The translations under genes were made by a program, and so were the position numbers. DNA of 64,000 bases, taken from Gracilaria domingensis. Its lineage: Eukaryota; Rhodophyta; Florideophyceae; Gracilariales; Gracilariaceae. Within the stretch, counting starts at the first letter, position 1, and the number at the start of each line of letters is the position of its first letter. Under the pieces are notes generated by a model. The model was not told the DNA's origin, did not search any database, and saw nothing but the letters and a program-made list of their open reading frames with translations. The stretch lies in assembly GCA_022539475.1 (NCBI GenBank), contig VCMS01000112.1, forward strand, positions 225,316 through 289,315, written 5' to 3'. Of this stretch, positions 1 to 64,000 are shown one piece after another.

Positions 1-1255
1 AATCCATGCCCGTCGCGCCCAGATAGAACGCGCGTCGCCACGATGCGTCGTGCATGTCGCTCTGCTGCCGCAGAAGATTGTCCGTCTGATAGCGCAGCAT
101 TGCTGTATCGCCGTCCAGAATCAGGTTCGCATCCGCGTGCCACACCCATTCTGGAATGGCGCGGATCACCATTTTCACCAGCAGCCGCGGTTGCGCAACC
201 GCCATGGCCGAGAAAAGCATGCACGTGTCGGCTGTGATCGGAGTGAACCACGTCAGAAGGTATCCGCCGTTTCCCAACGGGAATTCGTACGAGATGAACG
301 TCGGTATCATTGCGTACATGTTCAAGTCGCTCCTCTTCGACGAGAGACTCACACTGCATTCCATCACGTTCTCCACACAGCTGCGCACCTTCACGTATGA
401 CAGTGGGTCCACCTTATTTCGGTTGCCTTGGTTCGTGCCGTGATGCGCCCATGCCACGTGCGCCGGGTCTAGTACATTTTCGAACACCATAGCGAATGAC
501 ACTGGCAGTACCCGAGCGATACACCGATACACCTCGTACTTGTGTAGATTTGTTTCCACATCTTCCGGCGCGGGTAGCCGTTGAAAGCTGTCATGAGCAC
601 AGTCTCCCAAATACACTACAATCAGCTTGCCGACAATGACCTTTGTAGGATACTTGTGTTGAAGGTTGCATTTCGAAGAGATGCCGTTCTTGCACTGTGA
701 CTGAGGAACACGCACGCAAACGCCATTGGAATCGAAGCGCCAGCCGTGATAGGGGCATTCGATCACCTTTTCCGTATTTCCATTTTCGTCGCGACTGCTT
801 ACCACCCTTCCCTCAGAAAGAGGCGCCGCGCGATGCGGGCACACGTCGTCAAACACAACATACTCGCCTTGCGCATCGCGATATAAAACATACCTGTTGG
901 AGAAGATTGTGAAAGCAAAGGGCTTGTCCTGTATGTCAAACTCAAACGCCACGGGGAACCAATTGTTCAGCCATGAGTACCCCTGACGGCGCTCCTCGGG
1001 CTGCGGGCTTGGCACCGGCGACGTGACAGAACCTTGCGTCATTTGCGGCGCGCTGCGGGCGGAACGGCGACGGGTGAGTGGGACGCGAACATGCTGTGCA
1101 CACGTTGAGATGCTAAGCCGCCTCTGTGGCTTGACGGCTGTGGACGTGACGAACGCCGGAGGCGGAAGCAAGGCGGGGTTGCGCTCGCGGCGCGCTGGGA
1201 GGTGTACCGTTGGTAGGTGTCCCAACGGTACTTTGTACTCCTCGTTCCCAGCCAT
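1..1255 (-). CDS. Rieske [2Fe-2S] oxygenase, pheophorbide a oxygenase/Tic55 type (3' end cut by window)
   Basis: Reading leftwards from an ATG at 1255 gives about 418 open codons that run off the window, so the C-terminus is missing. The Rieske cluster ligands are visible as CPH (C139, H141) and CPYH (C167, H170). A mononuclear iron site of the PAO type follows, in the segment NVLDPAHVAWAHHG. These features place it with plastid oxygenases such as pheophorbide a oxygenase, Tic55 and Ptc52-like proteins, which act on chlorophyll breakdown products or on chloroplast redox; which member it is cannot be told. The first 70 residues are basic, Ser/Thr-rich and lack acidic residues after residue 30, as expected of a transit peptide. 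An alternative start is Met72 (1042). The 25 residues between the two ligand pairs are more than the 15-17 usual in Rieske domains. Confidence 0.88.
   Translation of the reverse strand, partial: MAGNEEYKVPLGHLPTVHLPARRERNPALLPPPAFVTSTAVKPQRRLSISTCAQHVRVPLTRRRSARSAPQMTQGSVTSPVPSPQPEERRQGYSWLNNWFPVAFEFDIQDKPFAFTIFSNRYVLYRDAQGEYVVFDDVCPHRAAPLSEGRVVSSRDENGNTEKVIECPYHGWRFDSNGVCVRVPQSQCKNGISSKCNLQHKYPTKVIVGKLIVVYLGDCAHDSFQRLPAPEDVETNLHKYEVYRCIARVLPVSFAMVFENVLDPAHVAWAHHGTNQGNRNKVDPLSYVKVRSCVENVMECSVSLSSKRSDLNMYAMIPTFISYEFPLGNGGYLLTWFTPITADTCMLFSAMAVAQPRLLVKMVIRAIPEWVWHADANLILDGDTAMLRYQTDNLLRQQSDMHDASWRRAFYLGATGMD
1204..1231. repeat. Perfect 10-bp inverted repeat with GTACC ends
   Basis: GTACCGTTGG (1204-1213) and CCAACGGTAC (1222-1231) are exact reverse complements around an 8-nt loop. 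It lies within the first codons of the Rieske gene if translation starts at 1255, or in its leader if it starts at 1042. Confidence 0.7.
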
Positions 1256-2193
1256 GAGGGGAAGGCTGTCACGGGCGGATAGTAAGGATAACCTCCTTCG
1301 GGCTTGTCGTGTCGAATGCCGACTCGAGATGTATCCTTAAGAAATCCTTCATAATGCCATGTTCGTATGTGATATCTTAAGAGGAAGCTGAAATCCTCAG
1401 ATTGGCCCACAGTAAGGGTTACCTACCAAGATTACTCCGTACAGTAGTACAGAATGCAGCACCTGCTTGGTGTATTAAATTAACTTTTCTTCGACGCAAC
1501 GAATCTGGTAAAACTGATATCAATTCCAACCTTTCTTCTTCTTCTTCTTTAGTATGGTCTGCAAATTCCAACCTTGAGTAACTTAGTTACTAAACGGTTC
1601 TGGTCAGTCGCCTGTTGCGTTCCGTCTGCATCCGCACCAGTGTTTCACGATAGCCACACTTGCAGCAATGTCTACAGAGAGCAGTTCGTGTTGCTGCCAT
1701 TTAGAACATCTGTTACACCATCGACTAGACCGCTAAAAAGTGCGTCGAGGGCGGAGCACGAAAAGGTCCTTCGAGGCTGAGCACGCTTCAGACCCCAGAA
1801 GGCCTGCTGACGTATGCGAAGATATCATTTCCGTGCGATGAGCTTTTGTTCATTCGGAGCTCTGCAATGGCGTCCGCTATCGTCATTGGGGATTAGGATC
1901 AGCTCAAATCTTTCGATATCTCACCTCTGTACTACAAGTACTTTTGAACAAGCCTGAACTCGATCCCCGCAATGTCTTGTTGTTTGCTTGAACAGATGAC
2001 AGCAATGCAATTTCGAGTCTTGACCATCGCAAGTTGCGATTCAATGACCGGGACGGTCACGGATCGATAAAAGTAGGTAGACAGTCGCTTTTCTCGTTGC
2101 ATCGCTCAAACTCTTACCTTCGCGATCAAAACTGTAGTTGGCATCTGGAATACAAGCTTGATCCTCAGGTTAGCCTCTTTCTTTTAGCAAGTT
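1256..2193. other. Intergenic, 0.94 kb
   Basis: This stretch lies between the divergent Rieske gene and the 673-aa gene, so it should hold both promoters. Only short ORFs with no recognisable content are seen. A TTCTTCTTCTTC run occurs near 1537. No RNA gene was recognised. Confidence 0.6.
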
Positions 2194-4215
2194 ATGTCGA
2201 ACTCGAATCGACATCCAACGGAGAACCTTTACAAGGCGCATCTTGTTGACAATCTTGAAACCCTGCTCATTGGAGGGCTCACCAATTCGATATGGCCTGA
2301 ACAGCTCAAGGAACTTATCGCTGACACAATACTATGCGGTCGTTTCAAATACCATGATGCCCATTCTCGCACATATCGCGTTGAACATCTTTCCACTCTC
2401 ACCATTGGAACACCATCCCACTCTCCTCCAACAAAGCGCGATACTTTTCAAGAGAAACGCGTATACACTCTATACCACTCAGTGTGCACCGCTCTCGACA
2501 TTTTGCACAAGCATCGCGTGTTCACCGCAGATATCCCTGCATGCCTTGCACTCCGTGAAAGCCTATTCGATCATTCTACTTTCCAGTTTAACCCGGATGA
2601 GCCAACCTGTCTTGGCTCTGTATCTGATTTGGTCTATGACGTGGCCACACAATCGTCAAGACCCCCATTGCAAATTATCGACATAATACTTACGACTATC
2701 ACTGGTGTGCCATGCATTTGTCCTGAGGTGCTTCACGCAGATATGGGCGTAACTGTTCACGACGTCAACCTGGTTTTCCAGGGGATTCTTCTCGTTGTCA
2801 CCGATCAAGTGTTGCTTGCAAGTAACGTGAAGAACGCAGAACCAGGTGATGGATGGCGCCTTACACATTATGCTCGTCTTCAATATTTGGAAAAACTTCA
2901 GATCACAGCGCGTGGTCATTGTGACTTCACCCTTCTCAATCTCTATACATTATCCAAATTAGATATGTGCCATGTTGTGCTTGAAACAGGAGTAGCGCTG
3001 AAAAGAACCAGGAGCAAAATTTGCTATGTCGCTCCTGTCTCTCTTACGTTCTTTATAACCTCAGCTGTGGCTGATCTACCCATGAGTGAAGATGAAATCA
3101 GAAGCTATGATTTCAAGCAACAAGAAGATTACACCAGACCACTTAAGCATCATTTATTACGTAACGTATTGACAAGGAACGCCTGGAGAAATGCACTCCA
3201 ATTAACGAGTTCGGCGAATGGGTGTCGCTTCAGTCTTCGTTATTCACTCGAGAGACTCTTGCTGATTTTATATCCCGAGATACATATGCGCCGAGTTGCT
3301 ACTAATAAGCACGGAGATGCACTTTTTTTCGTGGACATTAAGGGACCATGGCTCCGACCGGTGGCTCTGACTCTCCGCGATGATTCACTTTTGGAGCTAA
3401 TGAAGGGCACTGTGCAGGGATACATCGTTAAGAATGTGGCTCGGCCCATCTTTTGGAGGGTCAAGGGTCCAGTCCAGCCCGCAGAAAGTGGCTCTCCGGA
3501 GCCAGACATTCCTCATGGGGATTCAGGAGATGTTATTAAGGCTTGTAAACCTATGGCGTATAAACCGAAAACTCTCAACTCTGTCATCAATAAACCTGGA
3601 CGTGTGCTTGTGAAACGAAAAGGAATTCGGGGTGCCGGAGGACGTTTTATCGTGGCGGGCATCATTACGCTGGGACTTATATGTGTTGTACTTAATTTTG
3701 CAGGAAGAGATAACTGGCTAGAGAGAGCTTTCGATGGAGCTCAGGTTATGTCGCTGGTTGCCGGGTTGGTAGTCGGTGCTGTGTACGTTATCAATGGAAC
3801 ACTGACTTCTACTCTCGACTGGCTTAGTGGTCAAACAGAAGTCTCAGATGAGGTTCAGCAGTGTCGAGTTTTGAGCGCGAGTCTTGAAGAGGTGAAACTT
3901 GCTTGCACGTATGAGAAGGAGTTTCTGTTTTGGTTATCTGATGTTAATTCCTGTTTTTGTCCAGCTGGTAAGTATGGCTCAATTATGTTCTCAGAGCCAC
4001 TTGACATGAACAAGGCAGCATCGTATGTAGAGCACTGCAGCGTTATTGATAGAGAAGATGGCTTGTGGCTGCTGCAGGGTTGGCCATTCAAGATAGAACA
4101 GCAAGGTGACATAGGGCACATGGTGAAGGTTCCGTACGAGGATAAAGTCTACGTAGATAGGGTGTCTGCAGATGAACGGAAAATTACAAGGTTTGGAAGT
4201 CGACAACTCGATTAG
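2194..4215 (+). CDS. Orphan 673-aa protein with two C-terminal membrane segments
   Basis: A single long ORF starts at an ATG at 2194 with moderate base composition and no introns, so it is clearly coding. I do not recognise the family. The first 430 residues look like a globular soluble region with many hydrophobic and aromatic residues and no catalytic motif I know. A basic linker (around residues 450-485) precedes two hydrophobic segments near residues 486-506 and 524-547, separated by a short charged loop, then about 125 residues with several Cys. Two closely spaced membrane helices with a large N-terminal domain suggest a hairpin-anchored membrane protein with both ends on the same side. 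It could belong to a lineage-specific family. Confidence 0.75.
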   Translation: MSNSNRHPTENLYKAHLVDNLETLLIGGLTNSIWPEQLKELIADTILCGRFKYHDAHSRTYRVEHLSTLTIGTPSHSPPTKRDTFQEKRVYTLYHSVCTALDILHKHRVFTADIPACLALRESLFDHSTFQFNPDEPTCLGSVSDLVYDVATQSSRPPLQIIDIILTTITGVPCICPEVLHADMGVTVHDVNLVFQGILLVVTDQVLLASNVKNAEPGDGWRLTHYARLQYLEKLQITARGHCDFTLLNLYTLSKLDMCHVVLETGVALKRTRSKICYVAPVSLTFFITSAVADLPMSEDEIRSYDFKQQEDYTRPLKHHLLRNVLTRNAWRNALQLTSSANGCRFSLRYSLERLLLILYPEIHMRRVATNKHGDALFFVDIKGPWLRPVALTLRDDSLLELMKGTVQGYIVKNVARPIFWRVKGPVQPAESGSPEPDIPHGDSGDVIKACKPMAYKPKTLNSVINKPGRVLVKRKGIRGAGGRFIVAGIITLGLICVVLNFAGRDNWLERAFDGAQVMSLVAGLVVGAVYVINGTLTSTLDWLSGQTEVSDEVQQCRVLSASLEEVKLACTYEKEFLFWLSDVNSCFCPAGKYGSIMFSEPLDMNKAASYVEHCSVIDREDGLWLLQGWPFKIEQQGDIGHMVKVPYEDKVYVDRVSADERKITRFGSRQLD

Positions 4216-4376
4216 GTTCGCGGCATGCCTCAGCTCGGTTTTTGCAGGTTGAGAAACAAGTTGTTTCAAACATTTTTTGGGTGCAGGACCAAACTTTTGC
4301 CCCTCGCTTAAAACAATTCCCTTGATGAGCAACATCGAGGAAGCGTTGAGCACGCAAGGAAAAAGGATACGCGAAG

Positions 4377-4396
4377 TACCAAAGGTACCAAGGGTA
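4377..4396. promoter_or_regulatory. Tandem overlapping palindromic element TACC-N3-GGTA (copy 1)
   Basis: The sequence is TACCAAAGGTACCAAGGGTA, two TACC-N3-GGTA palindromes sharing a central GGTACC. Its reverse complement recurs at 20335-20354 with 19 of 20 bases identical. Single copies occur elsewhere in the window. The palindromic form suggests a dimeric binding protein; function is inferred only. Confidence 0.45.
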
Positions 4397-4663
4397 AGCT
4401 TGTCGCGTCTTGCGGTCATCCTTCCGGAAGCTTCTAATTTTGATTCATCCTTTCAGTTCGAAGCTCTGTCGTTGCCCGAGCACTCAACCGTGCTGCGTTC
4501 ATCAACATCTTCCCAACATCCAGAAGCTGATCTGATATAACTCCGCACAGATGTGGACTTCCAAGGGTAGTATTCCCCAGAGCCCCTGACCCAGGCGTAA
4601 ATCATCCGAAAAACTGCTACCTTACTAGGCTGTTGGGTTTCTTTGAAAAAGACTATAAGGAAG

Positions 4664-4671
4664 TGACGTCA
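4664..4671. promoter_or_regulatory. CRE-like octamer TGACGTCA
   Basis: A perfect palindromic bZIP (CREB/ATF type) recognition octamer about 540 bp upstream of the short-chain dehydrogenase. Two bZIP proteins are encoded in the window, but a link is not shown; an octamer can occur by chance. Confidence 0.3.
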
Positions 4672-5036
4672 GACGGAAAAGTTCTGAGCCTCGGAAATCA
4701 CTAGGTAGAAGGCTTCTACTAGCTACTAAAAGTCAGTGTCCACACAACACAAAAACCTCTGGCCCACATGTCAGGTGTGAATTGTGGATGGTGCCCACCA
4801 GCCCATTGGGCAGTCTGCAGCTGTGTCATGTACCGCTGTACTCCCATAGGAGTCAAGAGCCACGGTTAATGCTTCTTTTTGTGGCCTTTTCATGGAAGCG
4901 TAACTGTTCAAACAATTTCTACTGCAAGGAAGCGGAGCTTCCTTCAAGGATGTTCTATGGCGCATAGGGACGACTCGTTTTTAGCTGGGCGCGCGCTAAG
5001 GCCATTTCGACGTTTTGTATTGGCCGATGATACCAT

Positions 5037-5043
5037 TATAAAG
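5037..5043 (+). promoter_or_regulatory. TATA-box candidate TATAAAG
   Basis: TATAAAG lies 166 bp ahead of the dehydrogenase ATG (5209), preceded by ATTGG (inverted CCAAT) near 5020. A second TATAAA is at 5102-5107. Either could set the start of transcription. Confidence 0.4.
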
Positions 5044-5208
5044 AACCCTTTTGAATGAAACGCTCACAATCTCGCAGACAACCGTTAGGGAATCAATGCC
5101 CTATAAAGCCACTCATCTGGAGCTCCAATTCACGTTGGCCAAACATCCCCAGAGTCCTGCCGTTCTGAGACATCACCTCGTCTTGGTTGTTTGACACTCT
5201 GTTTTAGA

Positions 5209-6036
5209 ATGGTTCTTTCCCCCGATTTTGCCAAAAAGTACGGACCGTGGGCGCTTGTCACCGGAGCATCGGCTGGAATTGGCGCAGAGTTTGCAACGCA
5301 ATTGGCTGCTTGCGGGTTGAATGTGGTGTTAGTCGCGCGTCGTGAAGCCGTCTTGAATGAGAATGCAGCCGCTCTTCGTGAAAAATATCCCGTGCAAACT
5401 CGATGCATCACAGCTGACCTGACTTCTGAAGAGGGCTGTGAAGAAGTGGTGAAGGCGTGTGAAGACCTTGAGATCGGCTTGCTTGTTAACAATGCAGGAA
5501 TGTCGGAATATGGTTCGTTCTTCAGGAGCTCGGCTGGAAAACACTCAAAGATGATTAGTTTGAACTGTGTGGCTCTTGTTTCATTGAGTCATGCGTTCGG
5601 AAGAATGATGATTGAGAGAAAGAGAGGGGGTATACTATTTATCAGTAGTTGCTTATCTTCTCCGATGCCCTACTTTGCGACATACAGTGCTTCGAAGAGC
5701 TTTGTGACTAGTTTCGGAAGAATGTTGAGAGAGGAACTTAAAAAGTACCATGTCGACGCTACTGTGATTGAACCGGGGGTTGTCGAAAGCGAGCTGAGTC
5801 GCGCTGCGAAGCAGGATATGGATTTTGACAAGGGGGGCTTCACAACTATGCCCGCTGAGCAATGTGTCGCTGAATCTCTTAGTGCGCTTGCAAACGGAAA
5901 ATCAGTTCACATTCCTGGGTTTCAGAACAAGGTTGCAATGGCCGTAATGAGATCGATTCCTGCCGACGTTTCCATGAAGATGTCCAATGTTTTGGTGGAT
6001 AGAATGATGAGTCCTGAGATCATGAAGCCGATGTAG
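5209..6036 (+). CDS. Short-chain dehydrogenase/reductase (SDR)
   Basis: A 275-aa classical SDR, the usual length for the family. The nucleotide-binding motif TGASAGIG is at residues 18-25, the structural NNAG motif at 94-97, a serine at 147/148, and the catalytic YSASK (Y159, K163) is complete, so the enzyme should be active with NAD(P)H. The ATG at 5209 was chosen because it places the glycine-rich loop at the usual distance. The sequence style resembles the DltE/YdfG-like and 17-beta-hydroxysteroid dehydrogenase group. The short N-terminus has no clear membrane anchor or transit peptide, so a cytosolic site is likely. Substrate is unknown. Confidence 0.93.
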   Translation: MVLSPDFAKKYGPWALVTGASAGIGAEFATQLAACGLNVVLVARREAVLNENAAALREKYPVQTRCITADLTSEEGCEEVVKACEDLEIGLLVNNAGMSEYGSFFRSSAGKHSKMISLNCVALVSLSHAFGRMMIERKRGGILFISSCLSSPMPYFATYSASKSFVTSFGRMLREELKKYHVDATVIEPGVVESELSRAAKQDMDFDKGGFTTMPAEQCVAESLSALANGKSVHIPGFQNKVAMAVMRSIPADVSMKMSNVLVDRMMSPEIMKPM

Positions 6037-6573
6037 AATTCTAGATTTCAGGGAACACTCCTTCAAGGTCGTTGTTGATGCTTTTTGTAAAGTATTGTAT
6101 CGTACTCGGAGTCTCCTCCGACACCTATCCCTTCTCTTATTTAATGCGGACAGTAGTTTCAAGTTACAGGGCTAGATTAGAACTAAAAAGAGTGTTCTCT
6201 CGCTAGAAGGCTAAGAACTGATGTGGATGCTCTCTTTTCAAAATTTGCAAGCTCAACTGGCGCCGTTGCACTATCGCTGGGATTGCCTGGCTCCTTGAGG
6301 TGTTGGTCAAAGGGCGCAGAAGAACAAATTGTTCTGGGGTAACGCCTACCTCATTTATCCAGTTTTGACGACTTTTCATCATCGCGGAGAAGTAAGTGTA
6401 TCCTTCGCCTTGTATTGGCCATTTAGCTGCTCATTTGTTGTGGAAATGCACAGAGCATGCCCGTCTATGCGTCTATGTTTGTAATTGTAATCGTAGTCTA
6501 CAATGACTCGAAGCATCTACAATGGATGATCGTATCATGCATCTAAATACTATATCGCAACTACCCCTCGATC
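6037..6573. other. Intergenic between SDR and 5S rRNA
   Basis: About 540 bp with no supported ORF. It holds the 3' end of the SDR transcript and the upstream flank of the 5S gene. Nothing else is recognised. Confidence 0.6.
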
Positions 6574-6693
6574 ACATTGAGCCATATCAAGTTGACATGC
6601 GCCGCATCCCATCCCGAACTGCGAAGCTAAGTCACTTCGAGCCGAGTTAGTACTGACATGAGGGATCGGTCTGGAATCCTCGGTGCTGAATGT
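6574..6693 (+). rRNA. 5S ribosomal RNA, single dispersed copy
   Basis: The 120-nt stretch has the eukaryotic 5S hallmarks: CCCGAACTGCGAAGCTAAG in the loop B/internal promoter region, GTTAGTACT in helix IV, then GGTCTGGAATCCTCGGTGCTG. The ends pair (ACATT at 6574-6578 with AATGT at 6689-6693), giving the closing helix. The intragenic control region (box A-like AAGCTAAGTCAC) is present. TTTT follows directly and a seven-T run lies near 6705, as for RNA polymerase III termination. No second copy and no other rRNA gene is nearby, so this is a dispersed rather than arrayed 5S gene. Confidence 0.9.
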
Positions 6694-7100
6694 TTTGGTT
6701 CTGCTTTTTTTGCACTTCTGTCTCAAAATCGCAAAGGAAAGAACCAGAAATTTGAAAAGTTTTCCCCGTTGATCCTCGACACTGGCTCACGCGTGACGCC
6801 AGAGTCGGGCGGCCAGACGCCAATCATGCCATTCCACATTCCCCGCTTCCCATTTCAAATGAAAATCGTTGTTGCAGATCATCATGGGCATGAGGCCAAC
6901 TGGCGCGTCCGCCGTCACGTGGTAAATGAAGTTACGTTAGTGAAGATCAATGATCCGTGCGCCCAAGAGCTCTCATTGTGCTCATTGCACGAGCTAACCG
7001 CATTGAAACAGCCGATTGGCAAGCACGGGCAACTACCTGTTTAACCACACTTGCTCCCCTATCCTGCGAATCGGAAGCATTATAAACGTTCACAATCGCT
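6694..7100. other. Intergenic between 5S rRNA and NUP54
   Basis: About 400 bp. An open frame here partly overlaps the 5S gene and is not believed. It contains a G-box CACGTG near 6915 and a TATAAA at 7081-7086, only 15 bp before the NUP54 ATG, which would imply a very short leader if it is a true TATA box. Confidence 0.5.
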
Positions 7101-8267
7101 ATGGCGTTTAACTTTGGTGGCTCCGGCCAGACGCAGTCGTCGTTCGGCTTTGGGGCATCAAGTCAGGCCACCAGTTCGTTTGGATTCGGTTCCTCTCAAC
7201 CGCAGTCGCAATCGCTTTTTGGATCCGCTCCACAATCACAGTCGCTTTTTGGTCAACAGCAATCCCAATCTTTGTTCGGGCAGCCACAATCACAATCGCT
7301 TTTCGGCCAGTCAAGCCAATCGTTATTTGGACAGTCAAGCCAATCTCTATTTGGACAGTCAAGCCAGTCGCTTTTTGGACAATCGCAGTCGACGCTTTTC
7401 GGTCAGCCTCAGTCGAGCGGAAGTTTGTTTGGCGCACAGAGTCAGTCCATATGGGGCCAATCTTCGTCTGCGTTTGGCGGATCTTCCATGTTTGGTGCGT
7501 CCCAACCGCAAATAGCGCAGCAACAGCAACAACAGCAGCATCTGCGTCTTCCTCGAACTCTCACCGCCGTCATTGAAAGACTTAATCCGTTACATCCCGA
7601 GTCAAAGTTTCACACCTCTTTGTACAACAGAGTGGCACCCGGCGACATTTCAAGGTACAAACGGCCTTCAAACATGGATGAAAAGCTCTGGGATGAGGCG
7701 GTGGGAAAGAATCCTGATCCGTCACGTCTGATTCCTGTACAAGCGAATCTTTTTGACGATCTTATTCAGCGATCTAACATGCAAACAAAGCGAGTTGAGG
7801 AGCATCTCATTGTTCTCTCCAAAATAGAACAACTCATCAAGAACATTGATGGCCAAGTGGATACAGAAATATCCGCCAAACTCGCAGCGTACAGACGAAG
7901 ACACCGCGAACTTGCACGCAAATTGTTGAGAATTGCCTCCATTGTGGAGTTAGAGGCCTCTAACATCGATTCCAGCGGGGTTCTAACTCCCACGGAAAGC
8001 GAACGAAAGAAGAGATTGGATACGATTGCAAGAGCGTTAGCAGCTCCCGCTGAATTCAAGGACAAACTAAGTGACCTTGTCGAAATTGCGGAATCGACCG
8101 TTTTGAATCGACAGACACAACCAGCGGTTGAGATTCGAGATCCCAAGGCAGCGAACACCATCAAACAGTTGTTAAGCGATCAACTGCAGGGAATTCAACA
8201 TCTCAGTCATGTTTGCGAACGTGCTGACAGGGACATTACTATCATGAGCACAGCATTGGAACGGTGA
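7101..8267 (+). CDS. NUP54: FG-repeat nucleoporin Nup54/Nup57
   Basis: A 388-aa protein with FG repeats through residues 1-135 (FGFG, then about eleven SLFGQ-type GLFG-like repeats spaced by Gln/Ser) and a poly-Gln stretch near 138-146. The remaining 240 residues are helical and match the Nup54 conserved region: a Leu-Asn-Pro start, YNRVAPGD, an RPSNMDEKLWDEA segment followed by NPDPSRLIPV, and a coiled-coil C-terminus. In other eukaryotes Nup54 forms the Nup62-Nup58-Nup54 channel complex of the nuclear pore. The length is slightly short of animal Nup54 (about 500) because the FG region is compact. The repeats at 7310-7380 are near-identical at DNA level and prone to length change. Confidence 0.9.
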   Translation: MAFNFGGSGQTQSSFGFGASSQATSSFGFGSSQPQSQSLFGSAPQSQSLFGQQQSQSLFGQPQSQSLFGQSSQSLFGQSSQSLFGQSSQSLFGQSQSTLFGQPQSSGSLFGAQSQSIWGQSSSAFGGSSMFGASQPQIAQQQQQQQHLRLPRTLTAVIERLNPLHPESKFHTSLYNRVAPGDISRYKRPSNMDEKLWDEAVGKNPDPSRLIPVQANLFDDLIQRSNMQTKRVEEHLIVLSKIEQLIKNIDGQVDTEISAKLAAYRRRHRELARKLLRIASIVELEASNIDSSGVLTPTESERKKRLDTIARALAAPAEFKDKLSDLVEIAESTVLNRQTQPAVEIRDPKAANTIKQLLSDQLQGIQHLSHVCERADRDITIMSTALER

Positions 8268-8583
8268 TGAAGTGTTTTTTAACCTGGAGATTGTTGCGAT
8301 AACCATCCACCTGCGTCAGATAGGAAGAAACGAGCTGTATCTCCGACCGGCACACAAAATCGTATGCGTGGTGCAGTCTTGCTTTTCTTTTTGTTGGCGC
8401 ATCGTGTTCGTTGTCGCTACTGCCCCTGGTATGCGACACTGGTGTTTGATCCCAGGAAAAGACAATTGCAGCATGTGCGTGAGCATTATATGCAATAAGC
8501 TCTCGCAATTGTTCAGTTGATGTCGTAGCATTTTGAGAACTAACTAGACAATGTTTGGTATGAATGGCCATCGATGTGAGCTT
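8268..8583. other. Convergent 3' region of NUP54 and the TraB gene
   Basis: About 315 bp between two convergent genes. Short ORFs on both strands have no recognisable content. Confidence 0.6.
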
Positions 8584-9516
8584 CTATTCTGCGCTTAACA
8601 CGCTTTCTATATCGATGAATTGGCCCTTTTCTAAGAGTTTAACGATGGCCCTGGCGTGCAGCGCACCACAGACAAGCACCACCGAATCAGTCGTCAAAAC
8701 AGGTGCACTGTCGCGAACGGACCACGTCATATGCAACTCTCTGGTTACACAAAGCGCTTGAAAAGCAGCAGGAGCCCTACTGGCCAATCGAGACCGCCAC
8801 ATATCTATCTGCTCGTCATCCTGAAGCATTTGTCGCCATGACGGTTGGAGAAACGTGAAGAGTGGAGCCATTGTCGCATCTAACAGCAGTATTAACTTCT
8901 CAATCATCGTGGCTGAGTTGGCCCATTGGCGTAGCGTTTTGTCGATTCTTCTGTCGCCGAGAATTATGGAGCGTCGGGGGTTTTTCAGTTGCTCGCTCCA
9001 GGTCTGAACAGCTTGTCGCAGCTGTTTGGAGGTTTCCGAAGGGTCGTCAGGACCTATCGCTTTTTGTAGTGTGATCGTTTGTTGACGTAGAATGGTTTCT
9101 AATAGCGTCTGAAATGAAAATGGGCGCTGCTGTAGCAAAGATTTTTTGTTCGAATCGCTGCTGAGCGGCCGACTTTCTTGTAATAAATGTGTTCTTGCGG
9201 CGCAAAGTTCCACAACAAGGGCTTTGGGTTTGGGGCGAAGGTTTTGTAACGTGACATGTAGATCCTGGGATGGCGGATTGGCGATGTGAATTGTCGGGAG
9301 AATGTGGATGTAGTTCGGGGCTGTAGTGGAAGTTTCGGCCACTAGGGTGTAGATAGAGTCGGAAACACTCCTCAGACTATACTTTGGTGGAGGAGTAGTT
9401 CGGCCACCCCGATTGGCAAACGAGGCGAATGGGGGACCAGCAAAGCACGCGGGTGGGTAAATATGGTAGGGTGAGGGCGCGGAATTTGGGCTTCGACTTG
9501 CATGACGTGAGACCAT
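8584..9516 (-). CDS. TraB/PrgY (GumN-like) family protein
   Basis: A 310-aa protein from an ATG at 9516. After a Pro/Ser-rich, basic N-terminus of about 60 residues (possible organelle presequence) comes the TraB pattern: LPTIHIA near residue 73, a PKALVVELCAAR segment, GDRRIDKTLRQW near residue 186, a WSVRDSAPV segment, and VVLVCGALHARAIVKLL near the end. In the family the conserved His, Glu and Asp residues form a putative metal site, and members act in pheromone shutdown in bacteria and at outer mitochondrial or plastid membranes in plants. No obvious transmembrane segment is seen at the C-terminus, unlike some eukaryotic TraB proteins. Biochemical function is unknown for most members. Confidence 0.8.
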   Translation of the reverse strand: MVSRHASRSPNSAPSPYHIYPPACFAGPPFASFANRGGRTTPPPKYSLRSVSDSIYTLVAETSTTAPNYIHILPTIHIANPPSQDLHVTLQNLRPKPKALVVELCAARTHLLQESRPLSSDSNKKSLLQQRPFSFQTLLETILRQQTITLQKAIGPDDPSETSKQLRQAVQTWSEQLKNPRRSIILGDRRIDKTLRQWANSATMIEKLILLLDATMAPLFTFLQPSWRQMLQDDEQIDMWRSRLASRAPAAFQALCVTRELHMTWSVRDSAPVLTTDSVVLVCGALHARAIVKLLEKGQFIDIESVLSAE

Positions 9517-9740
9517 GGGGTTATAGCGTGCACGAGACGGTGTCTACTAGTCGCAACGGCGTTGACGCGTCAGTAAGTGAGATGAAATGATAGTTTTGTT
9601 GGGGAAGAATGTACACCAGAGGTAGATTGTTTACACAGTTATGAAGAGATATGTATATGTCCGTGAAAGAAAAAAATATTGAATTCTACAACAGCGAGCG
9701 GGGCTGTTCGTACACCGTGCCAGTTAACGAAAGATTTGTG

Positions 9741-9953
9741 TTACAAAGGAGCACGCGGAGCGAAGCAATGGGCTGAAAGTACTAGTGCTGACATGATGAC
9801 AAACAGGCCAGCCTTCTCGGGATTGGCCATAGCCACCGGCGGGTGAGACACGGCGCGAAGCTTGCCGCTACGAAGGGGACGAGAGGCGTTTTGCGCGCGC
9901 TTTGGTTTGTTACAGATTGGCGGTCGGAGACTGGTTTGAAGCGAAGAAGCCAT
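9741..9953 (-). CDS. Small 70-aa protein with basic presequence and one membrane helix
   Basis: Starts at an ATG at 9953. The first 40 residues (MASSLQTS start, rich in Ser, Pro, Arg and Lys, no acidic residue) look like a plastid transit peptide. It is followed by MANPEKAGLFVIMSALVLSA, one hydrophobic helix of about 18 residues, and a short tail. Size and layout resemble nuclear-encoded low-molecular-mass thylakoid proteins of photosystems or cytochrome b6f, but I cannot match it to a named subunit. An intron after the helix and a longer C-terminus cannot be excluded. Small size makes the call uncertain. Confidence 0.45.
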   Translation of the reverse strand: MASSLQTSLRPPICNKPKRAQNASRPLRSGKLRAVSHPPVAMANPEKAGLFVIMSALVLSAHCFAPRAPL

Positions 9954-11190
9954 CGTGTCGAACGCAGCTCTGTTCGATAGAAGCCAGGTATTGCTCAGAC
10001 GAACTGAACAGCGATGTGGGTATGGTACGACGCGGCGGAAGGGGAGAGTTGTTGGCTTGAGGAAGGGACTAGGCGATGTTTAAGACGGCGTGCTTCATCC
10101 TCGAGAGGGCAGTAGCGGCTGCGGGCGAGGCGGTGATTCAAGTAGCAAGCTGGCGGAAGACACAGCAAGCCAGATGACCAGATGACAGTCGTGTGCAGGG
10201 TGGCTCCGAGGCGAAAGGTTCGGAGTAGTCCGAACGGCGAAGTGGACGCAGGCCGTCCGAGTCGCTGGTGAACGCGGCCGCGGCAAGGACATATGTACGC
10301 GCCTCTCTCAGACAGGTGTCTTTCGCGAAGATGCTCAATGCGCGCTGCGTAGACACGACGGTGATTCGCTCCGTGAGCACCACGAGATGCCATCATCGGG
10401 GGTAGTTTGTCCCCGTCGGACTTGTCGCCGTGCGATTGGAACACACGACAGATTCCCCTCCAATCAGCATGCCCCCGACGCCCGATTTTTTCGCACATCT
10501 TCGTTTGATTGGCGCCTCGAGGCGGCTCTGCATTCCGCGCCGTGCCGCGTCGATGCAATTTTTGCTGCGTGGAATCTCACTGGTGCGAAGCGGCAAACAT
10601 GCGCCCGCCAGCCGGGGCAGCAGACAAGTGTCGATCGACCGGCTCGCGGCGGAGGTGGATGGGTGTCCGTGTAAGCGCCGCATCTTACAGCAACGTTTGA
10701 GACGTGGCAGGCGCGCCTGGGAGGCGGGACGCCGGACGCCGGACGCCAAACGCTACGCCGGACGCTTTCGTGCGCGAGGTGGTGATGCCGCGGTGTGCGC
10801 GCCAGCGCCTGCGCGCGAGATGCGCCGCGCCAGCAATGCGCGCGCCAACGTTTGCGCGCGGTTCGGAGTTACGTGGCGCGCGTCGCTCGTTGCCCATGGC
10901 CATGAGCCGATCAGTTGGCGTGTCCAACTCGGACATGCCTTCTTCGATTGCATCTTCGAGCGCGAGCACGCACGAAGGAAGGCGGCAAATCGTGTTGCGC
11001 ACATCTGCACCGCGGCCGCAGCTGTGAGATAAATCGCCACCAGCGATCGCAGCACGACCCGCCGCTACCGTGGGGACACTGTCCGTACCAACTCAGGCAA
11101 ATCGGTCAGCGGAACAAATTCTGTTAACCCTGAATCCCTTACTACTTTGTTCCCGTTCCCCCTACGCAGCGAAGCGCAATTTCTGCAAGA
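9954..11190. other. GC-rich intergenic, 1.2 kb
   Basis: Long frames are open on both strands, but they are Arg/Ala-rich and low in content, as expected from high GC, so none is annotated. A short tandem GGACGCC repeat occurs near 10727-10765. This may include the promoter of the 70-aa gene. Confidence 0.55.
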
Positions 11191-11620
11191 ATGAGCCAGC
11201 TAAACAACGCTGCAACTTCCTTACACAGCTCTTCTTTAATACGGCCGGACATGTCTGATTCTGAGGTGAATGCAAATAGCTCTCCACACAGATATTTCTC
11301 TGTCATGAGAGAACTACAGGTAACCTATTTACCTGCCAGTCGGCTCACCAGCTCACATCCGTGCCCTTCACCCGACAACGAGTCCCCGAGACCTCGACAA
11401 CACTTTGTCTAGCTACTCATCATTCCTCCATCACATCACGCAGAAAAACCTTCAAAGCCCTGCTGTACAGCTTTTTCCACACCTGTTGAGACATCACCAA
11501 AACATTCTTCTCTTTCTCTTTCAACATGTACAACATGCCACCTCAGATAACTTAGCGGAGGGGCATCCAGTTAACATTCCAGGAACAGCTTCAAACATGT
11601 CATCGATCTCTATCGTTGTT
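11191..11620 (+). CDS. Candidate spliced gene, two exons seen (incomplete)
   Basis: An ATG at 11191 opens 43 codons to 11319, where CTACAG meets GTAACC. An acceptor ...CACGCAG at 11443 rejoins the frame in phase 0 and continues 59 codons to 11620, where a canonical GTATGT donor follows. The intron (124 nt) has the size seen in verified genes of the window. The translated sequence has a Ser/Asn-rich start and a His/Leu/Gln-rich middle that I do not recognise. The downstream exon could not be fixed: candidates near 11678-11740 and 11739-11825 each have problems. It may be a lineage-specific regulatory protein or a false gene. Confidence 0.3.
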
Positions 11621-11933
11621 GTATGTTCTGATTGCTTCTGCTCATATTCTTTTCTTCCTTGTCCTTGTTGAAGGTGCACTTCGGGCGTAGTTCATGGCTG
11701 CAAGAAGCCATTGTTTCGCTGTCATTTCTTCTTCTGTAGAAACAATCTTCATATTCAACCAAATTATGACATGCCGGACATGGATTTCATCTCATCTGCA
11801 TCCTGTTCCGCAGGCCCTACTTGAACCTTCCGCTTCCTCTTAGCTTGTTCCCTCCTGTAAAAGTCTTTTTCAAGTCAAGAACCGTCCATCAAAAATTCTG
11901 ATACATCCCCTTGACTTCGAAAAAGAAAAAACC
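11621..11933. other. Region upstream of the glycosyltransferase gene
   Basis: About 310 bp, T/C-rich, with possible acceptor sites and perhaps the last exon of the preceding candidate gene. The last 30 bp before the ATG are A-rich. Confidence 0.4.
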
Positions 11934-13214
11934 ATGGCGCGCATAGGCTTTGCCTGTCGGGCTTCCCACAGTTATCTCAACTCCATGTCTGAGATTGCTC
12001 TCGAGTTGCAACGCCGCGGACATCAAATCGTCTTCATTGGTATTCCTGACATACGCCCAAAGCTAAAGCACTTCGAATTTGAACTTCTTCACATCGGAGA
12101 AACTGATTTTCCACCGGGTTACGCCGCCACCTCAATGAAAATGCTAGGAGAACTCAAGGGGCATGCAGCACTACGCTTCGTATCAGAACATATTGCTGAG
12201 AATGGCAGGGTGTTTTTGCAGGACGCACCGGAGCTTGTTCGAGCTGCAAATCTGGATCTTTTGGTGATTGAGCAAACTATCGTTTCTATGATGACCATCG
12301 CTGAGTTTCTGAACATCCCTTACGTCACTGTGTGTGTTTCTCTCATCTCCAACCCTGACCCATTTGTACCTCCTGCATTTTCTCATCACACCCCCCATCA
12401 CCCTTCGTTATCTAAGCTTCAGACGTTTGCTGAGCATCGGATAGAAAAGCTTCTTAACCAAACCATCTTTTCCGACATTCACCAAACGCGAAAGGACTGG
12501 AATCTGCCTCCAATTCGTAACCCAGCCACCTATCATTCACCATATGCTACAATCGTTCAATTCCCCAAGTCCATTGACTTCAAAAGAAAGCATCTTCCCA
12601 CAAACTACCACTACGTGGGACGATTCTCCGATCCCTCTGGCACGGAACCTTTGTGCAGGAACGTTCCGTTCCCATTCCACAAACTTGATGGCCGACCTAT
12701 CATCTATGCCTCGCTCGGAACGATTCTAAACGAGATGCAAGGCTTGTACAGAAAAGTCATTGAGTCGACAAAGGGATTGAATGCACAGCTCGTTGTCTCA
12801 CTTGGCAATCCCCAAGCCTCTGTCGACGAGGATGTCGGTGATGCAATTGTGGTACCGTTCGCACCTCAAGAAAAGCTTGTCTCAATGTCTTCAATAATCA
12901 TTACCCATGGTGGGAACAATACCGTGACTATGGCTATGTCATATGGAGTTCCCATGGTTGTCATTCCGATTGCCAACGATCAACCTGGAGTTGCCGCTCG
13001 CGTTGCAGTTGGTGGTTTGGGTGTTTCAATTCATCCGAAGAGGGTCAACGTTGATGTTCTTCGTTCTTCCATTAAGGATGTTTTGGTCGATAGCAGATAT
13101 CGTGAGCAAGCAGAGAAAGTGCGTATGGAAGTGGAAGAGGCCGGTGGTGTACGAAAAGCAGCTGATATTGCTGAGATAGTTGCGAGGACGAGACGACCAG
13201 CCATCGCTTCATGA
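11934..13214 (+). CDS. UDP-glycosyltransferase (GT1, MGT/CrtX-like, GT-B fold)
   Basis: A 426-aa intronless gene. The N-terminal half has the GT-B acceptor domain (MARIGFACRASHSY, then ELQRRGHQIVFIGIPD). The C-terminal half has the donor-binding domain: RPIIYASLGTILN, then IITHGGNNTVTMAMSYGVPM near residue 323 and an NDQPGVAARV motif, matching the plant and bacterial GT1 signature with the HGG and DQ residues that bind UDP-sugar. The RPIIYASLGT and NDQPG motifs resemble bacterial macrolide and zeaxanthin (CrtX) glycosyltransferases more than plant UGTs or sterol glucosyltransferases. No signal peptide or C-terminal membrane helix is seen, unlike animal UGTs, so a cytosolic enzyme is likely. 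The acceptor is unknown; sterol, carotenoid or phenolic compounds are possible. Confidence 0.9.
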   Translation: MARIGFACRASHSYLNSMSEIALELQRRGHQIVFIGIPDIRPKLKHFEFELLHIGETDFPPGYAATSMKMLGELKGHAALRFVSEHIAENGRVFLQDAPELVRAANLDLLVIEQTIVSMMTIAEFLNIPYVTVCVSLISNPDPFVPPAFSHHTPHHPSLSKLQTFAEHRIEKLLNQTIFSDIHQTRKDWNLPPIRNPATYHSPYATIVQFPKSIDFKRKHLPTNYHYVGRFSDPSGTEPLCRNVPFPFHKLDGRPIIYASLGTILNEMQGLYRKVIESTKGLNAQLVVSLGNPQASVDEDVGDAIVVPFAPQEKLVSMSSIIITHGGNNTVTMAMSYGVPMVVIPIANDQPGVAARVAVGGLGVSIHPKRVNVDVLRSSIKDVLVDSRYREQAEKVRMEVEEAGGVRKAADIAEIVARTRRPAIAS

Positions 13215-13611
13215 CAGGGGACGTGCTTGCTTCGCAAAAGTATACTCATATCTTGACTTCGCTTAAAAAAATTCCTATGAACCAAGAGCTACTACCCCAA
13301 GTATCTTTCGGAAGGCCATTGGCTTCTCTCGCCCTGGCTGATTATTTTCTTTAGAACGATTGAACATTCTTCGCTTTGGTTTGAAAGCTCTTGACGTTGT
13401 GTACTGCTCACTAGGGCAGCGCACTACTGCCAGCGGCCTGGCTTACCTCTCATGAGAACTTCTCTTTTAACAGAAACATTCTGCACCACTTCTCTTCGGA
13501 TCGTTCCCGGTGATCGGCTCGTGGCCTGCTGCTTGCGTGCAGCTACACGGGGGCCTTTTACGACATACCAGCCAGATCGACAATGGCGATCTGTAAGCAG
13601 ACCGACCGTCC

Positions 13612-13748
13612 GGTCGATTTTAGCGACGTCCCGAGTCCGGAAAGGCGCGCCGGTGCGCCGAGCGCCCATGCGAGTTTAACGACATCCCGAGTCCAGAGCG
13701 GCGATCGGTGCGTTGATCGCCGGGGCGAGTTTAGCGACTTCCCGGGTC
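13612..13748 (+). repeat. Three degenerate repeats of a GAxTTTAxCGAC...CCCGaGTC unit
   Basis: Similar blocks recur about 55-60 bp apart: CGATTTTAGCGACGTCCCGA near 13615, CGAGTTTAACGACATCCCGA near 13671 and CGAGTTTAGCGACTTCCCGG near 13726, each followed by GTC or GAGTCC-like bases and a GC-rich spacer. The region is not coding as far as can be seen. Confidence 0.65.
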
Positions 13749-15551
13749 ATTCTGCACCACGTCGTACTTCGGTATGCGATTAGTACATCCATAACGAGAG
13801 AGAGAGATAGCGCAAATGCAAGTTCTATGTCCCTTCTGAAAACAGTAGCACGTTCGCACTATGCATGTATGGAGTCCCTCTGCTAAATGTGATGCTACCG
13901 GAGACTGGCTACGATCACGGGGCAAAAGGTTCAAACTGGCTCCATTTTGGTCGTTTGTCATGTACAAATGGTATCATGTAATCGTTTGTCACGATTCGTG
14001 AGTCATGACGTTAGCCAATATGTGTTCAAGGGACACTTGAGTACATCCTGTAGCACTTTTGCATGAAGGAGGGCATTCTAATGAACCCCCATAGACTATA
14101 AGTTCGATTCGAGAGCCACTACAGTTGTATCTCGTCATAACAGTGCAATCTTGATTTTTCTCAAATGAGAGAAAGAGAGAGATACACTGATTGAAACGTC
14201 TCTTGAAGCATGAGATGTGCGTTCTCGATCTCTTTGGGCGTTCGGTACTTCAATTATGAATTCCTTCCACCCTGTGAACTTCTACGCAACAAAACGCTCT
14301 CTCATCAAGAAAGTCAAGCATTCCCAGTTTTCTGCGAGGTACTCACTCTCTCTTCGTAAAGGACATCTATTTCTAAGAGGCGGTCTGTGCAGGCTACCGG
14401 CACCAAAGGAAGGGATACCCGTATACCCCTGTACTACTAAAATTATAACCTTATCTTGATATGGGCAAAAATAAGTTGTAAAACTCACATGATCGTTCCA
14501 AAGCATAACGAATGTACATCCTGCTCTCGGAGAAATTCTGCAAGCAAAGCTCCGTGAATGGTGTCCCTGATTACCGATGAGCTGCTTGTTTTGCTTTCTT
14601 GCATACATTTGAGACTATTTCTGACCAAGGCAAAGGCTTTTCGTGGAAGGGCCCCAACACAGAGTGAGGTTGTCAACAAAATGGCCGATGAACATGGTCT
14701 TCAAACTCGTGTTCTTCTTCTTGGTCAGCCGCCAACGGGCGCAATTAGAAAACACGAGTAAAGCATGTTACCAGTAACCTTCTACCTTAAAGAAGGCCAA
14801 AAAGAAAGTGAGTTCGAGTTGACTTTTGGTGTTCAACATTTATACACCGGCATATATTCAAACTAGAGAATTATGACAACTAATAATTCAGCGCATCAGC
14901 TTTTCACGATCTATGCGATGTCGCAGTCTCGTAACCCCATCGTTCCTAAAAGGGACACATGTCACATGTTATGTAGGTCAAAATGGTCGTTCTTTCGTGA
15001 ACATGCTGTGAGCGCGTTGGTCCGCAGCTGAAAGATACCATTGGCGCCTTACGACCAATGAGTACGTTGAGTTTTCTAGCATATCTCCTTACTTTCTGGG
15101 CTCACCATGGTATTCGAAGCGTAACACCTCGTTGTCTCTGGCATGCCTTATTGACAAATCGATAACTGCTGCGCGCATCCCCAGTGGGGATTCCCCACCA
15201 AGCACTGTGGGATATTATGGCGCAGTTTTTCTTCCGAATCAACAGTCGTATGTCTCTAGCACATTTTCAAATCACAAAAGAAAGAACACAACTCATTCTC
15301 CCCTTCTACAGCCGCCTATTCAAGCGTACGCGAAACGTTGCAGCTTAAAAAAGCTCTTATTCCTATCCAATCGACGCTGGAAGTGTCTGACATTTGGCGT
15401 TCACGAAACATAATGAAGTAACTTATCGATCTGTGACCGGAATTTCATTACACTGCCGGGCTTATCCTCTTGGATACGTGTAGTGAGGGAAGAAAGGTGA
15501 ATTTGGGTTTAAGGGAGGTACGAGCTGCGAATTCCAGAGCTGCTAGCATAC

Positions 15552-15562
15552 TACCTTTGGTA
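15552..15562. promoter_or_regulatory. Single TACC-N3-GGTA element
   Basis: TACCTTTGGTA, identical to half of the double element at 20335-20354. No confirmed gene is adjacent. Confidence 0.3.
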
Positions 15563-17541
15563 CATGTCGATGATGATAGCTTTTGTTTACAGTATGCAAC
15601 GATCGACCCTGAATACCTGTGAGAAGATGATAATAAACAAACATCGAGCTTTTTGAGGAGTTGGGACATTTGCAAATATACTGCAAATTGTGTATACCAT
15701 GGTCTGTACTTCGCCAGTAGAATCTCCGGATCATTGGATATCAGGCATAAAAGGCTACACGTAGAACCTTACCCCTCATGCGCAAACTTTTTGGCCAGAA
15801 CGAAGCGCTGGTCGTACGCTTCGCATTATCGCAAGACAAGCTGGAAATCATGTGAGCGATTGCCACGCAAGGGCAAAGGGTGGCGCATGCGGCAGCGTTT
15901 GCCGCTCGATCTCGACATTCTTGGCGACACTGCGTACGCCATTCGCTGCATGATGGAGTGTCAGCAGGCTCGCGAGCGCGGGAGGCGCACCCTCTTCGGT
16001 GTTGGTCATCAAAGTTTTCATCTCCTGCACGCGGTGGAAGCAAGGGAGCTTTTTGGGCGACAGGCAGTTACATGTAGGGCGCACACACTCGTTGCTGTGT
16101 TGTCTTGTTCGGCGTCACTTTTTTATCTCGTTTGCGTCGATGTTGTTATCTTGTAACTCCGAATACTTTTTCGGATAAACTGGTGACGCGCGAGGAGCGG
16201 GCTTTGTCGGAAAGATGACAGGGAGGACTTCTCCAAGGGCGCATGATGATGTTTCATCAAATTGCTTCCACTCCCACACCCACATTTGCTTTTACGTATA
16301 CGTGTACGCTTGGTACAGAATGTGTGGTGTAAGCTTGGTTGGTACGGTCGCGAAGCTTACGGCTGTAAGAGAGTGTGGACCGTTAGCCTTATACGATTTG
16401 ATCATGATCACGCTCGAGAGCGGCGCTTCTCTGATGATTAATGGAGTCCATGAAAACCCAATTGGAGATTCCGCGAGTGCGGAGCCGAAGTGGAGAGGCG
16501 GCGCAAGTGTGACTGCGCGTGGTTGGGCCGATCCAGTTGCACCGGGGTAAAAGTTTGGCGTTTCTCTCGCTTGAACGCAGCGTGGAGGCGAAACTCGATA
16601 TGCTGGCAGTCAGGCTGCCCCAGGCAAAAGTATCTACTAACGGATTGCTCCCCAAGACGTGCGAGCGCGGGGAAGTTGTCAGAGACGAATGAGTTGCAAT
16701 CAAAATGGGCGTGGCGGCCCACACTGTGGCCCGATGAGGTTTGCAGACAGCAGGCTGACGATGGCATGCGTTGGCTGTTGTCCGAAAAGGTTGGATTGTA
16801 CTACAGCGTGATTGCGAAACGGAGCAGGGGTGTTTTGGGTTGCAGTCGGGGGTGGGATTCTAGGAGAGGAAGGCGGTAGATACCTGAAACCATTTGCTGA
16901 ATATGGGGGCTGGGGGTGCTACAGTACTGTATGAGAGAGTGAGGTCGGTATGATCTACCGCGGGTGATGCCGTAACAAGTGGCGGTATGAGCGCACTGCA
17001 CATTGCATCGTTCGCGCGCAAATGATCACCGTGCTGTGAGTTTGGGGATGGGTGTCGAAAGCGGGGCGTGCTGTAGACCACTGTCGTGCGACAGTCGGCG
17101 ACGCGGAGATTGGGTTGCATTGTATCAAAATAGCAGCGACGACATGAGCTCCGACGACCACCGCCACACTGGGGGGCGGCTTTCCCACGCAGGGGTGGAG
17201 TGGAGCGGAAGCGCCGCGGCAGACGGCGCAGTACGGCATTGGAAATGAGCGTACAAGATACAACGCGGCAAGACATGTGCTGCATGCACTTGGCGACAAG
17301 CGGCGTCGAAGCGCTGGCGCGCCAACTCCACGCGCAGCGCGCCACCGGAGAGATGCGATCTGCGCGCGCGTGAGCGCCGCGACATATGTGGTGGGGCGGC
17401 GCGCGCGGGGCGGCCGCGCGCGCGAAGGGGTCCGCGCGCGCCAGACAGCGGCGGCGAGGCGCACGCCCCCCCCGCGCGCGCGCATTCCGTAAGCCGCTGT
17501 CAGCGCGCGCGCGCGAGGCGCACCGCGCTTACTCGGCGGCG

Positions 17542-17570
17542 GCGCGCGCGCGCGCGCGCGCGCGCGCGCG
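17542..17570. repeat. (GC)n tract, about 14 units
   Basis: An uninterrupted alternating GC run of 29 bp inside a very GC-rich stretch; alternating CG of this length can adopt Z-DNA. A second run (about 22 bp) lies at 17787-17808. Confidence 0.85.
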
Positions 17571-17937
17571 GCGACGCGCTCGACGCGCGCGGGTCGCCAA
17601 CGCACCACGCAAGAGCGGCGCGCGCGCGGCGACTTCGCAAACGGCGCGCCAAAAGTGATCATGCGCGCCGCGCGCGCGCACGCGCGCACGGCGCCCGCAT
17701 CGCCGGCCGCGCTGCTGGCGGCGCGCGCGCGGCCAACACGTAGATAACTGCGCCGACGGCGGCGGCGGCGGCGTCCGTCGTCAACGGCGCGCGCGCGCGC
17801 GCGCGCGCCGTCGCAAACGGCAACGCGCGCGGCGCGTCGCCCGCCGCACGCGTGCGTCTTTCGCACGGCACGTGCTCGTACCTCTCGCGCTGACACGCCG
17901 CGCACGCCACGCACTACTTAGAGCACAGCGAATCTCG

Positions 17938-18080
17938 CCCTGCTCTCCGCCCCCCCGCCCTGCCCTTCCTCCCTCTTTCCCCCCCTCCCGTCTCCCTCCC
18001 TCCCCACCTCCCGTCTCCCTTCCCCCCTCCCCCCCCCCACCCCCGCCCTCCTCCGCCTCGCCAACCGCCCCCACCGCCCC
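17938..18080 (+). promoter_or_regulatory. C-rich polypyrimidine tract before the 387-aa gene
   Basis: About 140 bp that is almost only C and T on the sense strand, ending about 55 bp before the ATG at 18136. It likely forms the core promoter or leader. Similar tracts precede three other genes in the window. Confidence 0.45.
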
Positions 18081-18135
18081 CGCGCGCGCGCGCTCTCGCG
18101 CGCTGCCTTTCCCAACGCTGGCGGCGCGCGTCGTC

Positions 18136-19397
18136 ATGAACGCGCCGCCTTCCCGCTCGTCTGCGCTTGGCGCGCATCCGCGTTCGCCGCCGCGTTCGTA
18201 CGCTGCGCCGCCGTTTGCGCCCGCCGCTGCCGCGCACCCCTACTCGCATCTCGCGCACGACGCCGCGCAGCCGCCGCCGCCGCCGGCCACGCAGCCGCAG
18301 CACTCGCAGCCGCTCCACAACACGCAACAGCAACAGCAGCTGCATCTGCCGGGCGTGCAGACCTACATTCACAATTACCGTGCGTCACCCCCCATCTCGC
18401 TACACTGCGCGCTGTCTCTCTTTACAAGTCTTGTCTAACCGTTTGAGTGTGTTTGCCGTTTGCTTCTGTGCGCGTAGATTATTACAACTTTAACGCCGAT
18501 TGTACCATCAATCAATCGTTAGGCGACGGACAGAACCTTCACATCCTTTCTTCACAGCCGCAGCCCACGCATCGCCCACCGCACGGCTCGCAGGTGAACC
18601 CCATAGCGCCTGTACCTCCGGTACAGCCGCCGCCGCTGCGCTCGGCGCAGCCGCCGCCGCCGCAGCAGCGTCACTACGCGCCGCATCAACCGCTGCCGCC
18701 GCCGCCGCTGTCAGCGCTGCCCTCCGTGCGCACTCTGCCGCGCATCTCGCCGCTTACCGATCGGCCGAGTAAGCGCAGCCGGCTGTCGGCGCGCACGATG
18801 CCGTCCTCGACGTCGAGTGCATCGGATGCAGTGGAAGATGCGTTCCCGCTGCAGGCCACGCGGAGTTACGGATCTACGTCAGCTGATGTGGATGAGTCGT
18901 CGCTCAATGATTGGGAGGCGGTTGTGGCCATGTACCTGCACGGCACGGGTGCGCCGGACGGCGTGCCCTTACGCGAGATTTGTAAGGGAGATGGGCGCCG
19001 CGTGCACGATCGCAAGTTGCTGGAGAAGAGACGCACCATTGGAAAGACGTATGAACTGCTGGGCGCAGCTCGCTTCGAGGCGGCGATTGGGTACCGCTGG
19101 GAGAACGGGCTGCGACGCAAGCAGAAGATGTACAACGTGATCAGTCGTTGCCGCATTGTGAACGCGATGCGCAAGTCGGGAGAGGCGGTGCCGGACGATT
19201 TTGGAACGTTGACGGCGCTGATTGACACGCGGCTGAGGGAGAAGGAGCGCGCGAAGGAGGAGAGGGACGCGAAGCGCAACGCGGAGCAGGCGCGACTGAA
19301 CGCGATTGCGGGCACGACGCGCATTGCGGTCATGCCGGACGCGCGTCGCGAGGAGGACGCGTCGGTGGCGCTGGTGCGTCGCGCGGACGCGTCGTAG
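18136..19397 (+). CDS. Orphan basic protein with Pro/Gln-rich N-terminus (spliced, 387 aa)
   Basis: Two exons: 18136-18379 and 18478-19397, joined across a 98-nt intron (donor GTGCGT, acceptor GCGTAG). The join is in frame (phase 1) and gives 387 aa. Residues 1-190 are low complexity, rich in Pro, Gln, Ser and His. The C-terminal 170 residues are well ordered: a segment around NDWEAVVAMYLHGTG, a GDGRRVHDRKLLEKRRTIG stretch, YELLGAARFEAAIGYRWENG, then a charged helix rich in Arg, Lys and Glu. I do not recognise this domain. Basic, low-complexity composition suggests a nuclear protein that binds nucleic acid or chromatin, but that is a guess. Confidence 0.7.
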
Positions 19398-20161
19398 CGT
19401 GGGGGCCGTTATATAATTTTGATATATAATTGCTGCGCTTTTGGCGACGGCGACGGCGACGGCGACGACGTCGTCGGACGGCGGCGGCGGCGGCGGCGAC
19501 GACGGCGGGCGGGCGGGCGGCGGGCGGCGGCGGGGCCGCGCGTGCGTTTTGGCGGCGCCTTTTTTGTTGGTGCGTTGTGGGCGTGTGGCACGTGCGCAGC
19601 ATGACACACACGAGGTGGGCGCTCCGCGCGCAGTCACGCACGTGCGCCAGTTTTTGCGCGTTACCTGCGCGCGCACAGTAAAGCTTTGCGCTGCGCCGGC
19701 GGCTCGTGTCGTGCGCTTGCCGTTGCGCGCCGCAGCGCGCGAGCTGCCGCTTTCCGCGCCGCGCGCCGCGCCCGTTGCGCGCGCCCGCGCCGCGTGCTGG
19801 CTTACATGCCGCGCCGTGCGAGCGCGCCGCGCGAGCTGCTGACGTGTTTTGCGCGCGCGCTGGCGGCGCCGCGCACGCGTCCCCCGCAACCCCTCGTGCC
19901 CTCCCCCCCCCCCCGCCCCCGCTCGCCTGCTTGGCCCGCCGCGGCGCGCGGGCGCTGGGGCTGCGCGGGTGCCGTCAAGGTACGTGCGGCTTGCTGCTCT
20001 TCGTTGCGCGGACGCGCTGCGAGAGCAGCGCGCGCGTGCTGGCGCGCGTGCTGGCGCGCGCGCTGTGCCAGCTTGGCGCGTCGCGCGTTTCTGCTGTGTT
20101 TGAAGGCGGCACAGGCCAATTGGCTGCCCACACGTGCACACCTCTGATTCCTCAACTACAG

Positions 20162-20172
20162 TACCAAGGGTA
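20162..20172. promoter_or_regulatory. Single TACC-N3-GGTA element
   Basis: TACCAAGGGTA, identical to the right half of the double element at 4377-4396, and 163 bp from the double copy at 20335. Confidence 0.35.
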
Positions 20173-20334
20173 CGACGGTAGAGCTTGGCTGTCATCGTGT
20201 GTTGTTCGCTGAAGCTCTTGGCGCAGCGTTCGTGATCGGTCGCCGGCCCGATTGGCTTGTTCTTCGCTGCTTTTGGGCGCTCGCGTCAGGAAGGTGTCGT
20301 CACCATTTTTGGAAAGCCGCACCGGAGGTAAGGA

Positions 20335-20354
20335 TACCTTTGGTACCTTTGGTA
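20335..20354. promoter_or_regulatory. Tandem overlapping palindromic element TACC-N3-GGTA (copy 2)
   Basis: TACCTTTGGTACCTTTGGTA; the reverse complement differs from the 4377-4396 copy at one of 20 positions. Confidence 0.45.
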
Positions 20355-20626
20355 CATGCATCGAAGCGATGTCCGGCAGAAGCGCTCGCAGCGGAGGCGG
20401 CGCTGCACGTGTTGTGCGTGTGCGTGCCTCATCATGCTCATCAATTTGATAATCAACAGTGTTTGTGTTTGATTTGCCGTGAGATACACGCTGGCTGCTG
20501 CTCACCGGCACTGCCGCACTGTGCTTCACCAAGTCAGCTTTAAAACGCTGGAGCACGCCGCCGTCTGCCCAAGGAGGAACGAGTACCGCTGTACCGCCGC
20601 ACGTCCGCTCCAGCAGCCTCCAGCGG

Positions 20627-20664
20627 CTGGAGTCCAGCTGCACCAAAGCCAGTCTGGACTCCAG
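20627..20664. repeat. Perfect 11-bp inverted repeat
   Basis: CTGGAGTCCAG (20627-20637) and CTGGACTCCAG (20654-20664) are exact reverse complements with a 16-nt loop. Extra CTCCAG/CTGGAG copies flank it at about 20608, 20618 and 20668. Confidence 0.65.
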
Positions 20665-21129
20665 AGTCTGGAGCCGCATGATGGCGGCGCTGGTGAGCCT
20701 CAAACTTTTGGGAAACTTTTCAGCGAAAAACACGCGCCCTCACGACGTGAAGCACCCCCAAAACACGTTGCGTTGCTGCCGCCTGTGATTGGCGCACGCC
20801 GCCGTTCAAAATTAAATTCTATGGCGCTTTTTGCGGCTGCTGAGCTCTGAGCTCAGCCGCCGCCAAAGTTCAACTTTCGAAAACCACAAGCTCGTGATCA
20901 GATCATCCACTGACCTCCAGATATCTCCGAAGCGCGGCCGTGGCCCCGAGATAAACACCCGGTGGCCCACGCCCCTCTGTGCCAACCCACCCCTTCTCAA
21001 TCGCCGCCACCAGCCGCCGCCGCCGCCTGCACCCCCTCTATTAAGCCCGCCGCGTTGAGTCTCGCCGCGGCTCGGACCATGCACTAGTGTCATCGCGTGC
21101 CTTTTTTCTTGCTGTAGGTAGAGTGCAGT

Positions 21130-21990
21130 ATGGTTACTAACGTCGAAACTTCAACCCCGTTGCACCCGCCCCCCCAAACGTCGGCGCTTGTCTCCAAGCA
21201 GACCTCCGCCTCTTCCAAGAAAAAGAAGAAGAGAAGGAACGGCGCCAGTGCCGCCACCGGAAGTGGCTCCGAGAACTCGTCTGCCTCCGCCTCCCCTCCT
21301 CCCTCGGAAGCGCAGGATGACAGCATGCATTCTGACACATCCCCGGCCACCATGGAGCGATGGAAGCACCGCGTCCAGAGTTTGCGCTCTTCGTTGAGTC
21401 AGGTGCAAGCCGAGAACCGCATCCTGTCGGCTGATCTCAAGGCGGCCACGGCGCGCGCGAACGATGCGGAACAGGCGGAGACCGCTGTCAACAAGGGCTT
21501 GCTCACCGCCCGTTCTGTCATCAGTCAACGCGACCGCTCGGTTGCGGAGCTCAACGCGCTGGCGTCCAACCAGCGCGCAGATTTTCGCCGCCTGGAGGAG
21601 GAGAAGAAAAAGCTCGATAGACGACTGGTGTTGCTCAAGACGGTGAGCGCTAATCTGCAAGAGGCGAGGGAGGAACGAGACTGTGCGGAGAAGAAAACGG
21701 AAGAGTTGCAATCAAACAGCGCGCGTCTGAAGAAGAAGCTGGCGCAGAAGCAGCAGCTAATTGACGAGCAGGGGAAACAATTGCAGGTGTTGGAGCTCAA
21801 GGAAAAGCAGGTGGACAAACTGCAGTGTCAGCTGAATGACCTGCGGGAAGATAAGTTGTCTGCAGAGGAGCAAGCTGCGAGGAGAAGTGTAATGGCGGCC
21901 GGCGCAAGTGCGCTTTGTGGAGTGGTGGCAGGTGTAGCCTTTTGCCTCTTGACTCGTGCGAGAAACGAGGAGGACCGCGAGACACGCTAA
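21130..21990 (+). CDS. Coiled-coil protein with C-terminal membrane anchor
   Basis: A 286-aa protein. Residues 1-75 are Ser/Pro-rich with a strong basic cluster (KKKKKRR) at 30-36. Residues 76-250 form a long charged coiled coil with many Gln, Glu, Lys, Arg and heptad Leu. A hydrophobic helix (AAGASALCGVVAGVAFCLL, near residues 255-274) is followed by a short charged tail. This is the layout of a tail-anchored protein with its bulk in the cytosol, such as a tether or golgin-like protein on the ER, Golgi or organelle outer membrane. No specific family is recognised. A possible intron end lies 13 bp upstream of the ATG, so the leader may be spliced. Confidence 0.7.
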   Translation: MVTNVETSTPLHPPPQTSALVSKQTSASSKKKKKRRNGASAATGSGSENSSASASPPPSEAQDDSMHSDTSPATMERWKHRVQSLRSSLSQVQAENRILSADLKAATARANDAEQAETAVNKGLLTARSVISQRDRSVAELNALASNQRADFRRLEEEKKKLDRRLVLLKTVSANLQEAREERDCAEKKTEELQSNSARLKKKLAQKQQLIDEQGKQLQVLELKEKQVDKLQCQLNDLREDKLSAEEQAARRSVMAAGASALCGVVAGVAFCLLTRARNEEDRETR

Positions 21991-22990
21991 GCAGCATGTG
22001 AATGCTTGGCGCATGTGAATGCTTGGGCGTGTTGGGATTGCAACTGTGAAAGGACATTGTGAGGCGTACACTGCATGTGGCACCGCGGATGTCTGCGTGA
22101 TAAAAGCATAAATGTAGGAGAGAGAGTATGATTGCTTAACGTGCTTGCTGCGTTTTGGTGACAAATTGCGTGAGCTTCGGTAGAAGCGTTTGCTTATGGC
22201 TGCTCCTTGACAAGCTCAGATAAGCCTGCGCCAGCGTGTTGTGAGGTATGGGTTGTATGATGTACTGCACAATGCTGCTTTGACAAGAAGGTCTGCGCCT
22301 CAAGCAGTGTGTAGCTCATGAAGGATCGATTGTCAATGCCCTACACTGTATGTCATCTGCGGAGTCGGCAATGACGTCTGCGAAAGTATCTTGTGGGTTG
22401 GATTGCAACCAACATGATTCGATTTTCTACGTGCAACTGCTCGCGAGGGAGGCGTGAGAGCAGCCACAGCAGTAGGCACGCAGGTAGATGCATGAGAAAA
22501 GAAAAACTGCCACCGACGGAAGGCCAGCCTTCACCTTGGTCTCGTTGGCAGGGAGAGGAAGGCCGGTCGCAGGCGTTGGTTTGACGCGACTGAGCTGGTG
22601 CATGCGTGCTGCGCAGCCGTTCTTCCTCTTGAGCGGTCAACAAGGCACGTTGGCACGCACCCTGCTGGCGCAACGTGATTCGCCCAGCAGCGACATATTT
22701 TCCAACTGCGTTTCGAAACGCGCCGCGATCCGGAGCCGGAGCCCGTTTGCAGGATCCATTTTGCGTCTTGCGCATTTTTTTTGCGGGTGCGTGGAAAACG
22801 TCTGACGGAGCGCATCTGCCGCGATTGGGCCGCCACCTACAGTATCAACACGCGCGAACGTGGTCGGTGGGGCCAGCCGCGACGCGCTGCTTCCTGCGCA
22901 CTTTCAGGTCCTCGACGCTCTTTCCACCGCCGCCTGTTTCGCTTCACGCCGAACTGTCGCACCGCCGCCGCGCCTTCTTCCCCCTCCCTT

Positions 22991-23013
22991 CCCCCCCCCC
23001 CCCCCCCCCCCCC
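22991..23013 (+). promoter_or_regulatory. Run of 23 C in a pyrimidine tract before the UBL-bZIP gene
   Basis: The tract (about 22975-23013 in full) ends 47 bp before the ATG at 23061. The complementary strand is a G run able to form a quadruplex. Confidence 0.5.
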
Positions 23014-23037
23014 GCTTTGGCTTCGCTCTGCGCGCAC

Positions 23038-23052
23038 ATGAATTCGCCGTGA
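23038..23052 (+). promoter_or_regulatory. Upstream ORF of four codons
   Basis: ATGAATTCGCCGTGA encodes four residues and stops 8 nt before the main ATG at 23061, in another frame. If the transcript starts in or before the C tract, it would be the first AUG met by ribosomes. Confidence 0.4.
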
Positions 23053-23060
23053 GGAGCTGC

Positions 23061-25115
23061 ATGCTGAAATCCTCCCCGAACAAAATGTCTCTCAAGAACG
23101 CGGCCGGCGATACCACTGTCCCGCGGTCGGACCTCGATCGCTACGCCCCCAACTCCTCTCTTCCGCTCCTCGTGCGAATGCCCAATGGGGAGGACCACCA
23201 AGTGGACATGCCATCAAACGCCTCCGTGAAGGACCTCAAGACCTCCATCGCCAACCTGCCATGGCAGCCCTCCGGCAACGACCCGCAGCAGCAGTCTCTG
23301 GAACTCGAATTCGGCGGCGAGACGCTCAACGAAAACGAAACACTCAGCCACTACAACATCCCGGAGGTGTATGACCATGCGGACGGCTTCCTGAAGACCA
23401 TCTCCGACAGCGGCTACCTTGATCCCGACAAGAAGGTCGAGGCGCTTGATAAGGCATGCGCAGTGGTCCGTGGTATTTCGCGTGGCGAGAAGGACATGCA
23501 ACGTCTCATCAGCGCCGTGTTCGACGACATGAACGACGACACGCCAGCCTCGCCGTCTGCACAACCTTCGCTTAGCGCCATGAGACGTTCCCGTATCAGC
23601 CGCATACCCTCGCTCAACCTTGGAGCGCTCAACTCATTCAGCGCTGATGGGAAATCAACTTCGAAGCTGTTTTCTCCCTCAGCGCCGCCAACGCCTCGAC
23701 AACTGATGCGAACGCTGAGCTCGCTCCGACCGGACCTATACGACACACAGGCTGCCGAGAAGGCGACCAGCTCTTTATCGTTAGGAAATATCGCTAATTT
23801 GGCAAACTCTGTTCCCTCGCGTCTGAATGAGTCTCAGAATCAGGGAAGTGGCGAATTGAAGAGAGGAAACACGTGGTTTCACGATATTATGAGTTCAATC
23901 AACACTTCCCTTCGTGATCCGAGGAAGGGGGGCGCCTCTGCCCGTGATGATCACGATGACGTAGAGGGCGATAGTGAGGGCGAGGACGGCGGTGGAGCAG
24001 AAGAAGGAAATACCTCTACAAACCCCAGCGCACCACATTCACATTCCACCAATCCTGGAGGCCCCATTGCGTTTGGAGATATGTTGAAACAAGAGAATTC
24101 GTCATCAGCGGATAACGACCGAAACAAGTCTTCAGCAGCAACCACGAAGGAAGACAAGCCTGTTTCAGGCCCGTCTTCCAAGGTGGAAGGGAACACAATG
24201 AATGCTACCATGGCCGCCGCCGAGGGCCAGACGACCTCGAAGCCAAACATCGAATCCAGCTCAAAACCAGCAACTCCACCGAAGGGCGATTCCAAGGCCA
24301 CTGAGACGCGGGAGACTGGGCAAAATTCATCTGAAGCCTCGAACGCGAACCTTCAAACGCCTCAGAAGCAAACCACACCATCCAGCGGTTCGAACACTAT
24401 TGTACCCAGTCGCCCAATTTCGAATCAGGACAAGCAGGTAATTGGCCTCACTCCGGAGCGTCAACCCGCCGGGGATGAAGTGAAACTGCCAAAGAAGCGA
24501 GGAAGGAAGCGGAAAAACCCTCATCTCACAGAGGAAGAAAGAAAAGCACAAAGGCAAGCGCAGAACAGAGAAAGCGCCAAGCTCTCTCGAATTCGCCGAA
24601 AGAACATGACGATGGAATACGAGAAGAGAGTGAACACTCTCGAAGGTGAGAATGAAAACCTCCGTGACACGATTAGCGGGCTGGAGGACCGCCTTCAGAT
24701 GCTGCAGAACCTGCTCACAATCACTGTGCAAAGAAGAGCTATTCCGCAGGTTCACCCGTCAATGATTCCGCCGTCAACCGCCGCCATTGGCCAAGGGCCG
24801 CATACCCGACTGAACCCGGCAATAAACCCGCACATGTCGATGCCCACCCAAGCAGGCATTGGCTCACAGGCGGGTCTGGTTTCCCGGGTCAACGCACATG
24901 CTCTGCTGGGAGGTCAGAATGTAATGGCTCGGGCCGGGGCAACGTCACATGCTGGCATGATTCACGCACAGAACGCGCTCAACACACAACGCCCGCTCAA
25001 TGCAAACGACGCTCTGGTAGGTCGCACTCAGGCCCTTTCAGGTTCACGGCCTTTAGGACCGAATGCGCCGCCACAATCAAACTCATTGACAAACTATCGG
25101 TATAAGAACTTCTGA
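23061..25115 (+). CDS. Ubiquitin-like domain / bZIP fusion transcription factor
   Basis: From the ATG at 23061 (alternative Met at 23085) the protein has 684 residues. Residues about 34-105 read as a ubiquitin-like fold: LPLLVRMPNGEDHQVDMPSN, ASVKDLKTSIA, then LELEFGGETLNENETLSHYN, matching the beta-grasp pattern in which a LxxGKxLxDxxTLxxY segment follows the central helix. There is no C-terminal GlyGly, so it is a built-in domain rather than a conjugating tag. After 370 residues of Ser/Thr/Asn-rich acidic linker comes KKRGRKRK, then a bZIP basic region with the NxxSAxxSR signature (N502, R510) and a leucine zipper to about residue 557. A Met/Asn/Gly-rich tail follows. It is presumably a nuclear DNA-binding dimer. 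Confidence 0.85.
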   Translation: MLKSSPNKMSLKNAAGDTTVPRSDLDRYAPNSSLPLLVRMPNGEDHQVDMPSNASVKDLKTSIANLPWQPSGNDPQQQSLELEFGGETLNENETLSHYNIPEVYDHADGFLKTISDSGYLDPDKKVEALDKACAVVRGISRGEKDMQRLISAVFDDMNDDTPASPSAQPSLSAMRRSRISRIPSLNLGALNSFSADGKSTSKLFSPSAPPTPRQLMRTLSSLRPDLYDTQAAEKATSSLSLGNIANLANSVPSRLNESQNQGSGELKRGNTWFHDIMSSINTSLRDPRKGGASARDDHDDVEGDSEGEDGGGAEEGNTSTNPSAPHSHSTNPGGPIAFGDMLKQENSSSADNDRNKSSAATTKEDKPVSGPSSKVEGNTMNATMAAAEGQTTSKPNIESSSKPATPPKGDSKATETRETGQNSSEASNANLQTPQKQTTPSSGSNTIVPSRPISNQDKQVIGLTPERQPAGDEVKLPKKRGRKRKNPHLTEEERKAQRQAQNRESAKLSRIRRKNMTMEYEKRVNTLEGENENLRDTISGLEDRLQMLQNLLTITVQRRAIPQVHPSMIPPSTAAIGQGPHTRLNPAINPHMSMPTQAGIGSQAGLVSRVNAHALLGGQNVMARAGATSHAGMIHAQNALNTQRPLNANDALVGRTQALSGSRPLGPNAPPQSNSLTNYRYKNF

Positions 25116-25477
25116 TACATTTAAGAGATGAAACCCATTTTGCTGTTTTCACACATCGTTATGCATTTCTTTTTTTTTATAGTGCACATGGAATGGGTTT
25201 ACCTTCCCGACGGTTGCATTTTCGCAGAGTAGTTTTAACTAGTAGGACCGTTATTTTTGGCGACTCACGGTATATGCTCGACAATCAACGCATCTCTGCC
25301 TCATTTACGTGCGGGTCTCAGAAAACAGAGTTTATGCGTCTCTACCTGACAAGGAGGCATAGCGTGAACGACATGGTTCATTGAAAAATAGGCCTCTGTC
25401 TCTTTCTGATCTACGACAGTTTGTACATTGTGCGTGTTACATGGGGCATCGGAGTAAATGGGTAGACGGTTCCGCCT
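25116..25477. other. Convergent 3' region of UBL-bZIP and DnaJ genes
   Basis: About 360 bp, AT-richer, with a T9 run near 25170. No gene is seen. Confidence 0.6.
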
Positions 25478-26770
25478 CTACCGCGGGGATATTGACCGTC
25501 GCAAGAAGCGTTGAAAACGTTGAAGTAAAGACTGGGATGCGCAATCTTCGGGTTTGGTGATCTTCCCGCCATCCTCTTCCATTAGGTCTGTGATGAGCTG
25601 CTTTTGGCGAGTGCTGAGAGTCTCGGGCACGACGATCTTGAAGTGGACTACTTGGTTGCCACGGCGCGGGCTATTGACACCCCGCATTGCGCGGCCGTGT
25701 AGTACGTATGTGTCATCGGGTTGCGTACCCGGTCGCACTGTTACATTCTCGGTGCCATCCAGAGTGCGCACCTCCACGTTTCCGCCCAAGGCGGCCTGTG
25801 CAAAACTGATGGGTGCAACGACGTGTAAGTCCTTGCCGCTGCGATGAAAGTAGTCGTCCTCCTTGACCTTAACTTGGATGAAGAGGTCGCCCGGCGGCCC
25901 CCTCCGTATACCTGTAGCTCCAGCGCCCGGAACACGTAGAACCATTCCAGTGTCGCAGCCCGCTGGAAATGAGACAGAGGCCTCCTTGAAGGCGTTAACG
26001 ACGCCATCACCGTCGCACGCCGAGCAAGGGTCGAGCATTAGATCGCCGGTGCCATTGCAACGATGGCATGTAATGATGACACTCTGGAACATGCCGGCAG
26101 ACGTGCGCACGCGCCCTTCACCAGAGCATTGTGGGCAGCGTACGATGCGGGTTGAGGAGGTCTTCCCAGAGCCGGCGCATGTATGGCAGGTGTCAACGGA
26201 AGGGGTGCGAACCTGTTTGCTGACGCCAAAAGCAGCCTCCCTTAGCGAGAGGGTAACAACGGCGTGCTTGTCGTCTCCAGGCGCGGGGTCGTCGACGGCC
26301 GGGCGTTGAACCTGCTGGCCGGTGAAGAACTGGCCAAACTCGCGCAGAACCTCGTCGATGTCAGGGGCAGCGTACTGGCCGGCGGCGCCGGCAGCGGCAG
26401 CGGCAGGATCGGCGCCCTGGTCGGCGGCGCGGACGCCCTCCTCGCCGAAGCGATCATAGATACGGCGCTTGTTCTTGTCGGAGAGCGTCTGGTACGCGTG
26501 GTTGACCTGCGCAAAGGTGTCGCGGTCGCCGTTGGAGGTGTCCGGGTGGTGATCCTTTGCGAGGCGGTAGTAGGCCTTCTTGATGTCGGCGGCGGAGGCG
26601 TCGCGCGACACGCCGAGCAGCTCGTAGTAGTCGGCGGCGGCGCGCTGCGACGCGGAGCTGGCCGAGCCGGAGAGCGCGCGCAGCGCGGCGCGCGAGCGCG
26701 AGGCGGACTGCGGCGCCAGCGACGACGCGGAGAGCGCGCGCGCGGCGCGGCAGAGCAGCGGCGACGCCAT
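25478..26770 (-). CDS. Type I (class A) DnaJ/Hsp40 co-chaperone, organelle-targeted
   Basis: The ATG at 26770 gives 430 aa. The frame continues upstream only because the region is GC-rich. Residues 1-45 are Ala/Ser/Arg-rich without acids, a likely mitochondrial or plastid presequence. The J domain spans about 47-110 with HPD at 75-77. An Ala/Gly-rich linker leads to four zinc-binding repeats (CHTCAGSG, CPQCSGEG, CHRCNGTG, CSACDGDG), then the C-terminal substrate-binding domains (the GDLFIQVKVKEDDYFHRSG region). All parts of a bacterial-type DnaJ are present, so it should stimulate an organellar Hsp70. It is head-to-head with SIN3, with 396 bp between the start codons. Confidence 0.93.
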   Translation of the reverse strand: MASPLLCRAARALSASSLAPQSASRSRAALRALSGSASSASQRAAADYYELLGVSRDASAADIKKAYYRLAKDHHPDTSNGDRDTFAQVNHAYQTLSDKNKRRIYDRFGEEGVRAADQGADPAAAAAGAAGQYAAPDIDEVLREFGQFFTGQQVQRPAVDDPAPGDDKHAVVTLSLREAAFGVSKQVRTPSVDTCHTCAGSGKTSSTRIVRCPQCSGEGRVRTSAGMFQSVIITCHRCNGTGDLMLDPCSACDGDGVVNAFKEASVSFPAGCDTGMVLRVPGAGATGIRRGPPGDLFIQVKVKEDDYFHRSGKDLHVVAPISFAQAALGGNVEVRTLDGTENVTVRPGTQPDDTYVLHGRAMRGVNSPRRGNQVVHFKIVVPETLSTRQKQLITDLMEEDGGKITKPEDCASQSLLQRFQRFLRRSISPR

Positions 26771-27117
26771 GGGGGGCGGCGGGCGGCGGCGGGCGGCGGC
26801 GGCGGCGGGGAGCACGGCGCGGGAGGCGGCGCGGCGCGGCGGGCGGAAGACGCCGCGCGCGGCGGCGACACGCGTGGCGCGCGACGTGCTGTCCAGCTGC
26901 GCGCGGTGGCGTGGCGCGCGGCAGTGGCGCGTGCGCGTTCCGCGCGCGCGCCTTTTGAACGCGCGCGTGTCGCCGCGTGCGAGCGGCGCCGCGGCGTCGC
27001 TGCCGCACGCGCGACCGCGCCCCTTCCGCGCCGCTTCCGCCCGCCGCCGCCCCGTCGTTCGCCGCCGCCGCCGCAGCCGCCGCCGCCGCCGCCGCAGCCG
27101 CCGCCGCCGCCGCCGCA

Positions 27118-27149
<32 letters not shown>

Positions 27150-27166
27150 CGCCGCCGCCGCGCCTG
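26771..27166. promoter_or_regulatory. Bidirectional promoter region, DnaJ (-) and SIN3 (+)
   Basis: 396 bp of extreme GC between divergent ATGs. The SIN3 side ends in a long CCG/GCC trinucleotide run (about 27055-27165) with CAG interruptions. No TATA box is seen. Frames from both genes run through it, but neither continuation is likely to be translated. Confidence 0.55.
27055..27165. repeat. CCG/GCC trinucleotide repeat before SIN3
   Basis: More than thirty CCG-type triplets with occasional CAG and GTC interruptions lie immediately 5' of the chosen SIN3 ATG. Confidence 0.85.
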
Positions 27167-30100
27167 ATGCATTCGCCGCCGCGCTCGTCGCCGCAGCGCT
27201 CGCCGCCGCGCTCGCTCGAGACGTTTGGCGCCGTGCTGCGCACGCCCGTGGAGCCCAAGCGTGGCGCCGTCTCCGCCGCGCCCGCGCCGCCGCCGCCGCG
27301 ACGTGCTGCCGCGCCGTCGCCGCTACGTTCGCTGCATGCGTCGCCGCCGCCGCCGCCGCTAGGCGCGCCGCCGCCGCCGCTGCCGCGCGCGGTGCTGCTG
27401 CCGTCTTCCAGGGCGTCTGCCGTCATGCAGACGTTGCCGCCCTTCCAGCACGCGCCGCCGCGCCGCCCGTCTCCGCCGCCCTCGCGCATTGCCGTCGATC
27501 CTGCCCCCCTGTACCAACACCCGCTCCGCGTCTCCATATCCCCCCTCGTCGCCGATGGCGCCGCTCCACCGCCACCGCGCGCGCGCATGCCGCCTCCACC
27601 GCCGCCCCACATGTCGTACGGCCGCCCTCTGCCGCACGACGCGCGATCGCTTCCGCCTCCACACTTCGACGTCTACCACCTCCCGCAGCACGCCGTACAG
27701 CCACGGCTGGTGGAGCGAGCCGCTTCCCCCGTCATGCTGCCCGTACTCAGCAGCACTTCGCAGCAAAACGTGCCGCCCCGTCGCCTCCACGCCGCGCCCA
27801 CAGACGCGCCCGAAGGCGCACAGCCGCATGCTCAGTCCGCCGCACCGGTCGAGTCCTCATCTGCGGCCCAACAGTCGCAGCATGATCGCCAGTCGCCTGC
27901 GCGTCACGCGCCTCCCGATCACCGAAAGCCACTACGTCAACCGTCTCCTCCGCCGCAACAGCAGCCCGCAGCAACGCGCGACATGCACAAGCAGCAGCCG
28001 CCACCGCTCGCACCTTTGCCGCCCCACGACGCGGCCATGTCTCTGCGCCCACCGCACGGCTCGTTGCCGCCGCCGCCTCCCGATGCTCTCCGGTCACCGT
28101 CGCGTCAACCTGCCCAGTCGCCTCCGCAGCAACTCCCAGCAACAAAGGCGCTCGTACAGCCGAACCCTCCACATCAACCGCAACACGTGCCGCCTCGTTC
28201 AATACCGCACGACGGCTACGCGCAACCACCCGCGATGCCGCTGCACCTTCCACACAACAAGTCGCATTGGCATTTACAGCCGCATATGATGCCGCCACTA
28301 CCCCACCGACCACCGCCTCCGCATGTGCTGCCTTCGAACCCCGTCGCCGACCATCCGTCGTATCAGCACGACCCGCACTGGCATGCACACCACCCTCAAG
28401 CCCTCGCACAGTACGAGCGCCATCCACCGCCGCGAACACATCCGTCTGCCAATCCCGATCCCACAAAGCCGCATCCACGCAACAACTGGCCGAATGTTCG
28501 ATTCCTTCCACCACCTGGTACGCCACCGCACGGAGCGCCCAGGCTGCCACACCAACCACAACGTGTTGACCAGCAACAACCTCCGCGCTCGCAACCCAGT
28601 CATCCTATGAATGAGGCGCAATCGTATCCATACCAGCAGAGGTTACAGCCTCCGCCGATGATGCCTCCGTCAGAGCCTCAACAGCATGTGCATGATGCTC
28701 ATCCGCCAACCGGTCCCACACCCAACATGCATCAACGTACGCAATCTCCTGTGCATCAGATTACACAATCCGCTTCTACGCTCAAGCAGAATATGAGTCC
28801 TACGTTGAGCAACGTTGGAGGAGCACCGAGGGCATCAGGAACTGCGACAGCACAGCCGCCGTCGTCGCGTGATGAGTCGTCGCCGCAAATGACACCTTCC
28901 ACACCACCCCCGGCAACGAATGAAGCCAAACACGTTGCTTCTATTCCGCTCTCGTCCGCCAGTGATCAGAGGAAGAGGCCATCGCATCGTGATGGCGATA
29001 GAGACCGTCCAACTCAACAACAACTGCCTCCGTCACAACCGCCTCCGCCACAACAGCCCCTTTCGGCGCCACAGCAAGGAAACGAGGAGAGTGTGAATAC
29101 ACAGCGTCGCGAGTTGAAAGTCGAGGACGCACTAGCGTATTTGGAGAAGGTCAAGAGTCAGTTTTCGGACCAAATCAGTGTGTACAACCAGTTTCTTGAT
29201 ATCATGAAGGAGTTTAAAGCGCAATCTATTGATACGAAACAGGTTATACATCGCGTCGCCGAATTATTTCGTGGTCACAAAGAACTTATTCTGGGCTTCA
29301 ACACTTTTCTTCCCCCAGGGTACAACATTTGCGTGACTGAGGGATCAAGCGGAGTGCTCATGACAGGTTTTGAAGGGCCTGGGGGCTTCAGTGAATTACC
29401 ACCGGCGCGCAAAGTTCCGTCGAAAAACTCTACATCCCGATCTAATTCCAAAAAGAAACAAAACGCTGCTAACTCAAATGCTACTGCCTCTTCTGTAGCA
29501 CTCAGTCCGAAGCGAAGAGATTCAAAGAAGCCGCACCACACCTCAAGTAGTACCCCAGGTACCGCTCTAAATGCTCAGCACCTTCAGTCTGCAGGTGCTG
29601 ACCATCCGCAATCCCTACATCCGCAGCACCCAGCGACTTCTTTCGACCACGACGAAAAGCAGCACTTAGGAACTCAGTCTCTGCCCTCCGAAGACAAGTA
29701 TTCTGGACCACCTGGGAAGGGATTCGGTTCGCGGCGTCCACTTGCAAAGGTCGAAGAGGATATGCGAGCACCACAGACTTCAGGCATGCCGAGAACAAGT
29801 AGACCAAAGCAGGAGGAGACGCAAGCGCGTGCCATGGAGTTTGAGAGGGCGATAGGGTTCGTGACCTCTATCAAGGAAAGGTTTGCTGACACCCCGAAGA
29901 CCTATGAAGAGTTTCTTGAAACGTTGACCCGCTTTCGGTCGGAGCAGACCAGCATAAGAGAGGTGTTCGAGACAGTTGCGAGTTTGTTTGGTCCGCACAA
30001 GGATTTGCTTGCCCAGTTCAAGGAATTCTTGCCGTCTATTGCAATCACTGGCCTCTCTGACTCAAAACCAGTGCGAAGCAGGCCTGTTCCCCATGGTGGA

Positions 30101-32752
30101 AGGGGGGGTCCAACAGAGAAGTCTGCCGCACATTCAGCTCCACCAAGGCGTCACACTTCGAATGGCGTTTCAAAGAGTCGACACCGACCACGTGATATGA
30201 AGTTCTTTGATGAACTCAAGACCAGACTTGGTCCCTCCAAATTACATTTGTATACTGAGTTCATCAAGTGTCTCAGTCTGTTCTCACAGCAGATTGTTAC
30301 GCGCGAAGAACTTCTGTACCTTACCTCTGAGATTCTTCGCGATGATCTAGAGGCGTACAATGACTTCCTCGATTACTTGGAGCAAATGGCGAACAGCGGG
30401 GCGACTGTGTTTGATAATGAAAACATTTCCTCTTCCATATCCTTCGAAGGTGAACCGTCACCTCCAGATCAGGAACGGTTAAACTTCTTCAAGTCGCATT
30501 CAATGACCGAAATTGCAATAGAGCATGGTGTGGAGCTGCGCGGCTCATACCGGCGCATTCCCCCTGACTGTCCCGCGCTCGAGTATACGGGGAGATCGAT
30601 GTATGAGCGTCGAACTTTAAACGATACGTGGATTAATGTGACCCGCGGTTCAGAGGATTATTCGTTTAAATTCATGCGAAAGAACCAGAGCGAAGATAAT
30701 CTATTCCGTTGTGAAGATGATCGCTACGAACTTGACCTCGTTATCGAAACTAACGCTGCGACTATAATGAAGCTAGAAACTATTGAAGCCACGATTTCTA
30801 CCTTGCAAGAAGGCGATAAGAAACGCCATGCCCTTGCTCCCAACGCTCTTTCTCCCATCCACTTCAATGCAATTCAGCGTATTTACGGAGAAAGTGGTCC
30901 CGAGGTTGTGTCACAGGTCAAGCTCAATCCTTTTCTTGCTGTGCCAGTCGTTCTAAAGCGCTTGAAAGAAAAAGATATTTCTTGGAGACGAGCGCGAATG
31001 GAGATGAATCGCGTCTGGAGGGAGGTTGGTGAGAGGAACTTCCATCGCAGCTTGGATCATCGCAGCCTGTGTTTCAAGGCTGTCGACAAGAAAGATCTGA
31101 GTGCTAAGAGCTTACTGTCTGATATTCTTGATCCCGTCGGAAGTGTTGCTGCCCGTGACGCCGAAGTAACAAGAACCCGAGGATATCATGTGGAGAACGG
31201 CGGTGGTGGATCAAATCACCGGAGCCATGCTCTTGAAGCTGTGGCAGTGGCAGCCAAGAGATCACCAGACGCGCCCCGCGTGTTAGAATTGCCTTTCGAA
31301 GCTAGAGAGATTCATGACGTTGTGTTTGATATCATCACCTATATTGTGGAGGAGAACTGGAACGGACATGTTGCAGAATTTCGTGGTTTGATTCATACAT
31401 TCTTTGACATCTTGCCAATTGATGGGGAGAGTAAGGGCTCCGAGAAAGTTCCCACGAGAGTTTCAACACTGTATGGAGACGAAGCCGTGTATCTAATGTT
31501 TAGGTTGTACCACTTCATTTATGAGAGAATTGAAACTGCGAGAACCTTAGCTCAAGAGCAAGTGGTGGACAGGGAATGGAGACAGGCACTGAACGAAGAG
31601 GGGAGAAAGAGGCTTTCAATACGGACGCACTCTCTAGATATTGAATCCGAACCCTGGCATATAACAAAGGGATTAAATGGCGCAGAGATTGATAACAAAT
31701 TCAGGCTGGGCCCTGAAACTGAGAGCCCGGAGGAGATTTTCGAAACCTTTGTGGGTCATACGAAAGCGTTCGCAAAGGGTAAGCTTGAGGGGGCGAAGTT
31801 TGAAGACAAGCTTCGTGTGTTGTTGGGGTCTGATTCATATTGTCTGTTCACGATTGACAAGGCCTTTCAGAAGCTTGTAAAGGGAATTGAAACGGTTTAT
31901 CAAAAGGAAAGTCGGTCACGGCCATTTTGTGAGATGTTCATGAAGACTCAATCACTACTTGAACGATGCACAAGGAACCACGGCAAGCTAGATGAAGAGG
32001 GTTGTGACGCGATACAATCTGTTGCGGTATGCAGGCACATTGTTGAAAGTCGTGATCCTGGGTCAACCTTGATGAGATTCCAGGTAGTGGATGGTGAAAA
32101 GGAAGCAAGGCATATGAAAATAAGTGTGGTTGGTCATACAACTGATGAGGCCGGCATGATGTCTATTGAGAAGGAAATTAGGCTAAGGGATGAGTTTTTA
32201 GAATTCTGTAGCTCCTTTGGCCACCGCAGGCGGCATCAGAGAATTGACGATGAGGGTGAGAATGAAGAGGTGGTGGATGAGAGAGAAGAAAGCGGAACCA
32301 GCAAGAAACGAAGGCGGTCCGAAAACGAAGCATCTGGAATCTCAACGAAGCGCAGGCGAAAAGATGGCCCGGAATTTCTTCGCTTTCTGGGAAACCCGGA
32401 GGATGTTGCGAAGAGGCTGGAACGCTCGCAACTTGTCGTCGAAAACTATCTTTGCTGTACTCTCAAAGAAGATGGGAGGTTGAAGTATGCGGCTGGAACT
32501 TCAGATTTCTTCATGAACTCATCGAAGAAGTTCCGATTTGCGAGCACGGAAGAGGATCGAACAAAGCTGAATGAGAAAAGCAGTTGGACTCAGAATTTGC
32601 GTTCCAAGATGAACATAGACGGAGACGGGGTTGGCTGGTGCTTCATTGGACATGCCGAATCTCTATTTGACATGGACGAAGGTCCTCTTAGTGGTGGATC
32701 ATCAATGCATTTCAGCATACACAGTAGCGAAAAGTCTTCTCCGATTTCATGA
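27167..32752 (+). CDS. SIN3: SIN3 transcriptional co-repressor scaffold
   Basis: From the ATG at 27167 the protein has 1861 residues in a single exon, comparable to large SIN3 proteins. The first 640 residues are Pro/Gln/His-rich. Three paired amphipathic helix domains follow: PAH1 about 648-722 (VEDALAYLEKVKSQF), PAH2 about 888-962 (AIGFVTSIKERFADTPKTYE) and PAH3 about 1008-1076. The histone deacetylase interacting domain is at about 1125-1320 (GSYRRIPPDCPALEYTGRSM, then LNDTWINV and CEDDRYELDLVIE). A SIN3 C-terminal domain starts near 1368, with a basic cluster (KKRRR, KRRRK) near 1710-1730. SIN3 assembles histone deacetylase complexes recruited by transcription factors through the PAH domains. 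The frame upstream of 27167 is antisense to the DnaJ gene and is discarded. Confidence 0.95.
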   Translation: MHSPPRSSPQRSPPRSLETFGAVLRTPVEPKRGAVSAAPAPPPPRRAAAPSPLRSLHASPPPPPLGAPPPPLPRAVLLPSSRASAVMQTLPPFQHAPPRRPSPPPSRIAVDPAPLYQHPLRVSISPLVADGAAPPPPRARMPPPPPPHMSYGRPLPHDARSLPPPHFDVYHLPQHAVQPRLVERAASPVMLPVLSSTSQQNVPPRRLHAAPTDAPEGAQPHAQSAAPVESSSAAQQSQHDRQSPARHAPPDHRKPLRQPSPPPQQQPAATRDMHKQQPPPLAPLPPHDAAMSLRPPHGSLPPPPPDALRSPSRQPAQSPPQQLPATKALVQPNPPHQPQHVPPRSIPHDGYAQPPAMPLHLPHNKSHWHLQPHMMPPLPHRPPPPHVLPSNPVADHPSYQHDPHWHAHHPQALAQYERHPPPRTHPSANPDPTKPHPRNNWPNVRFLPPPGTPPHGAPRLPHQPQRVDQQQPPRSQPSHPMNEAQSYPYQQRLQPPPMMPPSEPQQHVHDAHPPTGPTPNMHQRTQSPVHQITQSASTLKQNMSPTLSNVGGAPRASGTATAQPPSSRDESSPQMTPSTPPPATNEAKHVASIPLSSASDQRKRPSHRDGDRDRPTQQQLPPSQPPPPQQPLSAPQQGNEESVNTQRRELKVEDALAYLEKVKSQFSDQISVYNQFLDIMKEFKAQSIDTKQVIHRVAELFRGHKELILGFNTFLPPGYNICVTEGSSGVLMTGFEGPGGFSELPPARKVPSKNSTSRSNSKKKQNAANSNATASSVALSPKRRDSKKPHHTSSSTPGTALNAQHLQSAGADHPQSLHPQHPATSFDHDEKQHLGTQSLPSEDKYSGPPGKGFGSRRPLAKVEEDMRAPQTSGMPRTSRPKQEETQARAMEFERAIGFVTSIKERFADTPKTYEEFLETLTRFRSEQTSIREVFETVASLFGPHKDLLAQFKEFLPSIAITGLSDSKPVRSRPVPHGGRGGPTEKSAAHSAPPRRHTSNGVSKSRHRPRDMKFFDELKTRLGPSKLHLYTEFIKCLSLFSQQIVTREELLYLTSEILRDDLEAYNDFLDYLEQMANSGATVFDNENISSSISFEGEPSPPDQERLNFFKSHSMTEIAIEHGVELRGSYRRIPPDCPALEYTGRSMYERRTLNDTWINVTRGSEDYSFKFMRKNQSEDNLFRCEDDRYELDLVIETNAATIMKLETIEATISTLQEGDKKRHALAPNALSPIHFNAIQRIYGESGPEVVSQVKLNPFLAVPVVLKRLKEKDISWRRARMEMNRVWREVGERNFHRSLDHRSLCFKAVDKKDLSAKSLLSDILDPVGSVAARDAEVTRTRGYHVENGGGGSNHRSHALEAVAVAAKRSPDAPRVLELPFEAREIHDVVFDIITYIVEENWNGHVAEFRGLIHTFFDILPIDGESKGSEKVPTRVSTLYGDEAVYLMFRLYHFIYERIETARTLAQEQVVDREWRQALNEEGRKRLSIRTHSLDIESEPWHITKGLNGAEIDNKFRLGPETESPEEIFETFVGHTKAFAKGKLEGAKFEDKLRVLLGSDSYCLFTIDKAFQKLVKGIETVYQKESRSRPFCEMFMKTQSLLERCTRNHGKLDEEGCDAIQSVAVCRHIVESRDPGSTLMRFQVVDGEKEARHMKISVVGHTTDEAGMMSIEKEIRLRDEFLEFCSSFGHRRRHQRIDDEGENEEVVDEREESGTSKKRRRSENEASGISTKRRRKDGPEFLRFLGNPEDVAKRLERSQLVVENYLCCTLKEDGRLKYAAGTSDFFMNSSKKFRFASTEEDRTKLNEKSSWTQNLRSKMNIDGDGVGWCFIGHAESLFDMDEGPLSGGSSMHFSIHSSEKSSPIS

Positions 32753-33531
32753 CGAACGAAATGAAGAACGCAGTCACCGCTGTGTGTAGACGATAGCTAC
32801 CACAATCTGTATGGTTTCCATATGCAACTCTATTCGTGGAGGCTACCAAACTCCTCCAGTTTGTAAACAGAGATGACTAACTTGACAATATTTGTATTGC
32901 GAACAGGAGTATAGTGAGCAGTATCACAAACTGTTTGCTCTTGTTGTCAACGGCGCGTGGTAGATGTATCAGGTTCAGAATCTTTGCTCGACAGTTAGAT
33001 ATGTTCCTTCGACGATACGTGTTGTTGTGCTACATTATGTCCATGTCCCTGTAATGTGAGGGTGAACAATTCAACGAAAGAACGCAACGGTGTTTCACAC
33101 TTCCAAAATCCAGAGCTTTCTTGAGCCTTGAAAAGGTTCTCAGGGCCCATTGCATGTCGCATGTCGCATGAGCCGGATCAGGACGGCCCATGGTGGGCGG
33201 TCCGTGACGGACCCAAGATGTCAATGTCGATGATCCAAGATGGACGTTGGCAGGGCCTGCAGAAGCTTCGCGAATTAATGTGAAGTGCACACGTGGCCGA
33301 GGGCAAAAAAGCGTGCCCAACCGCACTTCATAACTAGATACGAAGGTAGCAAATGCAAGAATCACCGTTAGGAACAGGTAAGTTTGGCTAGCCCAAATCG
33401 TCAAACCGCCACAAAGAGTTGCGATGTCCCAAGTGTATTAGCAGCACAGGACCACTTCCGCACTTCGTTCGCCACTGCATTCGCCTCGCGACTCTCGCGC
33501 CGCTCTCCCGTACGTAATAACGACAGAGTCT
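32753..33531. other. Intergenic between SIN3 and the DUF6818-like gene
   Basis: About 780 bp without a supported gene. A minus-strand frame of 124 codons (33030-33404) has no recognisable content. Confidence 0.6.
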
Positions 33532-34461
33532 ATGGATGCGTCGAACCTCTCAAACGCCAAGAGCCCCAGCCAACGAGCTGGGCCTCCGCAACAAGCTGCC
33601 ACTCCGATACAACGCACATGTCGCCCCATAGCATGCCGCCCGGCCCCGCCCGTTGCTATCATTCCCCTTCCTTACCCAGACGTCCCACAGCCTCAGCCCA
33701 TTCTTCCATCCAAGGATTCAAGTCCGAAGCCAAAGGATTGCAAGGAGAGAAAGTCTCGTGCTGGAGCACCAAATTATTCGGCGGAAGATGTGGCAGCACT
33801 GCTCACCATAGTGGAAGAGATCGAGCCAACGGGAGCTGGAAATTGGGCATTTGTTGCGCTTAGGTTTTCTGAATGGGCTTTAGAGAATGAACGACCGCAC
33901 AGGGAGCAGATATCGCTGCGCAACAAGTTTGATAAGTTGGCAAATACGAAGATTAAAGCATGTGACCCGGCGTGTCCGGAGACTATTCGTCGGGCAAAAG
34001 GCATTGCCCGCACCATCCACAACAAATATGCTTCCATGATGATGGAACACGAAGGTGGAGATGACGGACAGAACAGTCGCCTGAAACCTAAACATGACGA
34101 AGGGTGCGATGCCACGAAACCCGATTCAGACATTGAAGACGCTGAAGTCATGCTGCCACGTGCTAAGAAGCGGAAGAAAGGTGTACATGGGGCAGCTGTA
34201 AAACTGTCAAGTGAGGAGTTGCTCGTGAACTACGTAGGCCAGATGAGCAGACACCTCGGCTTAATCGCCAAATCGCTTACCGCAGAGATGTCGAAAAGTT
34301 CTGAGAAGGATGCGAAGCATTTATCCAAGGAAGATATCAATGAAATTGTGAAACGAGAAGTTCGCGAAAGCATGCTCGTAACTAACAACATTCTTGCGAA
34401 GATGAATCTAATGCTGGAGAACATAAGTGCAAAGCTGAACGGGCCACAGCCTGGAGGTTGA
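33532..34461 (+). CDS. Myb/SANT-like protein of DUF6818 type
   Basis: A 309-aa protein. A Pro/Gln-rich start (1-70) is followed by a conserved domain at about residues 75-150: RAGAPNYSAEDVAALL, a GAGNWAFVALRFSEWA segment, RPHREQISLRNKFDKL, and ACPETIRRAKGIARTI. This helix-turn-helix pattern matches the Myb-like DUF6818 domain that I know from oomycetes, other algae and mobile-element contexts. The remainder has a basic cluster (PRAKKRKKG) and a C-terminal coiled coil. It is likely a nuclear DNA-binding protein; a domesticated transposon-derived role is possible but unproven. Confidence 0.7.
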   Translation: MDASNLSNAKSPSQRAGPPQQAATPIQRTCRPIACRPAPPVAIIPLPYPDVPQPQPILPSKDSSPKPKDCKERKSRAGAPNYSAEDVAALLTIVEEIEPTGAGNWAFVALRFSEWALENERPHREQISLRNKFDKLANTKIKACDPACPETIRRAKGIARTIHNKYASMMMEHEGGDDGQNSRLKPKHDEGCDATKPDSDIEDAEVMLPRAKKRKKGVHGAAVKLSSEELLVNYVGQMSRHLGLIAKSLTAEMSKSSEKDAKHLSKEDINEIVKREVRESMLVTNNILAKMNLMLENISAKLNGPQPGG

Positions 34462-34845
34462 CGTGAGTGGGATCTTCGTAAAACATCTACGTTGGCTACA
34501 GTGGCACGAGTGGCGATGGATGAAGATGCACTTCGTTTTGGCGCCACGGGACGGAGGCTTTCTGCATTGGACGGGATCAATTTCGTGCACGGTGCCGCGC
34601 CAAAATTTTAAATGCAAGAAATGGCGCGTGCAGTTTTGGCGCCCCAAACGAAATGCCATGCGCATCCAAATAGAGAAAGTGCCATGCAGTTCCCACCACA
34701 TATAGATCCTTCATCACATTGCTCTCCCAGTCAGTTCTCTTCTCGACGCGCACCTCCGCTCTCCCTCTTCCACCTTCGTTGTGGCTCCTCGCAATCCTTC
34801 CGGCTTTTTCCTATCGGTGCTTTTCCGACTTGAACGTATCGTAGC
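34462..34845 (+). promoter_or_regulatory. PSF3 upstream region with three E2F-like sites
   Basis: TTTTGGCGCC at 34536-34545, GCGCCAAAA (reverse orientation) at 34597-34605 and TTTTGGCGCC at 34634-34643 lie 200-310 bp before the PSF3 ATG. These match the E2F core TTTSSCGC. A CATATA sequence near 34698 could serve as TATA box. E2F control of GINS genes is known in plants and animals; here it is inferred from sequence. Confidence 0.6.
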
Positions 34846-35505
34846 ATGGAGGACTACTTTTCCATCGACGACATTCTTGCTGGTGACCATCGCATCTTCA
34901 CAACCTTCCTTCACCAGGGGTACAACATCAGCTTCCTTGACCCCATGGGTGTCTCCGAATGGAACGCTTCCCACCGAACCCCGGAAGAACTGGAGGAAAA
35001 CCCGAACATTGACAAAGATATGCCGAAGGATATGCGAGTGCCATTGCCTTTCTGGCTCTCCGAAAGTCTTCTAACCCGGAACTTCGTGACGCTGGAGCTC
35101 CCAAGATGCTATGGGAAGCAGGCAAGACAAGCGTTGCGCGCCGACCCACGTTCCGTAGATCTGGCCGCAAAGTGTAGCTCGTACTTCGCTCTGGGTGTTC
35201 GCCTCGCTAAGCTGATTGTTGATGTGGCTTTGCCGGGTGCGCTCGTCCGAGCGTTTGCAGCTCGCTGTTGGGGAACTGCTGACTCCGCTGCCTTTTCGGG
35301 AGACAAAGGGGCTATGGCAATGAAAGGCCTTGACTGGCTTGAATGTGAACTGTTCCAAGAGGCACACGCCATGGTTGTCGCCACAAGAAGATGGAAGGAA
35401 CGGCGGAGCGATAGAATAGCTGCAATCGACCACGTGCTTGGCAAAAGAAGAAGGGAAGAACTCGGTAGTCCGATTACGCCATCAAGTCGTCCACGAACAA
35501 GTTAG
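34846..35505 (+). CDS. PSF3: GINS complex subunit PSF3
   Basis: A 219-aa protein, normal length for PSF3 (190-220). The N-terminus MEDYFSIDDILA is the PSF3 hallmark, followed by ISFLDPMG, a VPLPFWLSESLLTRNFVTLE segment (family: LPLWLA..L....V.ELP), and DPRSVDLAAKCSSYFALGVRL. PSF3 with SLD5, PSF1 and PSF2 forms GINS, which joins CDC45 and MCM2-7 in the replicative CMG helicase in the nucleus. The C-terminal 40 residues are basic and divergent. Upstream E2F-like sites fit S-phase expression. Confidence 0.93.
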   Translation: MEDYFSIDDILAGDHRIFTTFLHQGYNISFLDPMGVSEWNASHRTPEELEENPNIDKDMPKDMRVPLPFWLSESLLTRNFVTLELPRCYGKQARQALRADPRSVDLAAKCSSYFALGVRLAKLIVDVALPGALVRAFAARCWGTADSAAFSGDKGAMAMKGLDWLECELFQEAHAMVVATRRWKERRSDRIAAIDHVLGKRRREELGSPITPSSRPRTS

Positions 35506-35996
35506 AGGACGGCAACGTTATAGGAGCTCAAATGCTTGCGGCAGTACCAGAGAATATATAGTATCCGTACCATTCCTCTTGTCAAACTGCCTCATCCAAA
35601 CAATCGAATGTGTGTATGTCGTGAGCGCACTATCGGTGCCCTACACTCTAATATACACCAACTGGCACTCGAGATGGATGCAATGTCGATCGTTTGCACA
35701 GGGCCATGATCCACCGAGGAAGTGTGATCGGCACGTTATATTGGACAGCCCTCTTGTCCCTCGAGAGCCGCTACCGCAGCTGAGTTGAAACGAAGCAGTT
35801 TGGATAGGGGTTTTAATAGTAAGGCACTCAAAACGAATGGAGGAACCTCCGATGGGAATACGATTCGGACGGATACACACCATCCTGAAGAGGCATATCA
35901 AAATCAGCATTCATAGGTATGGTAGTTCAGAAGTCGAAACATCCCCATTATGTACAAAAGATGTCCTCCTGTTGATGTCAACGCATATACCTCTTG
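35506..35996. other. Convergent 3' region of PSF3 and LeuRS
   Basis: About 490 bp with short ORFs of no recognisable content on both strands. Confidence 0.6.
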
Positions 35997-38900
35997 CTAT
36001 CTTGAAGCGACAAGATTGACTAGCTTGTCAGGAACATAAATTTGTTTTCTTATGGTCATTCCTTCGAGATGCTTCTGTACTTGCTTCATATCCATTGCTG
36101 CGTCCAGGATGAACGCTTTCGTCGCCGAAGATGGCACTTCGATTCGAGTTCTTACTTTTCCGTTCACTTGAACGACAATAGTTTTGTTTTCCTCCATGTC
36201 ATACTTTTCATTATAAAGTGGCCATTCTGCGTGAGAGAGAATGCTTTTTTCGCCAATCTTCTCCCACATTTCTTCCGAAATATGTGGTGCATATGCCGAT
36301 AACATGGAAATGAATGGGAGCATTATCTCCCTTGGTCTCGACTTCCATTTAGTTGCTGCATTGACAAATTCCATCATTGCCGCAATGGCAGTATTGAATC
36401 GTAGTCCTTCTGTGTCGTCCGTGACTTTCTTGATAGTCTGATGCAAAATTTTACGTTGTTCCGCTGTTGCTTCTTGGTCGTTGAACGCCTCACACAGGTT
36501 GTTCGTATCAGGAGCGACAAGAAGTCTCCAAGCTCGAGCCAAGAACCTTGACATGCCCTGTACACCCTTTGTTCCCCACGGTTTTACTTGCTCAAGTGGG
36601 CCCATGAACATGAGATAACACCTTAGCGCATCCGCACCAAAGGTATTGATGATTGCATCCGGATTAACGACATTCCCCCTGCTCTTCGACATCTTATGAG
36701 CTCGAGAAAACACTCGGATAGACGGATTTTCCTTCAGCACCATAAACTCTCCCTTCTTCTCCAAGTTTTCGGCTGCTACTTTCACCGCTTTAAGGCTATG
36801 ACCAGTCTTGATATGAACATTTCCAGAGGGATCGACGAACTTTGCCGAGATCCATTCACCCTTTTCAGTCTTGTATCCGGTGTGCTCCAGCTCACCAAGA
36901 ATCATACCTTGATTCACAAGTCGCCGAAATGGCTCTTTGGTTGATACCACACCAATGTCATAGAGAACCTTATGCCAAAATCGAGCGTATAGGAGATGCA
37001 GAACAGCATGCTCTACACCCCCAATGTACATATCAACCGGCATCCAGTACTGCTCGAGACTGGGATCAACAGGAGCGCCGGGATTTTCTGGGTCGATGAA
37101 GCGAAGATAGTACCAGCAAGAACCAGCCCACTGCGGCATGGTATTCGTTTCACGTAAAGCTGGGGCTCCTGATTTCGTGTCCACAGTGTTAACCCAGTCC
37201 TCCACAACGGACAAAGGCGAATCGCCTGTGCCGGACGGGGTATATGATTCGACGTCTGGAAGCGTTACCGGAAGCTCTGACTCATCGACGCCCCGGGCTT
37301 CCCCATCCACAAAGACTATTGGGAAGGGTTCACCCCAGTACCGTTGTCTCGAGAACAACCAGTCTCTTAGTTTGTAATTAACTCTCTTCTTCCCAAGTTT
37401 TGCCGTCTCAAGATGTTCAATCAGGCGCTCCTTGGCTTCCGAAGAGGTGACTCCGTCGAGATCTATTCCAGCCGCATTTTCCCAGTTCATGACTTTTCCT
37501 TCCCCAGTGAAGGCAGTTTTGGATATGTCACCTTCAATAACCTGCTTCACAGGCAGTGAGAACGTCGTTGCAAACTCATAATCGCGTGCGTCATGGGCAG
37601 GAACAGCCATCACGGCCCCAGTACCGTAGCCTCCAAGTACGTAGTCCCCAACCCATACTTGCACATCTTCCCCATTTATAGGGTTCTTCGCGAAACATCC
37701 CGTCCAAACGCCTGTTTTCTCCTTTGACAAACCTTCTCCAGTTCGCTCGCGGTCGCTCTTTCGCTTTGCTTTTTCAACGTAGTCTTCGACTTTTGTTCGT
37801 TGTGAGCAGGATACAATATCATCGATACCATCCCATTCAGGTGCAACAACCACATACGACGCGCCGCATATAGTCTCCGGTCTTGTTGTGTACACTGATA
37901 TTTCCTTTTTCAAATCTGGGTTTTCAGGATGTACAACTTGAAACGCGAGTTCAGCTCCGGTGCTTTTCCCGATCCAGTTCCGCTGCATATCTTTGACATT
38001 CTCTGGCCAATCAAGCAAATCCAAGTCCTCAAGTAGACGATCCGCATACTCAGTGATTTTGAGGACCCATTGTTTCATTTGTCGTCGCTCCACAGGGTGA
38101 TTTCCTCTTTCTGACAAACCGTCGATAACTTCTTCGTTGGCAAGAACAGTACCCAGGGCTGGACACCAGTTTACAGGCTTGTTGTCTTGGTACGCGAGAC
38201 CTTTTTCCCATAGCTTTAGAAATATCCATTGCGTCCATTTGTAGTAGTTAGGGTCTGTAGTCCTGACTTCGCGACCCCAATCATAGCTGAACCCAAGAGA
38301 CTGCAGTTGTTCTCTAAACCGGTTGATGTTGTTTTCGGTAGTCACGGCAGGGTGCGTTCCAGTTGTAAGCGCGTATTGTTCAGCCGGTAGTCCAAACGAA
38401 TCCCAACCCATTGGATGTAGAACATTGAATCCCTGTTTTCGTTTAAAACGAGCCAGGATATCCGTCGCTGTATAACCTTCTGGATGACCAACGTGTAGTC
38501 CAGCGCCTGAGGGATACGGAAACATATCAAGTACATAATACTTGGGCTTGGATGTATCGAGCTCGGGAAGATTGGGGACTGAAAAATCCCCACGCGCTGC
38601 CCATATCGCTTGCCACTTTGTTTCAAAAGAACGGAAATCATAACCCACGGCGGGTTCGGACTCGGTCGATGCAAACGATGACTGCGGTGCTCCGTTCGAT
38701 GACGCACAACAGCGGAACGGAACGAGGCGTTCGGGTCTGGCGAATAAAGCACGTGCTCGAAATGGATTTGAAGAGGTGAACGAAGAGTTCCGCAAAGTAG
38801 ATTTAACAGCAGACGAGACAGATGCCTGTGATGCACATCTGGAGCTGGAGCTGGAGCTCCACAGGGACGGCGTGACGAATCCTGTCTGGCAGTTGGGCCC

Positions 38901-39014
38901 CATGAATGCAGAAATAATGCGTTGAAGATGCAATGAAGGATTAGCAGAAAGACGTTGCGCGACTTTGTTGCTGAGGGAGACAGATGCGGCGCGTGCTGGA
39001 GCACGGCATTGCAT
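35997..39014 (-). CDS. LARS2: Leucyl-tRNA synthetase, bacterial type, organellar
   Basis: A 1005-aa class Ia synthetase in one exon, starting at the ATG at 39014. About 120 residues of Ser/Arg-rich presequence precede the enzyme, longer than mitochondrial presequences usually are and consistent with plastid or dual targeting. HVGH (174-177) is the HIGH motif in the context [25 protein letters not shown] is at 774-778. The editing domain (CP1) lies between, with [18 protein letters not shown]. The bacterial form DMFPYPSG distinguishes it from the cytosolic eukaryotic LeuRS. It charges tRNA-Leu in plastid and/or mitochondrion; the cytosolic enzyme must be encoded elsewhere. Confidence 0.97.
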
Positions 39015-39563
39015 GATTGAGGGCGGCAGCTGAGCTCAGATGCGCAGCTCACATCGGTCGGCAGAACTTGCGGTTCGTCGAAGGGGTCCGGATCGGTTTG
39101 ATTGGTTGAGTAGCCAATTCCGCATTTTGTTGAACGACGTGGTGCTTACAGTTCGGTTCGTTGTACCTTCGAAGGCCAAAGGCACCTGATCTCATCTATC
39201 GTATCATGATGAACCTAGCTAAGGAAGGTTAGCATACGATATCCGATGGTAAACGAGTAGACTGTCTCAAGGGAATCTCAGAGCGTAATTTTATGTATCT
39301 ATTTCAGTATTCAGGAGAGGCCGCCAGATATCATACACGGTACCAAGAGTATCAGACGTATCGGAGGCAAACCGGCTTTATGGGATCGATTCGTCTAACT
39401 TTCAAGTTTTTTCTTTACAATGCAGATACGGAATATAACGCAAGGCCTGAGACTATTATGCTTAGCTAGTTCAACAGGCCACGCATACTCATTGGATCAG
39501 TATAGATTCATGAACGACTTCAACGCCATTCCCCCTAGAGACATGAATCACGCTCCAATGCGC
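39015..39563. other. Intergenic between LeuRS and MCMBP
   Basis: About 550 bp, the LeuRS promoter side and the MCMBP 3' end. It contains TACCAAGAGTA at 39341-39351, a one-mismatch version of the TACC/GGTA element. No gene is seen. Confidence 0.55.
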
Positions 39564-41306
39564 CTAACGTTGTTCCCGTTGGCGCTCGAGGTCCACAGCA
39601 TATCGCCATCTATCTATGCTCAACACGCTCTCTCCATGCGTCCGCGCGCAACATCGGGCTACGCTCAACCACTTTTGTAGAGTTTCTTGACCATCTTTGG
39701 CCTCACCTCGTCGTCTCGCCTCCACGTAAACCTTCTCCACATCTTGGGTTGCTTCAGTGGATATATCAAACTCGCCATCTTCAGCAAACAGCGCCATTGC
39801 TAGTCGCAACTTTCTTAATAAATCTGAAGAATAAGTCTTCCATCCTTGGAGCTCGAGTCCGCTGTCAGGTTTCACCCTGACTATGACATCGGCCGAAACA
39901 ACAGATTTGCCTCCTTTGGATACCAAAACGGAACAGCAATCAATCCCAACTTCAGATTCATAGTACACAAAATCAATCGGCATACTGCATCGCTGCGACA
40001 CGGAAGTTAAAGCTCTAATATTCTTCACTCCTCGTTCCGCCAATTGACCGTTGGTCATTTTGCTCTCGTTGACAATTAGACAAGTTCCACTAGGCATCTG
40101 AAGTGCACCGGCTTTCAGTCTATTCATATCGTAATCCTTCCTTGGGAAGACCTCTGTTGCGTTCAAGGAAGATATGTTGATGTCAATATCAACCACACTA
40201 GGGCACAAATTCCTTATAGCTGCACCAATCTCTTGACTCTTTTCGTACGAAGAATCATTTGGTAGTACCAGATTGACCGAAAGCTTGCCAAGAACACTAC
40301 CACCGTTTGTACGTATTGGTCTCGACAAAAGGCACATGAGCAAATATTCTGCAGCGAGAGTATCATTGTAGAGAACAGATGCGAAATAGCGCACGAGCAT
40401 TTCTCGAAGACCACCTGCCAGACTCTTCGCTTCTTTCTTCGCTTCCATGATTCCATTCGTACCCAGTGCCTTGGTTAGAGGATTAAGTTCCCATGGTTGC
40501 ATTTCCCTCCACTGCACTGCGTGAAGGCGTTTGACGTTACGAGGGTTACGGGCAAGAACTTCGGTTTGCAGTGGATCACTCTGATCCATACTATCATTCA
40601 TCGCGAATTCCAAACCATCGTGAAGCACGCCAACCACTTGTACCATCGTGTTTATCTTTAGGTCTCGGGCTTTATTCGCGTCGTACAGTTTGGCCACGAT
40701 TGCAGTTGCACCGGTCTGATTATGTACCGGCAGGTTGAGACCCATAGATGGAATTGAAACAGACCCAGATGCGCCGTCAGTACACTGCCGCTTGGAGGTT
40801 GCCTGCGCCTCTAAAGTTGAACACGCGGAGACAGACGGTTTGGTACAACTCTCTTGGTGTGGCTCATCAGACATCTGTGCATCCGATTCTCGAGGCCGCT
40901 TCTGGCCTCCGGTCTCTTTGGGAACTTGACGCGCTGAAAGTGAGCGAAAAGGGTCCGGCTTCGTCCATCTTGTCTGACCTGGGAGCGAAACAAGGTACAC
41001 CGGAAGTCTTTCACACAATTCGGCGGCGGGATGGTTGGATGCAGCGGCATTCTCTACAAGCAAACCAGAGTGTCCGTCGGGTGAGGATGTGACGAACAAT
41101 TCAGAATCCCAGATATCTTGAACCATGGCATCGAAACGTACCCATGTTCCTATCTTTGCACGTGGATCATCCACATATGGGATGTACTCCAGCGGAGGTG
41201 GTACAAGAGTTGACAGCACGTTTTCGAGCTGGGCACCAGGCTGCTTGATAAGGGCATGCGCGCTGTCTACAGGGTCCTTTGTGAAGTTGGTATTTATGCC
41301 GACCAT
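39564..41306 (-). CDS. MCMBP: MCM-binding protein (MCMBP/ETG1)
   Basis: A 580-aa protein from the ATG at 41306, close to the usual MCMBP length of about 600. The N-terminus has the family features (IPYVDDPRAKIGTWVRFDAM, VQDIWDSELFV), then a variable Ser-rich acidic region, a TGATAIVAKLYD segment, DLKINTMVQVVGVL, and a C-terminal AAA-like fold typical of the family (LSVNLVLP, a LKAGALQMPSGTCLIVNES motif, IDFVYYESEVGI). In animals and plants MCMBP binds MCM3-7 subunits, chaperones newly made MCM and helps unload it late in S phase. Here it is transcribed divergently from MCM3, its likely partner. Confidence 0.9.
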   Translation of the reverse strand: MVGINTNFTKDPVDSAHALIKQPGAQLENVLSTLVPPPLEYIPYVDDPRAKIGTWVRFDAMVQDIWDSELFVTSSPDGHSGLLVENAAASNHPAAELCERLPVYLVSLPGQTRWTKPDPFRSLSARQVPKETGGQKRPRESDAQMSDEPHQESCTKPSVSACSTLEAQATSKRQCTDGASGSVSIPSMGLNLPVHNQTGATAIVAKLYDANKARDLKINTMVQVVGVLHDGLEFAMNDSMDQSDPLQTEVLARNPRNVKRLHAVQWREMQPWELNPLTKALGTNGIMEAKKEAKSLAGGLREMLVRYFASVLYNDTLAAEYLLMCLLSRPIRTNGGSVLGKLSVNLVLPNDSSYEKSQEIGAAIRNLCPSVVDIDINISSLNATEVFPRKDYDMNRLKAGALQMPSGTCLIVNESKMTNGQLAERGVKNIRALTSVSQRCSMPIDFVYYESEVGIDCCSVLVSKGGKSVVSADVIVRVKPDSGLELQGWKTYSSDLLRKLRLAMALFAEDGEFDISTEATQDVEKVYVEARRRGEAKDGQETLQKWLSVARCCARTHGESVLSIDRWRYAVDLERQREQR

Positions 41307-41960
41307 TGCAGAGCAGTTTGATTTAGAACTGTGGAGTTCGACTGTTCTTAACGACCTGGAAAAGAGTAGTGGAGTTCACGGCGCTTGCAGAAGAAGCCTT
41401 TGCCGACAGGGATGAGCAGTGAGTAGAGGTGGCGAATAGAGAACAGGCAGATGACCACTTTGAACTCCCTGAACTCCTTTAAGTTCAACCTTCGTAACTT
41501 TTGACAGCGGTAAACGGCTTCAAAGTTCGAACCCGATGTGATTGAGACTCACGGTAACGGGTCCATTGCAGCAATGACGACAACGAACCCCGCCTTCTAC
41601 ATTGGGCCATGGGCTGCGGTGTTACCCACAAATTGGCGGGAATAACTCTTTCTTGAGGCCTTTCGAGAGGTCCGTGTCCACGTGGCATCCCATAACTGGT
41701 CTAACTCTCCTCATGTGGATGCTGTCCTTATCGGTCTGCGAAATTTGGCGGGAAAAGTTCGTCTTATGGCTAATACTGCAGCTCTCTTGGGACAAGGTCT
41801 CCCGCCTTTCGAAGTAGTGATATCAACTCCATTGGAAACATCACCCGAACATTATCACCCCAGCCGCTAACTTCATATATGCTCTGCTTCTTATCTTCGT
41901 TACAGTTCATCCGGTTATTCCAAGCTTTCCTTTCCCTTGCGCACCATACAGACCCGCGTC
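41307..41960. promoter_or_regulatory. Bidirectional MCMBP-MCM3 promoter with E2F sites
   Basis: 654 bp between divergent ATGs. TTTGGCGGGAAAA at 41744-41756 is a canonical E2F site (TTTSGCGGGAAA). ATTGGCGGGAA at 41632-41642 is a near match in the same orientation. MCM genes are classic E2F targets in plants and animals; regulation here is inferred from sequence. Confidence 0.7.
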
Positions 41961-44615
41961 ATGGCTACTGGAATTGATCCAACGACTCCTGTCGGCAATC
42001 GACAAGCCGAGCTCATGCGACGCTTCACTGATTTTCTTGACGCAGATAACCAGCATGGAATTCTCGCTAATCGTATCAAGGAAATGGTTACCCCACCAGA
42101 TCAGGCGACGCTCACAGCCGACGAAATGCCGAAACGTCTCGTGGTCTCTATTGATGACTTGCGAGACTTTGACCCAGAGCTCACTGCTCAGCTTCTTGTT
42201 AGACCCGTAGAATTCCTCCCTGTTTTCGAACGGGCAATGCAAGATCTTATTACCGGCATTCGTCAGGAGCTAACGTTGGACAAACGTAAGTTAGCAGAGT
42301 ATCGCATTGGACTCCAGGGTTCTTTTGGTTCGCGAAGAGTGTCTCCAAGAGGTCTTAAGGCCAATCTCGTCGGAGGCGTTGTGAACGTGGAGGGAATTGT
42401 TACCCGGGCTTCTGTTGTCCGTCCCAGACTTGTCCTGTCCGTGCACTACTGCCCAATTACAAAAAAGTTCCATGAGAAAACTTATCGCGACAATGCGAGT
42501 GTGAGCTCTCTGGCTGTATTCACTCAAAACTCTGGGATGCCTGGAAGTTCTTACCCAACGAAGGATGAGGAAGGAAATCCCTTGGAGACAGAGTTCGGAA
42601 AGTGTTGGTATAGAGATTCTCAGAGAATTACCATTCAGGAATTGCCTGAGACGAGTCCTCCTGGCCAGCTACCGAGGAGCGTTGATGTTCTCATCGAGGG
42701 AGACTTGTGTGATATATGCAAGCCTGGTGACCGAGTCAGCATTTCTGGTATATTCCGCGCCGTAGGTGGTGCAGTAGCGGCAGGTTCCAGTGGCCTGTTT
42801 TCAACGTTTGTAGTGGCAAACCATATCACTCTTTTGTCCGGGGCGGAAGGAAGAGTCACGGTCGATGCTTCGATCAATGAAGGCGACATCATGAACTTCC
42901 GTGACTATGCCAAAAAGGGCAATGTTCTCAACAGGATGTCGAAGTCTATAGCCCCAAGTATTTGCGGCCACGATTATATCAAGAAGGCATTGCTTTTGCT
43001 CTTGATTGGTGGCAAGGAACGAAACTTGGAAAACGGTACTCATCTGCGTGGGGACCTAAACATTCTCATGGTTGGTGACCCCTCAACTGCGAAATCTCAG
43101 TTGCTTCGCTTCATTATGAATACTGCACCTCTTGCTGTGTCAACAACGGGGCGGGGTTCATCTGGAGTTGGTCTAACAGCTGCCGTCACCAGTGACAAAG
43201 ACACAGGTGACCGCCATCTTGAAGCTGGAGCTATGGTGCTGGCAGATCGTGGGGTTGTATGTATTGATGAGTTCGACAAAATGTCAGACGAAGATCGTGT
43301 GGCCATCCATGAAGTTATGGAACAGCAAACCGTAACCATAGCAAAAGCTGGTATCCATGCAAGCTTGAACGCAAGATGTTCAGTTGTAGCCGCTGCCAAC
43401 CCAGTCTATGGCTCATATGACAAGACTCGCATGCCGAATGAGAACATTGCCCTTCCTGACTCATTACTCTCTCGTTTTGATCTCCTTTTCATTGTCCTTG
43501 ATGTCACGGACAAGGAAAGGGATCGTCAGATTGCCGACCATGTCCTTCGGGGCCATCGCTTCAGAAGGACAACCGAGACTTTAGATGACGCTACCGATGG
43601 ACCCGTTCGAGGACGCAATACCGGTGCAAACTTGGCGGATCACAGCTCTGAACCTGCTCCCGTTTATGAATCTGCTGCTTCTGCCTTATATGCCCCTTCA
43701 AGTGGGTCTGGAAGAAGACGATCGAGAAGACAGGCTAACAAGAGCGAGAACAGAATTCTGTCATCTAAGTTCCTCAAGCTCTACATCAGCTACGTCAAGC
43801 ATCGAATGAATCCTGTGCTAACGGAGGATGCTGCAGAGTTGATTGCAAAAATGTATCAATCACTTCGGCAAGATGAGTATTCAAAGACCCAGCATATTAC
43901 TGCACGTAGCCTTGAGACACTAATCCGATTGGCAACAGCACATGCTAAGTTGCGCCTCGAAAAACAAAAGGTGGGTACAGAAGATGTTAGAGCGGCTGCC
44001 GAAGTGTTACGCTTTGCTCTGTTTAATCAAGCTGAACCTGACAAATCGGAACGAGTGTTCCGTCGGAGTCAACGATCGAGGCGTTCGAAGCGAAACAAAG
44101 GCCAGAATGAAGACAGTGACGACTCTGACAGCAGTGACTCGGATGATGGCGACGGGGACGATGGAGAAGAGCTTGCGATTAATGGACAGAGCACAAGTGA
44201 AAATCCGGAGACCGGAGAAACAAACCCCGAAGAGGACGAAGATGAAATCACACCAGCTCCTAGCAGTCGTCGAAACTCACGACGTAGTCGCCATAGTGGA
44301 GCGGCAAATGGCGGTTCCAGCAAAAGAGCCTCTGCGACAGGTTCAAGCCTCCCTGAATCAGCTCAGGCAGAAGGGGGTTCGCAAATCGATGAAGAGGGTG
44401 CCAACGAAGCAACTGATGATGTAGGTCGAGTTAAAATTGGCTTGAACAAATTGCGAGGGCGTGATAGTACTGTGAAGCTACCTTCGTTGATTAGTTTGCT
44501 GACATCTGGTGAGCATGGAGCCCCGATGACAGAGGAGGCTGTGCGCCAAGCATTGGATAAGCTTCAGGAACGAGATGTAGTAGTCATTGCCGATGAATCG
44601 ATCTTCATTGTGTAG
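41961..44615 (+). CDS. MCM3: DNA replication licensing factor MCM3
   Basis: The ATG at 41961 gives 884 aa in one exon. The N-terminal OB-fold domain (GLQGSFGSRRVSPRGLKANL, NVEGIVTRASVVRPRLV) is of MCM3 type. The AAA+ core has Walker A GDPSTAKSQLL (from residue 372), Walker B VVCIDEFDKM (about 431-440), sensor NARCSVVAAANP and the arginine finger LSRFDLLF (near 502). The motif VSTTGRGSSGVGLTAAVT identifies MCM3 among MCM2-7. An acidic/Ser-rich linker (about 717-800) precedes a C-terminal winged helix. MCM3 forms the MCM2-7 helicase loaded at origins. It is head-to-head with MCMBP. Confidence 0.97.
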   Translation: MATGIDPTTPVGNRQAELMRRFTDFLDADNQHGILANRIKEMVTPPDQATLTADEMPKRLVVSIDDLRDFDPELTAQLLVRPVEFLPVFERAMQDLITGIRQELTLDKRKLAEYRIGLQGSFGSRRVSPRGLKANLVGGVVNVEGIVTRASVVRPRLVLSVHYCPITKKFHEKTYRDNASVSSLAVFTQNSGMPGSSYPTKDEEGNPLETEFGKCWYRDSQRITIQELPETSPPGQLPRSVDVLIEGDLCDICKPGDRVSISGIFRAVGGAVAAGSSGLFSTFVVANHITLLSGAEGRVTVDASINEGDIMNFRDYAKKGNVLNRMSKSIAPSICGHDYIKKALLLLLIGGKERNLENGTHLRGDLNILMVGDPSTAKSQLLRFIMNTAPLAVSTTGRGSSGVGLTAAVTSDKDTGDRHLEAGAMVLADRGVVCIDEFDKMSDEDRVAIHEVMEQQTVTIAKAGIHASLNARCSVVAAANPVYGSYDKTRMPNENIALPDSLLSRFDLLFIVLDVTDKERDRQIADHVLRGHRFRRTTETLDDATDGPVRGRNTGANLADHSSEPAPVYESAASALYAPSSGSGRRRSRRQANKSENRILSSKFLKLYISYVKHRMNPVLTEDAAELIAKMYQSLRQDEYSKTQHITARSLETLIRLATAHAKLRLEKQKVGTEDVRAAAEVLRFALFNQAEPDKSERVFRRSQRSRRSKRNKGQNEDSDDSDSSDSDDGDGDDGEELAINGQSTSENPETGETNPEEDEDEITPAPSSRRNSRRSRHSGAANGGSSKRASATGSSLPESAQAEGGSQIDEEGANEATDDVGRVKIGLNKLRGRDSTVKLPSLISLLTSGEHGAPMTEEAVRQALDKLQERDVVVIADESIFIV

Positions 44616-45708
44616 CTCTGTCATTAAAGAATTGACTGGGAATCAAAAAGGGGTATTTTGCACCTCCTGTGCATGGGTAGGATTCGTTTGCTGAGTGAGG
44701 ACCACTTTAACGCTTTCAGATTTCCATACTGAATGTAAAGTGCGAGTGCATGTTCTTGATACTTGTTATGTTTAGAACGCGCATATCATTCAAGATGCTT
44801 GATGGTCTAGATTCACGTTCCGCCAGGTAAACAGTCTCTTTCATGAGCCTGTACACAAAGAGCCCACATGCCTTCCACAAGACCGTTCTTTTGCGGTAAC
44901 TTCTGATGGCTTCGAAGGACAGTAGTAATAAATAGATTCAATCTTGTTGCAGGAAGTTAAGCTTTGCTTCTTATTCACCTCCTGACCGGTGTTTTTCTCG
45001 ATCTCTCCTTTAATGCAGATGAAACGAAGTGACAACGAGTTGTGTTTCCGTACCACGTTTATATCGGAGTCTCTGGAGTGCATTCGTCATTCTTTCCGAT
45101 TCTGTGTCCATATGAGTCTTGTCTTATTTCTGCATGGTCGAAAATATCCGGGGGTCCTCTTTATTCTCCATGTTCTGGTGAAGAAGGTAAGAAGCATATA
45201 TTTTAAATTCAGAAGGGGCTACGGAGTTCGTATACATCCTCAACGTGTTCAAAATTCTTCAAGGGATGCCAAAAGTAGCACGCCGTGGGTTTGGATATTT
45301 AAAATCGAAAGCTCAAAATGGTTCCAGAGGTACGTACGGTGCTGCGAAGTCCGTTCAGGCTTGAAGCTAACTCTCTTCCCAAAATTATTACAATACGACG
45401 TTATCAGCGAGGAGGGACGATAGATGCTCTGTACCTCCAAGTTGTTTCTCAAACATGAACCGTTATGCACAACCCTCTCCTCTTGTGTTCTTATAGTGCT
45501 TCAAAATCGATTCACATTCTGTTACATCTTGGCCGTCCGTCGTACTTGTCACCATTGCATTGCGTACATCTGTTTTACTTTTCCCTTCCACTCTTCAAAC
45601 CCGCCAACATTTCCTTCAGATGTGCACTACTCCCGGGACTTCCGTCGCTAATGATTTAGAAACCCGCCCGAAATTGTACCAATCTTGTGCCTGACAACTC
45701 ACTTTCGT
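44616..45708. other. Intergenic between MCM3 and the bZIP-RGG gene
   Basis: About 1.1 kb, AT-richer, with short frames on both strands but nothing recognisable. T-rich stretches near 45540-45600 may be part of a promoter. Confidence 0.55.
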
Positions 45709-48452
45709 ATGTCTTCCCCACTGAGTACGAAATGTTTTCGACGACTCGGACAGGTGAAACTCTCCCGGACGCTTGAGAGCAAAAATTGCATTAACTCTAG
45801 GGTAAGAGCTCTCAAGAGAGGCCTTCTTTACGATGAACTTCAGTATCATAACTTGCGCGTTTGTAGGGTATATAAAGCGCGACTTGCTCGGCAATCCTCA
45901 CATGTTCGCCGCATCCATCAGTCGACGAAGAAGCTTCAGCGGCAGAAAGATAAGAAAGAGATAGGACAACTCGGCCTTTCACTCATTTCTCAAGTTCAAC
46001 CAATTGCAAAAGGCAGAATGAAAGGCTTCCTTGAGAACGACCTCGCCGAGGAGTACGAGCGCCTGCGACATGCTATTGGGCAGCCGGAGTACGATTCGTT
46101 TCCTCCCAGTACCCACCAACCCATAACGGAAGAGGAGTTGCTGCAGGTGGCCCAACCTCTCACTCTTGGAGATGAGCACCAGGGCGAAGCAAACTACGAC
46201 GCCCTCGAGGAAAGAAACCGCGCCGAGGAGAACGAAGACCGTGGCGGACGAGGAAACGGGGATGAAGAAGAACCGGAGATGGTCACGGAGGAGGAAGAGG
46301 CCGTAGGTAATACAAGAGGCGGTACGACTCGTTCTGGTTTGAAAGAGGCAGTGAAAGAAGGTGGATGCTCTTCCCCCAATGACGGTGGCGATGCGAATGG
46401 TGGCGAAGAAGTCGAAGATGTGGACGTCTCCCCTCAGTCCCCCCCTTCCGCCGATGAAGAGGCTGACAAAGCCGATGATAACCATTCAGGCAGCCAAGAC
46501 GAGTTTGATTGGCTTATTCAGGGAGGTGAGGGAACGAAGGCGGAAGAAACAGAAGTGAGCACGCAACGCGAGATCGCCGCTCACGGAAGTGGCAAGGACG
46601 ATGGGAAAGGCTTTCTCATTCAGCCCCAACATCCCCTTACGCATCAGCAAAGCTCGCCACGGTTCGTCAGGAGGTATGAAGTGGAAGAGAAGCTAGCGGT
46701 ACAGGTGGACCTGGAAGGCAACTTAACTTCTGCCACCAGGAGGGAATTGGAATTTCGCCAAGCAAGCGAAGCGGAGGTTGGGGAAGTCCAGGAGGTTAAT
46801 AATCTTGGACCTCTGCCTGAGTTTCCGAGTGCACTGGATGAGAAGATGACCGTGGGCACTGTGAGATTCCCCCACTATACATCGCAGTGTCCCGCGGCAG
46901 CTCTGAATGATGTCGTTGGAAACGTATTGGAAGCAACATCATCGAGCTTGTGCGAAGGACAGGCACCGTTCGAGGTCGACGACTTCTTCATCTCTTCGCC
47001 TCAAAAGCCGGCCAGGAATCCTCTCTCATTCCCCGCAAGTTTGCCGCTAGCTGCTCCCGCAAGACCTTTGCCGCAACGCCCAGGACCTCCCCCTTCACCA
47101 CTACGCCCGACACCCCCACAACCAGGCTCGGTTCCTCCTCCGGTCCAGCCCTCGCGGGTTATCCCATGTGGCCCTGCCCCCTCCGCCGTACAGCCTCCCG
47201 TGGCTATGAATCCGAGTGCACTTGTGACACCCTGCACTCAGCGACGAGAAACTCCCATCAAGGGAGAATCGAAGCCCGGAAGCGAGAAGGCCCTCGGAGT
47301 CCAAAAACCTCCGATGAAGGGTATTGCCTCGAGAAACAGGGCCGGGAAGGCATGCCACCGTATCGCCCAAAGGATGTCAGAAGTTGGTGCTGGAAAGCCG
47401 GTGTTCACGCAGAATGGTGGCCGCGTTCGAATCGTCAAGATGCCGCGACCCACGGTTCCGAACTTCCAACCACTTCGGCCCCCGCGCTACCCAACCCCAC
47501 TTCCCTCGGTCAGACAGCCCGCTCCAGTACCCTCAGCCCCACCCCATGATCTGGAAGACCTTCAACGAGATCTATGCATGAGGACGAGGCAGCCGGGCAC
47601 AGCTTCAAGCCACGAAGACCTGCTCAAGCTTTTGGACGCCTTCACGAATCTGCCGCCTCGACAGCCGAACAGCAATGGAATGTTCAGGGCGACGGCACCT
47701 GGCTTCGTTGGAAATCGAGTCCCTGCAGTTCCGAACTCGGCCATTCCCGCAAGCGACAACGCAAACACGGCGATGCGTGTGGATGGAGGCCCAGGATGTA
47801 ACCAAGTGGCCCAAGGACCAGCTGCAGAGGCCGTGGCTGCTAGCCCTGGGGTGCAATCACCCACGGGACGCAGATCCGTGAAGAGGAAGGTAAGTTTCTC
47901 AAGCGCTGACCGTCGTTTTCGATTGCTTTTTCTATGGTCTGATTAGATGTCTGACTCCTTGTTTTCTCTTCCTTCTTTCGTGTGTGCGATTTTCTTGGAA
48001 CCCAGCTTGAATTAACAGCTGAGGAACGGCAGGAGAAGAAGCGCATCCGGGCGATGCGAAACAGGCAATCGGCGGAGAAAAGCCGCCGCCGTCGCAAGGT
48101 GTACGCAACGGCTCTGGAGTCGAACGTGCAGACACTGCGTGAGCAGAGCCAAGAATGGCGGTGCAGACACATCGCAGGTCTCAGACGGCTTTCGGAGATG
48201 CAGCGGGATATCAGGGCGATATACGGGGACAACCATAACATTTCCACTCCAGAAATGCACGAGGTGGTGGATATGGTTGGAGATATGGTTAGACGGTGTC
48301 CGTATACCTTCAAAAGGGAGGAGCCCGCGATAGAGCTGCGCAGCACCGGGGAAGACGGGCGCCGTGGGGGTCGTGGAGGAGAAGCGCGAGGAGGACGTGG
48401 GCGAGGAGCGGGTCGAGGTGGTCGGGGCAATCGAGGTGGTCGTGGTGGGTAG
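45709..48452 (+). CDS. bZIP protein with long acidic N-terminus and C-terminal RGG box (spliced)
   Basis: Exons 45709-47889 and 48006-48452 are joined across a 116-nt intron (GTAAGT...CCCAG) in phase 0, giving 875 aa. Without splicing the frame ends soon after the donor, and the bZIP would be lost. Residues 1-120 are basic, 150-300 highly acidic, and 400-700 Pro-rich. The bZIP basic region is encoded by the second exon (RNRQSAEKSRRRRK, N746 to R754, matching N-x7-R), but the following zipper has few leucines. The last 30 residues are a run of RGG/GRG repeats. RGG boxes bind RNA and are methylated on Arg; joined to a bZIP this is unusual. The ATG at 45709 is the first Met of the frame. Confidence 0.8.
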
Positions 48453-49463
48453 AAGCGAGAGGTCGTTCAGCGGGGCAAGAAGTTGTGGAAGGGATGCGCT
48501 CACCCCGCTCCCCGAGTATAACTTGGTTGCAATCCTGCCTGGTGGATGATAGGTAGTGGTGTGGACGGAAATGTTGTGAGTTGGTCTCTTATCTTATCTT
48601 ATCTTATCTTATCTTGTCAGAAGCTAAACGTCTAATTATGAAAATGAGACAATTGATCGAACGCTCTCACCCCTCAAACTTCACAATGACGCGCATTCTG
48701 CTCCTTCGAAAACTTCTCGTGAGGATCTACGTGAGGAAGATCATCTTATAGATTTCGTAACCACAAGTAGAAACTTCCTTGGTCATTCCTTTCGAATAGA
48801 CTGATGAGCTCTCCTGAACATAATGCTGCTAGAGTGTCAAACCAGAAGCTGTCTCGAAATCTGCGAAATGCAGTTGCTCTTAGTTACGACTTTAGAACTT
48901 TGCTGGATCGAACGATATTTCTCCCGTTGACAGCGGACAACTCTTTCACTTCCACCCATAATGTGCCCCGCGTGGATAAGAGACTGCGCTGTCAATCATG
49001 CTCATACCTGACCAGAAAATGGTCTTGCTACCGAAGGTACTGCTGACGGTACCTGAAGGCCCGCTTTCCTGTGTTCATCGCGTTGAGATCCTTGTCTTGT
49101 AGGCCGAGATCAATGACGATGTGCTAAGAGTTCCACGATGGATGATGATGAGGGTGCAGCAAAAGAGTTGTCGTAGCGCTTGTTCTGGAAGTATTGAGGA
49201 TTTGCACTGCTGGCACAAAAAATTAAGGCTCCCTGCTGTTGTAATTGCCCCTGTTGAATTGCAACACAGAACAGACCCGCTGAAAACGAACTGCAAACGC
49301 GTACAACCAGAGGCCGAGCTGCCAAGCACCTCCGTTGGACCCTACTTGCTTATCCCACTTTTCCGTCTTCCCCCAGAAACCCATTCCGTCATCGAAACCG
49401 TCTGCAAAGCTTTCTTCCTTCCCTTGCAGTCCTATTTACAGCTCTTCAGGCCGCGAGTTCACA
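48453..49463. other. Intergenic between bZIP-RGG and BI-1 genes
   Basis: About 1 kb without a supported gene. It contains a CTTAT pentanucleotide repeat (48588-48615) and two GGTAC words near 49037-49050. Confidence 0.55.
48588..48615 (+). repeat. (CTTAT)n microsatellite, about 5.5 units
   Basis: CTTAT repeated five times plus a partial unit, 130 bp after the bZIP-RGG stop codon. Confidence 0.85.
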
Positions 49464-50438
49464 ATGTCTGCTGCGCGTGATTCCATCGACATGGAACCTT
49501 TGCGAGGCGTGCCACGCGGTGCCGCCGACGCGTCTCTGAGTGTCAACAGAGAAGCAAAAGCTGCGCTCTCGGGCGCGAACAAGTCTGGTTTCAGAGAAGA
49601 TTATGCAAACGACTTCGCGTACGGTACCAGTGTGGCGACATGTGAGCCTGTCATTCGCCTCGGCTTTATTCGCAAGGTTTACGGCATTCTGGCGGCTCAG
49701 CTGGCTCTCACCGTCGTGATATGTGCAGCTTTTATGTACATTACTCCGCTACGTTTGTTTGTAATCAAGGCTAATGGTTTTCTTTCCGTCGTTTCCATGA
49801 TAGGTACTTTTGGTACGCTGTTCGCGCTGCTCGCTTTCAAAGACTCGCATCCGACCAATATGCAGCTGTTGGCTGCTTTTACTGCGTTCGAATCGTTCTT
49901 GGTGGGTTCCATTTGCGCCCAATATGAACAATCTGGTCTTGGGGGTTTGGTGCTTGAAGCCCTTGTGATTACATTGGCGGTATTTTCTGGCCTTACATTG
50001 TACGCCTTTGCATCCAAGAAGGACTTCTCGTTCATGGGTGGGGCTTTGTACGCTGCTTTGATGGGCCTCCTGGTCGCGTCCATCGTCAACCTGTTCATCG
50101 GTTTCACCGGTAACAAGAGCCCGTTCTTGGCTATGCTCATTTCATACGGAGGGGCTTTGTTATTCAGTCTTTACATCCTCTATGACAGTACGTTAACTGC
50201 AAACCAAAACGAAGCAAAGGCGAAGCAAAGGCGAGCGTTGTTTTTATTTCCATATACAATGTTTCTAACCCATTTCTCTTATTGTAATGTCGTGCGCGTT
50301 TTTCTGAAATGAACAGCTTCTATGATCATGCATCATCTTGGTCCCGATGACGCCATCATGGGCGCGATTATGCTGTACTTGGATCTGTTGAACCTGTTTT
50401 TGTACATCTTGGCAATCTTATCCCGAAACCGAGACTAG
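49464..50438 (+). CDS. Bax inhibitor-1 / Lifeguard (TMBIM) family protein (spliced)
   Basis: Exons 49464-50187 and 50317-50438 with a 129-nt intron (GTACGT...AACAG), phase 1, giving 281 aa. Splicing restores the family C-terminus LYDTSMIMHHLGPDDAIMGA, which is lost if the intron is read through. The FIRKVYGILAAQLALTV segment before the first helix is typical of the Lifeguard/TMBIM4 branch. Seven hydrophobic segments are visible, the last near LYLDLLNLFLYILAIL. Members sit in ER or Golgi membranes and modulate calcium leak and cell death. The N-terminal 60 residues are soluble and divergent. The ATG at 49464 was chosen as the first Met; the frame before it has no ATG. Confidence 0.92.
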
Positions 50439-51204
50439 GAACATAGCGCGAGCATTGAAGCAAACTGAACACGTAAGGGAGCAGTTTGCGCAGGAGCACG
50501 TGCGAAGCAAAACGGAGTGAAGGAGCCGTCTCGCTGTGGTAGAAGTGTGGTCTAACAGCAATGGAGGAACATGAAAATGCGCTCTTGTGTAGAGTATCTG
50601 TTATAGTTAATTGTGGTTTGACTAAAGCACAGTAAGCGTTGAGGTTGCAGGTTGAATGGTGATAGATTGAACGTAGACAAGCTAACGCATCGCAGTTTGC
50701 TCGAAAGTTGTGGACAAATACGACGCAAGCTGTGTTGGAGTGGTTCAGTTAAGCGCAGCTTTGATGACGACAGATTGCAGTATGATATTGCTCGTCTCTT
50801 TTTAGGTGGTAAATGTTGATATGCATGACGCAGCGCGTCGTTGTTCGCACAAAGTTTGTGCTCTCGCACCGCGGCGGAAATGGAAAATAGAGCTGGAGAT
50901 GGCGCAGCTTGTGTTGCATGTGCGTGTGCGTGTGCGAGTGCGTGTGTGGGGCGGTGGGCAGGTGTGCAGAATGAGCGGTGTACGCGAAAGCAATTGCCAT
51001 ATACACGAGCGAGTAGAGACGGGTAGTGGGGTGCGGACGAATATGGGCGTTCAACCGGGTAGGGTAGCTCGCAACCGAGGCGACGGAAAAACAAAAAAAG
51101 TTGATCAGTTAAAACGCAGGACTCCGTTACGGAGCTGGACACGGAGCGAAAGAGCGAAAACGGGACGGGAGGTGAGTAAAGCAGAGTAATGCAGCTGCGA
51201 CGAG
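50439..51204. other. Convergent intergenic region after the BI-1 gene
   Basis: About 770 bp between convergent genes. A (TGTGCG)n-like run near 50920-50950 (GTGTGCGTGTGCGAGTGCGT) is the only notable feature. Frames on both strands lack content. Confidence 0.55.
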
Positions 51205-51752
51205 TCATACTTCGGAATCGTCTAAACCCATACGCGAGCGCCACGCAGCCTGTGCGCAGGAGAAGAAGTGAAGCAAAAAGTTGAAAAGGGTGTACATGAG
51301 CAGGAGCGGGATGAGCAGCACGATGAGCGCGTTTCTGGAGATGCCGTCGGCCGGCTTGGCGTCTGGCGGCACGCTCTCGACGACCGGCACGATGAGCCCG
51401 TCTGGGCTGACGTAGCTGAGGCGGTCGTGCACGGCGATGAGGGTGACCAGCACGAGCGCGAGGCAGGTGGCCCACTCGAGCAGCACGAGCAGCACGAGGC
51501 AGCAGTCGGCGGGGGTGGTGATGACGGCATCGAGCTGCGCGCGCGGCGGCGAGGGCGCGCAGGGCGCGAGGCAGAGCAGCACGACGAGCAGCGAGAGCAC
51601 GTAGGGGAGGGCGAAGAGCGCGTTGGCGCGCGCGACCACAAAGTGGCGAAAGGCGTCGCTGGTGAGAAAGAGGTACAGCACGAGCGCCAGGTACGCGGAG
51701 AAGAAGAGCGCGGCGGCGGCCCACAGCGCGTGCTGGCGGAACGGGTGCGGGC

Positions 51753-51784
<32 letters not shown>

Positions 51785-51831
51785 TACTGCGCCAGCGGAC
51801 GGTGCAGGTCGATGAGCACGGCGTCCGACAT
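51205..51831 (-). CDS. Orphan four-transmembrane protein, 208 aa
   Basis: The ATG at 51831 opens 208 residues. After a Pro-rich start, hydrophobic segments lie near residues 35-57, 70-93, 108-132 and 168-192, with a short polar loop holding DRLSYVSPDGLIVPVVES between the last two. Strong membrane character on this strand, against a meaningless antisense frame, supports it as real. A hydrophilic tail ends in acidic residues. I do not recognise the family. It is divergent from SAS-6 with 247 bp between start codons. The frame extends further upstream only because of GC content. Confidence 0.7.
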
Positions 51832-52078
51832 GGCGGGGCGGCCTGGCGGCGGGGCGCTGGTGGGCGCGGGGCGGCCGCGGGCGGCGGCGGCGCGCGCGCG
51901 CGCGCGGCGCAGAGATGCTCGCGCCGCGCGAGCATCTCTCTCTGCGCGCGCGCGCGCTGACGTGGCCACGTCGCGCGCCGATCGCGCCGCGCGCGGCTGG
52001 CGCCAAAAGCGCTTTCTGCTGTGGAGAGTTTACAAAGCGCGGCGCGGCGGCCGCGCGCCGCGCTTCGTACCCAAAGCG
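51832..52078. promoter_or_regulatory. Short bidirectional promoter, four-TM gene (-) and SAS-6 (+)
   Basis: 247 bp of GC-rich sequence between divergent ATGs. It has a central perfect inverted repeat (51911-51939) and GGCGCCAAAAGCGC near 51999-52012, which contains an E2F-like GCGCCAAAA. Confidence 0.5.
51911..51939. repeat. Perfect 13-bp inverted repeat with 3-nt centre
   Basis: AGAGATGCTCGCG (51911-51923) and CGCGAGCATCTCT (51927-51939) around CCG. GC-rich flanks on both sides can extend the pairing. It could extrude as a cruciform or bind a dimeric protein. Confidence 0.75.
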
Positions 52079-53353
52079 ATGGCGCGCGAGCCGCTGCTGG
52101 ACGAGGCGCTGCCGCTGGCGGTGCACCGCGGCGCGGCGGCGCCGCCGCCGGCGCGCACGTCGCTGCGCGCCAGCGTGTCGTGGAGCGAGCGCGACGCCGC
52201 GCTCACGCTCACGCTGCTGGACCTGTCGCCCGAGCTGCTGCTGCTGCGCCACGTGCAGACGCCGTCGTCGTACCCGCCGCTGCGCGCCGCGCAGTCGCTG
52301 CGCGTCGACTTCTCGCAGTTTGCGGCGCACCTGGTGCGGCTGCTGCGGCGCGTCGTCGCGGACGACGCCTTCGCGGCCGAGCTGCACCTGCGCGCGCGCG
52401 GCGACGACCACCCCCACCACGACCACCACGAGCAGTTTCACACCCCGAGCGAGGGCGCGCACGAGGAGTCGCCGCCGCCGCCGCCGCCGACGGCGCTGCT
52501 GCGCATTGTGGAGGTGGCGCCCTTCAAGGTGATCACGCACATGGAGCTGGTCATGCAGCACGCCTCCAACCAGCAGCTGGCGTCCACGCTGGCAACGCTG
52601 GCGCGCGGCGCCACGCTCAGCGCGCAGCGCGAGAAGGAGCTGGGCGCCAGCTTGGAGCAGGCCAACGCGCAGCTGCACGACGCCAACGCGCGCGCAGATC
52701 GGTTGCAGCGGCTGCTCACCGACGCGGAGGAGAAGATGCGCGAGGGAGAGCGCGACGCGCAGCGCTGCCAGCAGCTGCAGCAGCTGCTGGATCGCAGCGA
52801 CCAGCGCGTCAGGGAGCTGGAGGCTTCGGACGACGGCCACCGCGCGCTTGGCGCCGAGTGCGAACGGCTCCGAGCGGCGGTGGGCGCGCTGACGGAAAGC
52901 GACGGCAAGAAGGGCGCTGAGATCGAGGCGCTGAAGCAACGCGTGCAGGCAGTGAGTGCGCAGCGGCAGGAGGCGTGCAGCGAGATTGAGAAGGGCAACG
53001 GCATCATTGAGACGCTGCAGAAGGAGCTGCGAACCAGTCGCGCGCGGAGCCGCGTCAAGAGCAAGCTGATTGGCAAGCAGGAGCAGGTTCTGGGCGAGCG
53101 CGACGTGAAGATGGGCGAACTGCAGCGGGAGGTGGTGCGCGTGCGCGACCGCGCCGCGCTGCTGCAGGTGCAGAAGGAAGGCGTGGACGAGCGGCTGCGC
53201 GAGGCGCTCGGCAAGCTGGAGGAGAACCGCGCCGTGCTGCAGAGCGACCAGCAGGTGATTGCGTACCTCAACCGCGAGCTCAACGACCGGCTGATAGCGC
53301 CGCTCGGCGGCGAGGCGGTGCACGACGTGGTCGGCGGCACGCAGCAGGTGTAG
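52079..53353 (+). CDS. SAS6: SAS-6 centriole cartwheel protein
   Basis: From the ATG at 52079 the protein has 424 residues. The N-terminal head domain (about 1-165) shows the SAS-6 pattern: a LLLLRHVQT strand, LRAAQSLRVDFSQFAAHLVRL (family: LLVDFxxFPxxxxxLL), then ALLRIVEVAPFKVITHMELV, the PISA motif region with the conserved VE-x(2)-PFK-x(2)-TH core. A His/Pro-rich insertion (about 104-138) interrupts it. Residues about 175-395 are a continuous charged coiled coil. VIAYLNRELND near 394-404 matches the conserved VIxWLNKxLNE at the end of SAS-6 coils. The disordered C-terminal tail usual in animals is almost absent. In other organisms SAS-6 homo-oligomers give the centriole its ninefold symmetry. 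The frame is open further upstream, without a better start. Confidence 0.85.
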   Translation: MAREPLLDEALPLAVHRGAAAPPPARTSLRASVSWSERDAALTLTLLDLSPELLLLRHVQTPSSYPPLRAAQSLRVDFSQFAAHLVRLLRRVVADDAFAAELHLRARGDDHPHHDHHEQFHTPSEGAHEESPPPPPPTALLRIVEVAPFKVITHMELVMQHASNQQLASTLATLARGATLSAQREKELGASLEQANAQLHDANARADRLQRLLTDAEEKMREGERDAQRCQQLQQLLDRSDQRVRELEASDDGHRALGAECERLRAAVGALTESDGKKGAEIEALKQRVQAVSAQRQEACSEIEKGNGIIETLQKELRTSRARSRVKSKLIGKQEQVLGERDVKMGELQREVVRVRDRAALLQVQKEGVDERLREALGKLEENRAVLQSDQQVIAYLNRELNDRLIAPLGGEAVHDVVGGTQQV

Positions 53354-53704
53354 ACGCGCCGCGCGCAGATTTTGGCGGCGTGGCGCTTCCGCGCCGACGG
53401 CGGCGGCGCGCCGAGCTGAGCGGCGCTTGGAGGACTCATCGGCGCGCCATGCGCGCGCCGCGCGCTCATTGGCCGTTTGCAAATACATGCACCTTTTCGC
53501 CCTCAAAGCGCCCCCAAAATATCGCCACCGCGTAGCGTGGAAACTGCAAAATGCGCGCCGCGCTGCACTGCCCTCTCTCCGGTCATCCCCCCTCCCCACC
53601 CCCCCTGCATCCCCCCCGCCCCAGCCACCTTCGCGCCCTGCCCCCCTCCCCCCCCCCTTCCGCGCCGCCGCCTGCCGTCGCCCGTGAGTGCCGTTTTGTT
53701 CCCC
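53354..53704. promoter_or_regulatory. Intergenic with C-rich pyrimidine tract before the 249-aa gene
   Basis: 351 bp. TTTTGGCGGCG near 53369 resembles an E2F core. A C/T tract (53586-53660) with several C6-C9 runs ends about 45 bp before the ATG at 53705. GTGAGT near 53684 could be a leader splice donor. Confidence 0.45.
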
Positions 53705-54454
53705 ATGTTCGCCTTCACCCCGAGCGCTCCGCTCCGTCCGGGCGCGCCTGGTCGCGCTCCGCGATGCGCCGCGCCCGGCCGCCGACGGCGCGTTTTCGCT
53801 GAGATGCGCCCGCCTATACGCCCGCGTCGCGTGCGCGTCGCCAAGAAGCATACCAGTTCCAGCAACAACTGGCAGTGGTCTGGCGCCCGTTCCTCGTGGA
53901 GGACAATCTTCACCATGGACAACAGAGCGTTTCTGAACGCGCTGGAGACGTTTGCCGCCTCTTGCGTCGAGTCCTCCTTGTTGGCGCGCGTCACCAAGTT
54001 GGGCGCGCGCGTGCTCAGGGGGATTACCGATGCTTTTGAGCGCACGTGGTACCCGGATGTCGAGAAGGAACTCGTCGTGGACTATGGGCTTGCCGAACCT
54101 TCGCCCACCGACAAGACCTACGTGCATCCGCTCACCGAATGGGAGATTAGCCACGAAAATTACTATCGAGATTCGTTTGGAAGGAAGGTTTATCTTCAGT
54201 TGGATGGCGCTTCCGCCGTTTTGTCTGCCATGGATTATCGAGACGTTTACGATGCCACTGCGCTGGACGATCAAGATGAGCATGATGCACACGAGACGTC
54301 GCGAACAACTGAATGTGATGACGAACCTCAAAACCTTCACTCTAGCGAATATGAGCTCGATCTGGATCGCACTCTCCACATACCACCTGCGTTTTATCAA
54401 GTTCGTGTTCAGCCACCACCGCCGCCATCGCAATGCGATCAGCATACAACGTGA
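53705..54454 (+). CDS. Orphan 249-aa protein with possible plastid presequence
   Basis: The ATG at 53705 begins MFAFTPSAPLRPGAPG, Phe-containing, then Arg/Pro/Ala-rich and acid-free to about residue 60, which fits a red-lineage plastid transit peptide. The rest is clearly coding with normal composition: a helical segment near MDNRAFLNALETFAASC, an ERTWYPDVEKELVVDYGL stretch, then an acidic C-terminus with His/Asp/Glu-rich stretches and a Pro-rich end. No family is recognised. Met at 53914 is an alternative start if a leader intron removes the Arg-rich segment (donor-like GTGAGT near 53684). Confidence 0.6.
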   Translation: MFAFTPSAPLRPGAPGRAPRCAAPGRRRRVFAEMRPPIRPRRVRVAKKHTSSSNNWQWSGARSSWRTIFTMDNRAFLNALETFAASCVESSLLARVTKLGARVLRGITDAFERTWYPDVEKELVVDYGLAEPSPTDKTYVHPLTEWEISHENYYRDSFGRKVYLQLDGASAVLSAMDYRDVYDATALDDQDEHDAHETSRTTECDDEPQNLHSSEYELDLDRTLHIPPAFYQVRVQPPPPPSQCDQHTT

Positions 54455-54886
54455 CCCGCGTTTTTGCTTCCTTGCATAAATCTCCCCAACTCTGTACAGC
54501 CATTCATGCGATTGCCAAATGTGAAACCCAATATTTCTCCAACGTAGAACATTACCCCAAACGGAGTGAGCTACCGTGGATCGGCCATTTGGACCCACGT
54601 GCCAAGCTCTCTTTCCACGAGAGGCACCCTTCGATCACGTCTCTTGATACTGTACGGGCACACCTGGGACGCCGTCAGTACCCTTCATAACAAATGATTA
54701 CACCAAAAACCAGGTAACAGAGGAGACTGCAGTGGCTGTGTGTCGTGCTCTGCTGACGCTCTCTGTTTGGTGATGGCTTGTTTTTTGCCTTCATATTCGA
54801 CCGGTTACTTGGTATACTGTAACAATCTGTTTCTTCCCCTACTTTCAACTCTTTCCCTTCTTTTTTCATGCAATCCACCAAGTGCT
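54455..54886. other. Convergent 3' region before PPWD1
   Basis: About 430 bp, no gene seen. It includes the 3' end of the 249-aa gene and the 3' flank of PPWD1. Confidence 0.6.
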
Positions 54887-57234
54887 TCATTCCGAGTGTA
54901 CCGATATGCTTTCAATTCGAACATCTTCCATCGGTTTATCGTGCTTGTCCGTTTTCACGGTTTCAATCTGTTTCACCACAGTCATTCCCTTCACAACTTT
55001 GCCTGCAATCGCCACGCCACAGATTTATCATGTGTTGTGGTCGCGCGGTTCACGCAAAATTGGTTTCAGATATGATCAGCAGTGGAAATCAGAGAGGACG
55101 ACGCCAATTTAAGATTAAACAGGAAGATGTGGTTAGTGTCACGATACGCCTTGTTGTCATAGTCAGTGCGGTTGTCCACGCAGGCCGGTATATGCTATAC
55201 CTTATAAAGAAACTCATCCATCCTTTTTCTTCAAAGTGTTGACACTTTTGATGACATGTATCTCATTCGACGATAAACTTACCGAAAACGGTGTGCTTGC
55301 CATTCAAGTGCGGAGCGGCCTCACATGTTATGAAGAATTGCTTTCAGGGACGTGACACACAAAGTTACAGCAGGCGAGTTAGTAACAAAGTGGCAACAAT
55401 CATCGCATCCTTATCACCAAAACCAACTCAGCAATTCAAGGGTAGGAAAACAAGTAAGGTAGACATGACTCACCGATCCATTTGTGTTGGGTCCTGCGTT
55501 GGCCATGGACAAAGACCCCACTTCATGCTCGAGTGAAGGATTGATCTCGTCTTCAAATTCAGCGCCCCAAATAGACTCACCACCTGTTCCATCGCCATCT
55601 GGGTCACCACTCTGTACCATGAATCCTCGAATGACACGATGAAAGATCACGCCATCGTAGTAACCATTTCGCGCATGCGTAGTAAAATTTTGCACTGTCT
55701 TGGGCGCCTGTTGCGCAAACAGTTGCAACATTATGTCCCCGAGACTCGTGTGTAGCGTGACACGCTTCGGAAGCTGTTCGGGTGATAGTTTCTTGTTGGA
55801 AAGCTCTGTGGGAGATGCTGATAGCGACTGTGAGGCCGTGTAAAGAGGTTCATTCATCACATCTCTCCCTTTTTCGGACACTTGTGCCGCTCCAAACAGG
55901 AAAATGCGCTGACTGTCAAACGCTGATGCGACAACAAGAGGTTGCAACGAAGTAGGAATACCATTATCACGGTCAATAGTATCCGCAGCGCATATGGAAA
56001 CGTTAACAAATCGATACCGATGTTCATTTAATCCGAATATGAAAACGGTGCTCGTGGACGATACATGGATCATATGGATTCCTAAAACCGTAGCGTACAA
56101 AACGTACTGACCAGTCTCGTCGAATACAACGTTGTTCTGCGCTCGCATCTGTTCATGTTTTCGAAGCAACGTTTCACAGGCCAATCTGTCCTCAAAATGT
56201 TGATTGTTAAGCCCAAATGTTTCGTATTCGTTGTTCGTCACAGCGGCTCGAATAGCTGTGAGTGACAGATCAACCATAGACAGGCGAAGGCCGGTCAAGA
56301 ACTGAAAGATGTGAATTCTGCAAGACTGGTCAACAACAACAAACTGAGAGCCGCGAGGCGATACATTCAATGCAGAGGCCACAAGCGCATTCCGCGCAAA
56401 GTAGAAAAGGTGCGTGCGCAGCTTTGAGCGAAACTGCAACTGAGGAATGTCCACAGAGGCCTGGTACGAAGTGCCAGTCCGTGCGACGGCCCAGTAGTCA
56501 ATCACGTTAGCCTCGTCGATGGAAATAACAGCAGAATACGTATGGTTGTACGTCGCAAGCGAGAGTGGTTTGGCATGCGGACTCGTTAAATCTGATCGAA
56601 ACTGTAGCTCGGGTAAAGTGAAACAAGCTACGTTGGGCGACTTTCTGTGCGATACAAGCGCGATACGCGTTGATTGCAACTCGATGTGCAACAATACGGG
56701 GCCGGCGTCGAATGACAAGGAAAGGACGTGAAGCAGTTCGAAGGTAGGCGTGGAAAACAACTTGAGCGTTCCATCCGTAGCACTGGTTGTAAGCAATTGA
56801 TCAGCACGCCTCGACAAGGCAGTTGCCAACAGAGGGGCCTTATGCGCAAGCAATCGCTTTACAAAGTGCAACTTGGCGCGCGCAGAGTTGACGGCACTCT
56901 GGACATCGGAACGATTGTTGGTGCGCGAGGGCGAGCCAGGCGGCGAGGTGGATCGCGCCCAAAACGTGAGTGACGCATCCAGTGACGCAACTGTGATGGA
57001 TGACGACGATGTAAACAGACACTGGACCGGGCGGCGCATCATATATGATCGCTGATAAGACGGGCCCTTGGGAAGGTGCAGCGGCAATGATGCGCCATGA
57101 CGTCGCGCCTGCGCAACCTGCTCGAGACGGCGGCGCTTGCGGGGCGGCGAGGGCGGAGGCGGGGGCTGGGCAGGGCCCAACGGCGAGGGGGAGGACGCCG
57201 GGGACGGCGGCGAGGACGATGGCGAGGACGACAT
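54887..57234 (-). CDS. PPWD1: WD40-cyclophilin peptidyl-prolyl isomerase PPWD1 (three exons)
   Basis: Exons on the minus strand are 57234-55474, 55340-55283 (58 nt) and 55002-54887, giving 644 aa, matching the roughly 650 aa of PPWD1. Donors are GTGAGT and GTAAGT; both acceptors end in AG. Residues 1-60 are Pro/Ser-rich with KRRR. WD40 repeats follow to about 470 (for example KAPLLATALSRRADQLLTTS, DGTLKLFSTPTFELLHVL). The cyclophilin domain spans about 488-644: TLHTSLGDIMLQLF, GVIFHRVIRGFMVQSGDPDG, then across the introns ANAGPNTNGS-QFFITCEAAP and HLNGKHTVFG-KVVKGMTVV. The catalytic Arg of FHR, the QSGDP and the FFIT core are intact. The protein is a spliceosome-associated isomerase in animals, acting in the nucleus. 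Confidence 0.93.
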
Positions 57235-57670
57235 GGGAGACGCGTCGCGCGACGGGGGGGGGGGGGGAAGGCGGTCGAGGGTTGTTGCGTATGTGCCGGA
57301 GGCGGCGGCGCCAGTGGCGCGGCGCCACACGGTAAGTTCGCGCGGCGAGCGGAGCGTGACAAGTGGCGGCGCGCGCCGCGTGGACGGCGTCGAGCACGCG
57401 TCCGTCTGTAAGCCGCGTGCGGCCTCTTTCTGTCCGTTAACTGGCGCGCAGATTACTGGCGCGCAGTGGAACAAGCCGCGCAGCGGGGCGTATCCCTGCG
57501 GATATGCGGCGTAAGCGCTTCGTACAACAAAGGCGCCGCGTTAGACGCTTCACTTTACAAAGCTGTGTGTCGTGCACAACAGGAGCGCTTGTGAGTAGGG
57601 GGCATGTTGCGTGGCTCGGCGAGCTACGTGCAGCAGGGGCGAAAATCTTCCGGCGGCATGCAGGCCGAGG
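57235..57670. promoter_or_regulatory. Intergenic between PPWD1 and the cyclin gene, with G/C run
   Basis: About 435 bp. A run of 14 G on the plus strand (57254-57267) is a C run on the PPWD1 sense strand, 19 bp before its ATG. The rest holds the 3' end of the cyclin gene. Confidence 0.45.
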
Positions 57671-58612
57671 TTACACATCGGAGCCAGCAAAGTCGTCCAG
57701 CGACGACACAGGCGAGCTTGGCGGTAATTGCTCCTCCAGCGAGTAGCCCATGTTTCGCAGCCGCTCGTGTAGCATGATGAACTGCGAGTCGTCGCAGCAC
57801 AGCACCTCCTTCAGTACTGACCGCTCAAACAGCTCGAATTGCTCCGCGCTCACGCACAGCTCGAAGCGCAGCACCCTGAGCATGTCCAGCTCCAGCACGT
57901 TGAGCTCCTTCACGTCCAAGCCGCCAACCTTCGCGAAATGCGCATTGTCGTACAGAATGTCGTCTACAAACTTGGTGGCCAGCAGGGTGGCTGTCAGCAG
58001 TAACCGGTGAATGCTGAGCGAATTGATTGTTAGTCGCGCGTGTTGCAACTTGCAAATCTTTTGAAGATAGTAAAACGCTAGAATGAACGCAGAACGAGAG
58101 CAAAACGCATATCGAGCGAGACGGCGAAGATACTCCACCGGTGTGATGGACGGCGCTTGCAACGCGTGAAACACGGACGGTTCCCTCTCGGCCGGCTGCG
58201 CGCCTGCTTCCCGCTGCGCAACGCGCTTTCTCACGGCGGGCGACGCGGATTCACAGGCCTCCAACGCATCGTTGCGCTGAATTTGCAAAGTCATGTAGCA
58301 CTCCAGCACATTGATGAGCAACTCACAGTTTGTCAGGCGCGGTTGACTGGAGGGCAGCGTAGAGAACGAAGCGGAGAGGTGATCATCAAAGGAGGAGGAG
58401 GAATGGAGGAGGGATTGGGTGGATGTGGCGAGCGTCGACGACGAGTCGGTGCGTTTTGATGGTTGTTTTTGCTGAGAGTACAATAGCGCTGTCTGCTTGC
58501 CGTGAAGTGCTGCGGTGGTGGGCGCGGCGCCGTGGGCGTGGTTGCGCGATGTGAGCGCGGTGGATGCGCGGTGGTGGTGCGCCTTGTCCTGGAGTGTGCG
58601 CAACGGAACCAT
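57671..58612 (-). CDS. PHO80-like (U/P-type) cyclin
   Basis: A 313-aa protein from the ATG at 58612. Residues 1-90 are Ser/Thr/His-rich. The cyclin fold of the PHO80/CycU type follows at about 95-270: a CELLINVLECYMTLQ helix, then APSITPVEYLRRLARYAFCS, SIHRLLLTATLLATKFVDD, and AKVGGLDVKELNVLELDMLR, all signature segments of the family. The KFVDD and NVLE cores are conserved. Such cyclins partner PHO85-like or A-type CDKs in phosphate signalling and cell-cycle control. The C-terminus is acidic. A palindromic TATATATA lies about 90 bp upstream. Confidence 0.92.
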   Translation of the reverse strand: MVPLRTLQDKAHHHRASTALTSRNHAHGAAPTTAALHGKQTALLYSQQKQPSKRTDSSSTLATSTQSLLHSSSSFDDHLSASFSTLPSSQPRLTNCELLINVLECYMTLQIQRNDALEACESASPAVRKRVAQREAGAQPAEREPSVFHALQAPSITPVEYLRRLARYAFCSRSAFILAFYYLQKICKLQHARLTINSLSIHRLLLTATLLATKFVDDILYDNAHFAKVGGLDVKELNVLELDMLRVLRFELCVSAEQFELFERSVLKEVLCCDDSQFIMLHERLRNMGYSLEEQLPPSSPVSSLDDFAGSDV

Positions 58613-59339
58613 GATGCAGAAGGCAGCGTCTACGGCACGTCACAAACGCAAGCACACGCGTGCGAGTCGGTGTCAGCGGACGGCAGCAAGCGGCGCCGAA
58701 GTATATATACGCGCTGGCTGACGGCGAAGCGCGGCACGAAAGTTGAGGCACGAAACTCGAGCGCGAGAAGCGAAGAATATGACAAGCAGCGCCACGGAGG
58801 GAAAAGCCGTTGGCGCGGCGCGGCGATTTCGGGGCTTGGACACGAACGTGCAAGCGATGCGCGCACCCAAAGCGGCGGCGGCACCCGAAGCGGCGGCGGC
58901 GGCCGCACGCAGACGGGCAGCCGGCGACACACGCGCGACAAGCGGCAGGCGGCGGGCAGCGCCAACGGCACGCGCGGGGGGGGGGGCCGGAAACGGAGGA
59001 GCGACTGCGGCGCGGCGGCGCACAACCCTGGCGGCCGGCCCCCGCGCGGCGGCGCCGTTTACAAGGCGCGGCGCGCGCAGCGCGCGGCAAGCAAACGCGC
59101 TTGCGTGTGTGACGGCGCGCGCGCGCGCGTGCGCCGCGCGGGGTGCGGGAATGGGAGGCGCCGCGGCTGACAGTCGTGACGCCGCGCCGTCACGTCGGCG
59201 CCGTTGCTTTTCTCGCGCCGCGTCGACAGCGCGGCGCGCTGTAAAGCCGCTGCCGCGCGCGCGTCGCTCGCTACGTTGGCGCCGCGCCGCGCCGCGCCCA
59301 CGTCCGACGTCCACGTCATTGCTCTCAGCGTTTATCTTT
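58613..59339. other. GC-rich intergenic, 0.73 kb, with TATA box
   Basis: Open frames on several strands are Arg/Ala-rich and judged spurious. It includes the cyclin promoter and a run of about 11 G near 58977-58987. Confidence 0.55.
58702..58709 (-). promoter_or_regulatory. TATA box TATATATA of the cyclin gene
   Basis: TATATATA in an otherwise very GC-rich region, 90 bp before the cyclin ATG (58612), so it stands out as a core promoter. Confidence 0.5.
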
Positions 59340-60560
59340 CTACCGCGCCAGCCGCCCGCGACGCCAGTCTCCCGCCCGCGACGAGCGCGTCCGCCGCAGC
59401 GACGCGTCGTCGCCGCGCGCCGCGCTGCGCTCCAGGCTCCGCCGCGCCGCCACGCGCCGTTCCTTGGCCAGGTGCACCGCCGCCCCGTTGGAGTAGAAGC
59501 GCACCTGCACGCCGTATCGCTCCACCGCCGCCTTGATGTCCTCCACCATCCTGGCGTCCTCCCCCTCCGCAGTCGCGCTCTGCGGCTGCACGCCTGGCGC
59601 TGTCAATTCGCGGTTGATTTCCAAGTCCCACCCGCGTCGCGTGATTACAGTGTCCTCGCTTTCAAACTGCGCCCAAACCCTCGGAGAAGGCACATTCGTG
59701 CTTCGCGCACTGCGCTCTCTTTGAGACGCCGCGCCGTCAAACAGACGATGGATCAAGTCGAACAGCACGCCTTCTGAATTGTGATCATCTCCGGCGTGTC
59801 GTTTCTGTCCCGCCACGATGCGCATCTCCCTCCACGGCGGCTGTTTCATAACCTCGCTTATGCACTTCAGCGCATCCCGTTCACACAGACGGTGCAGATC
59901 CAATTCCCCCCATCGTTTGTACCATTCCCTCGCGCTATGCCTTAGCATGAAGCTCAACGTTCTTCTTAACCCTGTCAAATCACGCCCGCAAAGCTTTTCG
60001 TCCTCCTCTCCAAACCACTCTCTGTCCGAAATTTCGTCTCGCAGGACCCCGAGTTGTCGCTGCACGTTCAGGAATCCCTCATACGTTTCCCCCCACTCTT
60101 TGCTCCAAAACTCGTGTTGCGCAGCTTGCCAGTTGTGAAAACGATCCACATGCCCACACGCTTTACGTAGACGTTCCCTCTTCCAGTTCAAACTCCCTCT
60201 CATGCCCTCGTTTGACTCCCAGTTCTCTTGCTCCAACACGTGAGAGCCCTTCGGTTCCTCCGCTGTCCCTGCTCTGGGCAATTCTGCTATGGGAGGCACG
60301 AAAATGTTTCCCCTCCGTACGCCTCCTGGTGCGCCGTATCCGTGCATGCCAATGCGTGTTCTTCCAGGTGTGCCATGTCCTCGCGCTCTTACCAGTTCAT
60401 CATACGCGAATGGATATACACCTCTACATTCCTTCCATGTTTTCTCAATGACTTTTGGTCGATGTTGGAATATGAACTGTAGATATTCTTTGTTTCTCTT
60501 TTCATCCTTGCTCATCCCTTCCTTATCGTCTCTAACTTCAAAGAAGCCCCTATGCTGCAT
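59340..60560 (-). CDS. Orphan 406-aa protein, possible nucleic-acid role
   Basis: The ATG at 60560 opens 406 codons of ordinary composition for the first 300 residues, then an Arg/Ala/Ser-rich C-terminus. Residues about 1-60 are charged (MSKDEKRNKEYLQFIFQHRP), 110-170 contain many Trp, Arg and Glu, and near residue 195 the stretch DLTGLRRTLSFMLRH resembles the start of Tpt1/KptA RNA 2'-phosphotransferases, but the NAD-binding motifs of that family are not seen later. I do not assign a function. No signal peptide or membrane helix is visible. The change of composition near the 3' end could mean the C-terminus is wrong through an unseen intron. Confidence 0.6.
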   Translation of the reverse strand: MQHRGFFEVRDDKEGMSKDEKRNKEYLQFIFQHRPKVIEKTWKECRGVYPFAYDELVRARGHGTPGRTRIGMHGYGAPGGVRRGNIFVPPIAELPRAGTAEEPKGSHVLEQENWESNEGMRGSLNWKRERLRKACGHVDRFHNWQAAQHEFWSKEWGETYEGFLNVQRQLGVLRDEISDREWFGEEDEKLCGRDLTGLRRTLSFMLRHSAREWYKRWGELDLHRLCERDALKCISEVMKQPPWREMRIVAGQKRHAGDDHNSEGVLFDLIHRLFDGAASQRERSARSTNVPSPRVWAQFESEDTVITRRGWDLEINRELTAPGVQPQSATAEGEDARMVEDIKAAVERYGVQVRFYSNGAAVHLAKERRVAARRSLERSAARGDDASLRRTRSSRAGDWRRGRLAR

Positions 60561-62889
60561 AGCGCTTCCTTTTATCTATCGTCGAGGCTTCACGAAAAAG
60601 CTGTGGCTTCACAAAAAGCATTCATTTGGCATCACAACATCATGTTAGTTTTCTTTATCCTGTCGCACAATGACGTTGAGCTGCGAAAATGATTAGAGGA
60701 CAGGTGTTCCTACCTCTTCTTCTCTTCCACAGGTATGGTGAACTCAGCAGCTGAATTTGATGAAAAGCAAAACTGAAGTAGAACGTATTGAAAAACAAGC
60801 CACATAGTTGAGCGCAACTCAACTATTTGTACGCTTATGAGATTCGCAGCCTTTAAGGCTGAACAGTTGAACCAAAGCGGGACATCGAAGCAAGTTCCAC
60901 GCGCCCCTCCTCGTGGGAAACTTGAACCGTGCACGCCTGCATGGTGCTGTTGCCCCACCTTGAGGAGAAAAACTGTACATGGGCCATGGTAGCATGACAT
61001 ACCGCCAATGTTCCGTTTTCAACCTTCAAGTTCATAGGGCAACATGGCCGTGTGCGAACAGCTGTGTCGACGGTCAGCCCCGATCTCGGGTTTGTTCTGT
61101 TGGTTCGTTTGTAATTGCAATATGTGTACCATATGTGAGACCCTTTTGTTTTTATTGGAGTTCGTATGAAGCGTTTGTAAGACGATGAGAGCAAAGTTCT
61201 GCAGGAGATGTGCATTACCACATGTCATGCGAAAGGCCTTGCAAAAGCACGCGTAATTCAAGCACTGTTTGCGTTCAACATGTGATAAGACTATATGCTA
61301 TTATCGCTCTCTTGTCTGAAGTACGTTCGCATCTGACAAACCTTCAAAGCAGACTTAAAATATGTTCTAAAGATAATATCAATCATTCATGCTTTTGCCT
61401 ACAATCCCTCGGCCCAAGATTGTGATGCGCCGGGCCTCTTCTGTGCGTACCACAGACGAAAGTTTGCTTATTCCGTGTCTTAATTGTGGGTGCGCCTTGT
61501 ACTTGGCCCGGTTTTGCACTTTGAGACAGGGCAGACTTAATGTTGGACACAGTGAGAGCGTGGAAGAATGAATGTCTACTCTTTGATTAAATCGAGTGGT
61601 TCAAAGCCTCGAGAGCTGTTTATGACTGGGGTCAAATGTTCGCCTGAACGATGCGACACACCTGTTCAGATCAAAACGAGTCGCGAAATTCTTGCGCGAA
61701 TAGAGGCGTTGTGGGGACATCGTAGACGACATTCTCATGGACTTGTGCTTTCCATAGAGATTTGCGCGTAAGATTGGTTAGCCCTTTACTCCCTAGTAGG
61801 GGGTTCTCCGAAAAACGCTCTGTGTGGACACGGACATACATTGGCTGCCCTTACCACACAAGTAGTTTTCTCTTTGAGAACCATATGACCTTCCCCGTCA
61901 ACGGTCAACGATGGTTGTACGGCTGCTTCCCAAAAAAGATATCTAAACTGTAAACTATTGATCGCGAGAGAGCTCAGTTTTGAAGCAAATTGCAGCGTGA
62001 CACAGTTCTTGCGCGCCAGCAACGACACAGAGCGCTGAAAGCTTAAGAGGGCTTTTGGTTGACAAAAGAGTTCTAGCTGCGTTAACGTATAGCGATATCA
62101 GACCGCTACCAAGGTAGATACTGGTAGTGCGGTGGAGCGTACGAACAATAGCTGAAGAAAACAGCTCTGTGGGTGGAAACTTCGTGGAGTGCACCTTCGT
62201 ATCCATGTCTCCAAACGTTCTCGCCCCGACGAAGAGCCAGAATGCTGGCATCATCATGCGTGATGCCCCCCGTATGCTTTTTACAGTTTTGGGCCAAAGA
62301 AACTGAAAATTTTGGGTGATGAGAACGAAAAATGAAGTCGAAATTCAAATTGATCCAGCCTCAGCACACAACCAAAAATCATCAAGTCTGGGCACAGTTC
62401 GCACCAGGCGAAAACGGTTTTCGCCGAAACGCGCGCTTTGCATACTGCCACAGGCACTGCCTGGCAGTAGATATCTATCTACGCGCCCAAAAACGGCTTC
62501 TCGCAGAAAAACTCAAAGAGCAACAACAACACAACTCCAAATTGGCTTGCGGAACAGCGTCGCCTCCTTTTGTTTTCATGAAGCAAAAACATTCATGCCT
62601 GCTCTTCGACATCCAGTTTTGCTTGTGATTCTCCTTTTTGTTCTTGTTCCATATATATGAGCCTTTCAAGCAAACCACTCTTCTATGCTATATCTGCTGC
62701 TTTACGGTTCGAATCCGCATTCAACTCACCATTGCTCTCTTCTTTTTTTTGATCCGCTACTTCTCTTACACGCTACCTTCTCGCGGTCTATACCTCCAAG
62801 TTGGCCACAATTTATCCCAAACCCATCATATCTATTTGTCTTTCCGAATACGTCAACTTTCCACAACAACAACCACCAAAGCAGAAACT
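60561..62889. other. Region without a confirmed gene, 2.3 kb
   Basis: Ordinary composition with many short frames. A minus-strand frame (60853-61221) ends with a Met-initiated 63-aa stretch around 61037, and a plus frame near 61389-61571 has four Cys, but neither is recognised. A TATATATG sequence at 62651 lies 240 bp ahead of the next gene. GGTTCGAATCC near 62706 looks like a tRNA T-loop but has no cloverleaf. Confidence 0.5.
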
Positions 62890-63336
62890 ATGGCAAGAGT
62901 CTCCAAAAAAGCTCTTCGTCCTCGTTCCTACGTTCTGGGTCGCTTAACCCCCGAACGTCTCCATTGTCTTCGAGGAGGCGTCCGGAAACTACTAGAGAAA
63001 GAACGTCTCGAAAAGTTGAAAGCGCGAGCCGCAGTTCGCGCTGTGGAACGGACAGAGGCCCGAAGACACGCTGAAAATATACTCGCGGGTGTGCAAGAAG
63101 CCGAGCCTGGCAACGAACAGCTTCGCGCTTTGGGCAAGGAATTGAATGAGTTACGCCAGAAGAAGCTTAGTTTGTTCGCCGCGCTGAAGAAGAAATTGGA
63201 TGATGCTGCAGCCGCTGGAAACGATAAACTACCTGAAAACGGGCCCAACCGCGCTATGGAGACCGCTACCAAGTCGCCCATTGAAGCTAAGGTACATCAA
63301 ACTGTGCGTGCAAATCATGCTCCCCACTCAAGTTAA
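62890..63336 (+). CDS. Small basic coiled-coil protein, 148 aa
   Basis: The ATG at 62890 (context ACTATGGCAAGA) opens 148 residues. The first 35 are basic (MARVSKKALRPRSYVLGR), then a long charged helix rich in Lys, Arg, Glu and Ala with heptad leucines runs to about residue 110. The tail is Asn/Pro-rich. Composition suggests a nuclear or ribosome-associated factor, but no family is recognised. A possible donor (AAG/GTACAT at 63291) near the end may mean the last exon differs. Confidence 0.55.
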   Translation: MARVSKKALRPRSYVLGRLTPERLHCLRGGVRKLLEKERLEKLKARAAVRAVERTEARRHAENILAGVQEAEPGNEQLRALGKELNELRQKKLSLFAALKKKLDDAAAAGNDKLPENGPNRAMETATKSPIEAKVHQTVRANHAPHSS

Positions 63337-64000
63337 CACCTCCTGCTCTTGTTCCGGTGCGCTTTCGTGTGTAAGCGAGGTGCACCGAAACGAAGGGAGC
63401 TTTCGTTGTTGTGCTGTGCCTCGTGTATGTTGGTGCTAAAGTTATGTGCAGAAATCTTTACAAGGCGAAGAACAGGGGTCGCAGTTGCACGACGTCCATG
63501 TTTGTATCACACAAAGAAGACAAACGACGTCGATGCTTGGATCATTTTGTTGTACCTTGATAGATGGCGGGGAGAGAGTTGGCCATGGAAAATGTTAACA
63601 TGCTTTTGCTTATCTGCTGTCGGAATCACCCGTGATCATAGCTGTTCTTCAGAGGCACCAGTAAAAAGAACACTTGCGACAACCTTCTCAGCACACCTCG
63701 TCTTTCTTTCTCTTTCAAAACACTGAACATTGTTCAGACTGTCTCCGCGCGTAGATACAATGATTTATTTGTTGTGAAATAAATCATTGTACGCGGAAAC
63801 AGTGTGCGTACTTGCACATCGAAAGGCAGACGAACGCTTGCGAGAAGTGTTTTAATGTTGTACAAACAACGTACAGAGACAAACACAGAGGAAGAGAAAA
63901 AGTGTGAGATTGCAACCAAAACTTCAAGTGACCAAGGGTATTCAAAACCCAAACCATTCAGCCAAAAACACGAAACCCTTCACATAAACATGCACCGGGC
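63337..64000. other. 3' flank to window end, with hairpin
   Basis: About 660 bp. No gene is seen. It contains the long imperfect hairpin at 63738-63803. Confidence 0.55.
63738..63803. repeat. Long near-perfect hairpin (27-bp stem, 6-nt loop)
   Basis: TACAATGATTTATTT (63756-63770) pairs exactly with AAATAAATCATTGTA (63777-63791) around GTTGTG. ACTGTCTCCGCG (63738-63749) pairs with CGCGGAAACAGT (63792-63803) at 11 of 12 positions, with a 6-nt bulge on the left arm. It could be a small-RNA precursor, a terminator-like structure or a miniature inverted-repeat element. Confidence 0.75.

Follow-up and report, generated by a model that had tools for sequence, protein, structure and literature searches.

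A predicted SAS-6 gene in a red alga, a lineage without centrioles, and its possible role at the polar ring

The stretch of DNA analysed here, 64,000 nucleotides long and referred to as the window, carries an uninterrupted reading frame that spans a whole gene without requiring an intron, and whose predicted product of 424 aa is, by profile and architecture, a genuine but divergent, nuclear-encoded SAS-6. SAS-6 is the builder of the nine-fold cartwheel of the centriole, and red algae are a standard example of a large centriole-less lineage. The features of the locus, in window positions, are the following.

51205 to 51831, minus strand: divergent neighbour gene, 208 aa, nothing over cut-off in Pfam, membrane-like by eye, separate from the SAS-6 gene
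52079 to 53353, plus strand: SAS-6 gene, ATG to TAG, 424 codons plus stop, without intron, assigned from the open reading frame and the PF16531 match
52079 to 52603, plus strand: head domain, about residues 1-175, with the SAS-6_N match at residues 40-158
52304 to 52321, plus strand: VDFSQF, which stands opposite VDFLAF of human and VDFASF of Chlamydomonas in the alignment
52400 to 52489, plus strand: His/Pro-rich insertion of ~30 residues within the head, at about 108-137, missing from the three reference heads
52499 to 52567, plus strand: PISA-like stretch LRIVEVAPFKVITHMELVMQHAS, from the alignment to our own profile, residues 139-172
52523 to 52525, plus strand: codon of Phe149, aligned to the position of the head-head interface residue
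52583 to 53293, plus strand: coiled coil, about residues 169-405 (~235 residues), from heptad analysis and predicted helices
53255 to 53287, plus strand: C-terminal motif VIAYLNRELND, from the alignment to the human coiled-coil end

The open frame by itself is weak proof of a gene, because the GC content around it is 71% and the opposite strand holds an ORF of 1297 aa. The GC content per codon position (0.79/0.43/0.94) fits a coding sequence, and position 2, the lowest here, is lowest or tied lowest likewise in 13 other measured genes of the window. This pattern alone cannot pick the strand, since the antisense frame mirrors it (0.94/0.43/0.79); it is homology that settles the strand of the predicted gene. 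The window is uneven in composition, with GC-rich islands of about 58-74% at positions 16000-22000, 25000-29000, 50000-55000 and 56000-61000 in a background of mostly 45-57%, and the SAS-6 gene and its divergent neighbour lie inside the same island.

The Pfam profile SAS-6_N (PF16531) matches the whole protein with 31.5 bits (E 2.2e-7), which passes the curated cut-off of 25, and the head alone (first 185 residues) with 34.1 bits (E 3.5e-8). Five more families appear up to E 1 in the whole protein, all below their own cut-offs, the best being ATG16 at E 0.0052; for the head alone SAS-6_N is the sole family listed up to E 10, in a search where the HMMER filters drop most matches above ~0.1. Throughout the assembly (77,892,253 bases, 680 contigs) the same profile finds one place, the SAS-6 locus (32.8 bits), and it matches nothing in 14 control genomes, the controls named elsewhere being prokaryotes. 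The original prediction, which had recognised a SAS-6 head from the patterns VDFSQF and VEVAPFKVITH and proposed a search with the SAS-6_N profile, is thereby supported: both patterns are found, and the profile match is significant.

A profile of our own was built from three solved SAS-6 heads, which we take to be those of human, zebrafish and Chlamydomonas. It scores the window head at 21.5 bits and the whole protein at 18.4 bits, while among 2000 shuffles of the window head, 1225 of which were reported, the top score is 4.2. The PISA motif VEVAPFKVITH is present together with the phenylalanine of the head-head interface: Phe149 aligns exactly with a position at which three solved constructs, presumably head-head interface mutants, carry a change to E or D, and its counterpart is, we assume, the interface residue F131 in human and F145 in Chlamydomonas. 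In SAS-6 rings this phenylalanine holds neighbouring heads together. Other parts of the head have diverged, and neither the DFQSLK nor the PGND/PGSD stretch of the reference heads is conserved. Ring formation is not assured, given this divergence and the insertion of 30 residues.

The plan of a head followed by a coiled coil is common to the XRCC4/XLF/PAXX/CCDC61/SAS-6 superfamily, and the single-sequence similarity to solved SAS-6 is weak, the best single-chain match in the PDB being a SAS-6 homolog (5al7) at E 0.023. Both points would suit another member of this superfamily. That the protein is such a relative rather than SAS-6 is nevertheless very improbable, as the head alone matches SAS-6_N with no other Pfam family listed up to E 10, and the C-terminal motif resembles that of SAS-6. 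An XRCC4/XLF-type protein in particular was ruled out by profile, with no match to XRCC4, XLF or a relative in the head.

Downstream of the head the protein is free of proline from Pro148 to Pro408. The heptad signal, calculated in windows of 42 residues, stands out in six of 28, all within residues 169-378, where 1 in 1000 shuffles or fewer attain it; in between, several windows are not above shuffles. The resulting coiled coil of ~235 residues bears out the long coiled coil of the original prediction, and is shorter than the ~300 residues quoted for SAS-6 in an excerpt of PMC3697468. A single-sequence AlphaFold2 model, computed without an alignment (mean pLDDT 59.5, pTM 0.28), places helices at residues 147-273 and 279-409, with block pLDDT values of 68-86 over residues 181-400, and gives residues 1-155 no head fold (pLDDT <50); on the SAS-6 fold of the head the model thus weighs neither way. 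At its end the coiled coil aligns with the human counterpart, a reference stretch that we take to be of the ITWLNKELNE type, with a score of 93 that is reached by none of 2000 shuffles (maximum 60), as compared to 41 for the remaining coiled coil. The terminal YLNRELND described from the sequence is thus present and its similarity is beyond chance; the accompanying remarks on a His/Pro insertion in the head and on the missing long C-terminal tail were likewise correct. All SAS-6 features that gave a test result are present in the protein.

High GC content also bears on whether the gene does anything at all. In a region of 71% GC with long spurious ORFs, a decaying or near-neutral leftover without function could be held open by composition, and the divergent head with its low-complexity insertion would suit such a relic. 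We consider this improbable: a single frame contains the head, the coiled coil and the end motif, and that frame is intact although the loss of centrioles would be very old if it preceded the red algal radiation.

The host of the gene is identified as a red alga from its plastid contig, from red-type phycobilisome linkers in the nucleus, and from a repeat shared between contigs. The plastid contig (C680; 179,836 bases, 27.4% GC) carries genes for subunits of phycoerythrin and phycocyanin and, as judged by eye, of allophycocyanin. For phycoerythrin beta the best PDB match is 8u0f, entitled 'Bacterial fluorescent protein beta' (332 bits), with the R-/B-phycoerythrins 1lia, 9mgb, 3v57, 1eyx and 9o61 within 6 bits of it. 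Phycocyanin beta is identical at 153/171 positions to 2bv8, at 150/171 to 5y6p and at 147/171 to 6kgx, which are presumably from Gracilaria chilensis, Griffithsia and Porphyridium, respectively; on these identities we call the host a red alga, perhaps a florideophyte. The phycobilisome linker family PF00427 has 14 matches, four on the plastid contig and ten across eight other contigs. One of the latter, C11, holds beta-tubulin besides a phycobilisome rod linker, whose best single-stretch match is LR3 of 5y6p (431.8 bits); a multi-domain CpcN chain reaches a larger total, 569 bits, when its 5 stretches are added up. The contig with SAS-6, C112, is tied to C11 by the following element.

13498 to 13748, no strand assigned: dispersed repeat of 251 bases, shared with C11, C13, C24, C28, C37, C65, C78, C160, C258 and other contigs

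The repeat occurs at 90-91% identity on nine other contigs including C11, and at lower identity on further ones. Because C11 carries it as well as a linker and beta-tubulin, the SAS-6 contig most likely belongs to the same nuclear genome as the linker contigs. On these grounds we reject the alternative raised earlier, an organism other than a red alga. Several copies of the repeat carry an adjoining second match to its second half, and a different element of 110-113 bases on the dynein contig C6 (90-91%) is common to three of the repeat loci.

Algal assemblies often include foreign contigs, and the surroundings of the SAS-6 gene exceed most of the window in GC content; both points would suit a contaminating contig of flagellate origin, or an assembly that is not red algal. 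The chance of this is very slim. The repeat that reaches C11, with its rod linker and beta-tubulin, at 90-91% on nine contigs argues against a foreign origin, as does the divergent neighbour, which is similar to SAS-6 in third-position GC (0.90 and 0.94, respectively), and the assembly search gave neither an axonemal dynein nor a delta- or epsilon-tubulin. Taken on sequence evidence, SAS-6 is very probably present in a red alga. Elsewhere in the window (39564-44615), a gene for an MCM-binding protein adjoins an MCM gene, probably MCM3, in divergent orientation.

The original prediction had also proposed a search of the same genome for centriolar and axonemal genes, and no match to SAS-4, PLK4, delta-/epsilon-tubulin or axonemal dynein over cut-off was obtained. 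The profile searches of the assembly were carried out without exon joining, many genes of the window being single frames, and with no eukaryotic positive control. All five tubulin candidates match their family. By eye, two of them are beta-tubulins, one is a gamma- and one an alpha-tubulin, and the last is an alpha-like fragment interrupted by a stop; no delta- or epsilon-tubulin is among the five. The fragment with the internal stop (G000:C91:142037-142243, locus L006) adjoins a frame that by eye resembles a DDE transposase or a relative, and is perhaps a pseudogene. The one DHC_N2 candidate matches and corresponds to a single dynein heavy chain, encoded in one frame of 4602 aa on the minus strand (G000:C6:135315-149123, loci L034 and L035). 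Its first 2041 residues, the sole part searched, score 534 bits against cytoplasmic dynein 1, 357 against dynein 2 and 346 against axonemal chains; this lone chain thus best matches cytoplasmic dynein 1, and axonemal and IFT dyneins were not found in the assembly. In excerpts from the literature dynein 1 is stated to be absent from red algae, in one case based on Cyanidioschyzon (PMC2239267) and in another in the same sense (PMC8754002), and certain red algae are said to have lost all dyneins (PMC12338079).

The SAS-4 domain Tcp10_C gave no match in the assembly up to E 1 and POLO_box none up to E 0.1, both in searches with no eukaryotic positive control. Plk4_PB1 and Radial_spoke likewise had no match in the assembly, which does not imply absence, as both profiles matched nowhere, controls included. 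The four assembly matches of IFT57 are all below cut-off (best 20.5 as compared to 40), and six control genomes match too. Overall, SAS-6 seems to have been retained while the other parts of the centriole kit were not. A 427-aa protein on another contig (C198, locus L042:475-1755, minus strand), a coiled coil by eye, matches centrosomin motif 1 (Cnn_1N, PF07989) weakly, with 22.1 bits at E 0.0116 in one search and 20.4 bits at E 0.00059 in another, the cut-off being 28.5; in the search that gave 22.1 bits, two prokaryotic control genomes likewise matched below cut-off, and in the PDB the protein has only a weak coiled-coil match. It is possibly a candidate activator of the gamma-tubulin complex.

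With the interface phenylalanine retained and a full coiled coil, one might suspect a hidden or short-lived centriole with a cartwheel in red algae that has escaped microscopy. This is extremely improbable: the SAS-4 domain, the polo box of PLK4 and delta-/epsilon-tubulin were not detected in the assembly, and the electron-microscopy record of red algae is long. The definition of the group, in an excerpt of Adl et al. 2019 (PMC6492006), points the same way, describing red algae as devoid of centrioles and basal bodies, along with any other 9+2 structure, and as having polar rings in their place; the statement in the original prediction that the group lacks centrioles and basal bodies agrees with it.

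Compared with the SAS-6 of centriole builders (human SASS6, Chlamydomonas Bld12/SAS-6, zebrafish), the red algal protein shares the SAS-6_N head, the interface phenylalanine, a long coiled coil and a similar coiled-coil end; it differs in the 30-residue His/Pro insertion, in the loss of the DFQSLK and PGND/PGSD stretches, in the missing long C-terminal tail, and in belonging to a host group without centrioles. SAS-6 outside known centriole builders has precedents, as an excerpt of De Leon et al. (2013; PMC3697468) places it, in addition to organisms that build centrioles, in Encephalitozoon cuniculi and Ostreococcus tauri. Compared by description and not by sequence, the present case is set apart from these two by a red algal host in which polar rings replace centrioles. 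The original prediction had called an intact SAS-6 unexpected here, which is slightly too strong in view of these two species without a known centriole (PMC3697468, excerpt). The kind of finding is known, namely SAS-6 in acentriolar genomes, and the red algal lineage is what surprises. In the parts of the open-licence literature that were searched, neither a SAS-6 from red algae nor a named component of the polar ring came up. It is quite possible that an automatic annotation of a red algal SAS-6 already exists in protein databases.

What SAS-6 may do in such a cell can be argued from the parts that it has kept. With the interface phenylalanine and the rod of the dimer retained, a parsimonious reading is that the ability to self-assemble has been preserved to build something different from the nine-fold microtubule cylinder. 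The coiled coil would still mediate dimerisation and the heads oligomerisation, and the ring or short cylinder so formed would serve as a scaffold at the acentriolar organelle of the spindle pole, the polar ring. Gamma-tubulin, and perhaps a protein of the CM1 type, would act together with it, and nine-fold microtubules would no longer be templated. The original prediction had suggested such a use, giving the ring-like nucleus-associated organelle of the spindle pole as an example, and it is still the likeliest one. To our knowledge no other ring-shaped structure is known at the poles of red algal spindles, which makes the polar ring the first place to look. Taking the identity as given, a role at the polar ring comes close to an even call, and the statement as a whole, a divergent SAS-6 that forms a ring or cylinder scaffold at the polar ring of a centriole-less red alga, is more tentative still. 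Confidence in the role is held back because the head is divergent, having lost DFQSLK and PGND/PGSD and gained the insertion, and the single-sequence AlphaFold2 model resolves no head fold over residues 1-155. The statement, in the excerpt of PMC6492006, that spindle microtubules do not converge onto red algal polar rings also speaks against the role.

A SAS-6-type head can build arrays outside centrioles, since SAS6L forms linear arrays on the conoid fibres of Toxoplasma (PMC12819142, excerpt). The red algal protein could by analogy have been kept for another non-centriolar job, for instance in a cytoplasmic or cortical filament or as a linker, away from the spindle pole, and its divergent head and insertion would agree with a changed partner. 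SAS6L has the head domain in common with it and acts outside the centriole; in Toxoplasma it lies apart from centrioles, and in Trypanosoma its place is the basal plate (PMC3697468, excerpt). We nonetheless regard such a job as unlikely, because the long coiled coil and the SAS-6 C-terminal motif point to a dimer-spoke architecture that has been kept, unlike in SAS6L, which the same excerpt (PMC3697468) defines by its missing coiled-coil tail, as compared to ~235 residues here. By this architecture SAS6L itself was rejected as the identity of the protein.

The scaffold at the polar ring, still the preferred reading, may be taken one step further. The red algal polar ring could be a remnant of the cartwheel, in which a SAS-6 ring or stacked cylinder marks the spindle pole and, because SAS-4 and delta- and epsilon-tubulin are gone, templates no microtubule blades. 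This extension is somewhat unlikely as it stands; if true, red algae would own a centriole-derived organelle and not a substitute for one. A SAS-6 that has outlasted the rest of the kit offers one concrete candidate for a polar-ring protein, and the old question of whether polar rings descend from centrioles becomes approachable by antibody or tagging, a transformation system having been described for the red alga Porphyridium purpureum (PMC6110788). If SAS-6 was indeed kept after the kit was lost, red algae would represent a natural experiment that separates the making of a ring from the templating of microtubules.
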